Shown here one piece after another: positions 1-64,000 of a DNA stretch of 64,000 nucleotides. The stretch spans positions 62,001 through 126,000 of the forward strand of contig JACPUC010000011.1 in assembly GCA_016192455.1 (NCBI GenBank). Reading direction: 5' to 3'. This DNA is from Candidatus Tectimicrobiota bacterium (lineage in GTDB: Bacteria; JACPUC01). The translations under genes and the position numbers were made by a program. Position 1 is the first letter of the stretch; each line of letters begins with the position of its first letter. The notes beneath the pieces are model-generated. The model was not told the DNA's origin and did not search any database. It worked only from the letters and a program-made list of their open reading frames with translations.

Positions 1-2
1 AC

Positions 3-656
3 GTGAAAGTGTCGGACGTTCGTGGGCTACGGATTAACATCAACCCGACGAATCTCGTTAGTGAGAGTGTTGCTAAGAGGTTTTGGCGGGGGACTGACAG
101 CGGCCTTACAGCGTGGGACCTCATCACCCCTAATCGGGCCAGCAGCAACATCGGCGAGTTTGCAATTCTCCTTCCTGGCGAAGAGCGGATCGTGATCACC
201 AAAGAGGTGTTCGTTTTGCGCGTTATAGATTCAACACTACTCGATCCCTTTTATCTACTCTGGGCTCTGTCGCTGAAAGCAGTGCGTGATCAGTGGCATC
301 GGATTGCCCTAATGCAGACAAACCGAGAGGATTGTGGGTTGCGATTTCGCGAAGTGCTTTTACCGAAACCTATGAATAAGGCATGGGCAGAGAAGGTCTC
401 TGAACCCTTCCGTAGCTACTTTACGAGAATCTCTAATGCAAAGTCGGCATTTATTGATCGGGTTCGGAGTAGTCAGTACCAGTATGTCGCGAACGTGATT
501 TCTGCATTGCCGCTTACGATGGCTGAGGTTAATGAATCTGAGTCCGAAGCTGAAGGCACAGTAGCGGAAATAGAGGCTCTAAAGCGTCCGCTGCCGGGCG
601 TGAAATCTTCGCGGGGGCGAGGTGCGCCGCGGGGCAGGAGAAGAGAATGGAGCTGA
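3..656 (+). CDS. Restriction-modification specificity-like protein, 3' part (5' end outside window)
   Basis: The frame is open from the window edge, so the 5' end is probably missing. Residues about 25-160 resemble the target-recognition and C-terminal region of type I S subunits or N-6 DNA methylases: a segment reading WDLITPNRASSNIGEF, then ITKEVFVLRV, DPFYLLWAL and MQTNREDCGLRF. The gene is visibly richer in A+T than everything that follows. From about base 585 the composition jumps to GC-rich and the frame continues as a basic tail (RGRGAPRGRRREWS) that looks like readthrough of liv-operon leader DNA. Its stop lies 10 bases inside the next gene. The family call is by pattern recognition only; an S subunit or a methylase C-terminus are both possible. 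Confidence 0.55.
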   Translation: MKVSDVRGLRININPTNLVSESVAKRFWRGTDSGLTAWDLITPNRASSNIGEFAILLPGEERIVITKEVFVLRVIDSTLLDPFYLLWALSLKAVRDQWHRIALMQTNREDCGLRFREVLLPKPMNKAWAEKVSEPFRSYFTRISNAKSAFIDRVRSSQYQYVANVISALPLTMAEVNESESEAEGTVAEIEALKRPLPGVKSSRGRGAPRGRRREWS

Positions 657-1519
657 GTGGTTTCCTCCAACTCGTGGTTGCCGGCATTCTCCTCGGAGCC
701 CAGTACGCCCTCATCTCGATCGGCATGACCCTCATCTTCGGCGTCATGCGCCTCTTCTCCTTCGCCCACGGCGGCTTCTTCGTCCTGGCGGCCTACCTGA
801 CCTTCCAAGGAAACATGGTGATGGGGCTGCCGTTCTTCCTGGCGGCGGCCCTGACCGCCGTGCTGATGTTCGGCGTCGGCATGCTGGTCGACCACGTCTT
901 CATCCGGCCGATCCGCAGGCGCGTGGGGGCGGTGGTGGTCGCCACGCTGATGCTGGCGTTCATCCTGCAGGAGGGGACGAAGGTCGTGTGGGGGACTGAT
1001 TTCCACACCTTCCGTCCCTTCCTGACGGGGACCGCGAGCCTCTGGGAGGTGCGCTTCGAGTACCAGCGCAGCGTCACCTTCTTCATCAGCATGGCGGTGA
1101 TCGGCGGCTTTCACCTCTACCTGAAGTGGAGCCGCTTCGGGCGGGCGATGCGCATGGTGGCCCAGGACCGCGATGCGGCCCAGCTCCTCGGCATCAACGT
1201 CAACCGCGTGTACCTGGTGAGCTTCGGGCTGTCGGCGGCCTTCGCGGGCCTGGCGGCTTCCTTCGTCACGCCGCTCGAGGTGCTCTACCCGGCGATGGGA
1301 ACGGAGTACCTCCTCATCGCCATGGCCGTCATGCTGCTGGCCGGGCTGGGACGCATCAACGGCTGCATCGCCACGGGCTTCATCTTCGGCATCATTCAGA
1401 ACTTCACCGGCTACTTCCTGAGTCCCAAGCTGGCCATCGTCAGCATCTTCATCGTCCTCATCCTGGTGCTCCTCTGCCGTCCCACCGGCCTCTTCCGCGG
1501 CGAGGTCTTGGGAGTCTGA
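647..1519 (+). CDS. livH: HAAT-family ABC transporter permease, LivH type
   Basis: Inner-membrane permease of a branched-chain-amino-acid-type importer, 290 residues, the usual LivH length. The N-terminus shows the LivH pattern (GAQYALISIGMTLIFGVMR, then FAHGGFF) followed by about eight hydrophobic segments. The conserved loop with AQDRDAAQLLGINVNRVY near residue 170 is the expected contact with the ATPases. GGAGAAGAG precedes the ATG. It is the first gene of a tight H-M-G-F set. No livK precedes it; instead the restriction-modification fragment abuts it, so the binding protein must be encoded elsewhere. The substrate cannot be read from sequence, since this family also carries amides, urea, aromatic acids and short fatty acids. 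Confidence 0.9.
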   Translation: MELSGFLQLVVAGILLGAQYALISIGMTLIFGVMRLFSFAHGGFFVLAAYLTFQGNMVMGLPFFLAAALTAVLMFGVGMLVDHVFIRPIRRRVGAVVVATLMLAFILQEGTKVVWGTDFHTFRPFLTGTASLWEVRFEYQRSVTFFISMAVIGGFHLYLKWSRFGRAMRMVAQDRDAAQLLGINVNRVYLVSFGLSAAFAGLAASFVTPLEVLYPAMGTEYLLIAMAVMLLAGLGRINGCIATGFIFGIIQNFTGYFLSPKLAIVSIFIVLILVLLCRPTGLFRGEVLGV

Positions 1520-1522
1520 TCC

Positions 1523-2527
1523 ATGCTGGACGAGCGCGAACCCCAGCCGGCGGAACCGCGCGGCGCAGGCGGCGGGCGGGGCTGGATGTGGAGGGCGGGG
1601 CTGATCGCCGCGGCATTCGCCGCGCCGCTCTTTCTCAATGATCTCTGGCTCTACCTCCTGGTGATCGTCAATATCTGGGCGCTCCTCGCCGTAACCTGGG
1701 GGTTCAAGATCGCCGTCGTCGGCCTCATTGACCTGGGCCACGCGGTCTTCTTCGGCGCCGGCGCTTACGCCACGGCCTTCCTCACCACTCGCTTCGGGGT
1801 TGATCCCTGGCTGGCGCTCGCGGGCTCCGGTTTCGTCGCCGTGCTGGTCGGCCTGGTGGTGGCGCTGCCCGCGCTCCGCCTGATCGGCGGCTACCTGGCC
1901 ATCCTGACCCTCGCCTACTCGGAGGCGATGCGCATCTTCGCCACCACCGCCAGGGACTACACCGGCGCCGAGGAGGGCATCCGCGACATCCCCCCGCTCC
2001 TCAGCTCGATGGGCGGCAACTACCTGCTGACGCTCGGCATCCTCGTGCTCAGCGCCGCTCTCCTCTTCCTGGTGCGGCGTTCCTCCTGGGGCATCCTGCT
2101 GCGCTCCATCAAGAACGACGAGGAGGCGGCCGGAGTGTGCGGCGTCAACACCTCGCGCTACAAGATTTTCGCCTTGAGCTTGACGGCCTACCTGGCAGGG
2201 GTGGGCGGAAGCCTCTATGCCGCCTTTTTCTCCATCACCACGCCTGACGTGCTGGCCATCGCCTTGACCGGCGAGGCGCTCATCATCGCGCACCTGGGGG
2301 GCGAGGCGTCGATCGTGGGACCGCCGCTCGGCGCCGCCCTCTTCATCCTGCTGACGAACCAGCTCGGCTTCCTCGAGGACTATCGCCTGCTGGTCTTCTC
2401 CAGCGTGGTCCTGGTCCTCATCTACGTCATGCCACAGGGGATTGTGCCGGAGCTGCGGAACCGCCTGCGGCGCCCCTGGTTCCCTCTCCCCTGGCGCCGC
2501 GAGAAGTCCTCCACGCATCTCAGGTGA
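1523..2527 (+). CDS. livM: HAAT-family ABC transporter permease, LivM type
   Basis: Second permease of the first liv operon, 334 residues, starting 3 bases after the livH stop. After a polar N-terminus there are several hydrophobic helices, the LivM hallmark NIWALLAVTWGFKIAVVGLIDLGHAVFFGAGAY near residues 50-80, and the cytoplasmic loop KNDEEAAGVCGVNTSRYK near residue 200. The C-terminus ends RREKSSTHLR. It would pair with LivH to form the translocation path. The stop overlaps the GTG start of the following ATPase by four bases (GTGA), indicating translational coupling. Confidence 0.9.
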   Translation: MLDEREPQPAEPRGAGGGRGWMWRAGLIAAAFAAPLFLNDLWLYLLVIVNIWALLAVTWGFKIAVVGLIDLGHAVFFGAGAYATAFLTTRFGVDPWLALAGSGFVAVLVGLVVALPALRLIGGYLAILTLAYSEAMRIFATTARDYTGAEEGIRDIPPLLSSMGGNYLLTLGILVLSAALLFLVRRSSWGILLRSIKNDEEAAGVCGVNTSRYKIFALSLTAYLAGVGGSLYAAFFSITTPDVLAIALTGEALIIAHLGGEASIVGPPLGAALFILLTNQLGFLEDYRLLVFSSVVLVLIYVMPQGIVPELRNRLRRPWFPLPWRREKSSTHLR

Positions 2528-3273
2528 GCCTGCGGCCCATGGCCCTGCTGGAAATCTCACAGCTCACGAAGCGCTATGGCGGTTTGGTGGCGCTCGATCG
2601 TCTCAGCCTGCGGGTGGAGGAGGGGGAGTTCGTCGGCTTGATCGGGCCCAACGGCTCGGGGAAGAGCACCCTCTTCAACGTCGTGAATGGGCTCGTGCCG
2701 CCCACGGCCGGCTCCATCAGCTTCGACGGCCAGGTGATCAGCGGCCGCGCTCCGCACCAGGTGCGGCAGGCAGGGATTGGGCGCACCTTTCAAATGGCGC
2801 GGGTGTTCCAGGATTTGACCTGCCTGGAGAATGTCCTGGTGCCGCTCATCGCCCTGAAAGCGGCGTCGGACCGCAGGCGTCTGCCCGACGAAGCGCGGCA
2901 GCTCCTGGCCCTCGTCCGCCTGGACGGCAAGGCGACGCACGCGGCCAGGTCGCTCTCCTACGGGGAGTCACGGCGCCTCGACATCGCCAAGGCGCTGGCG
3001 GCGTCGCCGCGCCTCCTGCTGCTCGACGAGCCGTACGGCGGCCTGCACAAGGAGCAGCGCGACATCCTGACGGAGATTCTCACCGCCTTGCCGCGTCGCC
3101 GCGTCACCGTGATCCTCATCGAGCACCTGCTGAGCATCGTGGTGCGGCTCTGCCCGCGCCTCGTCGTGCTCGACAGCGGCCGCATCATCGCCGACGGCAG
3201 CCCCGCCGACATCCGCGCCAATGACGACGTCATCCACGCCTACATCGGCGCCGCCCTGGAGCGGCACCCGTAG
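2524..3273 (+). CDS. livG: HAAT-family ABC transporter ATPase, LivG type
   Basis: ATP-hydrolysing subunit, 249 residues. Walker A GPNGSGKST lies near residue 41, the LivG-specific RTFQMARVFQDLT region near residue 89, a degenerate signature LSYGESRRL near residue 143, and Walker B LLLLDEPYGG near residue 162. The GTG start at 2524 overlaps the livM stop; an ATG five codons in (2539) is an alternative. The signature has SYGES rather than SGGQ, a common LivG variation. The last 66 bases of the gene are partly duplicated some 270 bases downstream (around 3510-3546), beyond a repeat insertion. Confidence 0.9.
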   Translation: MSLRPMALLEISQLTKRYGGLVALDRLSLRVEEGEFVGLIGPNGSGKSTLFNVVNGLVPPTAGSISFDGQVISGRAPHQVRQAGIGRTFQMARVFQDLTCLENVLVPLIALKAASDRRRLPDEARQLLALVRLDGKATHAARSLSYGESRRLDIAKALAASPRLLLLDEPYGGLHKEQRDILTEILTALPRRRVTVILIEHLLSIVVRLCPRLVVLDSGRIIADGSPADIRANDDVIHAYIGAALERHP

Positions 3274-3279
3274 CTTGCT

Positions 3280-3500
3280 GTCGTACCCTCTCCGCGTCTC
3301 CGCGGTGATTGCCGCCGGCGGCCACCGCCGAGGCGCGGTGGGCGCGAAGGTAAGGGTGAACCGCTGATGGACACGGACGCCCACAACTATCCGTGTTCAT
3401 CCGTGTTCATCTGTGGTTCCTTGGTTGCCGATGGCGGCGCCGGTTCGCGAACCGGCCCTACGGTGGCTGGGCTGGAAGCCTGTCCTACCCTCCCCGCGTC
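3280..3500. repeat. Degenerate copy of the composite palindromic repeat between livG and livF
   Basis: This intergenic stretch carries pieces of the hairpin element seen again at 4281-4811 and 47464-48302: a CTCCGCGTCTCCGCGG stem half, a segment reading ATCCGTGTTCATCTGTGGTTCCTTG, and the 18-bp perfect palindrome GCCGGTTCGCGAACCGGC at 3439-3456. It splits what is otherwise a back-to-back livG-livF arrangement. The boundaries are approximate. Confidence 0.75.
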
Positions 3501-3509
3501 TCCGCGGTG

Positions 3510-3546
3510 CAGCGACATCCGCGCTGCCCTGGAGCGGCGCTCGTAG
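3510..3546 (+). repeat. Partial duplication of the livG 3' end
   Basis: The sequence matches the last codons of livG (GACATCCGCGC, then GCCCTGGAGCGGC and CGTAG) with a short internal deletion and a few changes. The true livG end lies at about 3208-3273. The two copies bracket the repeat at 3280-3500, and each has a CCTC(T/C)CCGCGTCTCCGCGGTG segment beside it. This suggests that the repeat arrived by duplication or recombination at the gene end. Confidence 0.65.
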
Positions 3547-3555
3547 CCCTGGGCC

Positions 3556-4272
3556 ATGACCATGAGCCTGCTCGACGTGCGCGAGATTTCCGTTCACTAC
3601 GGCAAGGCCCTGGCCGTGCAGGAGGTCAACCTTGAGGTGGGAGAAGGGGAGGCGGTCTGCATCATCGGCCCAAACGGCGCCGGCAAGAGCACTGTCCTGC
3701 GCGCCATCTCCGGCCTGGCGCCGCTGAGCGCGGGGGAGATCATCTTCGACGGCGAGCGGCTCGATCGCCTGGCGGCGCACGCGGTGCCCCGCCGCGGCGT
3801 GGCCCACTGCCCGCAAGGGAAAGGGCTCGGCAAGGAGATGACGGTGCTGGAAAACCTCGAGCTCGGCGCCTACGCGCGTGACAAGCGAGACGGCCTCGCG
3901 GAGGACCTGGACCGCGTCTTCGCCCTCTTCCCGGACCTGCGCGAACGGCGCCATCAACGCTGCGGCACGCTGAGCGGCGGCCAACAGCAGATGGTGGCGA
4001 TCGGCCGCGCCCTCATGCTGCGCCCGCGCTTGCTGCTGCTCGACGAGCCCTCCATGGGCCTGGCGCCCATCTTGAAGGAGCGCATCTTCCAGCGCATCGA
4101 AGCCATCAAGCGCCAAGGGGTGACGATCCTGCTGGTCGAGCAGGATGCGGGCTGGGCCATGAAGCTCTGTGACCGCGCCTACGTCCTCGAGGACCGGCGC
4201 ATCCTCATGCACGGCCCCACCGCCGAGCTGGCCTACTACGACTACATCGTCGATACCTACCTCGGCACCTAA
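3556..4272 (+). CDS. livF: HAAT-family ABC transporter ATPase, LivF type
   Basis: Second ATPase of the first liv set, 238 residues, typical for LivF. Walker A GPNGAGKST lies near residue 37, the signature LSGGQQQMVAIGRAL near residue 138, and Walker B LLLLDEPSMGLAP near residue 158, with the LivF-typical VEQDAG switch region near 195. ATG codons at 3556 and 3562 are both possible. It is separated from livG by a repeat insertion, so transcript continuity is assumed rather than shown. The gene ends the operon; the composite repeat begins about 10 bases after the stop. Confidence 0.9.
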   Translation: MTMSLLDVREISVHYGKALAVQEVNLEVGEGEAVCIIGPNGAGKSTVLRAISGLAPLSAGEIIFDGERLDRLAAHAVPRRGVAHCPQGKGLGKEMTVLENLELGAYARDKRDGLAEDLDRVFALFPDLRERRHQRCGTLSGGQQQMVAIGRALMLRPRLLLLDEPSMGLAPILKERIFQRIEAIKRQGVTILLVEQDAGWAMKLCDRAYVLEDRRILMHGPTAELAYYDYIVDTYLGT

Positions 4273-4280
4273 CCGCCGCT

Positions 4281-4811
4281 GCTTAGCAAAAAGAACCTCT
4301 ACGTGGTTGATTTTACGTGATGGTGAGGCTGACGTTCGCGCGGCCGGTGTCTTTCACCTCCGCGTTCTCCGCGCCTCCGCGGTTCAATGGATGGCGCCGC
4401 GAAGGCGCGGAGAACGCGGAGAAGGTAGGGGAAGGAACCACGGATGGACACGGGTTCACACAAATATCAGTGTCCATCCGTGTTCATCAGTGGTTCCTTG
4501 CATGCCGCTGGCAGGGGCGGTTCGCGAACCGCCCTACGGTCGATGGGACGGAGGCCTGCTTGGGGAAAAGAACCCCCAAGTGGTTGATTTCACGACATTG
4601 CAGGTTTGCCACCATGCGTCGTACAGCGGATGAGATGTGCGGACCCGTAGGCGCGGGGCTGGCCCCGCCCTCCGAGTCGCCGCGCTGGGGCGCAGCAAGC
4701 GGCGCCCCTACACCCAGGATGCCGAACCCTTCGACATGAGAGACGGTCGCTCCCTGTAACCCCCATGTTCATCGCTTCGCGGGCGGGCCAAAGGCCCATG
4801 GGAAACTGCCT
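4281..4811 (+). repeat. Composite hairpin repeat, copy A
   Basis: Modules in order: AAAGAACCTC plus GTGGTTGATTT (4290-4313); a long inverted repeat with 25-base arms at 4358-4382 and 4397-4421 (one mismatch); a second inverted repeat beginning GGAACCAC (about 4435-4497); the 20-bp perfect palindrome GGGCGGTTCGCGAACCGCCC at 4515-4534; a second AAAAGAACC plus GTGGTTGATTTCACG module (4565-4593); then a tail ending in GGGCCAAAGGCCCATGGG (about 4785-4802). The same order occurs in reverse orientation at 47464-48302. Short open frames inside it are not genes. It may act as an RNA or DNA structure at the operon end or be a non-autonomous mobile element. Confidence 0.8.
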
Positions 4812-4899
4812 TGCTTGCGCGCCGCCTCTCGGCGCCCTACCCTGAAGGAAGCGTTGCAGCTCGCCTGCTGGCGCGGCACCCCTTCCGGAAGCATCCGCG
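4812..4899. other. Spacer between repeat and polymerase gene
   Basis: GC-rich spacer with no gene. No convincing promoter or Shine-Dalgarno motif was seen before the polymerase ATG. Confidence 0.4.
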
Positions 4900-7224
4900 A
4901 TGAGCCACCCACCCTGGCGCCTGAGCCCAGGCGACAACCGCGTCCTCTACGGCCACGGCGAGCGCCCCGGCATCGTCGCCGTGGAGCCGGAGGGGGAGGC
5001 GGCGATGCGGCTCTTCCTGCGTTCCGTGCCCGGCGGCGGCGAGCTGCGGAGCGAGGTGGTTTCCTTCACCCCCTTTCTCCTGCTGAACGCTGAAGCCCTG
5101 CCGCACCTGGCGAAGCTGGCGTACGACCTCGAGGAGCTGGCGGGCGACGGGTTCTACCGCCACCTGGCGCGCTTCCCCACCTGGGGGGACTTCGAGCTGG
5201 CCCGCAAGGCCATCCAGCGGGGCAGCGGCGTGTCGCCGGGCGATCCGGCCTCGCCGCAGCTCGCCCTCGGCGACCCAGTGCACCAGTACCTGCTGCTGAG
5301 CGGCGAGACGAGCTTCAAGGGCCTGGAGTTCGCCGATCTGCACCGCCTGCAGCTCGATATCGAGACCGCCTGCAGCCCCGGCTTCGAGTTTCCCAACCCG
5401 CTGCGTCCCGCCGACCGCGTCATCGCCATCTCCGTCAGCGACTCGCGCGGTTTCGAGACGGTGCTCAAGGGGACGGAATGCGACGAGCCCGAGCTCCTGC
5501 GGCGGCTGGCGGCGATCATCCGCGAGCGCAACCCCGACGTCATCGAAGGGCACAACCTCTGCCGCTTCGACCTGCCGTACCTGGCGGCGCGGGCCGAGCG
5601 CTGCGGCGTGGCGCTCAGCCTGGGACGCGACGGCAGCGTCCCGAAGCGGCGCAGCTCGCGCCTCAGCATCGCCGAGCGCACCATCGACTACCCCCGCTGG
5701 GACATCTACGGCCGCCACATCATCGACACCTGGATGCTGGCGCAGTTCTACGACATCGGCGGGCGCGACCTCGAGGGGTACGGGTTGAAGGAGGTGGCGC
5801 GCGCCTTCAAGGTAGCGGCGCCGCAGCGCACCTACATCGAGGGCTCGCAGATCACCTCGTACTTCGAGCGCCAGCCCGAGACCCTCTTCGCCTACTGCCT
5901 CGACGACGCCCGCGAGACCCGCGCCATCAGCGAGCTGCTCAGCCCCAGCTACTTCCTGCAAGCGCGCATGTTCCCGTACAGCTTCCAGAACGTGGCGGTG
6001 CGCGGCAACGCCACGAAAATCGACGCCCTCCTGCTGCGCGAATACCTGCGCCAGCGCCAGAGCATCCCGCGCCAGCCGCAGCGCCAGGGCCGCATCGCCG
6101 GCGGCTACACGGCGACCTTCCAGCAAGGGGTGGCGAAGAACGTCGTCTCCTGCGACGTGCAGTCCCTCTACCCCTCGATCATGCTCAGCTACGATAGGAA
6201 GCCGCGGCAGGACCGCCTGAACATCTTCCAGGACCTCCTGCGCGACCTGCGCGCCCTGCGCCTGGGGGCGAAGAAACTCGCGGCGAGCGCCGAGCGCGAG
6301 GAGGAGCGCCGCTCCTTCCACACCTTGCAGGCCACCTTCAAGGTGCTCATCAACTCCTTCTACGGCTACCTCGGCGCGGGCTTCTCGCACTTCGCCGACT
6401 ACGAGGCCGCCGCCGCCATCACCGCCACCGGGCGCGAGCTGCTGCAGCGGATGATCGACTGGCTGCGCGACCGCGACTGCCGGATCATCGAGATCGACAC
6501 CGACGGCATCTACTTCGTGCCGCCGCCCCAGCTCGGCGGGGAGGCGCAGGCGGCGGCCCTGGTGGCGGAGCTCTCGGAGGCCATGCCGGAGGGGATCGAC
6601 GTCGAGTGCGCCGGCCACTACCGGGCCATGTTCAGCTACAAGTCGAAGAACTACGCCCTGCTCGACAGCGAGGGCGAGGTGCGCATCAAGGGCTCCGGGT
6701 TGCGCTCGCGCGGGCTGGAGCTCTTCCAGCGCGACTTCCTGCGCCGCTGCCTGGAGCTGGTCCTCAGCGATCGGCGCGACGAGGTTGAGGCCCTCTACAC
6801 AGAACGCCTCGCCGCCATCGCCGAGGGCCGCATGGGCATCCAGGAGCTGGCCAAGACCGAGACCTTGCAGGACTCGCTGGAGACCTACCGCGGCAAGATC
6901 GCCGGCAAGAAGCGCAACCGCAGCGCGCCCTACGAGCTTGCCCTGCGGGCCGAGCGCGCCTACCAGCCGGGCGACCAGCTCTCCTACTACGTCACCGGCG
7001 AGAAGGCGAACGTGGCCGTCTACGAAACCTGCAAGCTGGTCAGCGACTTCGATCCAGCGCACCCCGATTTCAACGTCGCCTACTACCAGAAGAAGCTGAA
7101 GGACCTCTACAAGAAGTTCACGCCGTATTTCCATGAGCTGGCCCCGGCGGAAGGCGAGGTGGAGGGCGAGGCCGAAAGCTCCCAGGACCTGCGGGGTGGG
7201 CTGTTCGAGGCCGAGACCTCGTAG
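4900..7224 (+). CDS. Family B DNA polymerase with 3'-5' exonuclease motifs
   Basis: A 774-residue DNA polymerase of the archaeal/eukaryotic-like B family, as found sporadically in bacteria. Exo I is LDIET (D153, E155), Exo II GHNLCRFD, and Exo III YCLDDARET, so proofreading residues are present. Polymerase motif A is DVQSLYPSI (D419), motif B KVLINSFYGYLG, and motif C IEIDTDG (D533, D535), where the usual final serine of DTDS is glycine. A motif reading SYKSKNYAL follows. No uracil-pocket domain is obvious. It stands alone, without repair neighbours, between a liv operon and a UbiD gene. A repair or translesion role is inferred from the family; the main replicase would be PolIII. Confidence 0.9.
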   Translation: MSHPPWRLSPGDNRVLYGHGERPGIVAVEPEGEAAMRLFLRSVPGGGELRSEVVSFTPFLLLNAEALPHLAKLAYDLEELAGDGFYRHLARFPTWGDFELARKAIQRGSGVSPGDPASPQLALGDPVHQYLLLSGETSFKGLEFADLHRLQLDIETACSPGFEFPNPLRPADRVIAISVSDSRGFETVLKGTECDEPELLRRLAAIIRERNPDVIEGHNLCRFDLPYLAARAERCGVALSLGRDGSVPKRRSSRLSIAERTIDYPRWDIYGRHIIDTWMLAQFYDIGGRDLEGYGLKEVARAFKVAAPQRTYIEGSQITSYFERQPETLFAYCLDDARETRAISELLSPSYFLQARMFPYSFQNVAVRGNATKIDALLLREYLRQRQSIPRQPQRQGRIAGGYTATFQQGVAKNVVSCDVQSLYPSIMLSYDRKPRQDRLNIFQDLLRDLRALRLGAKKLAASAEREEERRSFHTLQATFKVLINSFYGYLGAGFSHFADYEAAAAITATGRELLQRMIDWLRDRDCRIIEIDTDGIYFVPPPQLGGEAQAAALVAELSEAMPEGIDVECAGHYRAMFSYKSKNYALLDSEGEVRIKGSGLRSRGLELFQRDFLRRCLELVLSDRRDEVEALYTERLAAIAEGRMGIQELAKTETLQDSLETYRGKIAGKKRNRSAPYELALRAERAYQPGDQLSYYVTGEKANVAVYETCKLVSDFDPAHPDFNVAYYQKKLKDLYKKFTPYFHELAPAEGEVEGEAESSQDLRGGLFEAETS

Positions 7225-7296
7225 CGGCGTTGCCCTCGCCGCCGCCCCGGCGCTCACCAAGGGGGCGACCCGCTCCGGCAGGGGCCGGCGCCGGCT

Positions 7297-7326
7297 TCGA
7301 CATCGCCGCACCATCTCCGCTATACT
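7297..7326 (+). promoter_or_regulatory. Sigma70-type promoter for the UbiD gene
   Basis: TCGACA (7297-7302), an 18-base spacer and TATACT (7321-7326) match the sigma70 consensus at five of six positions each. The -10 lies about 50 bases before the ATG at 7377. Confidence 0.55.
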
Positions 7327-7376
7327 TGCCGCAGGCAGACTGCATCCGGGTGCAACTCCAGCAGAGAGGCGACTCC

Positions 7377-8765
7377 ATGACCACGAAGGCGTCCACGGCG
7401 ACCCCCGACCTGAGTTTCCGCGAGGCGCTGCGCCGCCTCGATGCGGCCGGCCTCCTCCTGAAGGTGGAGGATGAGGTCGATCCCCAGCTCGAGCTGACGA
7501 GCGTCCTCTTCAAGCAGCCCGAGCGGGCCATGCTCTTCAAGCGCGTGAAGGGCTACGGCATGCAGGTGATCGGCAACTTCATGGGCAGCGAGGAGAACGT
7601 CCTGGCGATCTATCAGAAGGACGTGGCCGAGGTGCGCCGCTACATCACCGAGGGGCTGGGATCGCCGATGCCGCCGACGCGCGTCGCCTCCGGCCCGGTG
7701 CAGGAGGTCGTGCACGACAACCCCGACCTGCTCGAGCACTTGCCGCTGCCGAAGTACGCGCCGAACGACGGGGGCCGCTACATCTCCGCCGGCGTGGTCA
7801 TCGCCAAGAACGCGGAGACCGGCGTCTACAACGCCTCCTACCACCGCTTTATGCACGTCGAGCGCAACCGCCTCCTCATCAAGCTCGACCTGGGGCGGCA
7901 CCTGCGCACCTTGTGGGAGCGGGCCAAGGCCAAAGGAGAGCCGCTGCCGATCGCGGTGGTGCTGGGGCCGGACATCGGCACCCTTTACGCCGCGGCCATC
8001 ATGGGGGCGCAGCTCCCCTTCGAGATGGACGAGTACCACGTCGCCTCCGGCATCCGCCGCAAGCCGCTGGAGCTGATCGACTGCCGCACCGTGCCGCTGC
8101 AGGTGCCGGCCGACGCCGAGGTGGTCATGGAGGGCTTCATCTCGCCCACGGAGGAGATGCAGGAGGGGCCGTTCATGGAGTTCATCGGCCTCTACTCCGA
8201 CGTCGGCCCCTCGCCGGTCACCACGATCACTTGCCTCTACCACCGCAAGAACCCGATCTGGCACGTCATCATGACGAAGGAGTCGCCGATCTTCCGCAAG
8301 CACGTGCTCGAGGGGGCGATTCTCAAGGCGGTGAAGGCGGCGGCGCCGTGCGTCACCGACGTGGCCCTCACCGCCGGCGGCCTCTACCGCTTCCACCTGC
8401 ACATCGCCGTGCGCAAGCGCAGCGCCGCCGACGAGGGCTACCAGCGCAACGCCATCTACGCCGCCATCACCGCCCTGAAGGACCTCGATCTGATCATCGT
8501 CGTCGATGACGACATCGACATCCACACCTGGACCGACGTAGAGTGGGCCCTCGCCATGCGCTGGGACGCCTCGAAGGGGCTGATCCTCATGCCGGCGTCG
8601 CGCGGGCACGAGTACGTGACGGTCTCCGAGGAGGGGGTGCGCACGAAGGTCGGCATCGACGCCACGCTGCCGTTCGGTTTCACCAAGCGCCACAAGCGCA
8701 TCCCCATCCCGCCCGCCGATCTGAGCAAGTACCGGACGACGCTTGCTCCGAACCTCCAGGGATAG
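7377..8765 (+). CDS. UbiD-family prFMN-dependent decarboxylase
   Basis: A 462-residue protein of the UbiD superfamily, which reversibly (de)carboxylates aromatic or alpha,beta-unsaturated acids using prenylated FMN. Recognisable elements are NASYHRFMHVERNR (cofactor-binding Asn/Arg region, about 140-155), PFEMDEYHVASGI (about 215), the EMQEGPFMEFIGLYSDVG segment with catalytic-region acidic residues (about 260-280), and VVDDDIDIHTWTDVEWAL near residue 385. The ATG at 7377 is chosen because GAGAGG lies just upstream and upstream codons lie in promoter DNA. No UbiX flavin prenyltransferase is nearby. The substrate is unknown; the setting suggests aromatic-acid catabolism rather than ubiquinone synthesis. 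Confidence 0.88.
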   Translation: MTTKASTATPDLSFREALRRLDAAGLLLKVEDEVDPQLELTSVLFKQPERAMLFKRVKGYGMQVIGNFMGSEENVLAIYQKDVAEVRRYITEGLGSPMPPTRVASGPVQEVVHDNPDLLEHLPLPKYAPNDGGRYISAGVVIAKNAETGVYNASYHRFMHVERNRLLIKLDLGRHLRTLWERAKAKGEPLPIAVVLGPDIGTLYAAAIMGAQLPFEMDEYHVASGIRRKPLELIDCRTVPLQVPADAEVVMEGFISPTEEMQEGPFMEFIGLYSDVGPSPVTTITCLYHRKNPIWHVIMTKESPIFRKHVLEGAILKAVKAAAPCVTDVALTAGGLYRFHLHIAVRKRSAADEGYQRNAIYAAITALKDLDLIIVVDDDIDIHTWTDVEWALAMRWDASKGLILMPASRGHEYVTVSEEGVRTKVGIDATLPFGFTKRHKRIPIPPADLSKYRTTLAPNLQG

Positions 8766-8852
8766 CGTCCGCGCCACGCCGGGCGGAGGGCGAAGACGGA
8801 ACCGCCGGGCGCCCCGCGAGGGATGAGTCATGCAGCAACGGTGTGACCTCCG

Positions 8853-10031
8853 ATGCCACAGGTAGCGCGAACCAAGCACGCATTTCGTGGATCGCTGGGG
8901 CTGTCGGTACTCCTGCACCTGGCCCTCTTCGGGGGACTTGCTGTCTGGAGCGCCGTCTGGAGCGCGGGGCTGCGGCAAGAAGCCTCCCCTCACCCGGCGC
9001 GCATCTACCACCTGACCCTGAGGGACTGGCGGTTTCTTCCCAGCCCGATTCCCGGCCTGACTCCCGGCGCCGCTGGGAACGTCGAGGAAGAGGGCGAGGG
9101 GGGAGGCGGCGTCGAGGGGCGCGGCAGCGTCAAGGCTGCCGCAGCCCTGCAACCGAGCGAGGGAGGCTCGAATCACCGAGGAGTCGCCGCCGGGTCGATC
9201 TGGCGCGGGACTCCCGCCACGCCGGCTGGAGATCCGGCCGGAAATGGGGGAGAGCCTCGCGACCGCAACGTGTCGCCCCTGGCGCCGGCGTGGGCGGGCG
9301 CCGTGACGCTGCAACGGGCGGTGGCGCCGATGGAATCAGCGGGGCGGCTCGGCGCGCAGGCGGCTCGACCCGCGGCGCGCTTGGCGGCCGGGCGCGTTCA
9401 GGCAAGCGCGCGGCGGGTCGCCGCGACTCCGCCGGCGCCACGCGAAGAGGCTGCGGACGCGGCGCCGCAGGCATCGCCGCGGGCCGGCGCCGTGCCGCCG
9501 GCGGAGCAGGATGGGCGGCGCCCGGGACGCCCGGTGATGGCGCTCTCGGCAAGCCCCGCGCTGCCTGAGACGGCGAGCGGTGCGGAGCGCCGCCGCGTCA
9601 TCGAGGCGCTCGGCCCGCCGGGGATGGGCAGCGGGTTGGCGAACGGCGGCGCCAACGCCGCGCCTGGCCCTGGCGAGCATGCCGGTGAACCATGGGGCAA
9701 TGGGTCCGGACCGGGCACGCCTGGCTTCGGCGGCGCGGCGGGCGGCTCCGGCGGCTTCCTCGTGCAGCCGGACCCCCGCAATGAGAAACCAGCGTATCCC
9801 CTCCTGGCGCGCCGCCAAGGGCTTGAAGGGCGCGTCTGGCTCAGTCTCTTCGTCCGCCCCGAGGGGAGCGTGGGGGGTGTGCGCGTGACGCAGAGTTCCG
9901 GCCACCCGAGCCTCGACCGCGCCGCCGTCACCAGCGCCCACGGCTGGCGCTTCCACTACCGCGAGCAGCTCGCGGGACACCCTGGGGCGTGGGTGACGCT
10001 CCCCATTGATTTTTCCCTCTCCCCAGAGTAG
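8853..10031 (+). CDS. TonB-family energy transducer
   Basis: A 392-residue protein with one N-terminal membrane helix (about residues 14-33, SLGLSVLLHLALFGGLAVW), a long Ala/Gly/Pro/Arg-rich periplasmic linker (about 45-290), and a C-terminal TonB domain beginning KPAYPLLARRQGLEGRVWL, with VTQSSGHPSLDRAAV. TonB couples the inner-membrane proton gradient to outer-membrane receptors. It implies a diderm cell. No exbB, exbD or receptor gene is adjacent, so those partners must be elsewhere. The linker is unusually long and glycine-rich. Confidence 0.8.
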   Translation: MPQVARTKHAFRGSLGLSVLLHLALFGGLAVWSAVWSAGLRQEASPHPARIYHLTLRDWRFLPSPIPGLTPGAAGNVEEEGEGGGGVEGRGSVKAAAALQPSEGGSNHRGVAAGSIWRGTPATPAGDPAGNGGEPRDRNVSPLAPAWAGAVTLQRAVAPMESAGRLGAQAARPAARLAAGRVQASARRVAATPPAPREEAADAAPQASPRAGAVPPAEQDGRRPGRPVMALSASPALPETASGAERRRVIEALGPPGMGSGLANGGANAAPGPGEHAGEPWGNGSGPGTPGFGGAAGGSGGFLVQPDPRNEKPAYPLLARRQGLEGRVWLSLFVRPEGSVGGVRVTQSSGHPSLDRAAVTSAHGWRFHYREQLAGHPGAWVTLPIDFSLSPE

Positions 10032-10271
10032 TTGTTGCGCGCCCGTACCTCTCTCCACCCGCACTCCCCGTCCGCAGCCGCGGGAGGGGTTTCCGCCGGC
10101 GGCCATCCCGGCGCGACGGCCTTGGTTCGCGGCCAGGGGAGAAGGCCTGGCGCCCCGGTCGCGCGCCCGGTCGAGAGGGCGTCGGTCCGCGGCTCATTCT
10201 CGAACACCGCATGGCGATAGGGATCGCCGCGGCTCCAGGTCAAGAGGGCCTGGGATGCCACGGCGGCGCCG

Positions 10272-11597
10272 GTGAGGCTGCTGCTCATGATCGTACTCGT
10301 CTGGGCAGGGTTTCTGGCCTTCACGCTGCTCATGGTCGCGTTTGATCTCGGCGTCACGCAGCGACGGCCGCACGTCATGCGCGTGCGGGAGGCCCTGGCC
10401 TGGACTCTCGTCTGGGTTGCCCTGGCGCTGCTCTTCAACGTCTTCGTCTACTACCTGTACGGGCATAACTGGCTGGGCTGGGCCGACCTCCATGGCCGGC
10501 AGCTCAGCGGCCATCAGGCGGCGGTGCAGTTCTTCACCGGCTACCTGACCGAGAAATCGTTGTCGGTGGACAACCTCGTCGTCATCGCCATGATCTTCAC
10601 CTCCCTGGGAGTTCCCCTCGCCGCGCAGCACCCGGTCCTGGTCTGGGGAATCCTCGGGGCCGTGGTGCTGCGGGGGGTGATGATCCTGGCGGGGGCGGTG
10701 CTTCTGGCGCGCTTCTGGTGGATGGACTACGCCTTCGGGGCGCTGCTCCTGGTGGCCGCCGGCAAGATGCTAAAGGAGGGCGAGAAAGAGATCGACCCCG
10801 GTCGCAACCTCCTCCTGCGGCTGGCGCGGCGGGTTTTTCGCGTCAGCCCCGCGTATGACGGGAACCGCTTCTTCACGCGGGCCGGCGGCGCCTGGGCGAT
10901 GACGCCGCTGCTGCCGGCCTTGCTCCTGGTGGAGGCGAGCGACGTGATGTTCGCCATCGACTCGATCCCCGCCATCTTCGCCATCACGCGCGATCCCTTC
11001 CTGGTCTTCACCTCGAACGTCTTCGCCATTCTCGGGCTGCGGGCGCTCTACTTCGCCCTGGCCGGCCTGATGGAGCGCTTCCGTTACCTGCGGGCCAGCC
11101 TGGTGACCCTGCTGCTGTTCATCGGCATGAAGATGCTCCTCTCCCACGCCTACCCCATTTCCACCCTCGCCTCCCTGGCGATCATCTGCGGCATTCTCGG
11201 CGCCGGGGTGGCGGCGACGCTCGCGCACCGCTGGAACAACGCGGCGCCGGGGCGCCTCTCCGTCAGCCACGCAAGCCGCGGCCTGGCGCGCACCACGTAT
11301 CGCCAGGCGCGGCGGATCGTCGTGCTGGTCATCGGCGGCACGGTGCTGCTGCTGGGTCTCGCCATGCTCATCCTGCCAGGACCGGGGATCGCCACGACCG
11401 TGTTCGGGCTCGCCATCCTGGGCGTCGAGTTCGCCTGGGCGCGGCGCTGGCTCAACCGCCTGCACCGAACCGCGACGAACCTCTCGCCGAGCTGGCTCAA
11501 ACGCCTGCATAGCACCGTGATGAACCTCTCGCCGAGCTGGAGGCGCTGGTGGGGCAAGAAGAAGAGGGAAGACGGCGCTTCCTCGGACAGGACGTGA
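10272..11597 (+). CDS. TerC/Alx-family membrane protein fused to a PGPGW-type domain
   Basis: A 441-residue polytopic membrane protein. Residues 1-320 are TerC/Alx-like, with TEKSLSVDNLVV (D100) and EASDVMFAIDSIPAIFAIT (about 221-239), the acidic membrane motifs of this manganese/metal-export-associated family. Residues about 345-400 form a separate hydrophobic hairpin containing ILPGPG followed by GVEFAWARRWL, the pattern of the PGPGW putative membrane family. The C-terminus carries two tandem 15-residue copies ending NLSPSW, encoded by 45-bp DNA repeats at 11451-11495 and 11496-11540, then a Lys-rich end. The GTG at 10272 is used; an ATG five codons later is possible. No ykoY/yybP riboswitch was recognised in the leader. 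Confidence 0.85.
   Translation: MRLLLMIVLVWAGFLAFTLLMVAFDLGVTQRRPHVMRVREALAWTLVWVALALLFNVFVYYLYGHNWLGWADLHGRQLSGHQAAVQFFTGYLTEKSLSVDNLVVIAMIFTSLGVPLAAQHPVLVWGILGAVVLRGVMILAGAVLLARFWWMDYAFGALLLVAAGKMLKEGEKEIDPGRNLLLRLARRVFRVSPAYDGNRFFTRAGGAWAMTPLLPALLLVEASDVMFAIDSIPAIFAITRDPFLVFTSNVFAILGLRALYFALAGLMERFRYLRASLVTLLLFIGMKMLLSHAYPISTLASLAIICGILGAGVAATLAHRWNNAAPGRLSVSHASRGLARTTYRQARRIVVLVIGGTVLLLGLAMLILPGPGIATTVFGLAILGVEFAWARRWLNRLHRTATNLSPSWLKRLHSTVMNLSPSWRRWWGKKKREDGASSDRT
11451..11540 (+). repeat. Two 45-bp tandem repeats inside the TerC-like gene
   Basis: Units 11451-11495 and 11496-11540 are in frame and nearly identical (CTCAANCGCCTGCA at the start, AACCTCTCGCCGAGCTGG at the end). They duplicate 15 residues after the last membrane segment. 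Confidence 0.85.
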
Positions 11598-11739
11598 GGC
11601 GCCCGGCCGGTCGCCGCCAGGGCGGGAAGGCACCGCGCGGGGAAGTTCACGAGGGCGTTCTCTGTCAGGCGATTGCGCCCAAATCGAGCACCCCAGGCGT
11701 GGCAAGCGGAAGCGGCGCGCTCGGCACGACGCAATTGGC

Positions 11740-11770
11740 TTGCAGGAGGCCGCGCCAGGTGTGCTATAGT
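11740..11770 (+). promoter_or_regulatory. Promoter with extended -10 for the acyl-CoA synthetase operon
   Basis: TTGCAG (11740-11745), a 19-base spacer and TATAGT (11765-11770), preceded by TGC, which gives an extended -10. It sits about 60 bases before the ATG at 11833. Confidence 0.55.
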
Positions 11771-11832
11771 CCGGGAACATCCAGAAGAGAGAGCCCCAGC
11801 CGCGTCAGCAGGGTCGGGGGGAGAGAGCGCCC

Positions 11833-13677
<1,845 letters not shown>

Positions 13678-13753
13678 GGTCGCGCCGCAAGAGTTCGCCG
13701 ACACATCGGATGTGTCGCAGGCCTCATTTCTTCGTCGGGGACCTGTGCTTCCT

Positions 13754-13812
13754 CCCACCCCTCTCTCGCCCGTTCCCTCTCCCAGCAGGAGAGAGGCCAG
13801 GGGTGAGGGGTG
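13754..13812. repeat. Imperfect inverted repeat in the acyl-CoA synthetase/livH spacer
   Basis: CACCCCTCTCTC and CCCTCTC on one side face GAGAGAGG and CAGGGGTG on the other around CCAGCAG. This can form a hairpin in the 186-base spacer. It has no T-tract, so it is not a classic terminator. Confidence 0.5.
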
Positions 13813-13863
13813 CGCAAGGGGGCGAGGCGAGGAACCGGTTGCCCGTCACCTGGAAGGCTCCGC

Positions 13864-14763
13864 ATGGTCATCGCAGACCTCGGCACCCTGGTGCACGTCA
13901 TCGTCAGCGGCGTCGCGGTGGGGAGCACGTACGCCCTGGTGGCGCTCGGCTTCGTGCTCATCTACAAGGCCAGCGATGTGCTCAACTTCGCCCAGGGCGA
14001 GCTGATGATGGTGGGGGGGTACCTCTGCTTCGCTTACGTGGCCCAGCTCAAGCTCCCCTTCCTGCCCGCCTTCCTCCTCACCCTGGTGACCGCGGCGCTC
14101 GTCGGCATGCTCATCGAGCTCCTCTTCCTGCGCCGCTTGATCGGCGAATCGGTCTTCACGGTCATGATGGTGACCGTCGGCCTCGGGGGCATCCTGAAGA
14201 GCCTCGTCGGCCTCATCTGGGGCGAAGATGACCTGGCCCTCCCCTCGCCCTTCGCCTACAAGACGCTGGCCTGGTCGTTCGCGGGGGGCGAGCTCTACGT
14301 CGCTTACTCGGAGCTCTTCAATATCCTCACCTCGGCGGTGCTCTTCGGGCTCTTCATGCTCTTCTTCAAATTCGCCCGCACCGGCATCGCCATGCGGGCC
14401 ACCGCCGAGGATCAGGACACGGCGTTCCTCATGGGCATCAGCGTGAAGCGCGTCTTCGCGCTGAGCTGGGCCATCGCCTCGGTGGTCGCCGCGGCGAGCG
14501 GCATCTTCTACGCCGAGGAGAGCTACCTGCACGCCCAGATGGGCTTCATCGGGCTGCGGGCCATGCCGGCGGCCATCCTGGGCGGCATCGACAGCATCGC
14601 CGGGGCGATCCTCGGGGGCTTGACGATCGGCATGGTGGAGAGCTTCGCCGGCGCTTACCTGGGGACCGGCGTGCGCGACATCGTGGCCTTCGTCATCCTC
14701 ATCCTCGTCCTCATGGTGCGACCGTATGGGTTCTTCGGCACGCAGCAGCTCCGCCGCGTGTGA
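13864..14763 (+). CDS. livH: HAAT-family ABC transporter permease, LivH type
   Basis: Permease of the second liv operon, 299 residues. It has the pattern GVAVGSTYALVALGFVLIYKASDVLNFAQGE near residues 15-45, in which FAQGE replaces the FAHG of the first operon; this is the subgroup often linked to acyl-CoA ligases. The ATPase-contact loop ATAEDQDTAFLMGISVKRV lies near 180. The ATG at 13864 follows a GGAAGG motif. It pairs with the LivM-type protein downstream. Confidence 0.9.
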   Translation: MVIADLGTLVHVIVSGVAVGSTYALVALGFVLIYKASDVLNFAQGELMMVGGYLCFAYVAQLKLPFLPAFLLTLVTAALVGMLIELLFLRRLIGESVFTVMMVTVGLGGILKSLVGLIWGEDDLALPSPFAYKTLAWSFAGGELYVAYSELFNILTSAVLFGLFMLFFKFARTGIAMRATAEDQDTAFLMGISVKRVFALSWAIASVVAAASGIFYAEESYLHAQMGFIGLRAMPAAILGGIDSIAGAILGGLTIGMVESFAGAYLGTGVRDIVAFVILILVLMVRPYGFFGTQQLRRV

Positions 14764-14854
14764 CCCCGCCAGCCTACTGCGGAACGAGCGCGGCCGCGCT
14801 GCGTGGGGCTGCCGCGTTTCCCGCCACCGGCTGTTGCGAAGTGAAGCGTGAGCC

Positions 14855-15898
14855 ATGGGCCGGACCTTCCACAGCAGCTACGCCGAGGAGATGGCGCTCT
14901 TCCAGAGCGACTGGGCGCGGGCCTGGATGGCGATCTTCCTGGCGCTGCTGCTCGGCGTGCCGGCGCTCCTGGGGCCGTACCTCCTGTCGGTGCTCAACCT
15001 CGCGGGGGTGGCGGTGATCGGCGCCATCGGGCTGAACCTGCTCATCGGCACCACGGGGCAGATTTCCCTGGGGCACGTCGCCTTCATCGCCTGCGGCGGC
15101 TACACCACGGCAATCCTGGCGGAGCGCTTCGGGCTGCCCTTCTGGCTCCTCATCCCGGCCTCGGGCTGCGTGGCGGCGCTCATCGGCCTCGTCGTCGGCG
15201 TGCCCTCGCTGCGCCTGGAGGGGTTCTACCTCGCCATGGCGACGCTGGCGGCGGCCTTCATCATCGAGTACGTCTACGCCCACTGGGAGTCCCTGACGGC
15301 CGGCACCACGGGGATGAAAGTGGCGCGACCGACGCTCGCCGGGGCGCCGCTGGAGTCGAGCCTGGCCTTCTTCTACTTTCAGCTCCCCTGGGTGATCGGC
15401 GCCACCCTCTTCGCCAAGAACCTGACGCGCACCAAGGTGGGGCGCGCCTGGGTGGCCATCCGCGACCGCGACATCTCGGCGGAAACCCTCGGCATCGACC
15501 TCACCCACTACAAGCTTGTCGCCTTCATCGTCAGCGCCTTCTACGGCGGCGTAGCCGGTTCCCTCTACGTCTACTACCTGAAGACGGTCTCCCCGGAGCA
15601 CTTCACCTTCGCGCTGATGATCGAGTACATCGCCATGCTCATCGTCGGCGGCGTCGGCTCGATCCTCGGCTCCATCTTCGGCGCCGTCTTCATCACGCTC
15701 TTGCCCGAGGCCCTGCGCCTGGTGACGGACCTCCTGCGCGATGACTACCCGGTCCTGAGCTTCCGCTTCCTCTACGTGAAGCAAGGCATCTACGGGTTGA
15801 TCATCATCCTCTTCCTGCTCTTCAAGCCGGACGGCTGCTTCGGCTGGTGGCAGGACGTGAAGCGGTACTGGCAGACGTGGCCGTACAAGCACTCGTAG
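14855..15898 (+). CDS. livM: HAAT-family ABC transporter permease, LivM type
   Basis: A 347-residue permease with the LivM hallmark GLNLLIGTTGQISLGHVAFIACGGY near residues 62-86, multiple hydrophobic segments, and the coupling loop IRDRDISAETLGIDLTHYK near 200. The C-terminus extends as a short aromatic cytoplasmic tail (QDVKRYWQTWPYKHS) not seen in the first operon's LivM. It lies 91 bases after livH in the same operon. Confidence 0.9.
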   Translation: MGRTFHSSYAEEMALFQSDWARAWMAIFLALLLGVPALLGPYLLSVLNLAGVAVIGAIGLNLLIGTTGQISLGHVAFIACGGYTTAILAERFGLPFWLLIPASGCVAALIGLVVGVPSLRLEGFYLAMATLAAAFIIEYVYAHWESLTAGTTGMKVARPTLAGAPLESSLAFFYFQLPWVIGATLFAKNLTRTKVGRAWVAIRDRDISAETLGIDLTHYKLVAFIVSAFYGGVAGSLYVYYLKTVSPEHFTFALMIEYIAMLIVGGVGSILGSIFGAVFITLLPEALRLVTDLLRDDYPVLSFRFLYVKQGIYGLIIILFLLFKPDGCFGWWQDVKRYWQTWPYKHS

Positions 15899-16005
15899 GG
15901 GAGTCGTCGGCGCCCGCCGCGGGGGCGTTCCCTCCCCATCCCGGAAGGCTCGCGCGGCCTGCGGGCGTGGTCATCCACATCCTGCTCTTGGGAGGTCTCA
16001 CGACA

Positions 16006-17208
16006 ATGGCACAGCGGTTGAAACAGGCGGCGGTTTTCGTGGGCGTCATCCTGGTTGCCCTGGGGGTAAGCGTGGGGACGACGGCGCAGGCGCAAGTCCG
16101 CGGCGTGACCGACACCGAGGTCACCCTGGGGGTGATCCTCGACTACACCGGCCCGTACAAAAGCGCCGGCGTCCTCATCACCGAAGCCTTCAATGCCTAC
16201 TGGAAAGCCGTCAACGACGCCGGCGGCGTGCACGGGCGGAAGGTGAAGATCATCTACGAAGATAACGGCGCCTCGCCGAAGATGGGGCTGACGGCGGCGA
16301 ACAAGCTCGTGTACAAGGACGGCGTCTTCGGCATCCTCGGCTCCATCGGCAGCGCCGCCACCGTCGTGCTCTTCGACCTCGTCGAGAAGGAAAAGGTGCC
16401 GATGCTGCCGATCGCCTACCCGCGCAAGATGTACGACCCGGTGAAGCGCTACGTCTTCATGGCCTCCGCCCCTTACGCCATCCAGGCGGCGCGCGCCATC
16501 GACTACATCTTCGATGACAAGAAAGACCTCAACGCCAAGGTCGGCATCATCTACCAGGATGACGATTTCGGCGAGGATGCGCGCAACGGGGCGCTGGAGG
16601 CCATGAAAGCCTGGGGCAAGACGCCGGCCGCCCAAGAGGCCTTCCCCCGCGGCACCACCGACTTCCGCTCCGCGGTTCTCAACATGAAACGCGCCGACGT
16701 CGATTACATCATCATCGGCGCGGCGGTGCGCGAGGCGGCGGGGATCGTGCGGGAAGCGAAGCTGACCCGCTTCAAGGGACAGATCATGGGGATCGATCCC
16801 TCCCTCGGGCCGCCGCTCTTCTCCCTGGCGAAAGAGGCGGCGGAGGGCTACCTAGGGGCCAGCTCCTTCGCCACCCTTGGTGAAGACGTGCCCGCCTGGG
16901 GCAACCTGAAGGCGGCCTTGCAGAAGTATGAGAAGAAGACCTTCAACTTCTACCACGTCTTCGGGCTCGCCAACTCGGTGGTCTACCACGAAGGCCTGAA
17001 GCGCGCCGGCCGCAACCTCACCCCCGACACCTTGGTGGCGGCGCTCGAGAGCCTGCGCGACTTCGATAGCGGCGGGGTGCTTCCTCCCGTCACCTTCACG
17101 GCGACGAAGCGCTATGCTTCCAAGGCGGCGAAGATCGTGCGGGCTGACGTGAAGACGCAAGACTTCATCGCGGTTGCGCCCTACCAGGTGCCCAAGGCCA
17201 TGCGTTGA
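16006..17208 (+). CDS. livK: HAAT-family periplasmic solute-binding protein, LivK type
   Basis: A 400-residue type I periplasmic binding protein. The signal peptide is residues 1 to about 29 (hydrophobic AAVFVGVILVALGVSV, cleavage near AQA). The mature start, GVTDTEVTLGVILDYTGPY, is the Peripla_BP_6 pattern. The ATG at 16006 is chosen for its GGAGG 10 bases upstream and the signal peptide. It sits between the permease and ATPase genes and is the only binding protein in this operon. The acyl-CoA synthetase at the operon head hints at a carboxylate ligand, not determinable here. Confidence 0.9.
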   Translation: MAQRLKQAAVFVGVILVALGVSVGTTAQAQVRGVTDTEVTLGVILDYTGPYKSAGVLITEAFNAYWKAVNDAGGVHGRKVKIIYEDNGASPKMGLTAANKLVYKDGVFGILGSIGSAATVVLFDLVEKEKVPMLPIAYPRKMYDPVKRYVFMASAPYAIQAARAIDYIFDDKKDLNAKVGIIYQDDDFGEDARNGALEAMKAWGKTPAAQEAFPRGTTDFRSAVLNMKRADVDYIIIGAAVREAAGIVREAKLTRFKGQIMGIDPSLGPPLFSLAKEAAEGYLGASSFATLGEDVPAWGNLKAALQKYEKKTFNFYHVFGLANSVVYHEGLKRAGRNLTPDTLVAALESLRDFDSGGVLPPVTFTATKRYASKAAKIVRADVKTQDFIAVAPYQVPKAMR

Positions 17209-17362
17209 AGAGGCGAATGCAGGGCGACAGGCTGCGCCGCGGCCGGCTGATCCTGGCGCCCGCGGCGGCAGGAGAGGCGATGGCGACGGGCAGGGGATCG
17301 TCCTCCTCTGCCCGCCGCCTCATCCGTCACGCCGTGCGTCGTCAAGCCAGCGAGCCGCAGCC

Positions 17363-18157
17363 ATGCTGAAGGTGACGAACCTGCAGACCGTCTACAACGA
17401 CGTCATCGTGGCCATCAAGGGCGTCTCCCTCGAGGTGCCCGAGGGGAGCATCGTCACCCTCCTCGGCGCCAATGGCACCGGCAAGACGACGCTGCTGCGC
17501 TCCATCTCCGGCGTCTTGAAGTCGATGAAGGCTGAGATCGAGGAGGGGAGCATCACCTTTCTCGGCCAGCAAGTCATCGGCAAGGACCCCGATGAGATCG
17601 TGCGCCTGGGCCTCTGCCAAGTGCCGGAGGGTCGGCGCATCTTCGCGGACCTGACGGTGGCCGAAAACCTGCGCCTGGGGGCCTACCTGCGGCACGACCG
17701 GGCGGGCATCCGCGCCGATCTGCGCAACGTCCTCGACCTCTTTCCCCCCTTGGCGCCGCGCCTGTCGCTGCGGGCCGGCTTCCTGAGCGGCGGGGAGCAA
17801 CAGATGCTGGCGATCGGGCGGGCGCTCATGGCTCGCCCGCGCCTCCTCATGCTCGACGAGCCGTCGCTCGGCCTGGCGCCGATCCTGGTGGAGGAGATTT
17901 TCGCCCGCCTGCGCCGGCTCAATACCGAGCTGGGCCTCACCATCCTGCTCATCGAGCAGAACGCCAACCTGGCGCTGAAGCTGGCGAGCTACGGCTACAT
18001 CATGGAGAACGGCCGCGTGGTCCTCGATGGCCCCAGCCAGAAGCTGTTGGCGAACGAGGACGTGAAGGAGTTCTACCTCGGCCTGACGGAGACCGCGCAG
18101 CGGCGCAGCTACGCCGAGGTGAAGCACTACAAGCGCCGCAAACGCTGGCTGTCGTAA
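17363..18157 (+). CDS. livF: HAAT-family ABC transporter ATPase, LivF type
   Basis: A 264-residue ATPase: Walker A GANGTGKTT near residue 36, the LivF segment CQVPEGRRIFADLTVAENL near 87, signature LSGGEQQMLAIGRAL near 144, Walker B LLMLDEPSLGLAP near 164 and IEQNA near 198. The C-terminus is longer than usual and ends in a basic stretch (KHYKRRKRWLS). This clade often has that tail when paired with FAQGE-type permeases, which is a recollection rather than a search result. Confidence 0.9.
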   Translation: MLKVTNLQTVYNDVIVAIKGVSLEVPEGSIVTLLGANGTGKTTLLRSISGVLKSMKAEIEEGSITFLGQQVIGKDPDEIVRLGLCQVPEGRRIFADLTVAENLRLGAYLRHDRAGIRADLRNVLDLFPPLAPRLSLRAGFLSGGEQQMLAIGRALMARPRLLMLDEPSLGLAPILVEEIFARLRRLNTELGLTILLIEQNANLALKLASYGYIMENGRVVLDGPSQKLLANEDVKEFYLGLTETAQRRSYAEVKHYKRRKRWLS

Positions 18158-18190
18158 CCCGGTCGGCGGGGCGGCGCGGCGACGGCAAGG

Positions 18191-18985
18191 GTGGGCGCGA
18201 CGGTGGGCGAGCAGACGCTCCTGGAAGCTGAGGACCTGCACCTGCACTTCGGCGGCGTGAGCGCCCTGAGCGGCGTGGGGTTCACCCTGGCGCAGGGCGA
18301 GCTGCACGCCATGATCGGCCCGAACGGCGCCGGCAAGACGAGCGTGCTCAACGTCATCAGCGGCATCTACCGGCCGCAGGCGGGACGCCTGCGCTTCGCC
18401 GGGCGCAACCTCCTCGACCTGAAGCCGTACCAGGTCGCCCAGGCCGGCATCGCGCGTTCCTTCCAGAACATCGAGCTCTTCCAGCACATGAGCGTGCTCG
18501 ACAACCTGCTCGTCGGCCGGCATCGCTGGATCAAGGCGGGGGTGCTGGCCTGCGGCCTCTTCCTGGGTCGCGGACGGCGCCAGGAGATCGCCCACCGGCG
18601 GCGGGCCGAGGAGATCATCGACTTCCTGGAGATCGAGCACATCCGTCATGCGCGCGTCGGCAACCTGCCGTACGGCCTGCAGAAGCGCGTCGAGCTGGGT
18701 CGCGCCCTGGCGCTGGAGCCGAAGCTGCTCCTCCTGGACGAGCCGGTGGCCGGCATGAACGTCGAGGAGACCGAGGACATCGCCCGTTTCATCCTCGACA
18801 TCAAGGAGGAGCTTGGCATCACCATCCTGCTCGTCGAACACGACATGCGGCTGGTGATGGACATCTCCGACCGCGTCACCGTCCTCGACTTCGGCAAGAA
18901 GATCGCCGCCGGCACGCCCCAGGAGGTGGCGCGGAACCAGGCCGTCATCGAGGCCTACCTCGGCGAGCCCCACGAAGCGGCCTAA
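18191..18985 (+). CDS. livG: HAAT-family ABC transporter ATPase, LivG type
   Basis: A 264-residue ATPase closing the second liv operon. Walker A GPNGAGKTS lies near residue 42, LivG-type ARSFQNIELFQHMSVLDNLL near 88, signature LPYGLQKRVELGRAL near 158 (degenerate, as usual in LivG) and Walker B LLLLDEPVAGMNVEE near 178. It uses the GTG at 18191, 33 bases after livF; a second GTG at 18203 is possible. Gene order H-M-K-F-G differs from the canonical K-H-M-G-F seen at 42-47 kb. Confidence 0.9.
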   Translation: MGATVGEQTLLEAEDLHLHFGGVSALSGVGFTLAQGELHAMIGPNGAGKTSVLNVISGIYRPQAGRLRFAGRNLLDLKPYQVAQAGIARSFQNIELFQHMSVLDNLLVGRHRWIKAGVLACGLFLGRGRRQEIAHRRRAEEIIDFLEIEHIRHARVGNLPYGLQKRVELGRALALEPKLLLLDEPVAGMNVEETEDIARFILDIKEELGITILLVEHDMRLVMDISDRVTVLDFGKKIAAGTPQEVARNQAVIEAYLGEPHEAA

Positions 18986-19146
18986 CGCCGCCACTCCGCT
19001 CTTCTCCGCCTACCTCCTTCTCGCCGGCGGCGGTGACCTCGAGGCGCCGGGCAGGACGGCGCGGCGGCGCCCTTCGCTGGCCATCCGCGCTCCCCCCGCG
19101 CCTCGATGGGCGCTTCCTCCGGGGCGCGGCGGCATCGCCGTCCTCC

Positions 19147-19920
19147 TCACGCCTGGTACCAGGGCGCCAGCTTGCGCTCGAGGAGGCGCAGGGCCTCGTA
19201 GGTGATCCAGCCCGTGGCCCCAAGGAGGGTGATGCCGAAGAAGGCGAGCGGCGTCTCGAACTCCTGCGAGGCGGCCACGATGAGGTGGCCGATGCCGGCC
19301 GTGGCTCCGAAGAGCTCGCTGACCACGGCCCCCACCAGGGCGCGGCCGACCGCCAGGCGCAGGCCGGTCATGATCAGCGGCAGCGCCCACGGCAGGATCA
19401 CCGCGCGCAGCTCCTGCCGGCGCGTGGCGCCAAGCGAGCGCACCGCTTCGCGCAGGTTCTCCGGGGTGCTCGTGAGGCCCACGTAAGCGTTGAAGAGCGG
19501 CGGAAAGACCGCCCCGATCATGGTGACGACAAGCTTCGACCAGATGCCGACGCCGAACATGATGACGAAGAGCGGCGCCAGGGTGACCACGGGCGCATTG
19601 TAGGCGATCGTCACCCACGGCTGCGCGTAGGGTCGGCTGCGCGGCCAGAGCGCCAGGGCGAAGCCGAGAGCCAGTCCGGCGAGCACGCCCAGCACGTACC
19701 CCAGCACGAACTCCACGCCTGTCGTCCAGAGATGGACGTAAATCCCTCCCTCCTCCTCGAGGAACGCCGTCGCCCGCAGCATCATGCTCGGGCCGGCGAA
19801 GATAAGCGGCTGGTCGAGCAGGCGCGCCATCGCCTCCCAGGCAACGATGCCAACCGCCAGCGAGGCGGCGGCATCGCGGCGGCGCAGGCGGCGCGCTCTG
19901 CCCAGCGCAGGCGTCGACAT
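19147..19920 (-). CDS. NMT1/TauC/SsuC-type ABC transporter permease 2
   Basis: A 257-residue inner-membrane permease of the nitrate/sulfonate/taurine/pyrimidine-precursor importer class. About six hydrophobic segments are visible. The BPD_transp_1 coupling region reads LREAVRSLGATRRQELRAVILPWALP near 150-175. The ATG at 19920 overlaps the upstream permease stop as TGATG, indicating tight coupling. It is the last gene of a minus-strand operon running binding protein, ATPase, permease 1, permease 2, convergent with the second liv operon. Confidence 0.85.
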   Translation of the reverse strand: MSTPALGRARRLRRRDAAASLAVGIVAWEAMARLLDQPLIFAGPSMMLRATAFLEEEGGIYVHLWTTGVEFVLGYVLGVLAGLALGFALALWPRSRPYAQPWVTIAYNAPVVTLAPLFVIMFGVGIWSKLVVTMIGAVFPPLFNAYVGLTSTPENLREAVRSLGATRRQELRAVILPWALPLIMTGLRLAVGRALVGAVVSELFGATAGIGHLIVAASQEFETPLAFFGITLLGATGWITYEALRLLERKLAPWYQA

Positions 19921-20789
19921 CAACTGGCCTCCAGGCGCTGCGTGTGCCAGGGGGCCAGCCGACGCTGCACGAAGCCCAGGAGCGCGAAGGCGCCGTAGCC
20001 GAAGAGGACGAGGAAGAAGATGGCGAGGTAGATCGGCGCCGGCTGGAAGACCTGGGCGCTGAAGTAGACGAGGTAGCCGAGGCCGGCGTTGGCGCCGTAC
20101 CACTCCGCCACCACCACGCCGATGACGCCGCGACCGACGGCCAGCCGCAAGCCGGTCATGATGGTCGGCAGGGCGGCGGGCAGCAGGACCTTGATGAAGA
20201 GCTGCGGACGCGAGCCGCCCAGCGAGCGGACAACCTCCAGGTAGTTCAACGGCACCTGGGTGACCCCGGTGTAGGTGTTGAGGATGACGGGGAAGACCGC
20301 GCCAAGGAAGACGATAAGCGCTTTCGACCACAGCCCGATGCCGAACCAGACGATGAGGAGCGGCGCCACGGCGACGCGCGGCGTGGAGTAGATGAAGGCG
20401 ATCCAGGGCGTCAGCCAGTTGTTGAGGCGGGCGTTGGCAACCATGAGGGCGCCGACGGGAATTCCCACCGCCACGGCGAGGAGGTAGCCGTTGAGGAACT
20501 CAACGCCGCTGGTGCGCAGGTGCAGCCACAGCTCGCCGCTTGGCGCCAGCAGCAGGAAGGCGCGGACGATCTGCGCCGGCGAGGCGACGAAGATGGAGTG
20601 CTTGATGAAGAGATCGAAGACGAGCTGCCAGAGCACGATGCCGCCCGCGATCGAGGCGCCGCCCTTCAGCGCCTCGCTCCAGGCGCGCCCGAGAGGACGC
20701 CGGCGCGCTCGACGCCTGGACCGCGCGCCACTGCCGGCTGCCAGCGACAGTGGCGCCGGCGCCGGTACGCGGGAGGCATGATCCGGCAT
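19920..20789 (-). CDS. NMT1/TauC/SsuC-type ABC transporter permease 1
   Basis: A 289-residue permease paralogous to the next gene. A long Arg/Ala-rich cytoplasmic N-terminus (to about residue 40) precedes the membrane segments. The coupling motif VVRSLGGSRPQLFIKVLLPAALP is near 185-207. Two distinct permeases plus one ATPase imply a heterodimeric channel, less common than the homodimers in TauABC/SsuABC. The substrate is not deducible. Confidence 0.85.
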   Translation of the reverse strand: MPDHASRVPAPAPLSLAAGSGARSRRRARRRPLGRAWSEALKGGASIAGGIVLWQLVFDLFIKHSIFVASPAQIVRAFLLLAPSGELWLHLRTSGVEFLNGYLLAVAVGIPVGALMVANARLNNWLTPWIAFIYSTPRVAVAPLLIVWFGIGLWSKALIVFLGAVFPVILNTYTGVTQVPLNYLEVVRSLGGSRPQLFIKVLLPAALPTIMTGLRLAVGRGVIGVVVAEWYGANAGLGYLVYFSAQVFQPAPIYLAIFFLVLFGYGAFALLGFVQRRLAPWHTQRLEAS

Positions 20790-20909
20790 GGCAAGCTCGT
20801 CCCGTTCCTGTGGAGTCTCGGCGCGGGGAGTAGCGCGGCGCCCGCCGGCTGCCTTGGCGGCGCCCCTGCTCCCGAAGCTCCTGTGTCCGCGGGCAGGAGG
20901 GTGTTGCTC

Positions 20910-21713
20910 TTACACCTCCGCGCCCGGCTGCTCGAGCATGCTCCGGCGCACCTCCGCCTCGATCATCGACCAGATGCGGTCGATGTAGGCGAGGAACTGC
21001 GGCGAACGCTTCACCGCCAAAGGCCGCGGGCGCGTCAGCTCGATGGGGATTTCGGCCTTGATGGTGGCCGGGCGGGAGCTGAAGACAACGACGCGGTCTG
21101 CCAGGTAGACCGCCTCCTCGATCTGGTGCGTCACGAAGAGCACCGTCTTGCGCGTGCCGCCCCAGGTCTTCAGGAGCTCGAGCTGCATGATCTCCCGGGT
21201 CTGCGCGTCGAGGGAGGCGAACGGCTCGTCCATGAGGAGGACCTGCGGTTCGATGATGAGCGCCCGCGCCAAGTTGACGCGCTGCTGCATGCCGCCGCTG
21301 AGCTCATACGGGTAGTGGTTCTCGAAGCCGCGCAGGCCCACGAGCTCGACGTAGTGCCGGGCGCGGGCGCGCGCCTCCCGGCGCGGCGTGCCGTGCAGCT
21401 CGAGGCCAAGGATGATGTTGTCGACCACCGTGCGCCACGGCAGCAGCGACGAATCCTGGAAGACGAACCCCTTGTCGATCCCCGGCTTGATCACCCGCTG
21501 GCCGTCCAGGAGAATCTCCCCCGAGTCGAAAGGGATGAGGCCGTCCAGGATGCGCAGGAAGGTCGTCTTGCCGCAGCCGCTCGGCCCGACGATGCAAATG
21601 AACTCGTTCTCCGCCACGCGCAGCTCGAGGCCGCTGAAGACCGGCAGGCTCTGCTCCGAGCGCAGGCTGGTAAACCCCTTGCAGAGGTCCTTGATCTCGA
21701 GCTTCGTCGGCAT
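20910..21713 (-). CDS. NMT1/TauB/SsuB-type ABC transporter ATPase
   Basis: A 267-residue ATPase: Walker A GPSGCGKTT near residue 44, Q-loop FQDSSLLPWRTV near 91, canonical signature LSGGMQQRVNLARAL near 138, Walker B VLLMDEPFASLD near 158 and H-loop FVTHQIEEAVYLADRVVV near 192. The start at 21713 (MPTKLEIKDL) is chosen because the fold begins there. It serves the two permeases downstream. Confidence 0.9.
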   Translation of the reverse strand: MPTKLEIKDLCKGFTSLRSEQSLPVFSGLELRVAENEFICIVGPSGCGKTTFLRILDGLIPFDSGEILLDGQRVIKPGIDKGFVFQDSSLLPWRTVVDNIILGLELHGTPRREARARARHYVELVGLRGFENHYPYELSGGMQQRVNLARALIIEPQVLLMDEPFASLDAQTREIMQLELLKTWGGTRKTVLFVTHQIEEAVYLADRVVVFSSRPATIKAEIPIELTRPRPLAVKRSPQFLAYIDRIWSMIEAEVRRSMLEQPGAEV

Positions 21714-21871
21714 GGCAGGGTAAAGAACGTGACGTGGACCACGAGGGCAGGCGCGGCTCCTGGTTGGGAACCACCGGGGTGAAGCGATAGGCGCCCCGGC
21801 GGAGAGGCCCTCGCTCCACCCCGGCTTCCGTGGGGGTAGACGCGCCGCCCGGCAAGGAGACGAGCGCCGCC

Positions 21872-22864
21872 TCACAGACCCTTCAGCGCCTCCTCGATGT
21901 ACGACGTGTCGATGAGCGACGACATCGGCAGGGCCTGCTTGAGTTTCCCGGACTCCACCACGAGGTCGATCACCGCCTGATGGGCAGCCAGGTTGATGCG
22001 GCCGCCAGGGGTGAAGGCCTTGAGCTGCTTGATGTTGCTCTCGTAGGTGCGTTCGGCGTACTTCGGCGCCACGCGCGTCTCCTTCACGAGAACCTGCACC
22101 GCCGCGGCGCGATTCTTCTCATCCTCCAGCCAGCGCAGCGCCTTCGCGTTGCCCCGCAGGAAGCGCAGCACCTTGTCGCGATTTTGCTTGCCCCACTCGA
22201 TGTTGACGCCGATGGAGGTGAAGGCGAAGAGCGGGATGTGCCGCGCCGCGGTGTCGAGGATCTTCAGCCCATCGTCCTCCGCCTGGAAGGAGGTTGGCTG
22301 CGCCACCACCGACGCCGAGACGCCGCCGGTCTTCACCCCGGCGTAGCGCTGCGGCGTGCCCCCCAGCTCCAGGAGCTTGTAGTCGCTCGGATACTTCAGC
22401 CCGTTGCCCCGCATCATCTTGTGCAGGATCACCGTGCTGCCGGAGCGCAGGCTGGAGACCCCGATCGTTGTCCCCTTCAGGGCCGCCATGGTGGCGTACT
22501 TGGGGCCGGCGATGAGGTCGTAGGTGAGCTTCTCCTGGCTGCCGGCGATGATGACGATCTTGGCCTCTTTGGCGATGGCCACCACGGCGCTATCGACAGG
22601 GACGGTGTAGTTGAGGTTCGTGGCGTTCGTCGACAGGGCCTGCACGGACTCCGGGGGTTTCGTGAAGAATTTCTCGTCAATCGTCAGTCCAAGGTCGGCG
22701 AACATCCCCTTGGCGATGCCGATCCAGAGCGGCCACTGGTAGGAGGTGCGGGTGACCTCCCCCATGATGATGGTATCCGCCGCCCGCGCCGCGGTCCCCG
22801 CCACCCCCTGCGCCGCCACCGCCGCCATCAACCCGAGGACGAGCATCTTGAGCCAGCGCTGCAT
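21872..22864 (-). CDS. NMT1/TauA-type periplasmic solute-binding protein
   Basis: A 330-residue binding protein with signal peptide MQRWLKMLVLGLMAAVAAQGVAG ending near ARAA at about residue 30. The mature part begins DTIIMGEVTRTSYQWPLWIGIAKGMFADLGLTIDEKF, the NMT1/SsuA pattern. GGAGGAGG lies a few bases before the ATG at 22864, fixing the start. First gene of its ABC operon. Two TTGACA boxes (minus strand, 23033-23038 and 23014-23019) lie upstream but without convincing -10 elements. Confidence 0.87.
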   Translation of the reverse strand: MQRWLKMLVLGLMAAVAAQGVAGTAARAADTIIMGEVTRTSYQWPLWIGIAKGMFADLGLTIDEKFFTKPPESVQALSTNATNLNYTVPVDSAVVAIAKEAKIVIIAGSQEKLTYDLIAGPKYATMAALKGTTIGVSSLRSGSTVILHKMMRGNGLKYPSDYKLLELGGTPQRYAGVKTGGVSASVVAQPTSFQAEDDGLKILDTAARHIPLFAFTSIGVNIEWGKQNRDKVLRFLRGNAKALRWLEDEKNRAAAVQVLVKETRVAPKYAERTYESNIKQLKAFTPGGRINLAAHQAVIDLVVESGKLKQALPMSSLIDTSYIEEALKGL

Positions 22865-23247
22865 GGTCTTCCTCCTCCGGAACGCTGTTCTCCTGGGCTG
22901 TTCGAAGCCCTCCATTGAACGCTTGGGTCGTGCAGGCCGCACGGGACCGCCCACGAAACCGCCTCTCGACGATCCGAGCGTCGGCGCCACGCCCCCTACG
23001 GCTGCGCTCACCATGTCAAGAAGCAAGCGCTGTGTCAAGACATTTGCGTGCCTGCGGGGGCGGCAAGACGCCGGCGGCCGCGGCGCGGAGTTCCCGTGGG
23101 CAGGGCCGTGCAGCCGCGGCGGCCGTTGCGGAAAGCAACCAGGCAGGCACGCCCGGCGCTGAATTGGGGTATGCTAGGTGAATCGCATGCCTGGCGACGC
23201 CGCCGAGGCCACGGTGAGAGGAGACCGCCGGTAGCCCGTGCCGCCTG
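22865..23247. other. Divergent intergenic region
   Basis: A 383-base spacer between divergent genes. The minus strand has two TTGACA-like boxes 19 bases apart; the plus strand has TATGCT at 23170-23175 before the TMTC-like gene but no good -35 partner. No further gene is supported. Confidence 0.4.
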
Positions 23248-25170
23248 ATGCCGACGTCGCTCGCCCCTCATGATGGTAGCCAGCAGATGTCCTCACAGCA
23301 GACCGGAGCGTTGGTCGTTGCCCTGAGCGCCGCGTTGGGACTGAGCTACGTGGCCCTCCTCTATCTGCCGGCGTGGGACGCTCCGTTTCAGTTCGATTCG
23401 GAGATGATCGCGCAGAACTATCCCACCTTGCAGACCGCGGCGGCTCTCTGGGAGGGCATGCGCGCCAATCCCCGCCGCATGCTCTCGCTGCTGTCGTTCG
23501 CTGCCGATTTCCATCTCTTCGGCCTCAGCAGTCTGGCGTTCCGTCTGACGAACCTGGCGCTCCACCTCGCCAACACCCTGATCGTCTTCCTCCTCCTGCA
23601 GATGCTGCTGCGACAGCGCCCCGCGGCCCTCGGCCCCGCCGCGGCGGTGCTGCCGGCGGCGGTGATCGGCGCGCTGTTCTTCGCGCTCCACCCCATTCAG
23701 ACGCAGGCCGTGCTGCTGATCTGGCAACGCGTCGAGCTCCTCGCCTGCTTCTTCTTCCTCTGCTCGGTCCTTTGCTGGTGGGGGGCGCGCCGCAGGGCGG
23801 AGCGCGACGGACCCCGCTGGCGAGGCGGGCAGGGCGCCCTGCGTGCCGCCGCGCTCTTGACCATGGTGGCGGCGATGCTGAGCAAGGAGACCGCCGCCGT
23901 CCTCCCCGTCGTCCTCGGCATGCTCGAGTGGCAAGGCTGGCGCGGCAGCGCGCTGCGGCCCGCCGCTCGCCTGCGGCTGCTGGCGCCGTTCGCGGCGCTC
24001 CTGCCGCTCGTGCCCGTGCTGGTGATCCTGACGCCGGAGGTTGATAACTTCGGCGGCATGCCGCTACTGGCGACGCTCAGCGATTTCGAGCGCGGGGTGG
24101 GCGCCATGCGTGGCATCGACTACCTGCTCACCCAGTCGCGCGTTGTCTTGACCTACCTGGCGACGGTGGCCTTCCCCGTGGGACAGCACCTGGACCGCGC
24201 CGTGGGCCTGAGCCACTCGTTCCTGGAGTGGCGCGTCCTCTTCTCGGTAGGGGTGCTTGGCGGGCTGGCGCTGGCGCTGTGGCGTCTCGAACGGCGCCTG
24301 CCGCTGATGCGGGCGGGCGTGCTCTGGATTCTCCTGACCTTGTCGGTGACCTCGAGCATCATTCCGATCTGGGACCCGATGTTCGAGTACCGCATGTACC
24401 CGGCGATGGCCGGCGTGGCGCTGATGCTGGCATCGGTGGTGCGCGCGGCGCAGCGGCGCCTGCGCTCGCGCCCCGGGCGCTGCCTCGCGCTGAGCCTTCT
24501 GGTCATCTGGATGGCGGCATTGAGCCTCGGCACCTGGCGCCGGGCGACGGTCTGGGCCTCGCCCCTGACCCTCTACGGCGAATCGGTGCGGCGAAGCCCC
24601 GCCAACCAGCGCGCCCGCGTCAACTACGGCTTGGCCCTGTCGCAGGCGGGCTGCCACGACAAGGCGCTCCACGGCTTGCTCCTCGCCGTGCGTCTCAACC
24701 CGCTGAACGTGAAGGCCACCCTGCAGACCGGCTTTGCCCTGCGCCGGCTGCGGCAGCCCGATCGCGCCTTGCGGTTCTTTGAGCACGCCATGCGCCTCGA
24801 CCCCACCCTGAGCGCGCCGCGCGTCAATCGCGGCGAGATCTCCTTGCAGAAAGGACTGCTCAACCGCGCCATCGCGGAGTTCGACGAAGCTCTGCTGCGG
24901 CTGCCGAGCAACGCCTCCGCTCACAACAACCTGGGACTGGCCCTCATCCGGGTGGGGCGCGTCGAGGGCGGCGCGCGGCACCTGGAAATCGCCGCTCCGC
25001 GCCTGTGGGAAGCGCTGTTCAACCTGGCGCGCCTGTACGCCGCCAGAGGAGAGGCGGAGCGCGCCCGCGCGTACTACGAACGGACCCTGCGCCACCCCTC
25101 CCTGCCCCCAGAACGTCGCGCCACCCTGCCGAATCCCCTCGCTGCCGCTCCCGAACCTGCGGCGCGCTAA
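23248..25170 (+). CDS. TMTC-like polytopic membrane protein with C-terminal TPRs
   Basis: A 640-residue protein. Residues about 20-430 hold around ten membrane segments with motifs FALHPIQTQAVLLIWQRVELLACFFFL and MLSKETAAVLPVVL, which parallel the HP(I/V)xTEAVAWISGRxxLL and LSKExxxxLP motifs of TMTC-type O-mannosyltransferase-like GT-C proteins. Residues about 450-625 are roughly five tetratricopeptide repeats (for example NVKATLQTGFALRRLRQPDRALRFFEHAM). It likely faces the periplasm and may transfer a sugar from a lipid carrier or act as a scaffold; function is inferred. An alternative start is the ATG at codon 14 (23287). Confidence 0.72.
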   Translation: MPTSLAPHDGSQQMSSQQTGALVVALSAALGLSYVALLYLPAWDAPFQFDSEMIAQNYPTLQTAAALWEGMRANPRRMLSLLSFAADFHLFGLSSLAFRLTNLALHLANTLIVFLLLQMLLRQRPAALGPAAAVLPAAVIGALFFALHPIQTQAVLLIWQRVELLACFFFLCSVLCWWGARRRAERDGPRWRGGQGALRAAALLTMVAAMLSKETAAVLPVVLGMLEWQGWRGSALRPAARLRLLAPFAALLPLVPVLVILTPEVDNFGGMPLLATLSDFERGVGAMRGIDYLLTQSRVVLTYLATVAFPVGQHLDRAVGLSHSFLEWRVLFSVGVLGGLALALWRLERRLPLMRAGVLWILLTLSVTSSIIPIWDPMFEYRMYPAMAGVALMLASVVRAAQRRLRSRPGRCLALSLLVIWMAALSLGTWRRATVWASPLTLYGESVRRSPANQRARVNYGLALSQAGCHDKALHGLLLAVRLNPLNVKATLQTGFALRRLRQPDRALRFFEHAMRLDPTLSAPRVNRGEISLQKGLLNRAIAEFDEALLRLPSNASAHNNLGLALIRVGRVEGGARHLEIAAPRLWEALFNLARLYAARGEAERARAYYERTLRHPSLPPERRATLPNPLAAAPEPAAR

Positions 25171-25258
25171 CGCCTTCGTCATCAGGAGCGACTGGTACGG
25201 CAGATGCGCGGACCAGGCGCAATCAGCGGCGCCTTGGCGCGCTGCGGCGGGATTTGGG

Positions 25259-25287
25259 TTGCCAGGAGGCCGCCGATGGCGTAGACT
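25259..25287 (+). promoter_or_regulatory. Promoter of the tRNA-Ser gene
   Basis: TTGCCA (25259-25264), exactly 17 bases, then TAGACT (25282-25287). The predicted transcript starts about 45 bases before the tRNA. Confidence 0.6.
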
Positions 25288-25340
25288 TGAAAACGCCTGG
25301 CTTGGTGGGGTGCATCGTCCCGCCGGGGTGGAGTCCGGCT

Positions 25341-25433
<93 letters not shown>

Positions 25434-25526
25434 CGCAGGTGCGACAGATTAAAGCTCGTTACGTCTCGCGAGTCAGCCGGGGCCGGTGGCAGCGTAAGCT
25501 CATAATGCGGTGCCGCACACTCCTGC

Positions 25527-25549
25527 GGTGCTTCTTCCCCAGAAGCACC
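25527..25549. other. Stem-loop downstream of the tRNA
   Basis: GGTGCTTCT (25527-25535) pairs perfectly with AGAAGCACC (25541-25549) around TCCCC. No T-tract follows. It may end tRNA transcription or be part of the leader of the next gene. Confidence 0.4.
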
Positions 25550-25621
25550 AGGTTGAAGGTCTGGCACATCCCCTTTGCGCAGTCGTGATGTCAACGCCGT
25601 CCTCCCCGGGGCGGAGAAGGT

Positions 25622-26743
25622 ATGCTCTCACGCCTCGATCTCTCGCAGCGTGAACGGTATCGCCGCTACTACTATGAGCTGGCGCGCGATCAGCTTGAGG
25701 CGTACCTCCTCGACTACATGCTGCTGCGCTCCTACGCCAACTTCAAAGCGGCAAACACCCCCTATCCCTTCGTCGAGATGCGGGAGCTGAAGCCCGGCGG
25801 CTTCTCGCCGCATTTCGAGAATCCCCTCCATAACCGTCTCTTGCTTCTCCTCTATGAGGGCAGCCTGAAGGATCGGCTGAAGAAACACCTGCGCTATCGG
25901 GAGAAGAACGCCCTCATCCTGAAGAACCTGCGCGAGTTCGACGTGGAACTGCCGCGGGCGCTGCTCTCGGAAGCGAAGATTCTCGGCGCGCCGCCCTTCG
26001 GCAACCTGCTGGAGAGTCTCCTGCCTCTGGACTATGCCATCCTCATCCAGCAGGACGTGCTGGCGGGGGAGCGCCTGCGCTTCGCGGTTTCGCACTTCCA
26101 CGTCAAGATCGACGTGCTCCTCGACGAGATGGTCGAGCAGCTTGCCAAGCGCCTGAAGTACATCACGCGCGACCTCTTCGAGCGGGGTGAGACGTATGCC
26201 CAGCTCCTGGAGCACAAGTTCTTCGAGTACTACAGCTTCCACGAAACCGTGGCGGGGCGGCGCAGCGCCGCCATGATCGCGCACCAACTCCTGCGGCAGC
26301 GGGAGGAAGGGTCAACCGTCTTCGTCGGCAGCACCGAGGGGCGCAGCCTCACCTCGCTGGACGAGGAGACGATCAGCAAGCAGTTGCTGCTCTCGCTCAC
26401 CCGCCAGGACCTGCGCGCCATCCTGAAGCGCAAGAACCTGCGGCCGGACGCCTTCACCGAGCACTACGCGGTGGACACCGATGAGAAGAGCTGCGTGGTG
26501 ATCTTCAAGTGCGTCTATGAGCACACCGAGCAGGCCCTGCCGCCGCGCGACGGCAGGCTCCGCGGCGACCTCAACCCGAAGGCGCGCTGGGTGACGATCA
26601 CGAAGCAGTTCATTGTGCCCAAGCCCGGCCATCACGACCAACGCCCCATTCCGTACCCCACGATCTACCGCGCCGCAGCCCCGAAAGATGATCCTCCAGC
26701 TCAGTCCAAGGCGGTGGAGGCCTCGCCGGCGCCTGCCTCGTGA
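25622..26743 (+). CDS. Conserved-looking hypothetical protein, helical, 373 residues
   Basis: I do not recognise a family. The frame is long with coherent amino-acid use: an N-terminal amphipathic helical part (LSQRERYRRYYYELARDQLEAYLLDYMLLRSYANFK), a long charged middle, a SLTSLDEETISKQLLLSLTRQDLRAILKRK segment near 255-285, and a beta-looking C-terminal part (YAVDTDEKSCVVIFKCVYEHTEQ, WVTITKQFIV). There is no signal peptide or membrane helix, and the last 25 residues are Pro/Ala-rich and likely disordered. The ATG at 25622 follows GGAGAAGGT. It stands alone after the tRNA. Confidence 0.6.
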   Translation: MLSRLDLSQRERYRRYYYELARDQLEAYLLDYMLLRSYANFKAANTPYPFVEMRELKPGGFSPHFENPLHNRLLLLLYEGSLKDRLKKHLRYREKNALILKNLREFDVELPRALLSEAKILGAPPFGNLLESLLPLDYAILIQQDVLAGERLRFAVSHFHVKIDVLLDEMVEQLAKRLKYITRDLFERGETYAQLLEHKFFEYYSFHETVAGRRSAAMIAHQLLRQREEGSTVFVGSTEGRSLTSLDEETISKQLLLSLTRQDLRAILKRKNLRPDAFTEHYAVDTDEKSCVVIFKCVYEHTEQALPPRDGRLRGDLNPKARWVTITKQFIVPKPGHHDQRPIPYPTIYRAAAPKDDPPAQSKAVEASPAPAS

Positions 26744-26831
26744 TGCCGCGCCGGCACGCCGCGCGGGGGCGCCGGCGGCCCCAGGGCGTTCGCGGCCCGA
26801 GGCGCCCCAGGCCTGCGAACGCATCCTGCGC

Positions 26832-27848
26832 CTACCGCATGCCGCGCACCCGCTCGAAGACGTGCTGGGTGAAGAGATCGAGCTGCTGGAACTGATGCCG
26901 CGAGGCAAAGCGCACGATGAAGTGGCGACAGCCGGCCTCCACCAAGCCGCCCACGCGGTCGATGATCTCCTGCGGGCTGCCGAAGGGGTCGCGGCGCCAG
27001 AACGAGTCGGAGAGGTCCTTGAGGCTCGAGACGTAGTAGGCGTTCAGGTACTCCAGCGCCTCGGCGCGCGCCTGCCGGCGATCCGGGTTGACGTTCACCG
27101 TCATCTGGTAGGCCGGTTCCAGCGCCTCGGGGTCGCGGCCGTACTCCGCCGCGTAAGCGCGCACCGCCTGCCAGAGTTCGCGGTACTCCTCCTGCGTGGC
27201 GGTGCACGTCATCCAGCCGTCGGCTAGGCGGCCGACGCGCCGCAGCATGCGCTCGCGCAGCTTCGAGCCGACGGCGTAGATTTGCGGGTTGTTGGCCAGC
27301 CAGATGGGGGGACAGGGAACCTGCCTGGGGCGCAGGCCGGCGGGCACCGCGTCGAGGTGGTGAAACTTGCCGTGGTAGGTGAAGCGTTCCTGCGTCCAGA
27401 GGCCGCGCAGCACCGCTACCTGCTCCTCGAGGAGCGCGCCGCGCGTCTTCTTCTCCACGCCGGCGACGGCGAACTCCTTCTCGTTCTCGCCCCCCTCGTA
27501 CTCGGGGCTGGCGGCGCCGACGGCCATGTTGAGGATGGTGCGGCCCTCGCTCAACTGATCGATGGTGGCCCAGTGCAGCGCCAGCCAGACAGTGTGGCGC
27601 AGCGTGGCGATGAGAATGGCGGTGCCCAGCTTCACGCGCCGCGTGCGCGCCGCAATGGCGGCAAGCGTCGTGAGGCTCTCGTAGCGCGCCGTGCCGAAGA
27701 AATTGTCGCCGGCAAAGACGTAGTCGTAGCCGAGCGCCTCGGCTCGTTCGGCAAGCTCGAGCATGCGCGGCGGCGGGTAGTCCTGCGGGAAGATTACCGG
27801 CACCCGGTTGTTGACGTTGATGCCAAGATGGACACGATCCGCGCTCAT
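26832..27848 (-). CDS. LLM-class (luciferase-like) flavin-dependent oxidoreductase
   Basis: A 338-residue TIM-barrel flavin enzyme using F420 or FMNH2. Typical elements are ELAERAEALGYDYVFAGDNFF near residue 30, ARTRRVKLGTAIL near 68, the substrate-face segment ATIDQLSEGRTILNMAVGAA near 92, and KLRERMLRRVGRLADGWMTC near 195. The start at 27848 (MSADRVHLGIN) is where family homology begins. It is monocistronic and divergent from the deoxyhypusine-synthase-family gene. The substrate is unknown; relatives act on alkanes, nitrilotriacetate, sulfonates or F420-dependent substrates. Confidence 0.85.
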   Translation of the reverse strand: MSADRVHLGINVNNRVPVIFPQDYPPPRMLELAERAEALGYDYVFAGDNFFGTARYESLTTLAAIAARTRRVKLGTAILIATLRHTVWLALHWATIDQLSEGRTILNMAVGAASPEYEGGENEKEFAVAGVEKKTRGALLEEQVAVLRGLWTQERFTYHGKFHHLDAVPAGLRPRQVPCPPIWLANNPQIYAVGSKLRERMLRRVGRLADGWMTCTATQEEYRELWQAVRAYAAEYGRDPEALEPAYQMTVNVNPDRRQARAEALEYLNAYYVSSLKDLSDSFWRRDPFGSPQEIIDRVGGLVEAGCRHFIVRFASRHQFQQLDLFTQHVFERVRGMR

Positions 27849-28312
27849 CGCCTGCTTCCTCTCGCCGGCCGCGCCTCGAAGCTTCGTTCCGGGACGCGCC
27901 GCCCGCGGCACGGCGGCGCCGCCCTGCCGCGCGCGCCCAGGGTGCCGCATTCTCTCCCGCCGCGCAAGGAGGAGCACGCCACCCCCCCAGCCAACCTCGG
28001 CGAACCCTGCCGCGGGAGCCAGGCAGCCTGCCGCGGCATGGCGCCCGCCCCCTGCCGCCGGCCGGGGCGGCGCGCCCGGCGCGAGGCCGTGAGCGGGAGG
28101 CGCGCGGGCCGCCTTGCGTTCTGCGGCCGGGGTTGGTACATAGAAGGGGGGCGGCTCGCTGGGATGTGCCCGGTCGGCAGGTGACGGCGCGGGTTTTTTT
28201 GTGTCCGCGCGCCCAGCGAGCCCGGCTCCCGGCGGCGGCGGCGGTGCCGCGCCACGGCAACGTCTGAAGGAGGGGCATTCCTCGTCTGGGTTCTCACGTG
28301 GGAGTGTTGGTT
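27849..28312. other. GC-rich divergent intergenic region
   Basis: A 464-base region without a supported gene. GCGCGG (28187-28192) and CCGCGC (28205-28210) can pair around a T-rich loop. No confident promoter was found. Confidence 0.4.
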
Positions 28313-29395
28313 ATGGAGATCAGGCCCCAACCCATCGCGCCGGGCATCGACCTCGTCAAGCTCGTGGATGAAGGCTTCGTCGCCTTCAACGGGGGGCGCT
28401 TGCGCGAGATCTGCTGGCTTTTGCGGGAAGTGCTGCGGAATCCCCGCACCACCGTCGGCTGGAGCCTTGCCGGAGCCCTCACCCCGCTCGGCTATGGCAT
28501 CAGTATGTTCGCGCCCCTCATGCGAGCCGGGTTCATCGACTACGTCGTCTCCACCGGAGCCAACCTCTACCACGACATGCACTACTCGCTGCAATACTCG
28601 TTCGAGGTGGAGTACCCCGGCAAGGACGACCTCCTCCTGCGCCAGGAGGAACGCATCCGCATCTACGACGTGACCTTCGATGCCGAGGCGCTCCTGCAGA
28701 CGGACCAGTACTCCTACCGCCTCATGAAGAACCCCGAGTTCAAGGGCCGCATGGGCACGGCGGAGCTGCACTACAAGATGGGGCGCTACGTGCTGGAGAC
28801 GGAGCGGCGGCATGGCCTGCCGCACCACGGCTTGATGGCCACCGCCCACGAGCTGGGCGTCCCCCTCTACACGCCGGCTCCCAGCGACGGCACCATCGGC
28901 CTCAACCTCGGGGCGCTCCGCCTGTTGGACCCCGACCTCGAGATCGACGTCGTCCACGACCTCAATGAGTTCACCGCCATGGCCTACGACGCCCGCCAGG
29001 CAGGCGCCGAGAGCGCCGTGGTCATCCTCGGCGGCGGCGTGCCGAAGAACTACATGCTGCAGCCCGGGCCGCAGATTCAAGAGGTGCTGAAGCTGAAGTA
29101 CGAGGGCCACGACTACTTCGTGCAGATCACCGATGCCCGCCAGGACACCGGCGGCCTCTCCGGCGCCACCCCCGCCGAGGCGTTCACCTGGGGCAAGGTG
29201 ACGGAGAAGAGCCTGAACCGCAACATCGTCTGCTACGTCGATACCACCATCGCCCTGCCGATCATCACCGCCTATCTCCTCGCCACCTGTCAGCCGCGGC
29301 CCCTGAAGCGCCTCTACGACCAACGCCTGGAGCGCCTCGCGCGCTTCACCGAGGTCTACCGCACGGAAGCCGCCAAAAGGGCTGAGCAGCGCTGA
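28313..29395 (+). CDS. Deoxyhypusine synthase family protein (homospermidine/spermidine-synthase-like)
   Basis: A 360-residue Rossmann-fold enzyme of the DHS family. The NAD-binding/active-site segments are visible: STGANLYHDMHYSL near residue 80, TPAPSDGTIGLNLG near 190, VVILGGGVPKNYMLQ near 240 and SGATPAEAFTWGKV, in which K295 matches the lysine that forms the butylimine intermediate. Bacteria lack eIF5A, so a polyamine role is expected: bacterial DHS relatives make homospermidine or spermidine from putrescine donors. The ATG at 28313 has GGGAG 8 bases upstream; a GTG five codons earlier is possible. Confidence 0.88.
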   Translation: MEIRPQPIAPGIDLVKLVDEGFVAFNGGRLREICWLLREVLRNPRTTVGWSLAGALTPLGYGISMFAPLMRAGFIDYVVSTGANLYHDMHYSLQYSFEVEYPGKDDLLLRQEERIRIYDVTFDAEALLQTDQYSYRLMKNPEFKGRMGTAELHYKMGRYVLETERRHGLPHHGLMATAHELGVPLYTPAPSDGTIGLNLGALRLLDPDLEIDVVHDLNEFTAMAYDARQAGAESAVVILGGGVPKNYMLQPGPQIQEVLKLKYEGHDYFVQITDARQDTGGLSGATPAEAFTWGKVTEKSLNRNIVCYVDTTIALPIITAYLLATCQPRPLKRLYDQRLERLARFTEVYRTEAAKRAEQR

Positions 29396-29668
29396 GCCGC
29401 CGGCGGGCTCATCGGCAGAGCGGGCTCGCCGTCGCCGATGCGCCGTTCGGGGTGCCCACCCCTAACTCCCCTGCCTGCCTGAGCCTTGCACGCAGACAGG
29501 TGCAGGTTCTTTTACGGCTCCCGGCGGCCACTCCATGAGCCAGGAACCACGATCTCAGGCCCGTGGCCACCGTTTTTCAACGCCCCAGGCGATAGACGCG
29601 CTCCCTGGGATCCCTCGCCCCCGCCGCGCCCGCGACGATGCGGGAACGGCTCTGCTGATCGGCCAGGC
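29396..29668. other. Spacer between convergent genes
   Basis: A 273-base convergent spacer with no supported gene. No T-tract hairpin was recognised. Confidence 0.4.
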
Positions 29669-31027
29669 TCACCGCGGCGCGCTCCACCAGACGGGCTCCC
29701 CCTTCTCGTTCTCGTCGGCCAGCAGCAGGCGCGTCAGTTTGCCCTCCACGTGCAGGACCGCGCGGAGGTTCCCCTTCTCGTCGTACAGCGCCAGGTTCTG
29801 TCCTCTGTCCTCCACGCCCAAGTCCACGCGGAGTTTCCCGTTCTCGTCGCGCAGCGCCAGGAGCGGTCCCTTGTCCGTCACGCCCAAGCCCACGCGGAGT
29901 TTCCCCTTCTCGTCGGCCAGCCCCAGGAGCGGCCGTTTGTCCTCCACCTCCAGGACCGCGCGGAGGTTCTCCTTCTCGTCGTACAGCCCCAGGCGCGTCC
30001 GTTTGTCCTCCACGCCCAGGTGCGCGCGGAGGTTCCCCTTCTCGTCGTCCAGCGACAGGGTCGGTCCGGCGGACCCCACGCTCAGGTTCGCGCGGCCAAC
30101 TCCCTTCTCGTCGTCCAGCCACAGGGTCGGTCCGAGGGACCCCACTCTCAGGCTTGCGCGGTTAACTCCCTTCTCGTCGTCCAGCGTCAGAGATGGCCCG
30201 CTGGCCGTCATCATCATAGCCATGCGGGTTTTCCCCTTCTCGTCGTACAGCGCCAGGTCCGGTACTCTGTCCTCCACGCCCAAGCCCACGCGGGATTTCC
30301 CGTTCTCGTCGGCCAGCACCAGGCGCGTCCATTTGTCTTCCACGCCCAGGTGTGCGCGGAGGTTCCCCTTCTCGTCGGCCAGCCACAGGCGCGGTCCGTC
30401 GGCCCACGCGCCCAGGCTCGCGCGGGATTTCCCCTTCTCGTCGCCCAGCCACAGGCGCGGTCCGTCGGCCCACGCGCCCAGGCTCGCGCGGGGTTGCCCC
30501 TTCTCGTCGGTCAGCCACAGGCGCGGTCCGTCGGCCCACGCGCCCAGGTCCACGCGAGATCCCCCTTTCTCGTCGGCCAGCACCAGGGACGGCCCGCTGT
30601 CCGTCGCACTCAGGCCCGCGCGGACTTTCCCCGTCTCGTCGTGCAGCCCCAGGCGCGGTCCGCCGGCCAACACGCCCAGGCTCAGGCGGGGTTTCCCCGT
30701 CTCGTCGTGCAGCCACAGGCGCGGTCCGCCGGCCGTCGCGGCCAAGCCCGCGCGGAGTTTCCCCTTCTCGTCGTGCAGCCACAGGCCCGGTACGCCGGCC
30801 ACCATACGCAGCCTGGCGCGCTCTCTACCGGCGCTGTCCACGAGGATGAACGCCCGCGCACGCACCTCCTCCAGGCCCGCTTGGGCGGCTCCCAGGGCGC
30901 CCCGCATGAGGAGCGCGGCGGCCAGGAATCCGCCAACCGCCAACAGCAAGCGGGTGCGCCGCCTGGCGCTCGCCAGTTGGCGCTCCAGCCTCTCCAGCCT
31001 CGCTTCCATGTCCATGCTGCCTCCCAT
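29669..31027 (-). CDS. Membrane-anchored protein with seventeen 22-residue repeats
   Basis: A 452-residue protein. Residues 1-25 are a charged, coiled-coil-like segment (MEARLERLERQLASARRR) followed by one membrane helix (about 27-48). Residues 64-437 are seventeen contiguous 22-residue units of the form DEKGKxRAxLGxxxxGPxLWLx, then a 15-residue end. Alternating hydrophobics with a conserved DEKG turn suggest a beta-solenoid or stacked hairpins. The helix has few positive charges after it, so the repeats are probably extracytoplasmic. ATG codons at 31027, 31015 and 31009 are all near GGGAGG. Similar repeats occur in uncharacterised bacterial proteins; no function is known to me. Confidence 0.75.
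   Translation of the reverse strand: MGGSMDMEARLERLERQLASARRRTRLLLAVGGFLAAALLMRGALGAAQAGLEEVRARAFILVDSAGRERARLRMVAGVPGLWLHDEKGKLRAGLAATAGGPRLWLHDETGKPRLSLGVLAGGPRLGLHDETGKVRAGLSATDSGPSLVLADEKGGSRVDLGAWADGPRLWLTDEKGQPRASLGAWADGPRLWLGDEKGKSRASLGAWADGPRLWLADEKGNLRAHLGVEDKWTRLVLADENGKSRVGLGVEDRVPDLALYDEKGKTRMAMMMTASGPSLTLDDEKGVNRASLRVGSLGPTLWLDDEKGVGRANLSVGSAGPTLSLDDEKGNLRAHLGVEDKRTRLGLYDEKENLRAVLEVEDKRPLLGLADEKGKLRVGLGVTDKGPLLALRDENGKLRVDLGVEDRGQNLALYDEKGNLRAVLHVEGKLTRLLLADENEKGEPVWWSAPR
29717..30838 (-). repeat. 66-bp coding tandem repeat array, 17 units
   Basis: Each 66-base unit encodes one 22-residue repeat. Neighbouring units around 30370-30560 (GAWADGPRLWL units) are almost identical in DNA, showing recent unit duplication. 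The array keeps long frames open on both strands, which are artefacts. Confidence 0.9.
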
Positions 31028-31056
31028 GAGCCCTCACGGATAAAAACAACAGACAG

Positions 31057-31077
31057 GCCGGCGCGAGGCCGGCTTTT
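31057..31077. terminator. Terminator-like hairpin
   Basis: GCCGGC (31057-31062) and GCCGGC (31068-31073) pair around GCGAG, with TTTT after it on the plus strand. On the minus strand a T-rich stretch follows about 12 bases later. It lies between the toxin-antitoxin operon and the repeat-protein gene and probably ends the former. Confidence 0.45.
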
Positions 31078-31137
31078 CGGCGTTCCGTTGGCTCCCCAAG
31101 TGAACGGTCGCTCTCCCCTCAGCCTGCCGATGGTCGC

Positions 31138-31482
31138 TTACCGTTGCTCGACGTGCTGCCCCCCGCCGGCGCGCATTGCGCGCTTCCGCCTTCGAGTGGT
31201 TTCATCCCCAACCAGCTTGACGACGGGTCGCGAGCCGGTGGCCTCGGCGTAGCGCAGCAGCGTTGTCATGCTGGGCAGGCGCCGTCCGCCCTCGAGGCGC
31301 GCCACCGCCGACTGCGACGTGCCCATGCGCTCCGCCACCTGCGCCTGCGTCAGCCCAGCCCGCGCGCGAGCGGCAATGAGTTCCCGCGCCAGGTCAAACT
31401 CTGCGGCCAGGGCATCGTAGGCGTGGCGCACCTCGGCGTCGGCAAGCATCCCGGCCTTCAGCGCCTTCAATCGCTTGGTCAC
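31138..31482 (-). CDS. HigA-like XRE-family antitoxin
   Basis: A 114-residue helix-turn-helix protein: DLARELIAARARAGLTQAQVAERMGTSQSAVARLEGGRRLPSMTTLLRYAEATG (about 30-83) is a complete Xre/Cro HTH. It overlaps the toxin stop by four bases (ATGA), the toxin-first order typical of HigBA. It should neutralise the toxin and repress the pair's promoter. The basic tail ends GGGQHVEQR. Confidence 0.87.
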   Translation of the reverse strand: MTKRLKALKAGMLADAEVRHAYDALAAEFDLARELIAARARAGLTQAQVAERMGTSQSAVARLEGGRRLPSMTTLLRYAEATGSRPVVKLVGDETTRRRKRAMRAGGGQHVEQR

Positions 31483-31805
31483 AGCTTCACCTCCTTGAGC
31501 CGCTTCAGCGCCAAGTCAAGGGCGCGCTTCGGGGTCTTCCCTGTCTTCTTCAGAAAGGCATGCAGCACGACCAGACGATGCCCAGGCGCGGCCGCGTAGA
31601 TGGCCCGCCCGATGCCCGCCCTGCCGCTCAGCCGCATCTCCCACATCTTCGTACCCAGCGGGCGCACATGCGGCATCCCTACCTGCTGAGGTCCAAACGT
31701 CTCCAACAGCTCCGCAACGCGCAGGAAGCGCCCCTGCATCTCTTTGGGCAGCGCAAGCAGCTCCGCCGCCACCGCCTTGTTGAGGAGTTCGACGCTCCAT
31801 GCCAT
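31479..31805 (-). CDS. HigB/Gp49-like RelE-superfamily toxin
   Basis: A 108-residue toxin of the phage-derived Gp49-like/HigB family, presumed ribosome-dependent mRNA interferase. The diagnostic run is MWEMRLSGRAGIGRAIYAA (about 54-72), then VVLHAFLKKTGKTPKRALDLALKR (about 79-102). First gene of the toxin-antitoxin pair. Directly upstream, AT-rich DNA holds repeated motifs, a likely operator. Confidence 0.85.
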   Translation of the reverse strand: MAWSVELLNKAVAAELLALPKEMQGRFLRVAELLETFGPQQVGMPHVRPLGTKMWEMRLSGRAGIGRAIYAAAPGHRLVVLHAFLKKTGKTPKRALDLALKRLKEVKL

Positions 31806-31819
31806 ACTATAGCACTTCT

Positions 31820-31869
31820 GATATAAAAAGAGTGATCAGCCCCGTCTGGTAGCCCAGTATAAAAAAGAG
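31820..31869 (-). promoter_or_regulatory. AT-rich direct repeats upstream of the toxin-antitoxin pair
   Basis: GATATAAAAAGAG (31820-31832) and GTATAAAAAAGAG (31857-31869), read on the plus strand, are near-identical and 37 bases apart. On the minus strand they supply TATATC/TATACT boxes. They are candidate promoter and antitoxin operator elements. Confidence 0.4.
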
Positions 31870-31986
31870 AATCCACGCCGCCTACGCAGGCCGCATCGCC
31901 CCCCACCGGGATCCCCCCGGTCAGGCCCCAGGCCCTCGCCGCATGTGCCGCGAGGGCCCGCTGCTTCGATCTCCGGCTTTCCGCTC

Positions 31987-33228
31987 CTACTTCCACCACG
32001 GGGCGCGCACAAACGGGCCGGTGGCGTGCTCCTTCGGCCAGATGACGTGGCGCGACTTGCCATCCGGCCCGTGCTGGAAGACCACGGTGATCGGCCAGTT
32101 CACCTGATGCGACTCGTCGAAGTGGTAGGCCCCGCCGACGCCCTCCCATTTCAACTTTTCCAACGCTGGGATGACCTTTTCGATGTCGAGTGAACCGACC
32201 TGCTCCACGGCCGCCTTGAACATGTAGACGGCGTCGTAGGCGCGCACGTCGAGGTAGCCGTCCGCCGGGATGCCGTACTTCTCTTCGTATTTCTTGTACC
32301 AGGGTTTGGTCTTCGGGGTGATGGGGACGTCGGCGGAGGTCTGGCCGAAGATGATGTAGCCGGATTTCGGCGACATCCTGTCGGCAATCGGCGGACGGCC
32401 CAGGATGCCGGCGAAGGCTTGCAGCGGCATGCGCAGCTTGGCGTCGTAGAACTGCATCGCGAAGGGCACGGCATCGCCGCCGATCTGTGCCGTGACGACG
32501 ATATCGGGGTCCTTCGCCTTGATGTCCTCGATGACGGCGGTGAAGTCTTTCTGGTTCATGCTGACGTAGCTGCTGCCGACGATCTGCTCCTTGGTGATGA
32601 CGCCGAGCTGCAGGATGCCATCAATGAGGGTGTGCCCGAACTCGATGTCCTCGGCGACGACGTAGACCCGCTTCACCGGAAAGAAGGCCCCGCTGATCGC
32701 CGGTTTCACCATGTTCGCGGCCTGGTAGGCGTGCTGCCGCACCGCGAAGATGTAGCGATACTTCTTCGGGTCGGCCTTGATCCTGTCGGTGATCTTTGGG
32801 GTGCCTGCCACGGTGACGAGGGTGAGAATCTTGTTGCCGGCGAGGTAATCGAGGTTGGCCAGGGTCATGCCGCTGGAGAAGAAGCCCATCATGACCTGCA
32901 CCTTGTCGCTCAGCACCAGCTTGCGCAGCTCCGCCGAGCCGACGTTCACCTTGCCCTCGTCATCGCGGATGACGTACTCGATCGGGCGTCCCGCAATGCC
33001 GCCCGCGGCGTTGATCTCCTCGCGCGCCATCTCGAAGCCCTTCACCATGCGCCCGCCGGAATCCGAGAAGACGCCGGAGAGGGGGATGGGAAGCCCGATC
33101 TTGAGAGGCTCCGCGGCGTTCGCCGGGGCTCCGGTTCCCGTCATCAGCACCACGACCAGCAGCGCCACCCATGGCCACCACGCAAGCGCGCCGCCCGCCC
33201 GCACCCAACCAGCGTAATTCCCCTTCAT
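31987..33228 (-). CDS. Orphan HAAT-family solute-binding protein, LivK type
   Basis: A 413-residue periplasmic binding protein. The signal peptide has a hydrophobic core LAWWPWVALLVVVLMTG and a likely cleavage after ANA (about 38). The mature part begins EPLKIGLPIPLSGVFSDSGG and contains GRPIEYVIRDDEGK. GGGAGGGAG sits 4-12 bases before the ATG at 33228. No permease or ATPase is adjacent, so it must feed a transporter elsewhere. Its ATG overlaps (ATGA) the stop of a frame continuing from an hsdR fragment upstream, so its original promoter may be lost. Confidence 0.88.
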   Translation of the reverse strand: MKGNYAGWVRAGGALAWWPWVALLVVVLMTGTGAPANAAEPLKIGLPIPLSGVFSDSGGRMVKGFEMAREEINAAGGIAGRPIEYVIRDDEGKVNVGSAELRKLVLSDKVQVMMGFFSSGMTLANLDYLAGNKILTLVTVAGTPKITDRIKADPKKYRYIFAVRQHAYQAANMVKPAISGAFFPVKRVYVVAEDIEFGHTLIDGILQLGVITKEQIVGSSYVSMNQKDFTAVIEDIKAKDPDIVVTAQIGGDAVPFAMQFYDAKLRMPLQAFAGILGRPPIADRMSPKSGYIIFGQTSADVPITPKTKPWYKKYEEKYGIPADGYLDVRAYDAVYMFKAAVEQVGSLDIEKVIPALEKLKWEGVGGAYHFDESHQVNWPITVVFQHGPDGKSRHVIWPKEHATGPFVRAPWWK

Positions 33229-33602
33229 CGTGCTCCCTCCCTTGCAAGCGACGAACGACGTGCAACGCAGGCCGCGCGGAAGAGTCTGCCGAAGCACTTG
33301 AAGCCATGGCGCAGGACTTGTAGGCACGCCTTGTGCGCCAAGTCGAGCGCCCGGCGGAGGTCCTTCAGCAACGTCTCCTCGGCCTTGCCCTTCTGCTGGT
33401 TCTTGAGGTATTCCCACGCCTTCGGCTGGGTCTCTTGAACAAAGGCCAAGAGAACCGTACAATCGATACAGCGCTCACCGTCAAAAGCGTCGCGGTCGGC
33501 CTTGGCGTATCCACCGGAGGTGAGCAGGCGATGGTCAATGGCGGTCTCAAAGACAGCTTCGGTGTGTGGTCCGCCGGTGGTGTCCTTCGTCCCCGACGCC
33601 CT
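33228..33602 (-). pseudogene. HsdR N-terminal remnant (type I restriction endonuclease)
   Basis: The minus-strand frame is open from 33602 to the TGA at 33225-33227. It reads TEAVFETAIDHRLL, SGGYAKADRDAFDGERCID, VLLAFVQETQPKAWEYL and LRHGFKCFGRLFRAA, the order of motifs at the N-terminus of HsdR subunits (helix, GGY, FD, ATQP-like segment, LRHGFK). No ATG or GTG start exists upstream in frame, and homology stops near 33270 where the frame runs into the LivK leader. About 100 of roughly 1000 residues remain. Confidence 0.75.
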
Positions 33603-33916
33603 TTACCCCACTCTGCGGTACTTTATGCACCGCCATGGCGCGCGCCGTAACTACTTGTCGCGCCATGGCGTCGTCACTTATGCGTCACTTTTGGTCGCGA
33701 TATGCGTCATTTTTCGGACGGTCGGAACCGCGGGCCCGGCGCCGCGCTCCGCGCCGATGATCATCACCCCCAGAAGCACCGCCGCCACCAGCCACCGCAC
33801 CCGCTTGCCGCTCAGCCGCACCCTGCTAACGTAACACCGCTTTATACTCCGCCCTCCTGTCAAGAGCTGAAAATCCTGCTCAAAGTATTTAGGTCCAGAG
33901 TTTACGTTGTATCAGA
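33603..33916. other. Remnant spacer with a 12-bp inverted repeat
   Basis: No gene is supported. CGCCATGGCGCG (33631-33642) and CGCGCCATGGCG (33659-33670) form a perfect inverted repeat with a 16-base spacer, followed by three ATGCGTCA(C/T)TT-like direct repeats (about 33674-33717). Confidence 0.5.
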
Positions 33917-34510
33917 CTACTTTGCCTGTTGCCTCTGTTGCTGAAGTTTGTTTACTCTTGCTGGAGTAATGTAGAATTCCTCAATGAGGATTTCTACAAA
34001 CCCTAAAAGTACTGATGCATTCTCCCTTGTTACATTGCTCAATTGGTCATCATCAGGATGTGCTCCGATATTACCATATTCTCTTATTTCATCAGCTAAC
34101 GCGTGGTAGCGTTGCGGTAGAATACTCTTTTGCTTTGCATGGTCGATTTGCTGGGCGAGCTTATGCTGTGTACAGCCTTGAGATTTGAGACATCGTTGTA
34201 ACACTCGTCTGCTCATGGTCATAGATGACAAGAAGCATCCAAAACTCAAGCATCGACTGGCCTCTTCATATTCACTGCGGATTTCAGTGGAAATGTTAAG
34301 GTCAGGATCAAGTTCTAGGGATGTCGGAGGGTAAATCCGCTCAAGGCTCTCTCCCTGGATTTCAATCAGTATTAATCCTCCGCAATCTGGATTTTGACAT
34401 TGCGCAATGAACCATTGTTTCTGCCTATTTGTTGCAAAAGATCCTTTCCACAGATCACTGGTCTGAACGTGTTTCACCTTACAGTGAGGACATTGGTGAA
34501 GAATGCTCAT
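33917..34510 (-). CDS. DUF4145-domain protein with N-terminal zinc-finger-like cysteines
   Basis: A 197-residue protein. The N-terminus has CPHC (residues 7-10) and, about 30 residues later, CQNPDC, a probable zinc ribbon. The central and C-terminal part (EASRCLSFGCFLSSMTMSRRVLQRCLKSQG, then IREYGNIGAHPDD) fits DUF4145, a helical domain found with or fused to type I restriction subunits. Its base composition is much richer in A+T than surrounding genes, indicating transfer. GGAG precedes the ATG by 8 bases. It may be the surviving accessory gene of the restriction locus whose hsdR remnant lies next door. Confidence 0.8.
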   Translation of the reverse strand: MSILHQCPHCKVKHVQTSDLWKGSFATNRQKQWFIAQCQNPDCGGLILIEIQGESLERIYPPTSLELDPDLNISTEIRSEYEEASRCLSFGCFLSSMTMSRRVLQRCLKSQGCTQHKLAQQIDHAKQKSILPQRYHALADEIREYGNIGAHPDDDQLSNVTRENASVLLGFVEILIEEFYITPARVNKLQQQRQQAK

Positions 34511-34909
34511 TTCCTTAGCTCCAAGGTGCGAGCAACTCTATTCTGTTCACAACCGATCCGCTTCGCTTTCACACTCATCAACAAGAACCGCAGGTGCGGG
34601 TTAAATAAGGCTCAAGCTATTCTTACAGGCACGGCAACGTCGTAAGGAAGCCAGGGGCACCCCGTAAGCGGCCAAATCAGGCGGCTGGCCGAAGTGGCTG
34701 GCTCATCTGCTCCAGGCCGCGCCAATGCCAGCTTTGACCCTGTACGAACATTAATCCTCCTCTATGAGCGTGTCCTTTGTCAACGTCCTCGTCTGAGCGG
34801 CTGCCCAAAGAGGAGCCGCGAGCGACGACCTGCCCGCGGGCGTGCGGTTCTAGTTAAAGAGTGCGCACGGGACCGCCCGGCTTTCCCCCCCCTCCCTCCC
34901 GCCACCACC
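34511..34909. other. Junction spacer between AT-rich island and GC-rich chromosome
   Basis: A 399-base region with no supported gene. Composition shifts from AT-rich near 34500-34640 to GC-rich by 34900. Confidence 0.4.
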
Positions 34910-36502
34910 TCAGCCCAATCCCCGCAGCTTGCAGCCCTCCTGGCGCAGCTTGAACTTCTGCACCTTGCCCGAGGCGGTGAGGGGAAAGCGGTCGGTGACG
35001 TGGACGTGCTGGGGGATTTTGTAGCTGGCGATCTTCCCCTTGCAGTAAGCTTGCAGCTCCTCCTCCGTGAGCCGCATGCCGGGGCGCAGCTCCACGAAGG
35101 CCATGCCCACCTCGCCGTAAACCTTGTCCGGCACCCCCACGACGCACACCTGCTTGATGGCGGGATGACGGCTGAGGAAGTTCTCCACCTCGATCGGGTA
35201 GATGTTGGTGCCGCCGCGGATGTAGAGCTCCTTCAGGCGGCCGGTGACCCGCAGGTGGCCGTCGGGCTCGTGCACGAAGAGGTCGCCGGTGCGCAGCCAG
35301 GCGTCGGGGGTGATCGCCTGCGCCGTCTCCTCCGGCATGTTGTAGTAGCCGCGGGTGATGTTCGGGCCGCGCAGCCAGAGCTCGCCGGAAGCGCCGCGCG
35401 GCGCCTCCTTGCCCGTCCGCGGGTCGACGATGCGCACCTCGAGGTAGTCGTGCGGCACGCCCACCGTGGTGGCGATGATCTCCGGCGTGTCGTCGGGGCG
35501 ATTCTTCGACACCCCCATCGTCTCCGACATGCCGAAGCCGCTGAAGAGACGAACCCCTGGGAAGTTGCGCAGAATCTCCTCGATGAGGGCCGGCGTGGAG
35601 GGCGCTCCCCCGATCCAGGCGAAACGCAGGGAACTGAGGTCGCGCGAGGCGAAGTCGGGGCGGGCCATCATCATCTGAAACATCGTCGGCGTGCCGGAGA
35701 TGATGCTGATGTGCTCGCCTTCGATCAGCTCGAGGGCGCGCTCGGCGTGGAACGTCGGCAGGGCCACGCTGGCCGCCCCCGCGTAGATGGCGCCGTTGAC
35801 GCCATAGGAGAAGCCGAGGATGTGGAAGAACGGCCCCAGCATGAGGATGCGGTCGGCCGGGGTGACGTTGGCGTACTCCCGCAGCGTGCGGGCATTCAGG
35901 AGCACCTGCCCCTGGTCGAGCATGGCGCCCTTCGACTTGCCGGTGGTGCCGGAGGTGTAGATGATGAGCGAGATGTCATCGGGCCTGACGACGGCGCGGC
36001 GCGCCGCCAGGTCGGCGTCGCCCCGTCGTTCTCCCAGGCGCACGAAGGTGTCCAGCGTCATGCCGCCGGGGAATGCGGCCTCCCCCACGCTGATGACCTG
36101 GCGCAGCCTCGGCAGGGCGGCATGGCCGAGGCGCGGCATGATCTCGCTCAGCATGGCGTGGTAGTTGGAGCCGAGAAACTCGGGCATGGTCAGCAGCGCC
36201 ACGCTCTCCGATTGATGCAGGCAGTAGCGCAGCTCCTCGGTCCGGTAGCGGGTGTTGACGGGCACCAGCACCGCCCCGATCTGCGCCAGCGCAAGCTGCG
36301 CCGCGATCCACTCGGGGCAGTTTTTCAGCAGCAGCGCCACGTGCTCGCCAGGCTCCACCCCTTGGGCCAGGAAGGCGCGGGCGTAGGCCGTGCTTTGCTG
36401 CATGAGCGTGTGGTAGGTCCAGGATTTCTCGGCATCCTTGACGGCGAGACGGTCAGGCTGGCTGGCGGCGATTCCTGCGAAGTGATCCCAGATCGACTCC
36501 AT
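34910..36502 (-). CDS. AMP-dependent acyl-CoA ligase
   Basis: A 530-residue class I adenylate-forming enzyme. YTSGTTGKSKG lies at 182-192, FSGFGMSETMG near 325, YNMPEETAQAITPDAWLRTGDLFVHEPDGHLRVTGRLKELYIRGGTNIYP near 395-445 and the acyl-AMP lysine region LTASGKVQKFKLR near the end. The start at 36502 (MESIWDHFAG) is where homology begins. It is divergent from a LivK gene, again pairing CoA activation with a HAAT uptake system. Chain length or aromatic specificity cannot be told. Confidence 0.88.
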   Translation of the reverse strand: MESIWDHFAGIAASQPDRLAVKDAEKSWTYHTLMQQSTAYARAFLAQGVEPGEHVALLLKNCPEWIAAQLALAQIGAVLVPVNTRYRTEELRYCLHQSESVALLTMPEFLGSNYHAMLSEIMPRLGHAALPRLRQVISVGEAAFPGGMTLDTFVRLGERRGDADLAARRAVVRPDDISLIIYTSGTTGKSKGAMLDQGQVLLNARTLREYANVTPADRILMLGPFFHILGFSYGVNGAIYAGAASVALPTFHAERALELIEGEHISIISGTPTMFQMMMARPDFASRDLSSLRFAWIGGAPSTPALIEEILRNFPGVRLFSGFGMSETMGVSKNRPDDTPEIIATTVGVPHDYLEVRIVDPRTGKEAPRGASGELWLRGPNITRGYYNMPEETAQAITPDAWLRTGDLFVHEPDGHLRVTGRLKELYIRGGTNIYPIEVENFLSRHPAIKQVCVVGVPDKVYGEVGMAFVELRPGMRLTEEELQAYCKGKIASYKIPQHVHVTDRFPLTASGKVQKFKLRQEGCKLRGLG

Positions 36503-37034
36503 CTCTCCCTCGCTCGTTGGTCGTCTGCCTCTGCGGGGAGGCGCCGTCTGCGCCGACGCGGACCGCCTCGGCCTGCCTTTGCGGCAGACAGGGGCCGCGA
36601 AGCGAAACAGGCCGTTGGGCTTCCCTAGTTGCACCTGACGGGGCTGCCGGACCGCGTGGGGATGGCCGCGCCGAACACCGGGGGTGGAGGCTGAGCATGT
36701 CACGATCCGCGCGCCGCCGCAAGCCCCCTGGCCGGGCCTCGCGAGACGCGGCGGGTCTCGCGCCTCCTGATAGGAAGCGGCGTTCGGTGCTTCGGGGCGC
36801 CGCCCCCTCCTTGACGATGGGAGTAAAAAAGTTTGACGGCTTAACAGAACCGTGCTAGAAGTCAAGAGCATTTCCAACGTGGGGCGAGCCGTCTTGCAGC
36901 TTGCCGGGCGCTGCGCCGGCGGGCAGCGGCGGGAGGAGGAGGGGTGGTGCTGCGCGCGGCTCCAAGTCGCGCCGCCTCGCCACGGGCTCGCCCCTTGCGC
37001 TGGCCGGTTCCAATGGTTCAAGGGGGAAGAGGAG
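36503..37034. other. Divergent promoter region
   Basis: A 532-base spacer. The plus-strand promoter at 36833-36861 is described separately. No gene is supported; the leader from about 36868 to 37034 is GC-rich. Confidence 0.5.
36833..36861 (+). promoter_or_regulatory. Promoter of the 37-47 kb uptake/catabolic cluster
   Basis: TTGACG (36833-36838), a 17-base spacer, TAGAAG (36856-36861) preceded by TGC (extended -10). An additional TTGACG lies at 36811. It is set in a local AT-rich patch about 170 bases before the first ATG. Confidence 0.55.
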
Positions 37035-38249
37035 ATGAGTTCAGGTCTGCGGCGTTTTGCATGCACGGTGGGTATCGTCCTGAGCTGCCTGTGCCTGGGG
37101 GTCGGTCTGCTTGCGTCCGCGGCGGCTGAGGGACAATCGCGCGAGCCGATCAAGATCGGGCTGCTCACCCCCCTGAAAGGTGCCCTGGCCCAAAACGGCA
37201 CCGATGTCTCCGAAGGCGTCAGGCTTTACTTCTCGGAACAGAAGAGCGAACTTGCCGGGCGGAAGATCGATCTCATCATCGAGGACACCGCCAGCGACGT
37301 GAACACCGGCCTGACCAAAGCCCGCAAGCTCATTGAACGCGATCAGGTGAAGGTCATCATTGGGCCGGTTCACAGCGGCGTCGCCATGGCGATCCGCAAC
37401 CTGGTGGATGACCGCAAAATCCCGCTCGTCATCACCCAGGCAACGGCGAACGCCCTGACGCAAGAGAAGGCGAGCCCGTACATTTTCCGTCCGTCGTTCA
37501 CCAGCGCCCAGATGCATCTCCCCTTGGGGCCGTACATGGTCAAGAAGCTCGGCTGGAAGCGCGTCGCGGTGCTGGCCCTGGACTACGTGGCGGGTCGCGA
37601 GCAGGCGGACGGGTTCATCAAGAGCTTCAAGGAAGCCGGCGGCACCGTGGCCCTCGAGCTCTACCCCAACCTCGGCGCCACCGACATGGCGCCCTACCTG
37701 ACGCGCATCCGCTCCGAGGCTGAGAAGCTCGACGCCGTGGTGGCCCTCCTTTGGAGCCCGACCGCCATCCATTTCGTGAAAGGCTACCAAGACTTCGGCC
37801 TGAAAGGGAAGCTGCCCCTCTTCGCTCATGGGGCCACGGTGGATGAATCGTTTTTCCCCTCCGAGGGGGATGCCGCCCTGGGGATTCTCAGCCACCTCTT
37901 CTGGTCGCGGGTTCTCGACACCCCGGAAAACAAGCGCGTCTCGAAGCTCATCCAACAGCAGTACAACCGCCCCATGGCCAACAACCACGATCTCGGCTAC
38001 ACCGCCGCCAAGGTGGTGGGCGAGGCGGTGAAGGCAGTGAAGGGCAACGTGGAAGATCAAGCGAAGTTCCTGCAGGCCCTGCGGCAGGTGCGCTTCGAGG
38101 CGCCGCGCGGCCCCTTCCGCTTCGATGACAAGCAGAACGCCGTGATCAACGTCTACATCCGGCGGGTCGAGAAGGTGAACGGCCAGCTCGAGAACGTCGT
38201 CATCGACACGATTCCGGATGTCGACCAGTTCTGGAAGCCGAAGATGTAG
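37035..38249 (+). CDS. HAAT-family solute-binding protein, LivK type (paralogue 1)
   Basis: A 404-residue periplasmic binding protein with signal peptide (GIVLSCLCLGVGLLASAAA, cleavage near residue 31) and mature start EPIKIGLLTPLKGALAQNG. The distinctive core GPVHSGVAMAIRNLVDDRKIPLVITQATANALTQE is shared nearly word for word with the protein at 42503-43717. AGAGGAG lies just before the ATG at 37035. First gene after the strong promoter, directly upstream of two catabolic enzymes. Confidence 0.9.
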   Translation: MSSGLRRFACTVGIVLSCLCLGVGLLASAAAEGQSREPIKIGLLTPLKGALAQNGTDVSEGVRLYFSEQKSELAGRKIDLIIEDTASDVNTGLTKARKLIERDQVKVIIGPVHSGVAMAIRNLVDDRKIPLVITQATANALTQEKASPYIFRPSFTSAQMHLPLGPYMVKKLGWKRVAVLALDYVAGREQADGFIKSFKEAGGTVALELYPNLGATDMAPYLTRIRSEAEKLDAVVALLWSPTAIHFVKGYQDFGLKGKLPLFAHGATVDESFFPSEGDAALGILSHLFWSRVLDTPENKRVSKLIQQQYNRPMANNHDLGYTAAKVVGEAVKAVKGNVEDQAKFLQALRQVRFEAPRGPFRFDDKQNAVINVYIRRVEKVNGQLENVVIDTIPDVDQFWKPKM

Positions 38250-38458
38250 CGCGGCGCGCCGGGCTCGCTTGGGGCGGCGCGGACTGCGCTCTCGCGCGCC
38301 GCCCCGCAGCCGCGGCGCACTTGGGCGGCGCCTCGTCCCGCCCGTCGCCGCGCCAAGGTGGCGCCATGCCGGCGGCCCGGCGGAGAGGTTGGGCATCCCC
38401 ATCCGCCGAGACATTCCATCACCACAGCCAAGGCAGTACGAATCACAAGGAGGTTGAC

Positions 38459-39838
38459 ATGTGCCAGGCGACGGCGACACCCAGTCTGAGCTACGAGGAG
38501 CTCTTGCACCAATCCCGACCAGCGATTGTCGATATCTCCGGCCTGAGCCCGTACGCCGAGCACCTGGCGAGCCAGCCGGAGGCTCGGCACTCGCACGTCG
38601 GCTTCTTCGGCTACGGCAGCACCAAGGCGGGGGATCGGGTGCTCATCGCCGTTGACACCGAGTACGACCCCATCGTGCCGAACGCCATTGCCAAGGCCCT
38701 GCGGGCGCGCGGCGCCAAGGTGGACATCATCACCGTCGATAAGGGTTTCAACAAGGAGTTCGACGAGCTGGATGAGATCCGCGTCAGCATCAGGCGGGAG
38801 TCGTGGAACACCAACCCGCGGCGCTGGGAGGGGACCCCCTGGATCGAGGAGCTTGCCGGCACGAAGAAGTACGACCTCCTTATCCACGGCAAGGGGGGGC
38901 CGGTGGCGCCGTCGTCGTACCGCTACGCCATGATCCCCTGGCTCGGCGTCGATCACTTCGCCGGCCCCAGCACCATCTACCCCCGCGACCTGCAGAAGCT
39001 GATCAACGTGAAGTCCTGGGCCAACTTGTGGGGGAAGGGTCGCGGCGGCAAGGTGCGCATCTCCGACCCGGAAGGGACCGATTTCTCCTTCACGCTCCTC
39101 GAGGAGTACTACGACGGGCGCTACGGCTTCACCGACACGCCGCACTGGGGCCACATGTTCTCCCACCCCACGCTGCCGATCCATGAGCGCGACGACGCCA
39201 CGGGGATCGTCAAGGGCACCACCAACCACTTCTCCCGCCCCTTCCCGCAGATCACCGTCCACCTGGAGAACTGCGCCGTCACCAAGGTTGAGGGGGGCAA
39301 TGAGTACGGCGCCGCCTGGCGGGAGGTCCTGGAAGAGACGAAGAACATCAAGTACCCCAGCTTCCCGCGCCCCGGCCTCTTCTGGCTGTGGGAGGCGGCC
39401 ATCGGCACGAACCCGAAAATCCGCCGTCCGCCCAACATCCACCTGCACTCCTCCGGCGGCCACGAGTGGGAGCGCCGCCGCGCGGGCGTCATCCACCTCG
39501 GCTTCGGCACGGGGTGGCGCGGCCCGGAGGAGCGCTATGCCATCGAGCACGGGCTCACCTACGGCCACCTGCACGTCCATCTCCTCTTCCCGACCGTGGA
39601 GGTGACGACGAAGTCCGGCGAGACCCTGAAGGTGATCGAGCGCGGCCGGTTGAACGCCTTTGACGATCCCGAGGTGCGCGGGCTGGCGACGAAGTACGGC
39701 GACCCCGATGAGCTGCTGCGCGTGGACTGGATTCCGGAGATTCCCGGCGTCTCCGCGCCCGGCTCGTACGCGGAGTACGCCAAGAACCCCGTCCCCTGGC
39801 ACTACAAGGACAAGGAGCGGGGAGCGGGGGCGGCGTAA
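38459..39838 (+). CDS. M29 aminopeptidase/2,5-dihydroxypyridine dioxygenase-superfamily protein
   Basis: A 459-residue cytoplasmic protein. The N-terminal Rossmann-like segment GDRVLIAVDTEYDPIVPNAIAKALRARGAKVDIITVD and the C-terminal His/Glu-rich part (EAAIGTNPKIRRPPNIHLHSSGGHEWERRR, TYGHLHVHLLF) resemble the fold shared by M29 metallopeptidases and NicX-type iron dioxygenases, whose metal ligands are C-terminal His/Glu. An excellent AAGGAGG lies 6 bases before the ATG. Which branch it belongs to is unclear, so ring cleavage or amide hydrolysis are both possible. It precedes a creatinase-like gene. Confidence 0.6.
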   Translation: MCQATATPSLSYEELLHQSRPAIVDISGLSPYAEHLASQPEARHSHVGFFGYGSTKAGDRVLIAVDTEYDPIVPNAIAKALRARGAKVDIITVDKGFNKEFDELDEIRVSIRRESWNTNPRRWEGTPWIEELAGTKKYDLLIHGKGGPVAPSSYRYAMIPWLGVDHFAGPSTIYPRDLQKLINVKSWANLWGKGRGGKVRISDPEGTDFSFTLLEEYYDGRYGFTDTPHWGHMFSHPTLPIHERDDATGIVKGTTNHFSRPFPQITVHLENCAVTKVEGGNEYGAAWREVLEETKNIKYPSFPRPGLFWLWEAAIGTNPKIRRPPNIHLHSSGGHEWERRRAGVIHLGFGTGWRGPEERYAIEHGLTYGHLHVHLLFPTVEVTTKSGETLKVIERGRLNAFDDPEVRGLATKYGDPDELLRVDWIPEIPGVSAPGSYAEYAKNPVPWHYKDKERGAGAA

Positions 39839-39940
39839 GAGCGCCGGCGTCCGCGTCGCATGCCGCGCTGCGGGGAGGCGAGGCCGGGAGGCGCGTCCAG
39901 CGCAGCGGGGCGGGGGCTTGCCGCGGCAGGGAGGTGCAGC

Positions 39941-41182
39941 GTGGAGAAGCTCGCGTACGGGGTGGGAGCGGTTGATTGGCAGGGGCGCATCGACTTCGCC
40001 CGCATGCGGCGGGAGCGGCTCGCCAAGGCCCAGGCGGCCATGAAGAAGCACGGCATCGCCGCCGCGCTGCTCTACCGCTCCGATAACATCCGCTACCTCA
40101 CCGGCGTGCGCGGCGCGCCGGAGTTCGTGCCCGGGCTGCGCTACGCCCTGGCCTTCGCCGAGCACGAGCCGATCATCTACGAGCTGGGGGATACCCTCGA
40201 GTTCAACCGCCACCACTGCCACTGGATCAAGCCGGAGAACTGGCGCTTCTCCTACTGCTGGCTGAACGGCATCGGCGGCCCGGAGGCGTCGCGCGAGACC
40301 GGGCGGAAGTGGGCCGCCGCTATTGCCCGCGACCTGGCGGAGCGCGGCCTGAAAGGGGAGAAGCTCGGCGTGGACGGCATCGACGACGTGGCGCGCGAGG
40401 CCCTCGCCGCCGAGGGGATCAGCGTCGTCAGCGTCACCCCGGCGATGCGCGAGGCGCGCCGCACCAAGACGGCGGACGAGATCAACTGCATGCGGGTGGC
40501 GGTGAACATCTCGAATGCCGGCTACGCCGACCTCTGCCGCCAAGCGAGCCCCGGCATGCGCGAGTGCGACCTCGGCGGCTCCGCCATCAACGCCATCTGG
40601 CGGGCGGGCGCGGAGGCCGCCGTGGCCACGCCGCGCTCCGGCCCCTTCACCTACGAAGTCACCCACATCACCAACACCGACCGCATCATCGAGCCGGGCG
40701 ACCTCATCACCATGAACGTCTGCAGCACCACTTACATGGGCTACCGGGTCTGCATCTACCGCAGCTTCAAGGTGGGACGAAAGCCCACCGCCAAGGAGAA
40801 GGACTGGTACCAGAGGATGTATGACCGCATCTACGCCGTGATCGGCGAAATCCGCCCCGGCGCCACCACCGCGGACGCCGCCAAGCACTTCCTGCCCGCC
40901 AGCACCTGGGGCTACGAGGCCGATGAGCGGCTGCTGGTGGCCGAAGTCGGCCACGGCCTTGGCATGGGCTACGAAGAGCCGGTGATCAGCCGCATCTGGT
41001 CGGAGAAGTATCCGCAGCCGATCGAGCCCGGCATGGTGATCGCCGTCGAGTCGCGCGAGGGGGAGCTCGGCTATGGCGGGGTGCGCATGGAGGAGATGGT
41101 CGTCGTCACCGAGACCGGCCACGAGGTCGTCTCGAACTGGCCCTCGGAAGAGATCATGCCCATCGCGGCCTTCACGATCTGA
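39941..41182 (+). CDS. M24 pita-bread-fold protein, creatinase-like (metal ligands replaced)
   Basis: A 413-residue two-domain protein: N-terminal creatinase-N-like domain (about 15-175, with LLYRSDNIRYLTG) and C-terminal pita-bread domain. In metal-dependent M24 peptidases the first two ligands are Asp in GDxxxxD and GYxxD; here they are N259 (GDLITMN) and C271 (GYRVC). H338 (GHGLG), E370 (AVESREG) and E384 (RMEE) remain. Creatinase shows the same loss and works without metal, so hydrolysis of a guanidino/amidino or similar C-N bond is more likely than peptidase action. The GTG at 39941 has GGGAGG upstream. Confidence 0.8.
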   Translation: MEKLAYGVGAVDWQGRIDFARMRRERLAKAQAAMKKHGIAAALLYRSDNIRYLTGVRGAPEFVPGLRYALAFAEHEPIIYELGDTLEFNRHHCHWIKPENWRFSYCWLNGIGGPEASRETGRKWAAAIARDLAERGLKGEKLGVDGIDDVAREALAAEGISVVSVTPAMREARRTKTADEINCMRVAVNISNAGYADLCRQASPGMRECDLGGSAINAIWRAGAEAAVATPRSGPFTYEVTHITNTDRIIEPGDLITMNVCSTTYMGYRVCIYRSFKVGRKPTAKEKDWYQRMYDRIYAVIGEIRPGATTADAAKHFLPASTWGYEADERLLVAEVGHGLGMGYEEPVISRIWSEKYPQPIEPGMVIAVESREGELGYGGVRMEEMVVVTETGHEVVSNWPSEEIMPIAAFTI

Positions 41183-41203
41183 GGGGGCTGAGGAGGAGGA
41201 GCC

Positions 41204-42226
41204 ATGAAGCGCAGCAGCAGCGTAGCAGTCCTTGCCGCCGTCGTCGCGCTGGCGCTGGTCGGCGCGCACCTCCCCCTGCCTGGCTGGGCGCCGCCGGCCC
41301 GGGCGGAGGAGAGCGTTCGGCTCGGCTACCTGTCGGTGATCTCCTTCGCCCCGGTCTACCTGGCCGAGGACCAGGGATTCCTCAAGGAGCAGGGGCTGAA
41401 GGTCGAGTACGAGCGTTTCGTCTCCGGCTCCAAGATGGTCGCCCCCCTGGCGACCGATCGCCTCAACATCTCGGCGGGCAGCATCAGCGCCGGCTTCTTC
41501 AATTCCCTGGCCCAGGGGAGCGACTTTGTGGTCGTCGCCGATAAGGGCCAGTTCCGCCTGGGGTACGGCTTCAACCACATTGTTGTCAGGAAAGACCTCG
41601 TCGACAGCGGTCGGGTGAAATCGCTCAAGGACCTGAAGGGGATGAAGGTTGCGCCCAACGCGCCGATGAATATCCTGACCTATTTCCTGGGGAACGGTCT
41701 GGAAGAGGCCGGGATGACGCTGAATGACGTTGAGATCGTCTTTGTCGACTTCCCGAAGATGCCGGCGGCGTTGCAGAACAAGGCGGTGGCGGCCGTGGTC
41801 TCCGGCGAACCGTGGGGGGCGCGCATTCAGAAGTTGGGATTCGGCGTGCGCCTCCTCAGCACCGAGGATGTCAAGGCCACCAGGGAGGCCCAGGGCGCGG
41901 TCATCATGTACTCCGGGAAGTTCGCCCGCGAGCGCCGCGGCACGGCGCAAAAGTACATGAACGCCTACCTGAAGGCGGTCCGCTTTTACAACGAGCACGG
42001 GATGAAAGCGCCGCAGGTGCTGGACGTGCTGGAGAAGTGGACGAAGGTGCCGCGGGATATCATCGAGGCGTCAATTCCGTTCTACCTCGACAAGGACGCC
42101 ATGCCGCACACCAAGAGCCTGATGGAGATGCAGGCGTGGTTCCACGCCAAGGGCGCGGTGAAGACGATGGTGCCGCTGGAGCGCATCGTCGATCTCAGCT
42201 TCGTGAAGGCCGCCGCGGCAAAATAG
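41204..42226 (+). CDS. NMT1/TauA-type solute-binding protein
   Basis: A 340-residue binding protein. The signal peptide spans residues 1 to about 34 (AVLAAVVALALVGA, cleavage near ARA). The mature part begins ESVRLGYLSVISFAPVYLAEDQGFLKEQGLKVEYERF, the NMT1/SsuA pattern, with ITYFLGNGLEE-like and PAALQNKAVAAVVSGEPW segments. GGAGGAG precedes the ATG. It sits 22 bases after the creatinase-like gene but has no cognate permease here. The only such permeases in the window are at 19-21 kb. Confidence 0.88.
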   Translation: MKRSSSVAVLAAVVALALVGAHLPLPGWAPPARAEESVRLGYLSVISFAPVYLAEDQGFLKEQGLKVEYERFVSGSKMVAPLATDRLNISAGSISAGFFNSLAQGSDFVVVADKGQFRLGYGFNHIVVRKDLVDSGRVKSLKDLKGMKVAPNAPMNILTYFLGNGLEEAGMTLNDVEIVFVDFPKMPAALQNKAVAAVVSGEPWGARIQKLGFGVRLLSTEDVKATREAQGAVIMYSGKFARERRGTAQKYMNAYLKAVRFYNEHGMKAPQVLDVLEKWTKVPRDIIEASIPFYLDKDAMPHTKSLMEMQAWFHAKGAVKTMVPLERIVDLSFVKAAAAK

Positions 42227-42502
42227 AGAAGATAGGCGGCCGCCCAGCGCAGGCGGTGGGTGCGCCAAGGCGTAGGGGTGGGCCTAGAGGCGGGGAGAGG
42301 GGAGCGCGGGGGTAAGCCTCCAGGGTGTCTTGGCTCCGTGAACCCCGACCGTCGACCGGCGCCAAGCACCACTCAGCCGCTCACCGGGCGGCATCCGCGG
42401 CAGAGGGGGCGCCTTGCCGCCCCGGGAAACGACGCCTGCCGCCGCACCCCAACGCATCGCCGGCGCGCCAACCCGAGGCGAGTAACGGGAGGGGAGAGGA
42501 CC

Positions 42503-43717
42503 ATGTGCCGACTCAACTTGAGCATGAAGCGAGGCTTGTGGGCCGCGGTGATCACCCTGGCGACCCTGGCGGCGACCGTCGCCCCGCGCGCCGCCGGCGG
42601 TCAGGCGGCCGGGCCGATCAAGATCGGGCTGCTCACCGCTATGACGGGGGCCCTGGCCGAGAATGGGACCAGCATCGCCCAGGCGGTGAAGCTCTATTTC
42701 TCGGAGATCGATAACCAGGTCGCCGGGCGGAAGATCGAGCTCATCACCGAGGACACGGCGAGCACGGTGAACACCGGGATCACCAAGACCCGCAAGCTCC
42801 TGGAGCGCGATGGGGTGCACCTCATCCTCGGCCCGGTGCACAGCGGCATCGCCATGGCGATCCGCAACCTCGTGCACGGCCGCAAGGTGCCGCTGGTCAT
42901 CACCCAAGCGACCGCCAATGCCCTGACGCAGGAGCAGGCCAGCCCCTACGTCTTCCGCGCCTCCTATACCTCGGCCCAGGTCCACCTCGGCATGGGGCCC
43001 TACCTGCGGCAGAAGTTGGGCTGGCGGCGCATCGCCATCGTGGCCTTTGATTTCATCGCCGGCCACGAGCACGCCGACGGCTTTATCGGCAGCTTCAAGG
43101 AAGCCGGCGGCGAGGTCGGCCTCGAGCTCTACCCGGCGCTCGGCGCCACCGACATGGCTCCCTACCTGACGCGCATCAAGTCCGAGGCAAACCGGCTCGA
43201 TGGGGTGGTTGCCATCCTCTGGGGCGCGGCCTCCATTCACTTCATCAAGGGCTACCAGGATTACGGGCTGAAGGGGAAGATTCCCCTCCTCGCCTATGGG
43301 GCGACGATGGATGACGCCTACCTGCCCACCATGGGCGAAGCAGCCCTGGGCATCCCAAGCTGGGAAATCTGGTCGCGCGTCCTTGACACCCCGGAGAACA
43401 AACGCTTCGCGCAGGTAGTCCTGACGGCCTACAACCGGCGGGTGACCCGTAACCACGAGCTCGGCTACACAGCCGCCAAGGCCGTCGGCGAAGCCCTCAA
43501 AGCCGTCCAGGGGAAGGTGGAAGACCAGGAGAAGTTCCTCCAGGCCCTGCGCCAGGTGCGCTTTGAATCGCCGCGCGGCCCATTCCGCTTCGATGACAAG
43601 CAGAACGCCGTGGTCACCGTCTACATCAGGGAGGTGCGCAACGTCGACGGCCAGCTTGAGAATGTGGTCACCGACAGCATGCCCGACATCGATCAGTTCT
43701 GGAAAGCGCGCAAGTAG
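42503..43717 (+). CDS. livK: HAAT-family solute-binding protein, LivK type (paralogue 2)
   Basis: A 404-residue protein, the same length as and clearly a close paralogue of the 37035 gene (shared GPVHSG(V/I)AMAIRNLV, LVITQATANALTQE and LGATDMAPYLTRI). The signal peptide is in residues 1-35. GGGAGGGGAGAGG precedes the ATG at 42503. It heads the adjacent livHMGF set and so is the likely dedicated binding protein, while paralogue 1 may offer a second ligand range. Confidence 0.9.
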   Translation: MCRLNLSMKRGLWAAVITLATLAATVAPRAAGGQAAGPIKIGLLTAMTGALAENGTSIAQAVKLYFSEIDNQVAGRKIELITEDTASTVNTGITKTRKLLERDGVHLILGPVHSGIAMAIRNLVHGRKVPLVITQATANALTQEQASPYVFRASYTSAQVHLGMGPYLRQKLGWRRIAIVAFDFIAGHEHADGFIGSFKEAGGEVGLELYPALGATDMAPYLTRIKSEANRLDGVVAILWGAASIHFIKGYQDYGLKGKIPLLAYGATMDDAYLPTMGEAALGIPSWEIWSRVLDTPENKRFAQVVLTAYNRRVTRNHELGYTAAKAVGEALKAVQGKVEDQEKFLQALRQVRFESPRGPFRFDDKQNAVVTVYIREVRNVDGQLENVVTDSMPDIDQFWKARK

Positions 43718-44113
43718 GCAGCGCGCCCGCGGCCCGGCAGGCGGCGCGCCGCAGGGCTGCGGCTGGAGTTGCGCCCCTCCAGCGGTCGGCGCGCGGCACT
43801 CCTGTTTTTCCCGGAATTGCTGAACATCGCGGAGGGGGGGCGGCGCGTGTCTTGAGTCTCACCGGTGCGCGTCAAAGGGTGTTGTGTCTCGCTTTTTGCG
43901 AAAAATGATCCACAACGAGGCTTGCCGCGCACCAGTGATCCACAAAACTCCACAAGGACGGCGCCAGGGCGCAGAGCTTCGCCGAAGCAGGCGTCGAACA
44001 AGCCGCCCTGGCCTGGTTTGAAAGCCTCGGCTGCGCCGTGGCAGCGAGGCGGCGGGGCGCCGCGCAGCGGTCAGACAGCCCGACGTAGCCTTCCACCCCT
44101 GCGGAACTGAGGA
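43718..44113. other. Spacer before livH with repeated TGATCCACA motifs
   Basis: A 396-base spacer. TGATCCACA occurs at 43906-43914 and 43936-43944 (30 bases apart), with a related AACTCCACAA at 43946-43955. A small inverted repeat surrounds GCTTTTTGCGAAAAA (about 43891-43905). It may hold the livH promoter and an operator. No gene is supported. Confidence 0.45.
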
Positions 44114-44968
44114 ATGGCGTACTGGCTCACCCAGACGTTCAACGGCCTGACGTTCGGCATGCTCCTCTTCCTCCTTGCCGCCGGCCTCTCCCTCATCTTC
44201 GGCTTGATGCGCATTGTGAACCTCGCCCATGGTTCGTTCTACCTGCTGGGGGCCTACCTCGCTCTGACCGTCAGCCAGCTCACGGGGAGCTTCCTCCTGG
44301 CTGTCCTGGGGGCCGCCGCCGTCGTGGCCTGCCTTGGCATCGTCATCGAGCGGCTCTTCCTGCGGCGGGTGCAGAACCAGGAGCTGCCGCAGGTCCTCCT
44401 CACGTTCGGCTTCATCTTCGTCCTCGAGGACATCGCCCTGTGGCTCTGGGGAGCCATCCCTACCCTGCTGGAGAAGCCGGTGCTCTTCGCCGGCTCACTG
44501 CAGATCGGCGGCATCGTCGTGCCGAGCTACCGCATCCTGATCGTCGTCGTGGGGCTGCTCATCGCGGCGGCTCTCTGGGCGCTGCAGTCGCGCACCCGCA
44601 TCGGCGCGATCATTCGGGCGAGCGTGGACGATGAGGAGATGGCGCGCGGGCTGGGCATCAACACCCCCCGGATGTTCACCTGGATGTTCGCCCTGGGCTG
44701 CTTCCTCGCCGCCCTGGGGGGAGTGATGGGAGGCGCGCTGGTGGGGATGTACCCGGGCGCCGGCTTTGAGATTCTGGTGTTGGCGCTTGTCGTGGTCATC
44801 GTCGGGGGACTGGGGAGCCTGCGCGGCGCCTTCATCGGCAGCCTCCTGGTGGGGCTGTTGGACAACTTCGGCAAGGCGCTGTTTCCCGAGCTGTCGTTGT
44901 TCACCATCTTTGCCCCCATGGCGATCGTGCTTGCGGTGAAGCCAACCGGCCTCTTTGGAAGAGCCTGA
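44114..44968 (+). CDS. livH: HAAT-family ABC transporter permease, LivH type
   Basis: A 284-residue permease of the third liv set. The N-terminal hallmark is GMLLFLLAAGLSLIFGLMRIVNLAHGSFYLLGAY; the coupling loop RASVDDEEMARGLGINTPRMF is near 172-192. It uses the classical AHG-type motif, closer to the first liv set than to the second. GAGG is adjacent to the ATG. Confidence 0.9.
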   Translation: MAYWLTQTFNGLTFGMLLFLLAAGLSLIFGLMRIVNLAHGSFYLLGAYLALTVSQLTGSFLLAVLGAAAVVACLGIVIERLFLRRVQNQELPQVLLTFGFIFVLEDIALWLWGAIPTLLEKPVLFAGSLQIGGIVVPSYRILIVVVGLLIAAALWALQSRTRIGAIIRASVDDEEMARGLGINTPRMFTWMFALGCFLAALGGVMGGALVGMYPGAGFEILVLALVVVIVGGLGSLRGAFIGSLLVGLLDNFGKALFPELSLFTIFAPMAIVLAVKPTGLFGRA

Positions 44969-44972
44969 GCCG

Positions 44973-45911
44973 ATGCGTCGCTCCACCCTCATCGCGGCGG
45001 TGATCCTGGCGGTCCTGGTGGTTTGGCCGTTCGTCGTGCCCGCCTATACGCGCGGCCTGATGATCCAGACGTTGATCCTGGCGATCTTCGCCATGAGTCT
45101 GGACGTGCAGCTCGGCTACACCGGCCTCCCCTCCCTCGGCCATGCGGCCTACTTCGGGGCGGCCGGGTTCACGGCGGCGCTGCTCATCCTGCACGTCACC
45201 ACCAATTTCTGGCCCATCCTGGCCGCCTGCCTCGGCGTGGCGGCCCTGGGAGCCGCCCTCTTCGGGCTGCTGGCGCTGCAGACCACCGGCGCCTACTTCC
45301 TCATGATCACCCTGGCGCTGGCGCAGGTGCTCTGGGGGCTGGCCTTCAAGTGGCGCTCGTTCACGGGGGGAGAGGATGGCCTGCCCGGCGTCAGCCGGCC
45401 CGACCTGAAGCTGCCGATCTCGCTCTGGAACGACACGACCTTTTACTTCTTCGTGCTCATCACCTTCCTGATCAGCACGGCCCTGCTGCTGCTGCTGGTG
45501 CGTTCCCCCTTCGGCCAGGCCCTCAAGGGGGTGCGGGAGAATGCGCTGCGGATGCGCGCCCTGGGCTACAACGTCTGGCTCTTCAAGTACCTCGGCTTCA
45601 TCATCGCGGGCGTCTTCGCCGGCGTCGCGGGCATGCTCTTCGTCTTCTACAACGGCCACGTCAGCGCCTCCGACTTGAGCATCACGATGTCGGGCCGGGT
45701 GCTCCTGATGGTCATCCTGGGTGGGACGGGGACCCTCGTCGGGCCGATCTTCGGCTCCTTCGCCATTGTCTTCCTGGAGAATGAAATCAGCTCGCAGATC
45801 GAGCGCTGGCCCATTGTCATGGGGGCAATCTACATCGCCGTGGTGCTCTTCGCGCCCCAGGGCGTGATCGGCCTGCTGAAGAGCTGGAGCGCGCGATGGG
45901 GGCGGGCATGA
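44973..45911 (+). CDS. livM: HAAT-family ABC transporter permease, LivM type
   Basis: A 312-residue permease starting 4 bases after livH. The hallmark is AMSLDVQLGYTGLPSLGHAAYFGAAGF near residues 34-60; the coupling loop VRENALRMRALGYNVWLFKY is near 187. The following ATPase start lies inside its last codons, indicating coupling. Confidence 0.9.
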   Translation: MRRSTLIAAVILAVLVVWPFVVPAYTRGLMIQTLILAIFAMSLDVQLGYTGLPSLGHAAYFGAAGFTAALLILHVTTNFWPILAACLGVAALGAALFGLLALQTTGAYFLMITLALAQVLWGLAFKWRSFTGGEDGLPGVSRPDLKLPISLWNDTTFYFFVLITFLISTALLLLLVRSPFGQALKGVRENALRMRALGYNVWLFKYLGFIIAGVFAGVAGMLFVFYNGHVSASDLSITMSGRVLLMVILGGTGTLVGPIFGSFAIVFLENEISSQIERWPIVMGAIYIAVVLFAPQGVIGLLKSWSARWGRA

Positions 45912-46654
45912 AACCCTTGCTCGTTGAGTCGGTCACGAAGAACTTCGGGGGCTTCAACGCCCTCAACGGGGTGACGCTCGACTTCGAGCCGGGCGAGCGG
46001 CGCGCCATCATCGGGCCCAACGGCGCCGGCAAGACGACCCTCTTCAACGTCATCACCGGCGTCCTGCCGCCCTCGGCTGGCCGGGTCGTTCTCTTCGGGC
46101 GCGACGTCACCCGCCTCCCCATGCACCGGCGATCGGCCTTGGGGCTGGCGCGGACCTTCCAGATCAACACCCTCTTCCCGAAGCTGACGATCACGGAGAA
46201 CGTGGCCCTGGCGGTGCAGGCCCAGACGCGCCTGCGCTACGTCTGCTATCGCCCCTGGCGCGCCTACCGGGCACTGACCGAGCGCTGCGACGCCCTCCTG
46301 ACCGCGTGGGGCCTGTGGGACCTGCGCGACGCGCGGGTGAGCGAACTCTCCTACGGCGACCAGCGCCAAGTCGAGATCGTCCTTGCCATGGCCACGCAGC
46401 CCAAGGTCCTGCTGCTCGACGAACCGACCGCGGGACTCTCCACCGCCGAGACCGCCGTCGTCACCGCCTTGATCAAGCAGCTCGATCCGAGCATCACCAT
46501 CGTGCTCATCGAGCACGACATGGACGTGGCCCTGCACCTGGCCGAACGCATCACCGTGCTGCATTACGGCGAGAAAGTCGCCGAGGGCTCCCCCGAGGAG
46601 ATCAAGACAAACCCCCTCGTCGCCGAGATTTACCTCGGCGCGGGGCTGACGTGA
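45896..46654 (+). CDS. livG: HAAT-family ABC transporter ATPase, LivG type
   Basis: A 252-residue ATPase: Walker A GPNGAGKTT near residue 41, LARTFQINTLFPKLTITENVAL near 85, LivG-type signature LSYGDQRQVEIVLAMA near 149, Walker B VLLLDEPTAGLS near 169 and IEHDMD near 203. The ATG at 45896 overlaps livM by 16 bases; an ATG at 45908 is also possible. Confidence 0.9.
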   Translation: MGAGMKPLLVESVTKNFGGFNALNGVTLDFEPGERRAIIGPNGAGKTTLFNVITGVLPPSAGRVVLFGRDVTRLPMHRRSALGLARTFQINTLFPKLTITENVALAVQAQTRLRYVCYRPWRAYRALTERCDALLTAWGLWDLRDARVSELSYGDQRQVEIVLAMATQPKVLLLDEPTAGLSTAETAVVTALIKQLDPSITIVLIEHDMDVALHLAERITVLHYGEKVAEGSPEEIKTNPLVAEIYLGAGLT

Positions 46655-46661
46655 GGGAAGG

Positions 46662-47366
46662 ATGCTCGAGGTCGAGGATATCCACACCTACTACGGCGAC
46701 AGCTACGTCATCCAGGGGGTGTCGCTGCGGGTGCCGGAGCACGCCGTCGTCGCCGTGCTCGGACGCAACGGCGTCGGCAAGACGACCCTGGTGCGCTCCA
46801 TCATCGGCTTCACCCCGCCGCGGCGGGGGAGCATTCGCTTCAAGGGCGTGGAGATCAGCCGCCAGCCGGCCTACAAGATCGTTCGGGCGGGGATCGGCCT
46901 GGTGCCGCAGGGGCGGCGCATCTTCCGCTCCCTGACGGTGAGGGAGAACCTGGAGGTGGCCTCCCTGGCCCGCCCGCCCGGCCGGGCCAGCCGCTGGACC
47001 CCGGACAGCATCGGCAAGCTCTTCCCGCGGCTGCGCGAGCGCGCCTCCCATGCCGGCGTCAAGCTCAGCGGCGGGGAACAGCAGATGCTGGCGATCGCCC
47101 GCGCCCTGCTGAGCAACCCCGAGCTCCTCCTGCTGGACGAGCCGACCGAGGGCCTGGCGCCCCTCTTGGTGCGCGAGCTGCACGCCCTGATCCGCACCCT
47201 CAAAGACGAGGGATTCTCCATCCTACTGATCGAGCAGAACCTCCCCTTCGCCCTCACCCTGGCCGATCACGTCCACGTCATGAGCAAGGGCCGCATCGTC
47301 TATGACGCCCCGCCGGCCGATCTCATGCACAACGAGGCGGTGAAGTCGCGCTACCTGGGCATCTGA
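46662..47366 (+). CDS. livF: HAAT-family ABC transporter ATPase, LivF type
   Basis: A 234-residue ATPase: Walker A GRNGVGKTT near residue 34, GLVPQGRRIFRSLTVRENLEVA near 82, signature LSGGEQQMLAIARALL near 132 and Walker B LLLLDEPTEGLAP near 152. It starts 7 bases after livG and ends the operon. Beyond it lie the tandem composite repeats. Confidence 0.9.
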   Translation: MLEVEDIHTYYGDSYVIQGVSLRVPEHAVVAVLGRNGVGKTTLVRSIIGFTPPRRGSIRFKGVEISRQPAYKIVRAGIGLVPQGRRIFRSLTVRENLEVASLARPPGRASRWTPDSIGKLFPRLRERASHAGVKLSGGEQQMLAIARALLSNPELLLLDEPTEGLAPLLVRELHALIRTLKDEGFSILLIEQNLPFALTLADHVHVMSKGRIVYDAPPADLMHNEAVKSRYLGI

Positions 47367-47463
47367 TGGTCGCGCGCCGCCTGCCGCCGGCGGCGGGCGA
47401 GGGGCCCTGCCCGTCGCAGCGGCCTAATCCCCGCGCGGCGCCGAACGGCAGGCAGGGACGTTC

Positions 47464-47795
47464 CGGCAGCTCCCCATGGGCCTTCGGCCCACCCGCAAGG
47501 TCATGAAAATAAGCGCGCGCACTTCTTTCTCGGCAGGCTTTCATCCCATCGACCGTAGGGCGGTTCGCGAACCGCCCCTACCAGCGGCATGCAAGGAACC
47601 ACTGATGAACACGGATGGACACTGATATTTGTGTGAACCCGCGTCCATCTGTGCTTCCTCCCCCTCCCTTCTCCGCGTCCTCTGCGTCTCCGCGGTGCAC
47701 TCCATTCAACCGCAAAGACGCAGAGAACGCAGAGGTGAAGGAGACTGGCCGCATGACCGTCAGCCGCACCATCACGTGAAATCAACCACGTAGAC
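47464..47795 (-). repeat. Composite hairpin repeat, copy B (reverse orientation)
   Basis: Reverse-orientation copy of the element at 4281-4811: GCCCATGGGG tail (about 47472-47481), the 20-bp palindrome GGGCGGTTCGCGAACCGCCC at 47558-47577, the GGAACCACTGATGAACACGG inverted-repeat module, the CGCAGAGGAC/GTCCTCTGCG stem module, and the AATCAACCACGTAG end near 47790. About 250 bases (47541-47785) are nearly identical to 48031-48275. Small open frames inside are not genes. Confidence 0.85.
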
Positions 47796-48302
47796 GCTTA
47801 TTTCCGGTTTATAGGGAGCGACCGTCTCTCATGTCGAAGGGTTCGGCGCCCTGGGTGTAGGGGCACCGCTGTCTGCGCCCCGGCGTGGCGGCTCAGCGGG
47901 GACGACTCGGAGGGCGGGGCAAGCCCTGCCCCTAAGGGTCCGCACATCCCGTCCGCTACACGACGCACGGTGGCAAACCTGCAATGTCGTGAAATCAACC
48001 ACTTGGGGGTTCTTTTCCCCAAGCAGGCCTCCGTCCCATCGACCGTAGGGGCGGTTCGCGAACCGCCCCTGCCAGCGGCATGCAAGGAACCACTGATGAA
48101 CACGGATGGACACTGATATTTGTGTGAACCCGCGTCCATCTGTGCTTCCTTCCCCTACCTTCTCCGCGTCCTCTGCGTCTCCGCGGTGCACTCCATTCAA
48201 CCGCAAAGACGCAGAGAACGCAGAGGTGAAGGAGACTGGCCGCATGACCGTCAGCCGCACCATCACGTGAAATCAACCACTTCGAGGTTCTCTTTTCTAA
48301 GC
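47796..48302 (-). repeat. Composite hairpin repeat, copy C (reverse orientation)
   Basis: The fullest reverse-orientation copy: it begins near GAGCGACCGTCTCTCATG (47817), includes the CATTGCAGGTTTGCC-equivalent module, the second GTGGTTGATTT module, the 24-bp palindrome at 48047-48070, the foreign-looking but conserved inverted repeats and the terminal AGAGAACCTCGAAGTGGTTG module. It aligns along its whole length with copy A at 4281-4745. Confidence 0.85.
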
Positions 48303-48400
48303 AGGTGGTTGGCGTGAAGCGGGGGCGCTGCGAAGTCCGTCCGAGGCGCTCGGCGCGGCGGCTCACTCGTGTCGTCCGCGACGGCTCACTCCGGCCCGCC

Positions 48401-49771
48401 TCAGCGCAGGTCCAGCTTGAAGCCGTCCCAGGCGCGCAGGAAGCGCAGGTGGGCGCCGTCCTGCCACTCCGAGAGGTAGATGGGGCGCACCGCGTCGCCG
48501 CTGCGGGAGAACTTGAAGTCTCCGGTGACGCCCCGGTACTCCAGGCGCCGCATGACGTTGAAGAGCTGGTCGCCGCTGGTCCCCGCCTTGCGGAAGGCGT
48601 TGGCGAGCACGAGCACGGCGTCGTAGGCGAAGGCATGCCACTCGTCGCCTCCCCCCGGCAAGGTCGGCAGCCGCTGCTGGGAGGCCGGCGACGCCTTGCC
48701 CGTGATATGGCCCGGTTCGTACCCCCTGCCGACGAGGACGCCGTTGCCGGCGGTGTCCGTGATGTCGTAGAAGAAGGGGTGAGCCAGCTCCTGACCACCG
48801 AGGAACGGCACCTCCCAGCCCAGCTTGCGCGCCTGCCGCACGATGAGCGCGCTCTCCGTCATCGGGCCGCGCAGGAGGACCGCCTGCGGCTTCAGCAAGT
48901 TCAGGTTGTGCAAAAGGGCCGAGAACTCCGTCCTGCCGAGCTCGTAGTATTGCACCGTGAGGAGCGAGGTGCCGTCCTTCCGCTGCAGGGTGATGGAGCG
49001 CAGGCTCTCCGCGAGATCGCGCCCCGCGGCGCTGTCCGGCCCCACCAGGGCGAAGCTGCGCCAGCCGCGGTCGGCGGCGGCGTAGTCGATGAGGTTGCCG
49101 TAGAGGAGCTCGGCTGATGGGCTGACGCGGAAGACGGTGCGGCTGCCGCCGCGGGTGACCGCGGGCGCATCGTCGGAGAAGACGAGCTGCGGGATGTTCG
49201 CATTGGCGCTGACCGGCAGGACGGCCTGGACCTCGGCGCCGCTGAGGCCGGTGATGAGGGCCGCCACCTGATAGGTGGAGAGGGCGCGCTCGGCGGCGGC
49301 AAGGGCCTCGCCGGCGGTGCCGCGGGTGTCTTCGAAGATGAGGCGCAGGTGCCTGCCGTCGATGCCTCCCGCGGCATTGAACGTGGCGACGGCCATCTCG
49401 ATGGCCCGCTTCGAGGGCTGGAAGAGCGGCGCAAACTCTCCGCTCAAGGGGCCGAGCACGCCGATGGGAAGGGGGAGGGCGGGCGGAGCCTCTTCCGTCG
49501 GCGCCTGCCGAATGGCGGGAGGCGCGGTCGGCTGGGCCAGGGTGGTCAATCCCTGTGCCGCGACGAGGAGCAGCGTGACAGCCGTCAGGGCCGCCGACAG
49601 GCCCAACCGCCCGCCGCGCCGCGCCTCCCAGGCAGTCCGCGGCCCGTTCACGCGCCCGCCAAGCGGCGACCTGCGCTGCGTGGGAGAGGGCACTGCCGGC
49701 TCCACCTCGCCCTCCTGCAAAGCTCCATCGGTGGCCTCGCCGCGGGAACCGGCGCCGCGCCGTCTCGGCAT
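48401..49771 (-). CDS. HAAT-family solute-binding protein, LivK type, atypical N-terminus
   Basis: A 456-residue frame. The binding-protein fold begins LPIGVLGPLSGEFAPLFQPSKRAIEMAVATFNAAGGIDGR (about residue 100), later VFSDDAPAVTRGGSRTVFRVSP. Before it lies a hydrophobic segment (LGLSAALTAVTLLLVAAQG, about 57-75) preceded by a long charged stretch. A GTG at 49651 (VNGPRTAWEARRGGR) would give a normal signal-anchor and is a better start than the ATG at 49771. It is the last gene of a minus-strand catabolic group. No permease is adjacent. Confidence 0.8.
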   Translation of the reverse strand: MPRRRGAGSRGEATDGALQEGEVEPAVPSPTQRRSPLGGRVNGPRTAWEARRGGRLGLSAALTAVTLLLVAAQGLTTLAQPTAPPAIRQAPTEEAPPALPLPIGVLGPLSGEFAPLFQPSKRAIEMAVATFNAAGGIDGRHLRLIFEDTRGTAGEALAAAERALSTYQVAALITGLSGAEVQAVLPVSANANIPQLVFSDDAPAVTRGGSRTVFRVSPSAELLYGNLIDYAAADRGWRSFALVGPDSAAGRDLAESLRSITLQRKDGTSLLTVQYYELGRTEFSALLHNLNLLKPQAVLLRGPMTESALIVRQARKLGWEVPFLGGQELAHPFFYDITDTAGNGVLVGRGYEPGHITGKASPASQQRLPTLPGGGDEWHAFAYDAVLVLANAFRKAGTSGDQLFNVMRRLEYRGVTGDFKFSRSGDAVRPIYLSEWQDGAHLRFLRAWDGFKLDLR

Positions 49772-49849
49772 CCCTCGCCTTGACCGGCCCGAGGCAGCTC
49801 CCGAGGGCCGCCGCGGGCGCCCGCTGCTCGCCCTGGAGCTGGGCGCACC

Positions 49850-50512
49850 TCACTCCCGCAGCATGGCGCTGACTCGCGCCGGCGCCGCGTCGGCGCCCCG
49901 CAGAGGCATCGGGAAGGCCTGCACGAGGTAGCGTCCAGGGGCGAGGGGGGTGAGGTTCAGGTTCTCGATGATCAGCACCTCGGCGCCGAGGAGGGTGCGG
50001 TGGATGGGGTAGGCAAAGTCCTTGCCGCGCAGCGGAAACGGCATATCCGGCGTGACGAAATCGACCCCCACCATCTTCGCGCCGCGCTCGACGAGCCAGC
50101 GCGCCAGCTCCTCCTCGAGGTAGGGATGGAGGTGGTAGTCCTGCTCACCCCACTTCGCCCCCCAGCCGGTCTTGAAGAGGAGGATGTCGCCGGCCCTGAT
50201 CTCCAGCCCCGTTCGCTCCACGTCGGCGACGCTGAAGCCTTCCTTGCCGGGACGTGCAATCGGCACCACGATCCCTTCCCCGGCGAAGCGGTCCAGGCTG
50301 AGCTGGTCGATCGTCTTGCCGCCGGGCACGAAGTGCACCGGGGCGTCCACGTGGGTGCCCAGGTGCGTGCCGCCGCGGTATTCCATCATGCTGAAATCAG
50401 CGCTCGCCGAGGTTTGCAGGCTCTTCAGCGTCGGCCCCGGCACCACGTGCCCATGGGGCATGCCCTCGTAGATCGGCTGCGACAGGTCCACCCAGCGCAG
50501 GGCCATGGTCAT
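49850..50512 (-). CDS. Cyclase-family (kynurenine formamidase-like) metal hydrolase
   Basis: A 220-residue enzyme with the family metal motif GTHLGTHVDAPVHF (HxGTHxDxPxH-type, about residues 49-62). Upstream WVDLSQPIYEGMPHG is the family N-terminus; VGVDFVTPDMPFP and HRTLLGAEVLIIENLNL complete the fold. Members hydrolyse N-formyl-kynurenine, isatin or related amides and cyclic compounds. It sits 45 bases after the FlK-like gene and before LivK. Amide or ring hydrolysis of an imported compound is inferred. Confidence 0.87.
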   Translation of the reverse strand: MTMALRWVDLSQPIYEGMPHGHVVPGPTLKSLQTSASADFSMMEYRGGTHLGTHVDAPVHFVPGGKTIDQLSLDRFAGEGIVVPIARPGKEGFSVADVERTGLEIRAGDILLFKTGWGAKWGEQDYHLHPYLEEELARWLVERGAKMVGVDFVTPDMPFPLRGKDFAYPIHRTLLGAEVLIIENLNLTPLAPGRYLVQAFPMPLRGADAAPARVSAMLRE

Positions 50513-50557
50513 GGCCGTTCCTTATCCCCCAGCGCGCCCGATGCCGGCGCGGCGCCG

Positions 50558-50944
50558 TCAGCTCTTCTTCTCGCCGGCGAAGCGCTGCTTATTCACCACC
50601 ACGCGCACGTGCGTGCCCTCGCCGATCTTCGTCTCGCCGTTCCACGACTCGACCTCGAAGGTGACGCGGCGCTTGTTGATCTCCTTCACCTTTGAGGTGG
50701 TCCTGATCGTATCCCCAACCTTTGCGGCGGCCAGGTGGAAGACGTTGACGTGGTAGCCGACCGAGGCGTCCCCCTCTTCGAAGTGGCGCTCCAGGATGAG
50801 GCGGGAGCACTGCTCGATGAGGCGAATCATCGAGGGGGTGGAGAGGACCGATTGGACATTCGGCCCCATGTGCGAGATGCCGTCGCTCGGCTGCACCACG
50901 TGCGCCGTCTCATTTGATTCACCTACGTGAAGGCCGTCCTTCAT
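50558..50944 (-). CDS. FlK-like hot-dog thioesterase
   Basis: A 128-residue single hot-dog domain. T36, E44 and H70 (STPSMIRLIEQ and VFHLAAA) reproduce the spacing of the FlK fluoroacetyl-CoA thioesterase catalytic residues T42, E50 and H76 (8 and 26 residues apart), and MKDGLHVG plus GEGTHVRVVV match the family ends. It likely hydrolyses a small acyl-CoA; fluoroacetate specificity is not implied, since FlK's special lid is not evident. The start at 50944 matches the family N-terminus. Confidence 0.82.
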   Translation of the reverse strand: MKDGLHVGESNETAHVVQPSDGISHMGPNVQSVLSTPSMIRLIEQCSRLILERHFEEGDASVGYHVNVFHLAAAKVGDTIRTTSKVKEINKRRVTFEVESWNGETKIGEGTHVRVVVNKQRFAGEKKS

Positions 50945-51049
50945 CGTCCCTTCTCCTGCTGGTTCGCTGCCCCCTGGGGCCACTCCATCAACATGGGGGG
51001 CTCCCCGCCGGGCATTCTCAGGCCCCGCCGTGGCCTCCCCTTGCCCGCG

Positions 51050-51071
51050 GAATGTTCCACGTGGAACATTC
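51050..51071. promoter_or_regulatory. parS-type ParB-binding site
   Basis: A 22-bp perfect palindrome centred on CACGTG; its core TGTTCCACGTGGAACA (51053-51068) matches the chromosomal parS consensus TGTTNCACGTGNAACA. It lies in the spacer between the RidA and FlK-like genes. ParB (Spo0J) loads CTP-dependent clamps here during chromosome segregation. No parA or parB gene is in the window. Confidence 0.85.
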
Positions 51072-51118
51072 TCGGCAAGCTACGGAAATCCTTACCTCTC
51101 AGCGTCGCCGCCCCGTCC

Positions 51119-51583
51119 TCACGACTTGAGCTGCACGACCATCTCCACCTCGACGGAGATATTCGAGGGCAGGGCGGCGACGCCGATGGCCGAGCGCGCG
51201 TGGCGCCCGCGCTCGCTCCAGAGCTCGACGAGCAGGTCCGAAAAGCCATTGATGACAAGGGGGGACTTCTCGAACCCTTCCGGCGCGTTCACGAAGCCGA
51301 GCACCTTGACGATGCGCTCCACCTGGTCGAGGTCGCCGACGATGGCCTTGATGTTGCCGAGGGAGTTGACGGCGCAGAGCTTCGCCGCCGCGTAGCCCTC
51401 TTCCATGCTGATGTCGCGCCCCACCTTGCCTTTGTAGACCAGGGCGCCGTCCTTGCGCGGCCCCACCCCCGAAACGAACACAAGGTTGCCGACGCGGATC
51501 GCTGGCTCATACGTGCCGGCGGCCTTCATCGGGGTGGGGAGTTTCAGACCCATGCGTTCCAGCTTTGCTTCAATTTCGCCCAT
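51119..51583 (-). CDS. RidA/YjgF-family protein
   Basis: A 154-residue member of the Rid family (reactive enamine/imine deaminases; also includes aminomuconate deaminases). The typical N-terminus is LGLKLP-like (MGLKLPTPMKAAGTYEPAIRVGNLVFVSGVGP) and the centre has NSLGNIKAIVGDLDQVERIVKVLGFVNAPEGF. It is of the longer Rid subgroup, and the C-terminal RSAIGVAALPSNISVEVEMVV replaces R-x-x-V-x-V-x-x-LP. GGAAGG precedes the ATG at 51583, which is preferred to an ATG 13 codons earlier. Confidence 0.87.
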   Translation of the reverse strand: MGEIEAKLERMGLKLPTPMKAAGTYEPAIRVGNLVFVSGVGPRKDGALVYKGKVGRDISMEEGYAAAKLCAVNSLGNIKAIVGDLDQVERIVKVLGFVNAPEGFEKSPLVINGFSDLLVELWSERGRHARSAIGVAALPSNISVEVEMVVQLKS

Positions 51584-51640
51584 GATATCCTTCCATTCTT
51601 GGTATGGCGACCGTGACGCCACTCTCCCGAAACTAACCCC

Positions 51641-51646
51641 AGTGTA
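51641..51646 (-). promoter_or_regulatory. Extended -10 element before the RidA gene
   Basis: On the minus strand the sequence reads TGCTACACT: a TACACT -10 with an upstream TGC extension, about 60 bases before the ATG. No good -35 is visible. Confidence 0.4.
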
Positions 51647-51788
51647 GCAAAGTTACGGCGCCGCCGCATCCGGAAGACGCGGGGATACCCGGCCGGCTGC
51701 GACCTGACGCTGCCGCCTAGTGTTACGTCTCACAAGTTCCATCCTAAATTCGACGCCTTCTTTGTGCCATCTGCCGGGGGAAATTTTT

Positions 51789-51895
51789 TGTGGGGGACCC
51801 TTGCTCCCCCACACCCCCACTCCCCGCGAGCTGCTACGCAGCTCGCGGAGTTGGGGTGCGCGAGGGGGCGAGGCTCCCTCGCAAATCTATACGAT
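51789..51895. repeat. Double stem-loop repeat, uninterrupted form
   Basis: First hairpin: TGTGGGGGA (51789-51797) with TCCCCCACA (51805-51813). Second: CCGCGAGCTGC (51824-51834) with GCAGCTCGCGG (51838-51848), loop TAC. Then TTGGGGTGCGCGAGGGGGCG and CTCCCTCGC. The same framework recurs at 55541-55637 with a different second loop. The rest of the 51584-51931 spacer (about 51720-51788) shows an AT-richer patch and no gene. Confidence 0.75.
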
Positions 51896-51931
51896 CTAAT
51901 TTGAGAAACAGCACACGAGAGACCTCGCCCC

Positions 51932-52843
51932 TCACGCGAAGAGCCAGCCCTCGGCCACCTTCACCACCTGGCCGCCGACGCGGATGGCGGTGATTTCCTC
52001 TCCGCGGCGCCGCACCTCGATGAGGATGCGGCTGGGACGCTGCATCTCGAGGCCCTGCTCGGCCACGAGGCGCGCGGTCGGCCCCTCCGGCAACAGGCCA
52101 TGCCGCGCCAGGTAGGCGCCGAGGCACCCCGAGGCGCTGCCGGTGGCCGGGTCCTCGGGCACGTTGATCCCCGGCGCGAACATGCGGGCGTGCACCTGGG
52201 CGGCGGCGGCGACCGTCTCGCGGCAGAAGGCGTACAGGAGGTTCGTCGGCAGGTCGGCGAAGATGCGCTCGAAGGCATCGAGGTTGACGCGCATCCGCTG
52301 CATCGCCTTGAGCGAGCAGACCGGCACCATGAGGAAGTGCAGGCCGGTCCAGACCACCTCCATCGGCAGGCCGGCGCCGGTGATCTCCGCCGCCGGGATG
52401 CTCAGCGCCTCGGCGACGAGGCCGGCGTCCTGGAAGACCGGGCCGTAGCGCGGCAGCTTCTGCTCCATGGTCACGAGGTCGATCCCCTGCGCTCCCCGCC
52501 GCAGCTCAACCGGGATGAGGCCGACGCCCAGCTCGAGCACCATCGTCGTCGTCTCCGCCGCCGGCTTCAGCATGCCCGCGTCGGCGAGGACGAAGGCCGT
52601 GCCCAAGGTCGGATGCCCGGCAAACGGCACCTCCCCGCCGGGCGTGAAGATGCGCACCCGCCAGTCCGCCCCCGGCGTCGAGGTGGGGAAGATGAAGGTG
52701 CTTTCGGAGTAATTCATCTCCCGCGCGATGGCGAGCATCCGCCGGTCGTCCAGCTCGCGCGCGTCGGTGAAGACCGCAAGCTGATTGCCGCCGAACGGGA
52801 CGCTGGTGAAGACGTCCACCTGGACGAAACGATACGCCGTCAT
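51932..52843 (-). CDS. PhzF-family isomerase-like protein
   Basis: A 303-residue protein of the PhzF/diaminopimelate-epimerase-like fold. The family N-terminus is YRFVQVDVFTSVPFGGNQLAVF, with conserved acidic residue E47 in NYSESTF (catalytic Glu of PhzF), FAGHPTLGTAFVLA near 75 and DPATGSASGCLGAYL near 225-240. The start at 52843 is the homology boundary. No other phenazine genes are present, so a general isomerase or unknown role is more likely than phenazine synthesis. It heads the minus-strand RidA/FlK/cyclase/LivK group. Confidence 0.88.
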   Translation of the reverse strand: MTAYRFVQVDVFTSVPFGGNQLAVFTDARELDDRRMLAIAREMNYSESTFIFPTSTPGADWRVRIFTPGGEVPFAGHPTLGTAFVLADAGMLKPAAETTTMVLELGVGLIPVELRRGAQGIDLVTMEQKLPRYGPVFQDAGLVAEALSIPAAEITGAGLPMEVVWTGLHFLMVPVCSLKAMQRMRVNLDAFERIFADLPTNLLYAFCRETVAAAAQVHARMFAPGINVPEDPATGSASGCLGAYLARHGLLPEGPTARLVAEQGLEMQRPSRILIEVRRRGEEITAIRVGGQVVKVAEGWLFA

Positions 52844-53207
52844 TGGCAGGAGGCTCCCGATGGTGATTCCGCGCCCGCCCCGTAGCGACCGCTCCAGCGG
52901 GGCAGCATGCCCCCCGTGACGCGGCGCCTGCGTCACGGCGACCCCACCGAGGAAGCCGACGAAGAGCGAAATACACTAGGCTGGGTATATGCCATGCGCA
53001 ATAAAAAGCTAACTTGTGGTAAGCTGTGTTGGATTCTCTTACGGAATACCTGACATAGGATTGTTCCTAAGAGCCAATGCGAAATCAGCCATGTTTCTGA
53101 GCAACAGAACACCACAAATGATCGCTTAACATAAAATGTAAGTCTGAGGAGTTCGTATTCGTAAAACTTTGCTTTGCATCAACCCAGTCTATTCCCCGGC
53201 GCTCACT
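52844..53207. other. Junction spacer, GC-rich to AT-rich
   Basis: A 364-base region. GC-rich to about 52970, then clearly AT-rich to 53207, marking the edge of the methyltransferase island. No gene, transposase fragment or terminal repeat was recognised. Confidence 0.45.
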
Positions 53208-54881
53208 TTACGTCCATTTCAGTTCGCTGCTGCAATTCGAGCAAAACGGTTGCCTTGGCTGCACGACCGCATCACAGGTTGGGCAGTGAACCTCCTCGGG
53301 CCTCCCGAGGGATAGTTGATGTCCCATCTTTTTCTTCACCTTGGAGGCTTTCTTGAAGGTTACATTCACCTGGTTGTAGGGGGGATAGTCGATGGTCTTG
53401 CCACCCAGCAGCTCGGCCACCGTAAGTATCTGAAGCCGGGGATGCTTTCGCCAGGGTGACTCGTAGAATCCGGCCCCAGCCGCTTCCTCGCGCATTGGTT
53501 GGGTTGGCTCCTGACGGGTGAGAAGCACTCCCACCTGAGCTTTCTCTCGCTCAAGTACGCCGCGAAGGTCGCGTACATCCTTGACTGAGGTATGGCCTGA
53601 TTTCACCGACAGGACGATTTGCTTGGTCTTCCCACCAGCAGTGCCTTCGTCGTGGAAGTAGAGACGGCCATCGATACCCCGGTCGGCGCCCTTTTTCTGC
53701 TCCACGGGGCGCGCTCCAACAAGCCCCAATGCCCACCACTGGAACTGGTACGGATCTTCCTTGGCAAGGGCATCAGCATCAGGTAGGGAAACAGGCTCGC
53801 CTACTACCTTATAGGGGACCCGTGCTGGAAAAGCATCCTGCAAGCGATGCTTAATCAGCGTTATCGCCAAGTGAGTGATGTCGATTCCTACCCAGGTGCG
53901 CTGAAGCTCTTGAGCCACGGCAATGGCGGTCCCGCAACCGCAGAAGGGGTCGAGGACCGTATCACCTTCGTTGGAGCTAGCTAGGATGATCCGCTCCAAC
54001 AAGGCTTCCGGCTTTTGCGTAGGGTACCCGAGCCTTTCTCTGGCCATTGGATTGATCGCGTTAATGTCTGTCCATGTGTCATCAATCTGAACCGTCCCAC
54101 TGCTCTCTGACAAATATTGCTTATAAGACCATTTGGCTTCAGGATGTTGGGGAGGAAGTAATCTACCTTCTGACCTTAGTCTGTCGAATGTTTCTTGCGA
54201 ATAGGTTTTCAGCAAGGTCTTTCGGTATGGGCCACGTCCGTCATCATCATCCCATTTAAACCTGGCAAGGTATTCGTCGGAATATGGCTTATTGGGCTGA
54301 TTCCACTTCCAGGTTTCCCCCTCCGAACCACTATAAAACAGTATTACATCATGCGACCTAGGGAATTGTCGTGCTCGAGCCTTACTACTACCCGCGAAGG
54401 GTGTCCTCTTCCAAATGATCTCATTCCTGAAGTTTCTTGGCTGGAAAACGGCATCCATAAGAAGTTTTAGATAGTGACTTGCTGTTGGGTCGCAATGCAA
54501 GTAAACACTACCTGTTTGTTTTAAGGCGCGACGGAGCTCCACTAGGCGTGGAGCCATCATGGTTAAGTACGCCATCATATCGTTATAACCTAACAATATC
54601 CGGAAAGCCTGTATGGCTTCGGACACTTTCTGCGGGCCGCGTTCAACAATCTCGTGATAAGCGGCGGCAGCTTCCTTATCCCAGCGCCAGGTATCTTCAA
54701 AGGCCTTGATCTGAGCGGCGGCCCGGGAGCCATCCTTCTCTGCGAAAAGTACGTTGTAGGTCGCTTTACTGTTGAATGGGGGATCAAGGTAGACCAAGTC
54801 CACAGACTCATCTGGTATATACCGTCTGAGTACGTCCAGGTTGTCGCCGTAATAGAGGGTATTTTCCATGTTGAACAACAT
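53208..54881 (-). CDS. DNA methyltransferase fused to Mrr-like nuclease domain and zinc ribbon
   Basis: A 557-residue protein. Catalytic motif IV DPPF (33-36) precedes the SAM-binding motif DPFCGCGTAI (D311), the order of beta-class N4/N6 methyltransferases; TQKPEALLERII is near 290. After about residue 385 comes a PD-(D/E)XK-like Mrr domain: WWALGLVGARPVEQKKGADRGIDG (D404) and LSVKSG (S425-V426-K427, where E/Q is usual). The end (about 533-553) has two CxxC pairs, a zinc ribbon. AT-richer than its neighbours. ATG codons at 54881 and 54869 are possible. It may be a one-protein restriction-modification or a methylase with DNA-sensing domain. Confidence 0.82.
   Translation of the reverse strand: MLFNMENTLYYGDNLDVLRRYIPDESVDLVYLDPPFNSKATYNVLFAEKDGSRAAAQIKAFEDTWRWDKEAAAAYHEIVERGPQKVSEAIQAFRILLGYNDMMAYLTMMAPRLVELRRALKQTGSVYLHCDPTASHYLKLLMDAVFQPRNFRNEIIWKRTPFAGSSKARARQFPRSHDVILFYSGSEGETWKWNQPNKPYSDEYLARFKWDDDDGRGPYRKTLLKTYSQETFDRLRSEGRLLPPQHPEAKWSYKQYLSESSGTVQIDDTWTDINAINPMARERLGYPTQKPEALLERIILASSNEGDTVLDPFCGCGTAIAVAQELQRTWVGIDITHLAITLIKHRLQDAFPARVPYKVVGEPVSLPDADALAKEDPYQFQWWALGLVGARPVEQKKGADRGIDGRLYFHDEGTAGGKTKQIVLSVKSGHTSVKDVRDLRGVLEREKAQVGVLLTRQEPTQPMREEAAGAGFYESPWRKHPRLQILTVAELLGGKTIDYPPYNQVNVTFKKASKVKKKMGHQLSLGRPEEVHCPTCDAVVQPRQPFCSNCSSELKWT
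54868..54881. promoter_or_regulatory. Inverted repeat overlapping the methyltransferase start
   Basis: ATGTTG-AA-CAACAT spans the two candidate start codons. It could bind an autoregulator or occlude translation by hairpin formation. Confidence 0.35.
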
Positions 54882-54934
54882 CAGGGGGGATACGGCCCGG
54901 CGCCTCTCACGTACCTGGACGTTTCACTATTATC

Positions 54935-54963
54935 ATGATACACCGTCTACAGATGTGAGTCTA
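54935..54963 (-). promoter_or_regulatory. Promoter of the methyltransferase gene
   Basis: Minus strand: TAGACT (54963-54958), 17 bases, TATCAT (54940-54935). It lies 54 bases before the first ATG in an AT-rich patch. Confidence 0.55.
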
Positions 54964-55080
54964 TTCAAAAACACCTGGGAAGCTTCTCCAGCACTACTCA
55001 GCCTCTCAAGCGGCGGCTCCCCCCGATCCTGGTGGCTTTAGCTACCACGCGGCGGGGCCGGAATTCTCCAAGGAGCGGAT

Positions 55081-55494
55081 GTGGGGAAGGATGCCCTGCT
55101 GGCGATTCGGCGTGAGATTCAGGCGGAGCAGGCCGCTTCGCTGGGTCGCTGCGGGCGGAAGCTGCAGCGGGCCTTGCGCCTCTGCGCCCGGCTCGAGCGC
55201 GACATCCGCGCCGCCGAGGAGCGCCTCGCCCGGCCCGCCGTCCCGGCCGGCTTCAACGGCTACGTCGAGCCGCGCGAGGAGCAGCAACGCCGCCTGCGCC
55301 GCCTCATCGAGCGCTTCAACGCCAGCCAGGCCGAGGCGGCCCGGCAGCACTACTACCTCATCGTGCAGCGCGAGGCGATCGGCTTCCGCAGTCACCGCGA
55401 GGTGGAGCACTGCTACGAGGTGCCGTCGCCCCGCGCCAGCCGCTTCCTCGATACTGCCCCCGCCCCTGATCTCGTCTCGCCTGTCGCAAGTTAG
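55081..55494 (+). CDS. Small hypothetical coiled-coil protein
   Basis: 137 residues, no recognised family. Residues about 5-100 are rich in Ala, Arg, Glu and Gln with heptad-like spacing (LGRCGRKLQRALRLCARLERDIRAAEERLARP, RRLRRLIERFNASQAEAARQHYYLIVQREAIGF), implying a helical hairpin or coiled coil. A GTG start at 55081 has AAGGAG 6 bases upstream. GC-rich codon use matches the host. It could be non-coding by chance; the ribosome-binding site favours a real gene. Confidence 0.5.
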   Translation: MGKDALLAIRREIQAEQAASLGRCGRKLQRALRLCARLERDIRAAEERLARPAVPAGFNGYVEPREEQQRRLRRLIERFNASQAEAARQHYYLIVQREAIGFRSHREVEHCYEVPSPRASRFLDTAPAPDLVSPVAS

Positions 55495-55540
55495 CTGCTC
55501 CATTCCGTGCCCGGCTGCCGGCATTGGCAGGGGGATGTCT

Positions 55541-55637
55541 TGGGGGAGCACCCTCGCTCCCCCACGCCGCCATTCCCCGCGATCCGTAGGGGCGGTTCGC
55601 GAACCGCCCCTACGATTAGGAGTGCGCGAGGCGGCAT
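55541..55637. repeat. Double stem-loop repeat interrupted by the 30-bp palindrome
   Basis: TGGGGGAGC (55541-55549) pairs with GCTCCCCCA (55556-55564) as in 51789-51813. The second stem of that framework is replaced by a perfect 30-bp palindrome at 55585-55614 containing GGGCGGTTCGCGAACCGCCC, the core of the composite repeat. The flanks (ATTCCCCGCGA before, GAGTGCGCGAGGCGGC after) match the other copy. Confidence 0.8.
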
Positions 55638-55683
55638 GACTCCTTCGCGGCACGACGCGCTGATCCCCTTCCCGGCCCGCGGT

Positions 55684-56859
55684 CTACCAATCCACCAGCG
55701 CCCACGTGCCGTTGCGCACCACCATGGGGTAGGTCTGTTTGATGCCGTCGCCGTTCGGGTCCATGGAGAACTCACCAGCAAGACCCTTGAAGCCCTTCAG
55801 GTTCGCAAAGCCATCGCGAATGCGTTCGCGGTCCTTTTGCAAATCCTCCGGCCGGTTGGTCACGCCGGCGGTCTCGATGACCTGCTTCAGCATCATGATG
55901 GTGTCGTACAGGCTTGCCGCCGGAAACGGCGTCGGCACCCCGCTGCTGCGTTCCTCGTAGCGCTTCACGAAACTCTGCACCTCGGGCCGCGGGTCGCCGC
56001 GCCAGAAGTCCTGCGTGTTCATCACGCCTTCCCCGGCGGCGCCGGCCATCTGCGTGAACGCGGGGTTGGAGGAGCCGATGCCGACGTAGACCGGCTGCTT
56101 CATGCCTTGGGCGCGCATGGTGCGCACCAGGTTGGAGGTCTGCTGGTAGAAGCCGGAGATCATCACGACATCGGGGTTGTCGTTCTTGATCTTGGTCACC
56201 TGGGCGCCGAACTCCATCTCTCCCGTCTGAAAGGTGATGGACGAGATGAGCTTCAGCCCTTTCTTCGCGAGAAGAGGAGGAAACAAGCCTGTCCCCTCCA
56301 ATTTCATCACGAAATCAGCATTGTCGTACATGATCGAGGCCGTCTTGGCGGGGTATTTCAGCAGAAACTTCGTGAACGCCAGTTCCAGCCCTCGTTCAGC
56401 GGTCATGGTGGTGCGGAAGGCCCAGGGGCGGTTCTTCGCCGAGATGCCGGGAGCCGCCGAGGAGCTGGAGATGATCGGGACCGTCAGGCGGTTCGCCACC
56501 GGGAAGGCGACGTTGGCCTCGCCGCTCAGCCAGGGACCAATCATCGCCAGCACCTTGTCGCTCTCGGCCAGGCGCCTGACCATGCTGATGGATTGCTCGT
56601 TCTTGCCGCCCGTGTCGTAGACGATCATCTTCAGCGGCACGCCGCCGACGCCTCCCGAGCCGTTGATATCCTCCAGGGCGATCTGCAGGGCGGGTTGATC
56701 CTGCTGCCCGTATCTGGCCGCGAAGCCGGTGAGCGACGTCAGCAGGCCGATGGTCACCTCCTTGCCGGCAAGCTTGCCCTGCGCGGGCGGGCTGACCAGC
56801 AGCACCAGGATGAGCGGCAGAACGAAGCCCAGCGCCATGGTACGGAGTGGGTGCCTCAT
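55684..56859 (-). CDS. Orphan HAAT-family solute-binding protein, LivK type
   Basis: A 391-residue periplasmic binding protein. The signal peptide is residues 1 to about 28 (LGFVLPLILVLLVSPPAQG). The mature part has VTIGLLTSLTGFAARYGQQ, DINGSGGVGGVPLKMIVYDTGGKNEQ and VPIISSSSAAPGI, the Peripla_BP_6 pattern. GAGGAGGAAC precedes the ATG. No membrane components are nearby. It is the sixth HAAT-type binding protein in the window. Confidence 0.9.
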   Translation of the reverse strand: MRHPLRTMALGFVLPLILVLLVSPPAQGKLAGKEVTIGLLTSLTGFAARYGQQDQPALQIALEDINGSGGVGGVPLKMIVYDTGGKNEQSISMVRRLAESDKVLAMIGPWLSGEANVAFPVANRLTVPIISSSSAAPGISAKNRPWAFRTTMTAERGLELAFTKFLLKYPAKTASIMYDNADFVMKLEGTGLFPPLLAKKGLKLISSITFQTGEMEFGAQVTKIKNDNPDVVMISGFYQQTSNLVRTMRAQGMKQPVYVGIGSSNPAFTQMAGAAGEGVMNTQDFWRGDPRPEVQSFVKRYEERSSGVPTPFPAASLYDTIMMLKQVIETAGVTNRPEDLQKDRERIRDGFANLKGFKGLAGEFSMDPNGDGIKQTYPMVVRNGTWALVDW

Positions 56860-57489
56860 GTTCCTCCTCCTCTGTCAAGGTGCCTTGCCGGTAAAATGCC
56901 GCGCCGCGCGCCCGCCGCGCGCAGTATCCGCCGTGACACGCCGCATCCAGCCCGCCGCCAGGCAGGCGGGCTAGAACCCATGCGCTTGACCGGAAGCATT
57001 GGGCCCGAGGCGCAACGCCTCGCGGGGCCGCGCCGACATGGGCGACGGCGCGCTCGAGCCGCCTGGCGGCGCCTCTCGCGGCAAGCGGGTCCCCCCTCTT
57101 GGAGCAGAATAATCTCTTCACTCTTCCAGGGTCAACACCCCCGCGGCCTACGATCAGCCAAGGCCAAGAACAAAGCCGCCTGTCCGTCGCCGGCGTTGCG
57201 ACCCACCCTCCGCGCCGATAAGTCCATGGAGCGCCGCTGCCGCGAGGCGCGCCGCGCCGCGCCTCAACGCCCAGAGGGAGAAACGCCCTCTCAAACGCTC
57301 GTCTCCAAACACTCTTGACTGTACCCCTCTCCCCATCGCCCAGCAGAGAAACTCAACCGCGACGTAACAGCGAAAGCCTTTCGTTGTCCACGAAAGCGGC
57401 GGGACTTCGGTAATGACCGGGAGCGGACGCACCCTAAGCCGCCGCGCGTATCCTCCAAGGATCGGCGCGGGGAACAACGGGGAGGAGGA
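56860..57489. other. Long intergenic region before the giant-protein stop
   Basis: A 630-base region with no supported gene. A candidate minus-strand promoter for LivK lies at 57106-57135. The stretch 57300-57420 is less GC-rich and contains CTTTCGTTGTCCACGAAAG, a short inverted repeat. Confidence 0.45.
57106..57135 (-). promoter_or_regulatory. Candidate promoter for the orphan LivK gene
   Basis: Minus strand: TTGACC (57135-57130), 18 bases, TATTCT (57111-57106). The leader would be about 240 bases. Confidence 0.4.
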
Positions 57490-63600
<6,111 letters not shown>

Positions 63601-64000
63601 ACGGCTCTCCTTTTCCCAGACCTTGCTGGGGCGGAGCTCCTTGGGTGTGTCCTCTCTTAACCGGCTTTTCCCAGACGCCCCTTGACTTGCCACCTCTCCG
63701 ATCTTTCTCATCGTCATGAGATCGCCATCGCCGGCAACATGCAAGCTCTTGACGATCATTGTTGTCCACCAACCTCCTTGAGCGCCGCCCGGCACATTCT
63801 TTCAACCTTTACCCCCATGATGCCTCGTTTCTTGTAAGAGCAAAGGATACGCCGACCTTCGTCAGGGATACGGCGATAGACGTTTCCGGTCATCATAGCG
63901 TTATCCCGTTGGCGGTAAAGGTGTCAGCACCTACAACCAGCGGATACGCTCCATGCTTGCTATGAACAACTCCCGCGGGACCGCCGCCTCCCGTCCGCCG
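63601..64000. other. Leader and upstream region of the giant protein gene
   Basis: A 400-base region with no independent gene supported. AAGGAGG occurs on the minus strand near 63775, so translation could begin upstream of 63600, but the signal peptide argues for 63600. The region 63790-63960 is less GC-rich and contains the candidate promoter. Confidence 0.45.
63892..63919 (-). promoter_or_regulatory. Candidate promoter of the giant protein gene
   Basis: Minus strand: TTTACC (63919-63914), 16 bases, TATGAT (63897-63892). The leader to the preferred ATG would be about 285 bases. Confidence 0.4.

Follow-up and report, generated by a model that had tools for sequence, protein, structure and literature searches.

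The main lead to come out of this analysis is an unnamed family of proteins with the predicted fold of NicX and the M29 aminopeptidases and an apparently rearranged metal site, rather than the combination of genes in which the family is found here. Its member in the window (the whole stretch of 64,000 nucleotides that was analysed) is encoded within a cluster of nine genes at 37035-47366, all on the + strand, which is read, with a probability of roughly 55%, as a system of substrate-specific uptake and catabolism. In the mechanism proposed, two paralogous receptors, LivK1 and LivK2, would probably capture related small organic acids or amides, which the LivHMGF permease, presumed to pair with both, would import, following which a protein of the M24 family, devoid of a full binuclear metal site, would cleave a C-N or similar bond in the cytoplasm and the NicX-fold protein, acting as a metal enzyme, would open or hydrolyse an aromatic, heteroaromatic or cyclic-amide ring. 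The order of these steps and the substrate class are tentative, and for the NicX-fold protein an O2-dependent ring opening and a hydrolysis are considered about equally likely.

The cluster opens with LivK1 (37035..38249, +), a Liv-type (HAAT) periplasmic binding protein of 404 residues (Pfam Peripla_BP_6, E 1e-74), followed by the NicX/M29-fold cytoplasmic protein of 459 residues (38459..39838, +), which belongs to no named family and was recognized from an AlphaFold2 model and by hhalign, and by the M24 (pita-bread) protein of 413 residues (39941..41182, +; Pfam Peptidase_M24 1.9e-26, Creatinase_N 1.7e-7). Downstream are an NMT1/SsuA-type periplasmic binding protein (41204..42226, +; Pfam NMT1_2 5e-23) and LivK2 (42503..43717, +; 404 residues, Peripla_BP_6 9e-72), with the permeases LivH (44114..44968, +; BPD_transp_2 1.3e-38) and LivM (44973..45911, +; BPD_transp_2 8.7e-43) and the ATPases LivG (45896..46654, +; NCBIfam UrtD/LivG models, below their cut-offs) and LivF (46662..47366, +; ABC_tran 9.2e-32) completing the set. 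This gene order on a single strand is as the sequence-only reading had given it, with exact coordinates, according to the open reading frames and the Pfam and NCBIfam matches. The NMT1 protein belongs to the SsuA type, although its match to the NCBIfam SsuA_fam model is below the cut-off, and it is an orphan in that no matching permease is present within the cluster. The intergenic gaps from LivK1 to LivH measure, in order, about 209, 102, 21, 276, and 396 bp; at the start of the cluster they are wide for a single transcript, and a one-transcript organization is unproved. No promoter match was obtained in the cluster region, and its few terminator-like matches on the + strand all fall within genes. 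The G+C content of the cluster genes (0.63-0.69) compares with 0.67 for the window.

The NicX-fold protein has no match in Pfam, NCBIfam, or PDB sequence searches, either as a single sequence or as a profile, and for five of its relatives NCBIfam was likewise empty. The Pfam model of the M29 family (PF02073) does not match it at E <= 10, nor does it match anything else in the same genome, while control genomes did yield matches. The assignment therefore comes from predicted structure and profile comparison. An AlphaFold2 model computed from six sequences reached a mean pLDDT of 59, and one computed from eight a mean pLDDT of 70 with a pTM of 0.71; for both, the only PDB matches with E < 0.001 were NicX (7cn3, 7cup) and M29 aminopeptidases, and all 8 Foldseek matches under 0.001 belong to one or the other, Foldseek giving 1.7e-13 for the model. 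With the better model, VIA-align placed NicX at the top (Z 17.2 over 290 residues), ahead of the M29 aminopeptidases (Z 10.7-12.0), the crocagin proteins CgnE/CgnB (Z about 10), and all others (<= 8). In agreement with this predicted fold, which is that of the NicX/M29 superfamily, hhalign related the family to a NicX-like protein of Nonomuraea (9.4e-18), which is 28% identical to the NicX-fold protein and has NicX as its own best PDB match (5.6e-5), and a profile comparison with an actinomycete M29 protein gave 4e-4 at a probability of 34% with collinear motifs. The M29/NicX-superfamily label attached to this protein earlier is therefore right.

The metal ligands of M29 enzymes are Glu, Glu, His, His, and Asp. 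In NicX, the 2,5-dihydroxypyridine 5,6-dioxygenase of Pseudomonas putida, Fe(II) is bound by His265, Ser302, His318, and Asp320 (PMC7910607). The corresponding positions of the NicX-fold protein, mapped via the Nonomuraea protein and the actinomycete M29 protein, suggest H232, E312, H346, and H370/H372/H374 as candidate metal residues. The NicX segment SHIGWGLQP, which contains His265, aligns with WEAAIGTNP and places Glu312 in that position, where M29 (ELGIG) also has a Glu; the Glu of the M29 motif GExxTAP is replaced by His232, and the His of GTVH, a Tyr in NicX, is kept as His346. The His-x-Asp motif, which reads CHLD in NicX, LHWD in M29, and AHCD in the Nonomuraea protein, becomes GHLHVH, i.e. 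HxHxH, so that His318 of CHLD is kept and Asp320 is not. HMMER, in aligning the Nonomuraea protein with NicX, places a gap beside this motif; an ungapped pairing of AHCD with CHLD was used instead, which is a judgement, and no clear position for Ser302 emerged; depending on the alignment the motif maps to H370/H372 or to H372/H374, with Asp changed to His either way. H232 and E312 are invariant in 8/8 family sequences, and H346 and the HxHxH residues in all 7 that reach that region. In this low-identity alignment the residues His232, Glu312, His346, and HxHxH depart from the M29 set, and Glu312 and HxH in place of His265 and HxD depart from that of NicX, from which the protein also differs by its length (459 vs about 350 residues) and an identity of about 15%; from AmpT, AmpS, and PepS it differs in escaping the Pfam M29 model. 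By its residues the protein is, as far as these alignments go, neither an M29 peptidase nor NicX. It keeps a plausible metal site and may bind metal, a reading drawn from alignments of about 15-30% identity and a model with a mean pLDDT of 70.

LivK1 and LivK2 are identical at 267/399 positions (67%), far beyond chance, and equal in length (404 residues), and they are sisters with a support of 100/100 in a tree of the Liv-type receptors of this genome and of G031, a genome of another phylum; the next best matches of LivK1 are 51% identical in G031 and 43% in its own genome. The duplication proposed from the sequence is thereby borne out, as is the presence of a single permease set, with BPD_transp_2 found twice beside two ATPases and Peripla_BP_6 receptors, which is the make-up of a Liv/HAAT ABC importer. 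Identity by codon position is 0.75/0.85/0.59, and since third positions are the most diverged, the duplication appears old and the proteins under constraint. Two receptors per Liv permease are nevertheless ordinary rather than new, by analogy with the LIV-I/LS system of E. coli, in which LivJ and LivK share LivHMGF, and with contigs C24 of the same genome and C144 of G031, where two receptors also lie beside one permease. The present cluster differs from LIV-I/LS in its linked enzyme genes and in receptors that score far under the LivK model cut-off. Transport of urea (UrtABCDE) or of branched-chain amino acids (LivKHMGF) was rejected, as the curated NCBIfam cut-offs were missed by far in a scan of the cluster parts other than LivF (best scores against cut-offs: UrtA 95/493 bits, UrtB 166/250, UrtD 221/304, LivG 198/362). 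Among the PDB relatives of LivK1 are 4zpj (7e-75) and, as a group of entries, 4ey3/4eyg/4eyk, in which 4eyg is a Rhodopseudomonas palustris receptor whose title names vanillic acid; this relationship leans toward aromatic acids as much as toward guanidines as ligands of LivK1.

Homologues of the NicX-fold protein are scarce. In a broad sample of 386 genomes they are confined to G031 and the genome of the window, and they were detected in 3/394 genomes of the actinomycete class and, by a scan of genome contigs, in two Pseudonocardiales MAGs. A plasmid search returned one relative at 28%, viral contigs returned none, and 195 genomes of another phylum, searched without a positive control, gave none either. 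The three copies in G031 lie downstream of TctC and UbiD genes and upstream of a DctM-type permease (L007), next to a PotA-type ATPase, so named from its sequence, on a contig that also carries UbiD, and, for the third copy, which is cut by the contig end, at a distance of about 6 kb to an SsuABC-type set. Two actinomycetes share the order cupin, TctC, TctA-like, TctB-like, peroxiredoxin-like, bicupin, and then the homologue (the Tct and peroxiredoxin names being taken from sequence or from similarity to L007), with gentisate 1,2-dioxygenase as the best PDB match of the bicupin (1e-14). The Pseudonocardiales homologues stand among genes for an allantoinase/dihydroorotase-like amidohydrolase, LLM oxidoreductases, an aldehyde dehydrogenase, a TPP enzyme, and a bicupin; no importer was identified in the stretch read around the homologue. 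What these loci have in common is the degradation of small cyclic compounds, in most cases with an importer close by, and the neighbours suggest aromatic, heteroaromatic, or cyclic-amide compounds as the substrate class; because they vary between loci, no single substrate emerges. Within the NicX/M29 superfamily the family might form a functional class of its own, the third, marked by a rearranged metal site, an undescribed ring-opening or hydrolytic step, and usually a dedicated importer in front of it, a proposal that we hold as tentative and less likely than not.

A rival explanation would have the LivKs serve as receptors of aromatic or heteroaromatic carboxylic acids and the NicX-fold protein act as an Fe(II) ring-cleaving dioxygenase in which Glu/His/His replace His/His/Asp. 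The vanillic acid of the 4eyg title, the UbiD genes near two homologues, the gentisate dioxygenase-like bicupin adjoining two others, and NicX being the closest fold are all consistent with it. The cluster itself, however, contains neither UbiD nor a cupin, the nearest UbiD gene being at 7377-8765, and His265 and Asp320 of NicX are not conserved, which makes this explanation rather unlikely, though worth weighing.

The second enzyme is a clear member of the M24 family (Peptidase_M24 93.6 bits against a cut-off of 23), and its altered metal-binding positions make a standard binuclear peptidase, judged from the alignment, unlikely. In the M24 enzyme DddP the ligands are Asp295, Asp297, Asp307, His371, Glu406, and Glu421 (PMC4108388). 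In the same columns the window protein has Asn259, Cys261, Cys271, His338, Glu370, and Glu384, i.e. N/C/C/H/E/E in place of D/D/D/H/E/E, and Asn259 and Cys271 replace both Asp residues of the binuclear Asp, Asp, His, Glu, Glu set. Its nearest relatives found (32-38% identity; haloarchaeal plasmids, Paenarthrobacter, and Phaeobacter) all have Cys at Asp307 and keep Asp295, whereas the window protein retains neither Asp. A search of 59 genomes gave no close relative (E <= 1e-30); four phage-labelled Listeria records matching half of the protein at about 30% were taken for ordinary peptidases. With creatinase, DddP, and the ectoine hydrolase DoeA, which are non-peptidase members of the family, the protein shares the M24 domain and a creatinase-type N-domain, but it is 24-26% identical to DoeA and DddP. 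The term creatinase-like used in the sequence-only reading may be kept as a loose label and a fair analogy, on account of M24 plus Creatinase_N and the lost Asp ligands. Relatives on haloarchaeal plasmids and in Paenarthrobacter lie close to Liv-type importers and varied catabolic genes, and that of Phaeobacter has a sugar-type importer and a set of 2-oxoacid dehydrogenase genes nearby.

Another explanation, in line with the guanidine and cyclic-amide types named in the sequence-only reading, is that the cluster scavenges nitrogen from guanidino or hydantoin-type compounds such as creatinine, taken up by the importer, with the M24 protein as a functional creatinase or amidinohydrolase. Besides the Creatinase_N domain and the lost Asp ligands, it could draw on the hydantoinase A and B genes flanking paralogous Liv loci of the same genome (as at C24) and adjoining the Haloferax M24 relative, and on a related LivK of G031 that lies near an M24 gene, an acyl-CoA ligase-like gene, an isochorismatase-family protein, and hydantoinase A. 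Hydantoinase A/B families include other activities too. Against it, 0/9 cluster genes encode a creatininase, hydantoinase, carbamoylsarcosine amidase, sarcosine oxidase, or urease by Pfam and NCBIfam, the NicX-fold protein would have no role in such a pathway, and the closest M24 relatives (33-38%) are proteins of unknown function; we regard this explanation as improbable. Ordinary uptake of peptides and branched-chain amino acids with two peptidases (M24 and M29) would account for a Liv-type importer that has two receptors and is encoded beside two proteins of peptidase fold, but the NicX-fold protein is missed by Pfam M29 and has neither one of the M29 Glu residues nor the Asp of HxD, the M24 protein is short of two metal Asp residues, and none of the scanned transporter parts reaches the curated LivK/H/M/G cut-offs, which leaves this explanation with very little likelihood.

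Returning to the reading of substrate-specific uptake and catabolism, its conservation is partial: an importer with a NicX-fold homologue and a Liv importer with a related M24 protein recur apart, but the full gene set was found at no other locus among the genomes examined, in which the phylum of the window is represented by this genome alone, and the pairing of the NicX-fold protein with the M24 protein is confined to one locus. The lack of conservation that the sequence-only reading had named as a refutation thus does apply to the exact set. Hydantoinase A/B genes beside paralogous LivK loci of the same genome also fit this reading. Of the sequence-only interpretation, which is supported in part, the LivK duplication, the one permease, the NicX/M29 fold, and a non-canonical creatinase-like M24 protein stand, while a joint use of this permease by both receptors, a succession of the two enzymes, and a substrate of cyclic-amide, guanidine, or pyridine type are putative. 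Literature searches that covered NicX, creatinase, and clusters of Liv genes returned no description of this gene set, in accord with what had been stated from the sequence. The gene combination is new among the genomes examined, without backing from conservation.

As far as its authors knew, no pyridine-ring-cleaving enzyme had had its structure solved before NicX (PMC7910607). How NicX relates to the M29 peptidases has been little studied. A family that shares this fold but has no Pfam or NCBIfam entry and metal residues of its own would bear on how one scaffold shifts between peptide hydrolysis and ring opening. The actinomycete operon, which encodes a homologue at 52% and comes from a genome assembled as a single contig of 7.16 Mb, is a more tractable source for it than the genome of the window, and the family would assign a function to unnamed genes of uncultured bacteria and of actinomycetes.

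Behind the cluster and convergent with it, the minus strand carries what looks like a second catabolic set (48401-52843). Its genes encode a third Liv-type receptor and an FlK-type thioesterase, along with a Cyclase/arylformamidase-like, a Rid-family and a PhzF-like protein. Divergent from LivK1 lies a gene for an AMP-binding acyl-CoA ligase (34910-36502), and in a genome from another phylum (G031) similar ligases are also found near related LivK or NicX-fold loci. The same genome has two NicX-fold homologues with UbiD genes nearby; the UbiD-family decarboxylase gene of the window (7377-8765; TIGR00148 above cut-off) is located about 30 kb away from the NicX-fold gene.

With regard to relatives of the NicX-fold protein, a NicX-like protein from Nonomuraea (locus L040, 9524-10678), for which no model was matched in Pfam or NCBIfam, retains both the His265 and the His-x-Asp positions, which are among the Fe(II) ligands of NicX. 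In two actinomycetes, an operon is kept that combines a cupin, a TctC-TctA-TctB-like importer, a gentisate-dioxygenase-like bicupin and a NicX-fold homologue (L053, 8904-15884; L054, 9423-16363).

Elsewhere in the window's own genome, paralogous LivK or LivK-LivHMGF loci are flanked by hydantoinase A/B genes (L028, 3258-7216 and 14315-16084; L029, 10472-12253). In the 64 kb window itself, three Liv-type transport sets (647-4272, 13864-18985 and 44114-47366) plus several more receptors were identified on the basis of similarity and gene starts, and the genome seems to encode many importers of this type.

Follow-up and report, generated by a model that had tools for sequence, protein, structure and literature searches.

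The stretch of DNA analysed here (64,000 nucleotides, G000:C6:62001-126000; hereafter the window) carries a parS-type palindrome, GAATGTTCCACGTGGAACATTC, that is perfect over 22 bp at positions 51050-51071 (no strand assigned, as for the two forms nested in it). Its 16-bp core, TGTTCCACGTGGAACA, at 51053-51068 (G000:C6:113053-113068), fits the parS consensus TGTTNCACGTGNAACA without a mismatch. No other perfect match occurs in the 64-kb window, where two other matches carry 3 mismatches each (on average, 0.85 matches with 3 or fewer mismatches would be expected by chance). An 18-bp form, ATGTTCCACGTGGAACAT, spans 51052-51069. The palindrome is flanked by two minus-strand genes: a RidA/YjgF-like gene at 51119-51622 (PF14588, PF01042), whose stop codon lies about 50 bp from the palindrome, and its downstream neighbour at 50558-50944, encoding a FlK-type (hot-dog) thioesterase (PF22636, PF03061; start codon uncertain). 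No terminator-like site was found between the two genes, and a shared operon is therefore possible; the predicted spreading of ParB from this site might affect the flanking genes. The first-pass annotation had described a palindrome perfect over 22 bp, its core matching parS, between two co-directional genes, and both descriptions hold.

The host genome is a 4.46-Mb draft in 31 contigs (88.19% complete, 2.34% estimated contamination), which encodes a single DnaA (C1:272 kb) and a single full-length chromosomal ParB (C1:281.5 kb). With gene names assigned from translations, contig C1 reads gyrA-gyrB-dnaA on one strand and yidC, jag, mnmE, gidA, parA and parB on the other; an identical parS copy lies between gidA and parA at C1:280587, 8 kb from dnaA. 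The cognate chromosomal ParA and ParB are thus encoded downstream of gidA on C1, and the first-pass reading is borne out in so far as the site is of parS type and the genome has a chromosomal ParA-ParB pair. SMC (a 1246-aa frame) and ScpA are also encoded, both on C23. We infer that the dnaA/gidA/parAB region of C1 is a classic origin neighbourhood, a placement made from gene content only; around dnaA the GC skew is weak and noisy, and DnaA-box-like words are scarce. Along the contig as a whole (G000:C1:1-365081), the skew around dnaA is very weak and the gene-strand bias not strong, which together suggest either much rearrangement or an unusual mode of replication. The ends of C1 (1-20000 and 360001-365081) have a GC content of 0.54-0.57, compared to about 0.67 elsewhere.

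Perfect copies of TGTTCCACGTGGAACA number 13 genome-wide, where 0.0004 would be expected from base composition. Two one-mismatch copies are also present, each with G for A at the last base, while matches with two mismatches occur at background level only (a reversed-pattern control gave 14 matches within two mismatches, and 0 perfect matches). The core GTTCCACGTGGAAC occurs exactly 15 times in the genome, and other perfect parS variants, such as TGTTTCACGTGAAACA, are absent from it. The 18-bp form is common to 12 of the 13 copies, and beyond it only a mild preference for A is seen at the next position.

These copies are spread over 10 of the 31 contigs, and the nearest pair is 42 kb apart. Ten contigs bear copies where uniform placement predicts 9.8, and the summed length of the empty contigs fits that expectation too. 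A single copy falls on C1, the 365-kb contig that carries dnaA and parAB. The window had been proposed to be origin-proximal, with many scattered copies named as the outcome that would speak against this; the genome-wide search returned that very outcome, and the window site lies at least about 200 kb from dnaA even if C6 were to follow directly after C1, as judged by contig-length arithmetic. Of the further checks proposed, parAB and dnaA could be located, on C1, whereas GC skew proved too weak around dnaA. The site in the window is a real parS site, yet it says nothing about origin proximity in this genome. Could all copies nevertheless belong to one broad, oriC-centred arc, an extreme of the Bacillus-like arrangement and wider than usual? 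Even if the contigs are ordered so as to bring the copies as close together as possible, an arc that includes every copy and the dnaA region measures no less than 1.81-1.83 Mb, equivalent to 41% of the assembly, or to 36% (1.83 Mb) of an estimated 5.06-Mb genome if the bin is taken as one chromosome; in B. subtilis, eight parS sites extend over about 0.75 Mb (PMC8357415). For such an arc, however, ten contigs must fall in the most favourable order, and site density should peak on the dnaA contig, which has its single copy; the spread, moreover, equals the uniform expectation. We consider this arrangement unlikely.

The flanks of the copies share no homology past about 20 bp, which makes it unlikely that a longer mobile element spread them recently. 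An alternative is neutral dispersal, in which duplication of short palindromes, or rearrangement of the chromosome, left the copies behind as relics and the parAB copy is the only one that matters. A second dispersed palindrome, GTAGGGGCGGTTCGCGAACCGCCCCTAC, is abundant (31 cores in 365 kb), which keeps this alternative alive, and both the weak GC skew, as in a much rearranged chromosome, and the intergenic position of 10 of the 13 parS copies agree with it. Against it stand the missing flank homology and the lack of a decay series, the copies passing from 13 perfect and 2 one-mismatch sites straight to background two-mismatch matches; relic strong ParB sites, besides, would still bind ParB and would need to be tolerated by the cell. 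On balance neutral dispersal appears quite unlikely.

Three copies lie inside genes, and the intergenic share (by a rough gene caller) is higher than chance would give: with non-coding DNA taken as 20-30% of the genome, P for at least 10 of 13 is about 2e-5 to 7e-4. This preference would also suit operators, through which a transcription regulator, perhaps ParB itself, would control the genes beside the distal copies; in P. aeruginosa, ParB bound at parS is reported to repress adjoining genes (PMC7022226). The neighbours, however, include genes for an aminopeptidase, an Hsp20, a permease/isochorismatase pair, a cytochrome bd-like oxidase and a glycosyltransferase, with no common function, and they stand in tandem, divergent and convergent orientations. 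Operators of one regulon are rejected on these grounds, and with three copies inside genes and one being the canonical gidA-parA parS, a regulatory role for the distal copies at large is very improbable.

Composition bears on whether the copies belong together. The tetranucleotide signature of 14 of 14 site stretches matches that of the parAB contig C1 (r 0.88-0.95), compared to at most 0.81 for seven foreign loci, which argues against mis-binning. A mixture of origin regions from several organisms, for which the draft state of the bin and its 2.34% estimated contamination might speak, is hence the least credible explanation of all, given one dnaA and one full-length chromosomal parAB, a single composition across all site stretches, and no parA, parB or dnaA match beside any of the 12 other copies.

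How common such a scatter is was gauged in panels of genomes that sample other lineages broadly, related to the host at the level of domain only and including many drafts. The perfect 16-mer occurs in 29 of 192 panel genomes; apart from the host, none of these 28 has more than 7 copies, and the copies lie within about 5 kb of one another where they share a contig (one genome, G043, has copies on two contigs). For the 18-mer, in a 389-genome panel, 17 other genomes carry it with at most 3 copies each, and none of 20 named genomes with a related ParB exceeds 3 sites. Widely scattered copies are thus found in the host genome alone among the panels of 192, 389 and 20 genomes.

The candidate reader of the sites is the ParB encoded on C1, which has the domains ParB_N, HTH_ParB and ParB_C (Pfam) and the motifs GERR and ENLQR. 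An ungapped alignment of its DNA-binding domain to Caulobacter ParB (6t1f) places R173, M179, R184 and G201 at the specificity positions. R173 and G201 are described as absolutely conserved in ParB orthologues, and this RXXG pattern marks the class specific for parS; in Noc the two positions are Q and R (PMC7383237). Because the host ParB carries the RXXG residues and the site corresponds to TGTTCCACGTGGAACM, the ChIP-defined parS of P. aeruginosa with the same core as the host sites (PMC5098823), the sequences indicate that this ParB very likely binds them. Its relatives among the named genomes reach a best identity of 47%. Two further, near-identical ParB_N/HTH_ParB proteins are cut by contig ends (G000:C6:223165-223710 and G000:C9:158732-159277), one of them adjoining a transposase-like ORF; the pair probably represents a repeated mobile or plasmid-like element at assembly breaks. 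They look unlikely as readers of parS, as the recognition helix of the C6 protein, inspected by eye, seems to have Pro at the R173 position.

In its components the host system resembles those of Caulobacter, Pseudomonas and most bacteria, with which it shares the parS core (TGTTCCACGTGGAACM in P. aeruginosa), the gidA-parA-parB order, an RXXG ParB and SMC-ScpA. It departs from origin-clustered ParABS systems in layout: their sites occupy a few kb near oriC, whereas the host copies extend over at least 41% of the assembly and its 365-kb dnaA contig has one copy only. B. subtilis likewise has several parS sites far apart, but its 8 sites span about 0.75 Mb round oriC and include a strong 60-kb cluster, while the host has no pair within 40 kb and all 13 sites are identical. 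Scattered parS sets are said to be limited to a few lineages, including Bacilli (PMC8357415). In P. aeruginosa, ParB also makes contacts chromosome-wide, though at 7-bp half-sites with peaks below 0.6 kb, as opposed to the full 16-18-bp sites of the host. Noc-binding sites offer another likeness, a ParB-family palindrome scattered round the chromosome and, in their case, absent near the terminus. The host site, by contrast, is parS, there are 13 sites compared to about 70, and its ParB carries R173/G201 in place of Q/R, with an N-terminus (MQRKALGKGLAALLPE) that by eye is ParB-like. Since no match to the Noc-binding sequence ATTTCCCGGGAAAT at up to 1 mismatch was found in the host genome and its ParB is of the RXXG type, we reject a Noc/NBS system proper.

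Taken together, these data point to about 13 identical parS sites (15 with the one-mismatch pair) that are probably dispersed on one chromosome and served by a single ParB encoded beside dnaA and gidA. We postulate that ParB-CTP would load at each copy and slide into the flanking DNA, where it could recruit Smc-ScpAB, creating many separated loading points with no single origin-centred cluster. The copy beside parAB would act as the true centromere, while the distal copies might, like Noc sites, contribute to nucleoid compaction or marking. Noc shows that ParB-family sites spread around a chromosome can function in nucleoid occlusion (PMC4331003), and a Noc-like use of parS is therefore a possible function.

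A position near the origin is considered part of parS function, and the layout described here is unusual in that far-off parS disturbs chromosome segregation or folding in the bacteria tested. P. aeruginosa requires parS inside a zone of some 650 kb around oriC, and no strains with it at 1 or 1.5 Mb from oriC could be obtained or propagated (PMC5098823). SMC collisions result in B. subtilis when strong parS sites are moved apart (PMC8357415). The disruptive effect of distant strong sites in both species counts against dispersed loading in the host, as does the draft state of the assembly, with which an arc of at least 1.8 Mb centred on the origin would still be compatible. With these reservations, we tentatively suggest that the host may represent a lineage in which parS marks genome-wide ParB-SMC loading points and not the origin, where one ParB might combine centromere function with Noc-like, nucleoid-wide tasks, and where segregation and SMC traffic would tolerate distant parS. 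The 13 identical, widely separated sites offer a natural test of both the P. aeruginosa zone rule and the B. subtilis collision rule. They also carry a warning: parS alone should not be used to label a metagenomic contig as origin-proximal.

Two other features of the window deserve mention. The ORF at 53208-54881 resembles a DNA methyltransferase whose C-terminal region is of restriction type, and sits in a stretch of lower GC content (0.605 at 52-56 kb). The second dispersed palindrome, with core GGTTCGCGAACC and a full form approximating the longer sequence given above, is found in the window at 3442, 4519, 47562, 48053 and 55594, the 31 cores already cited being those of C1; it looks like a REP/MITE-type element.
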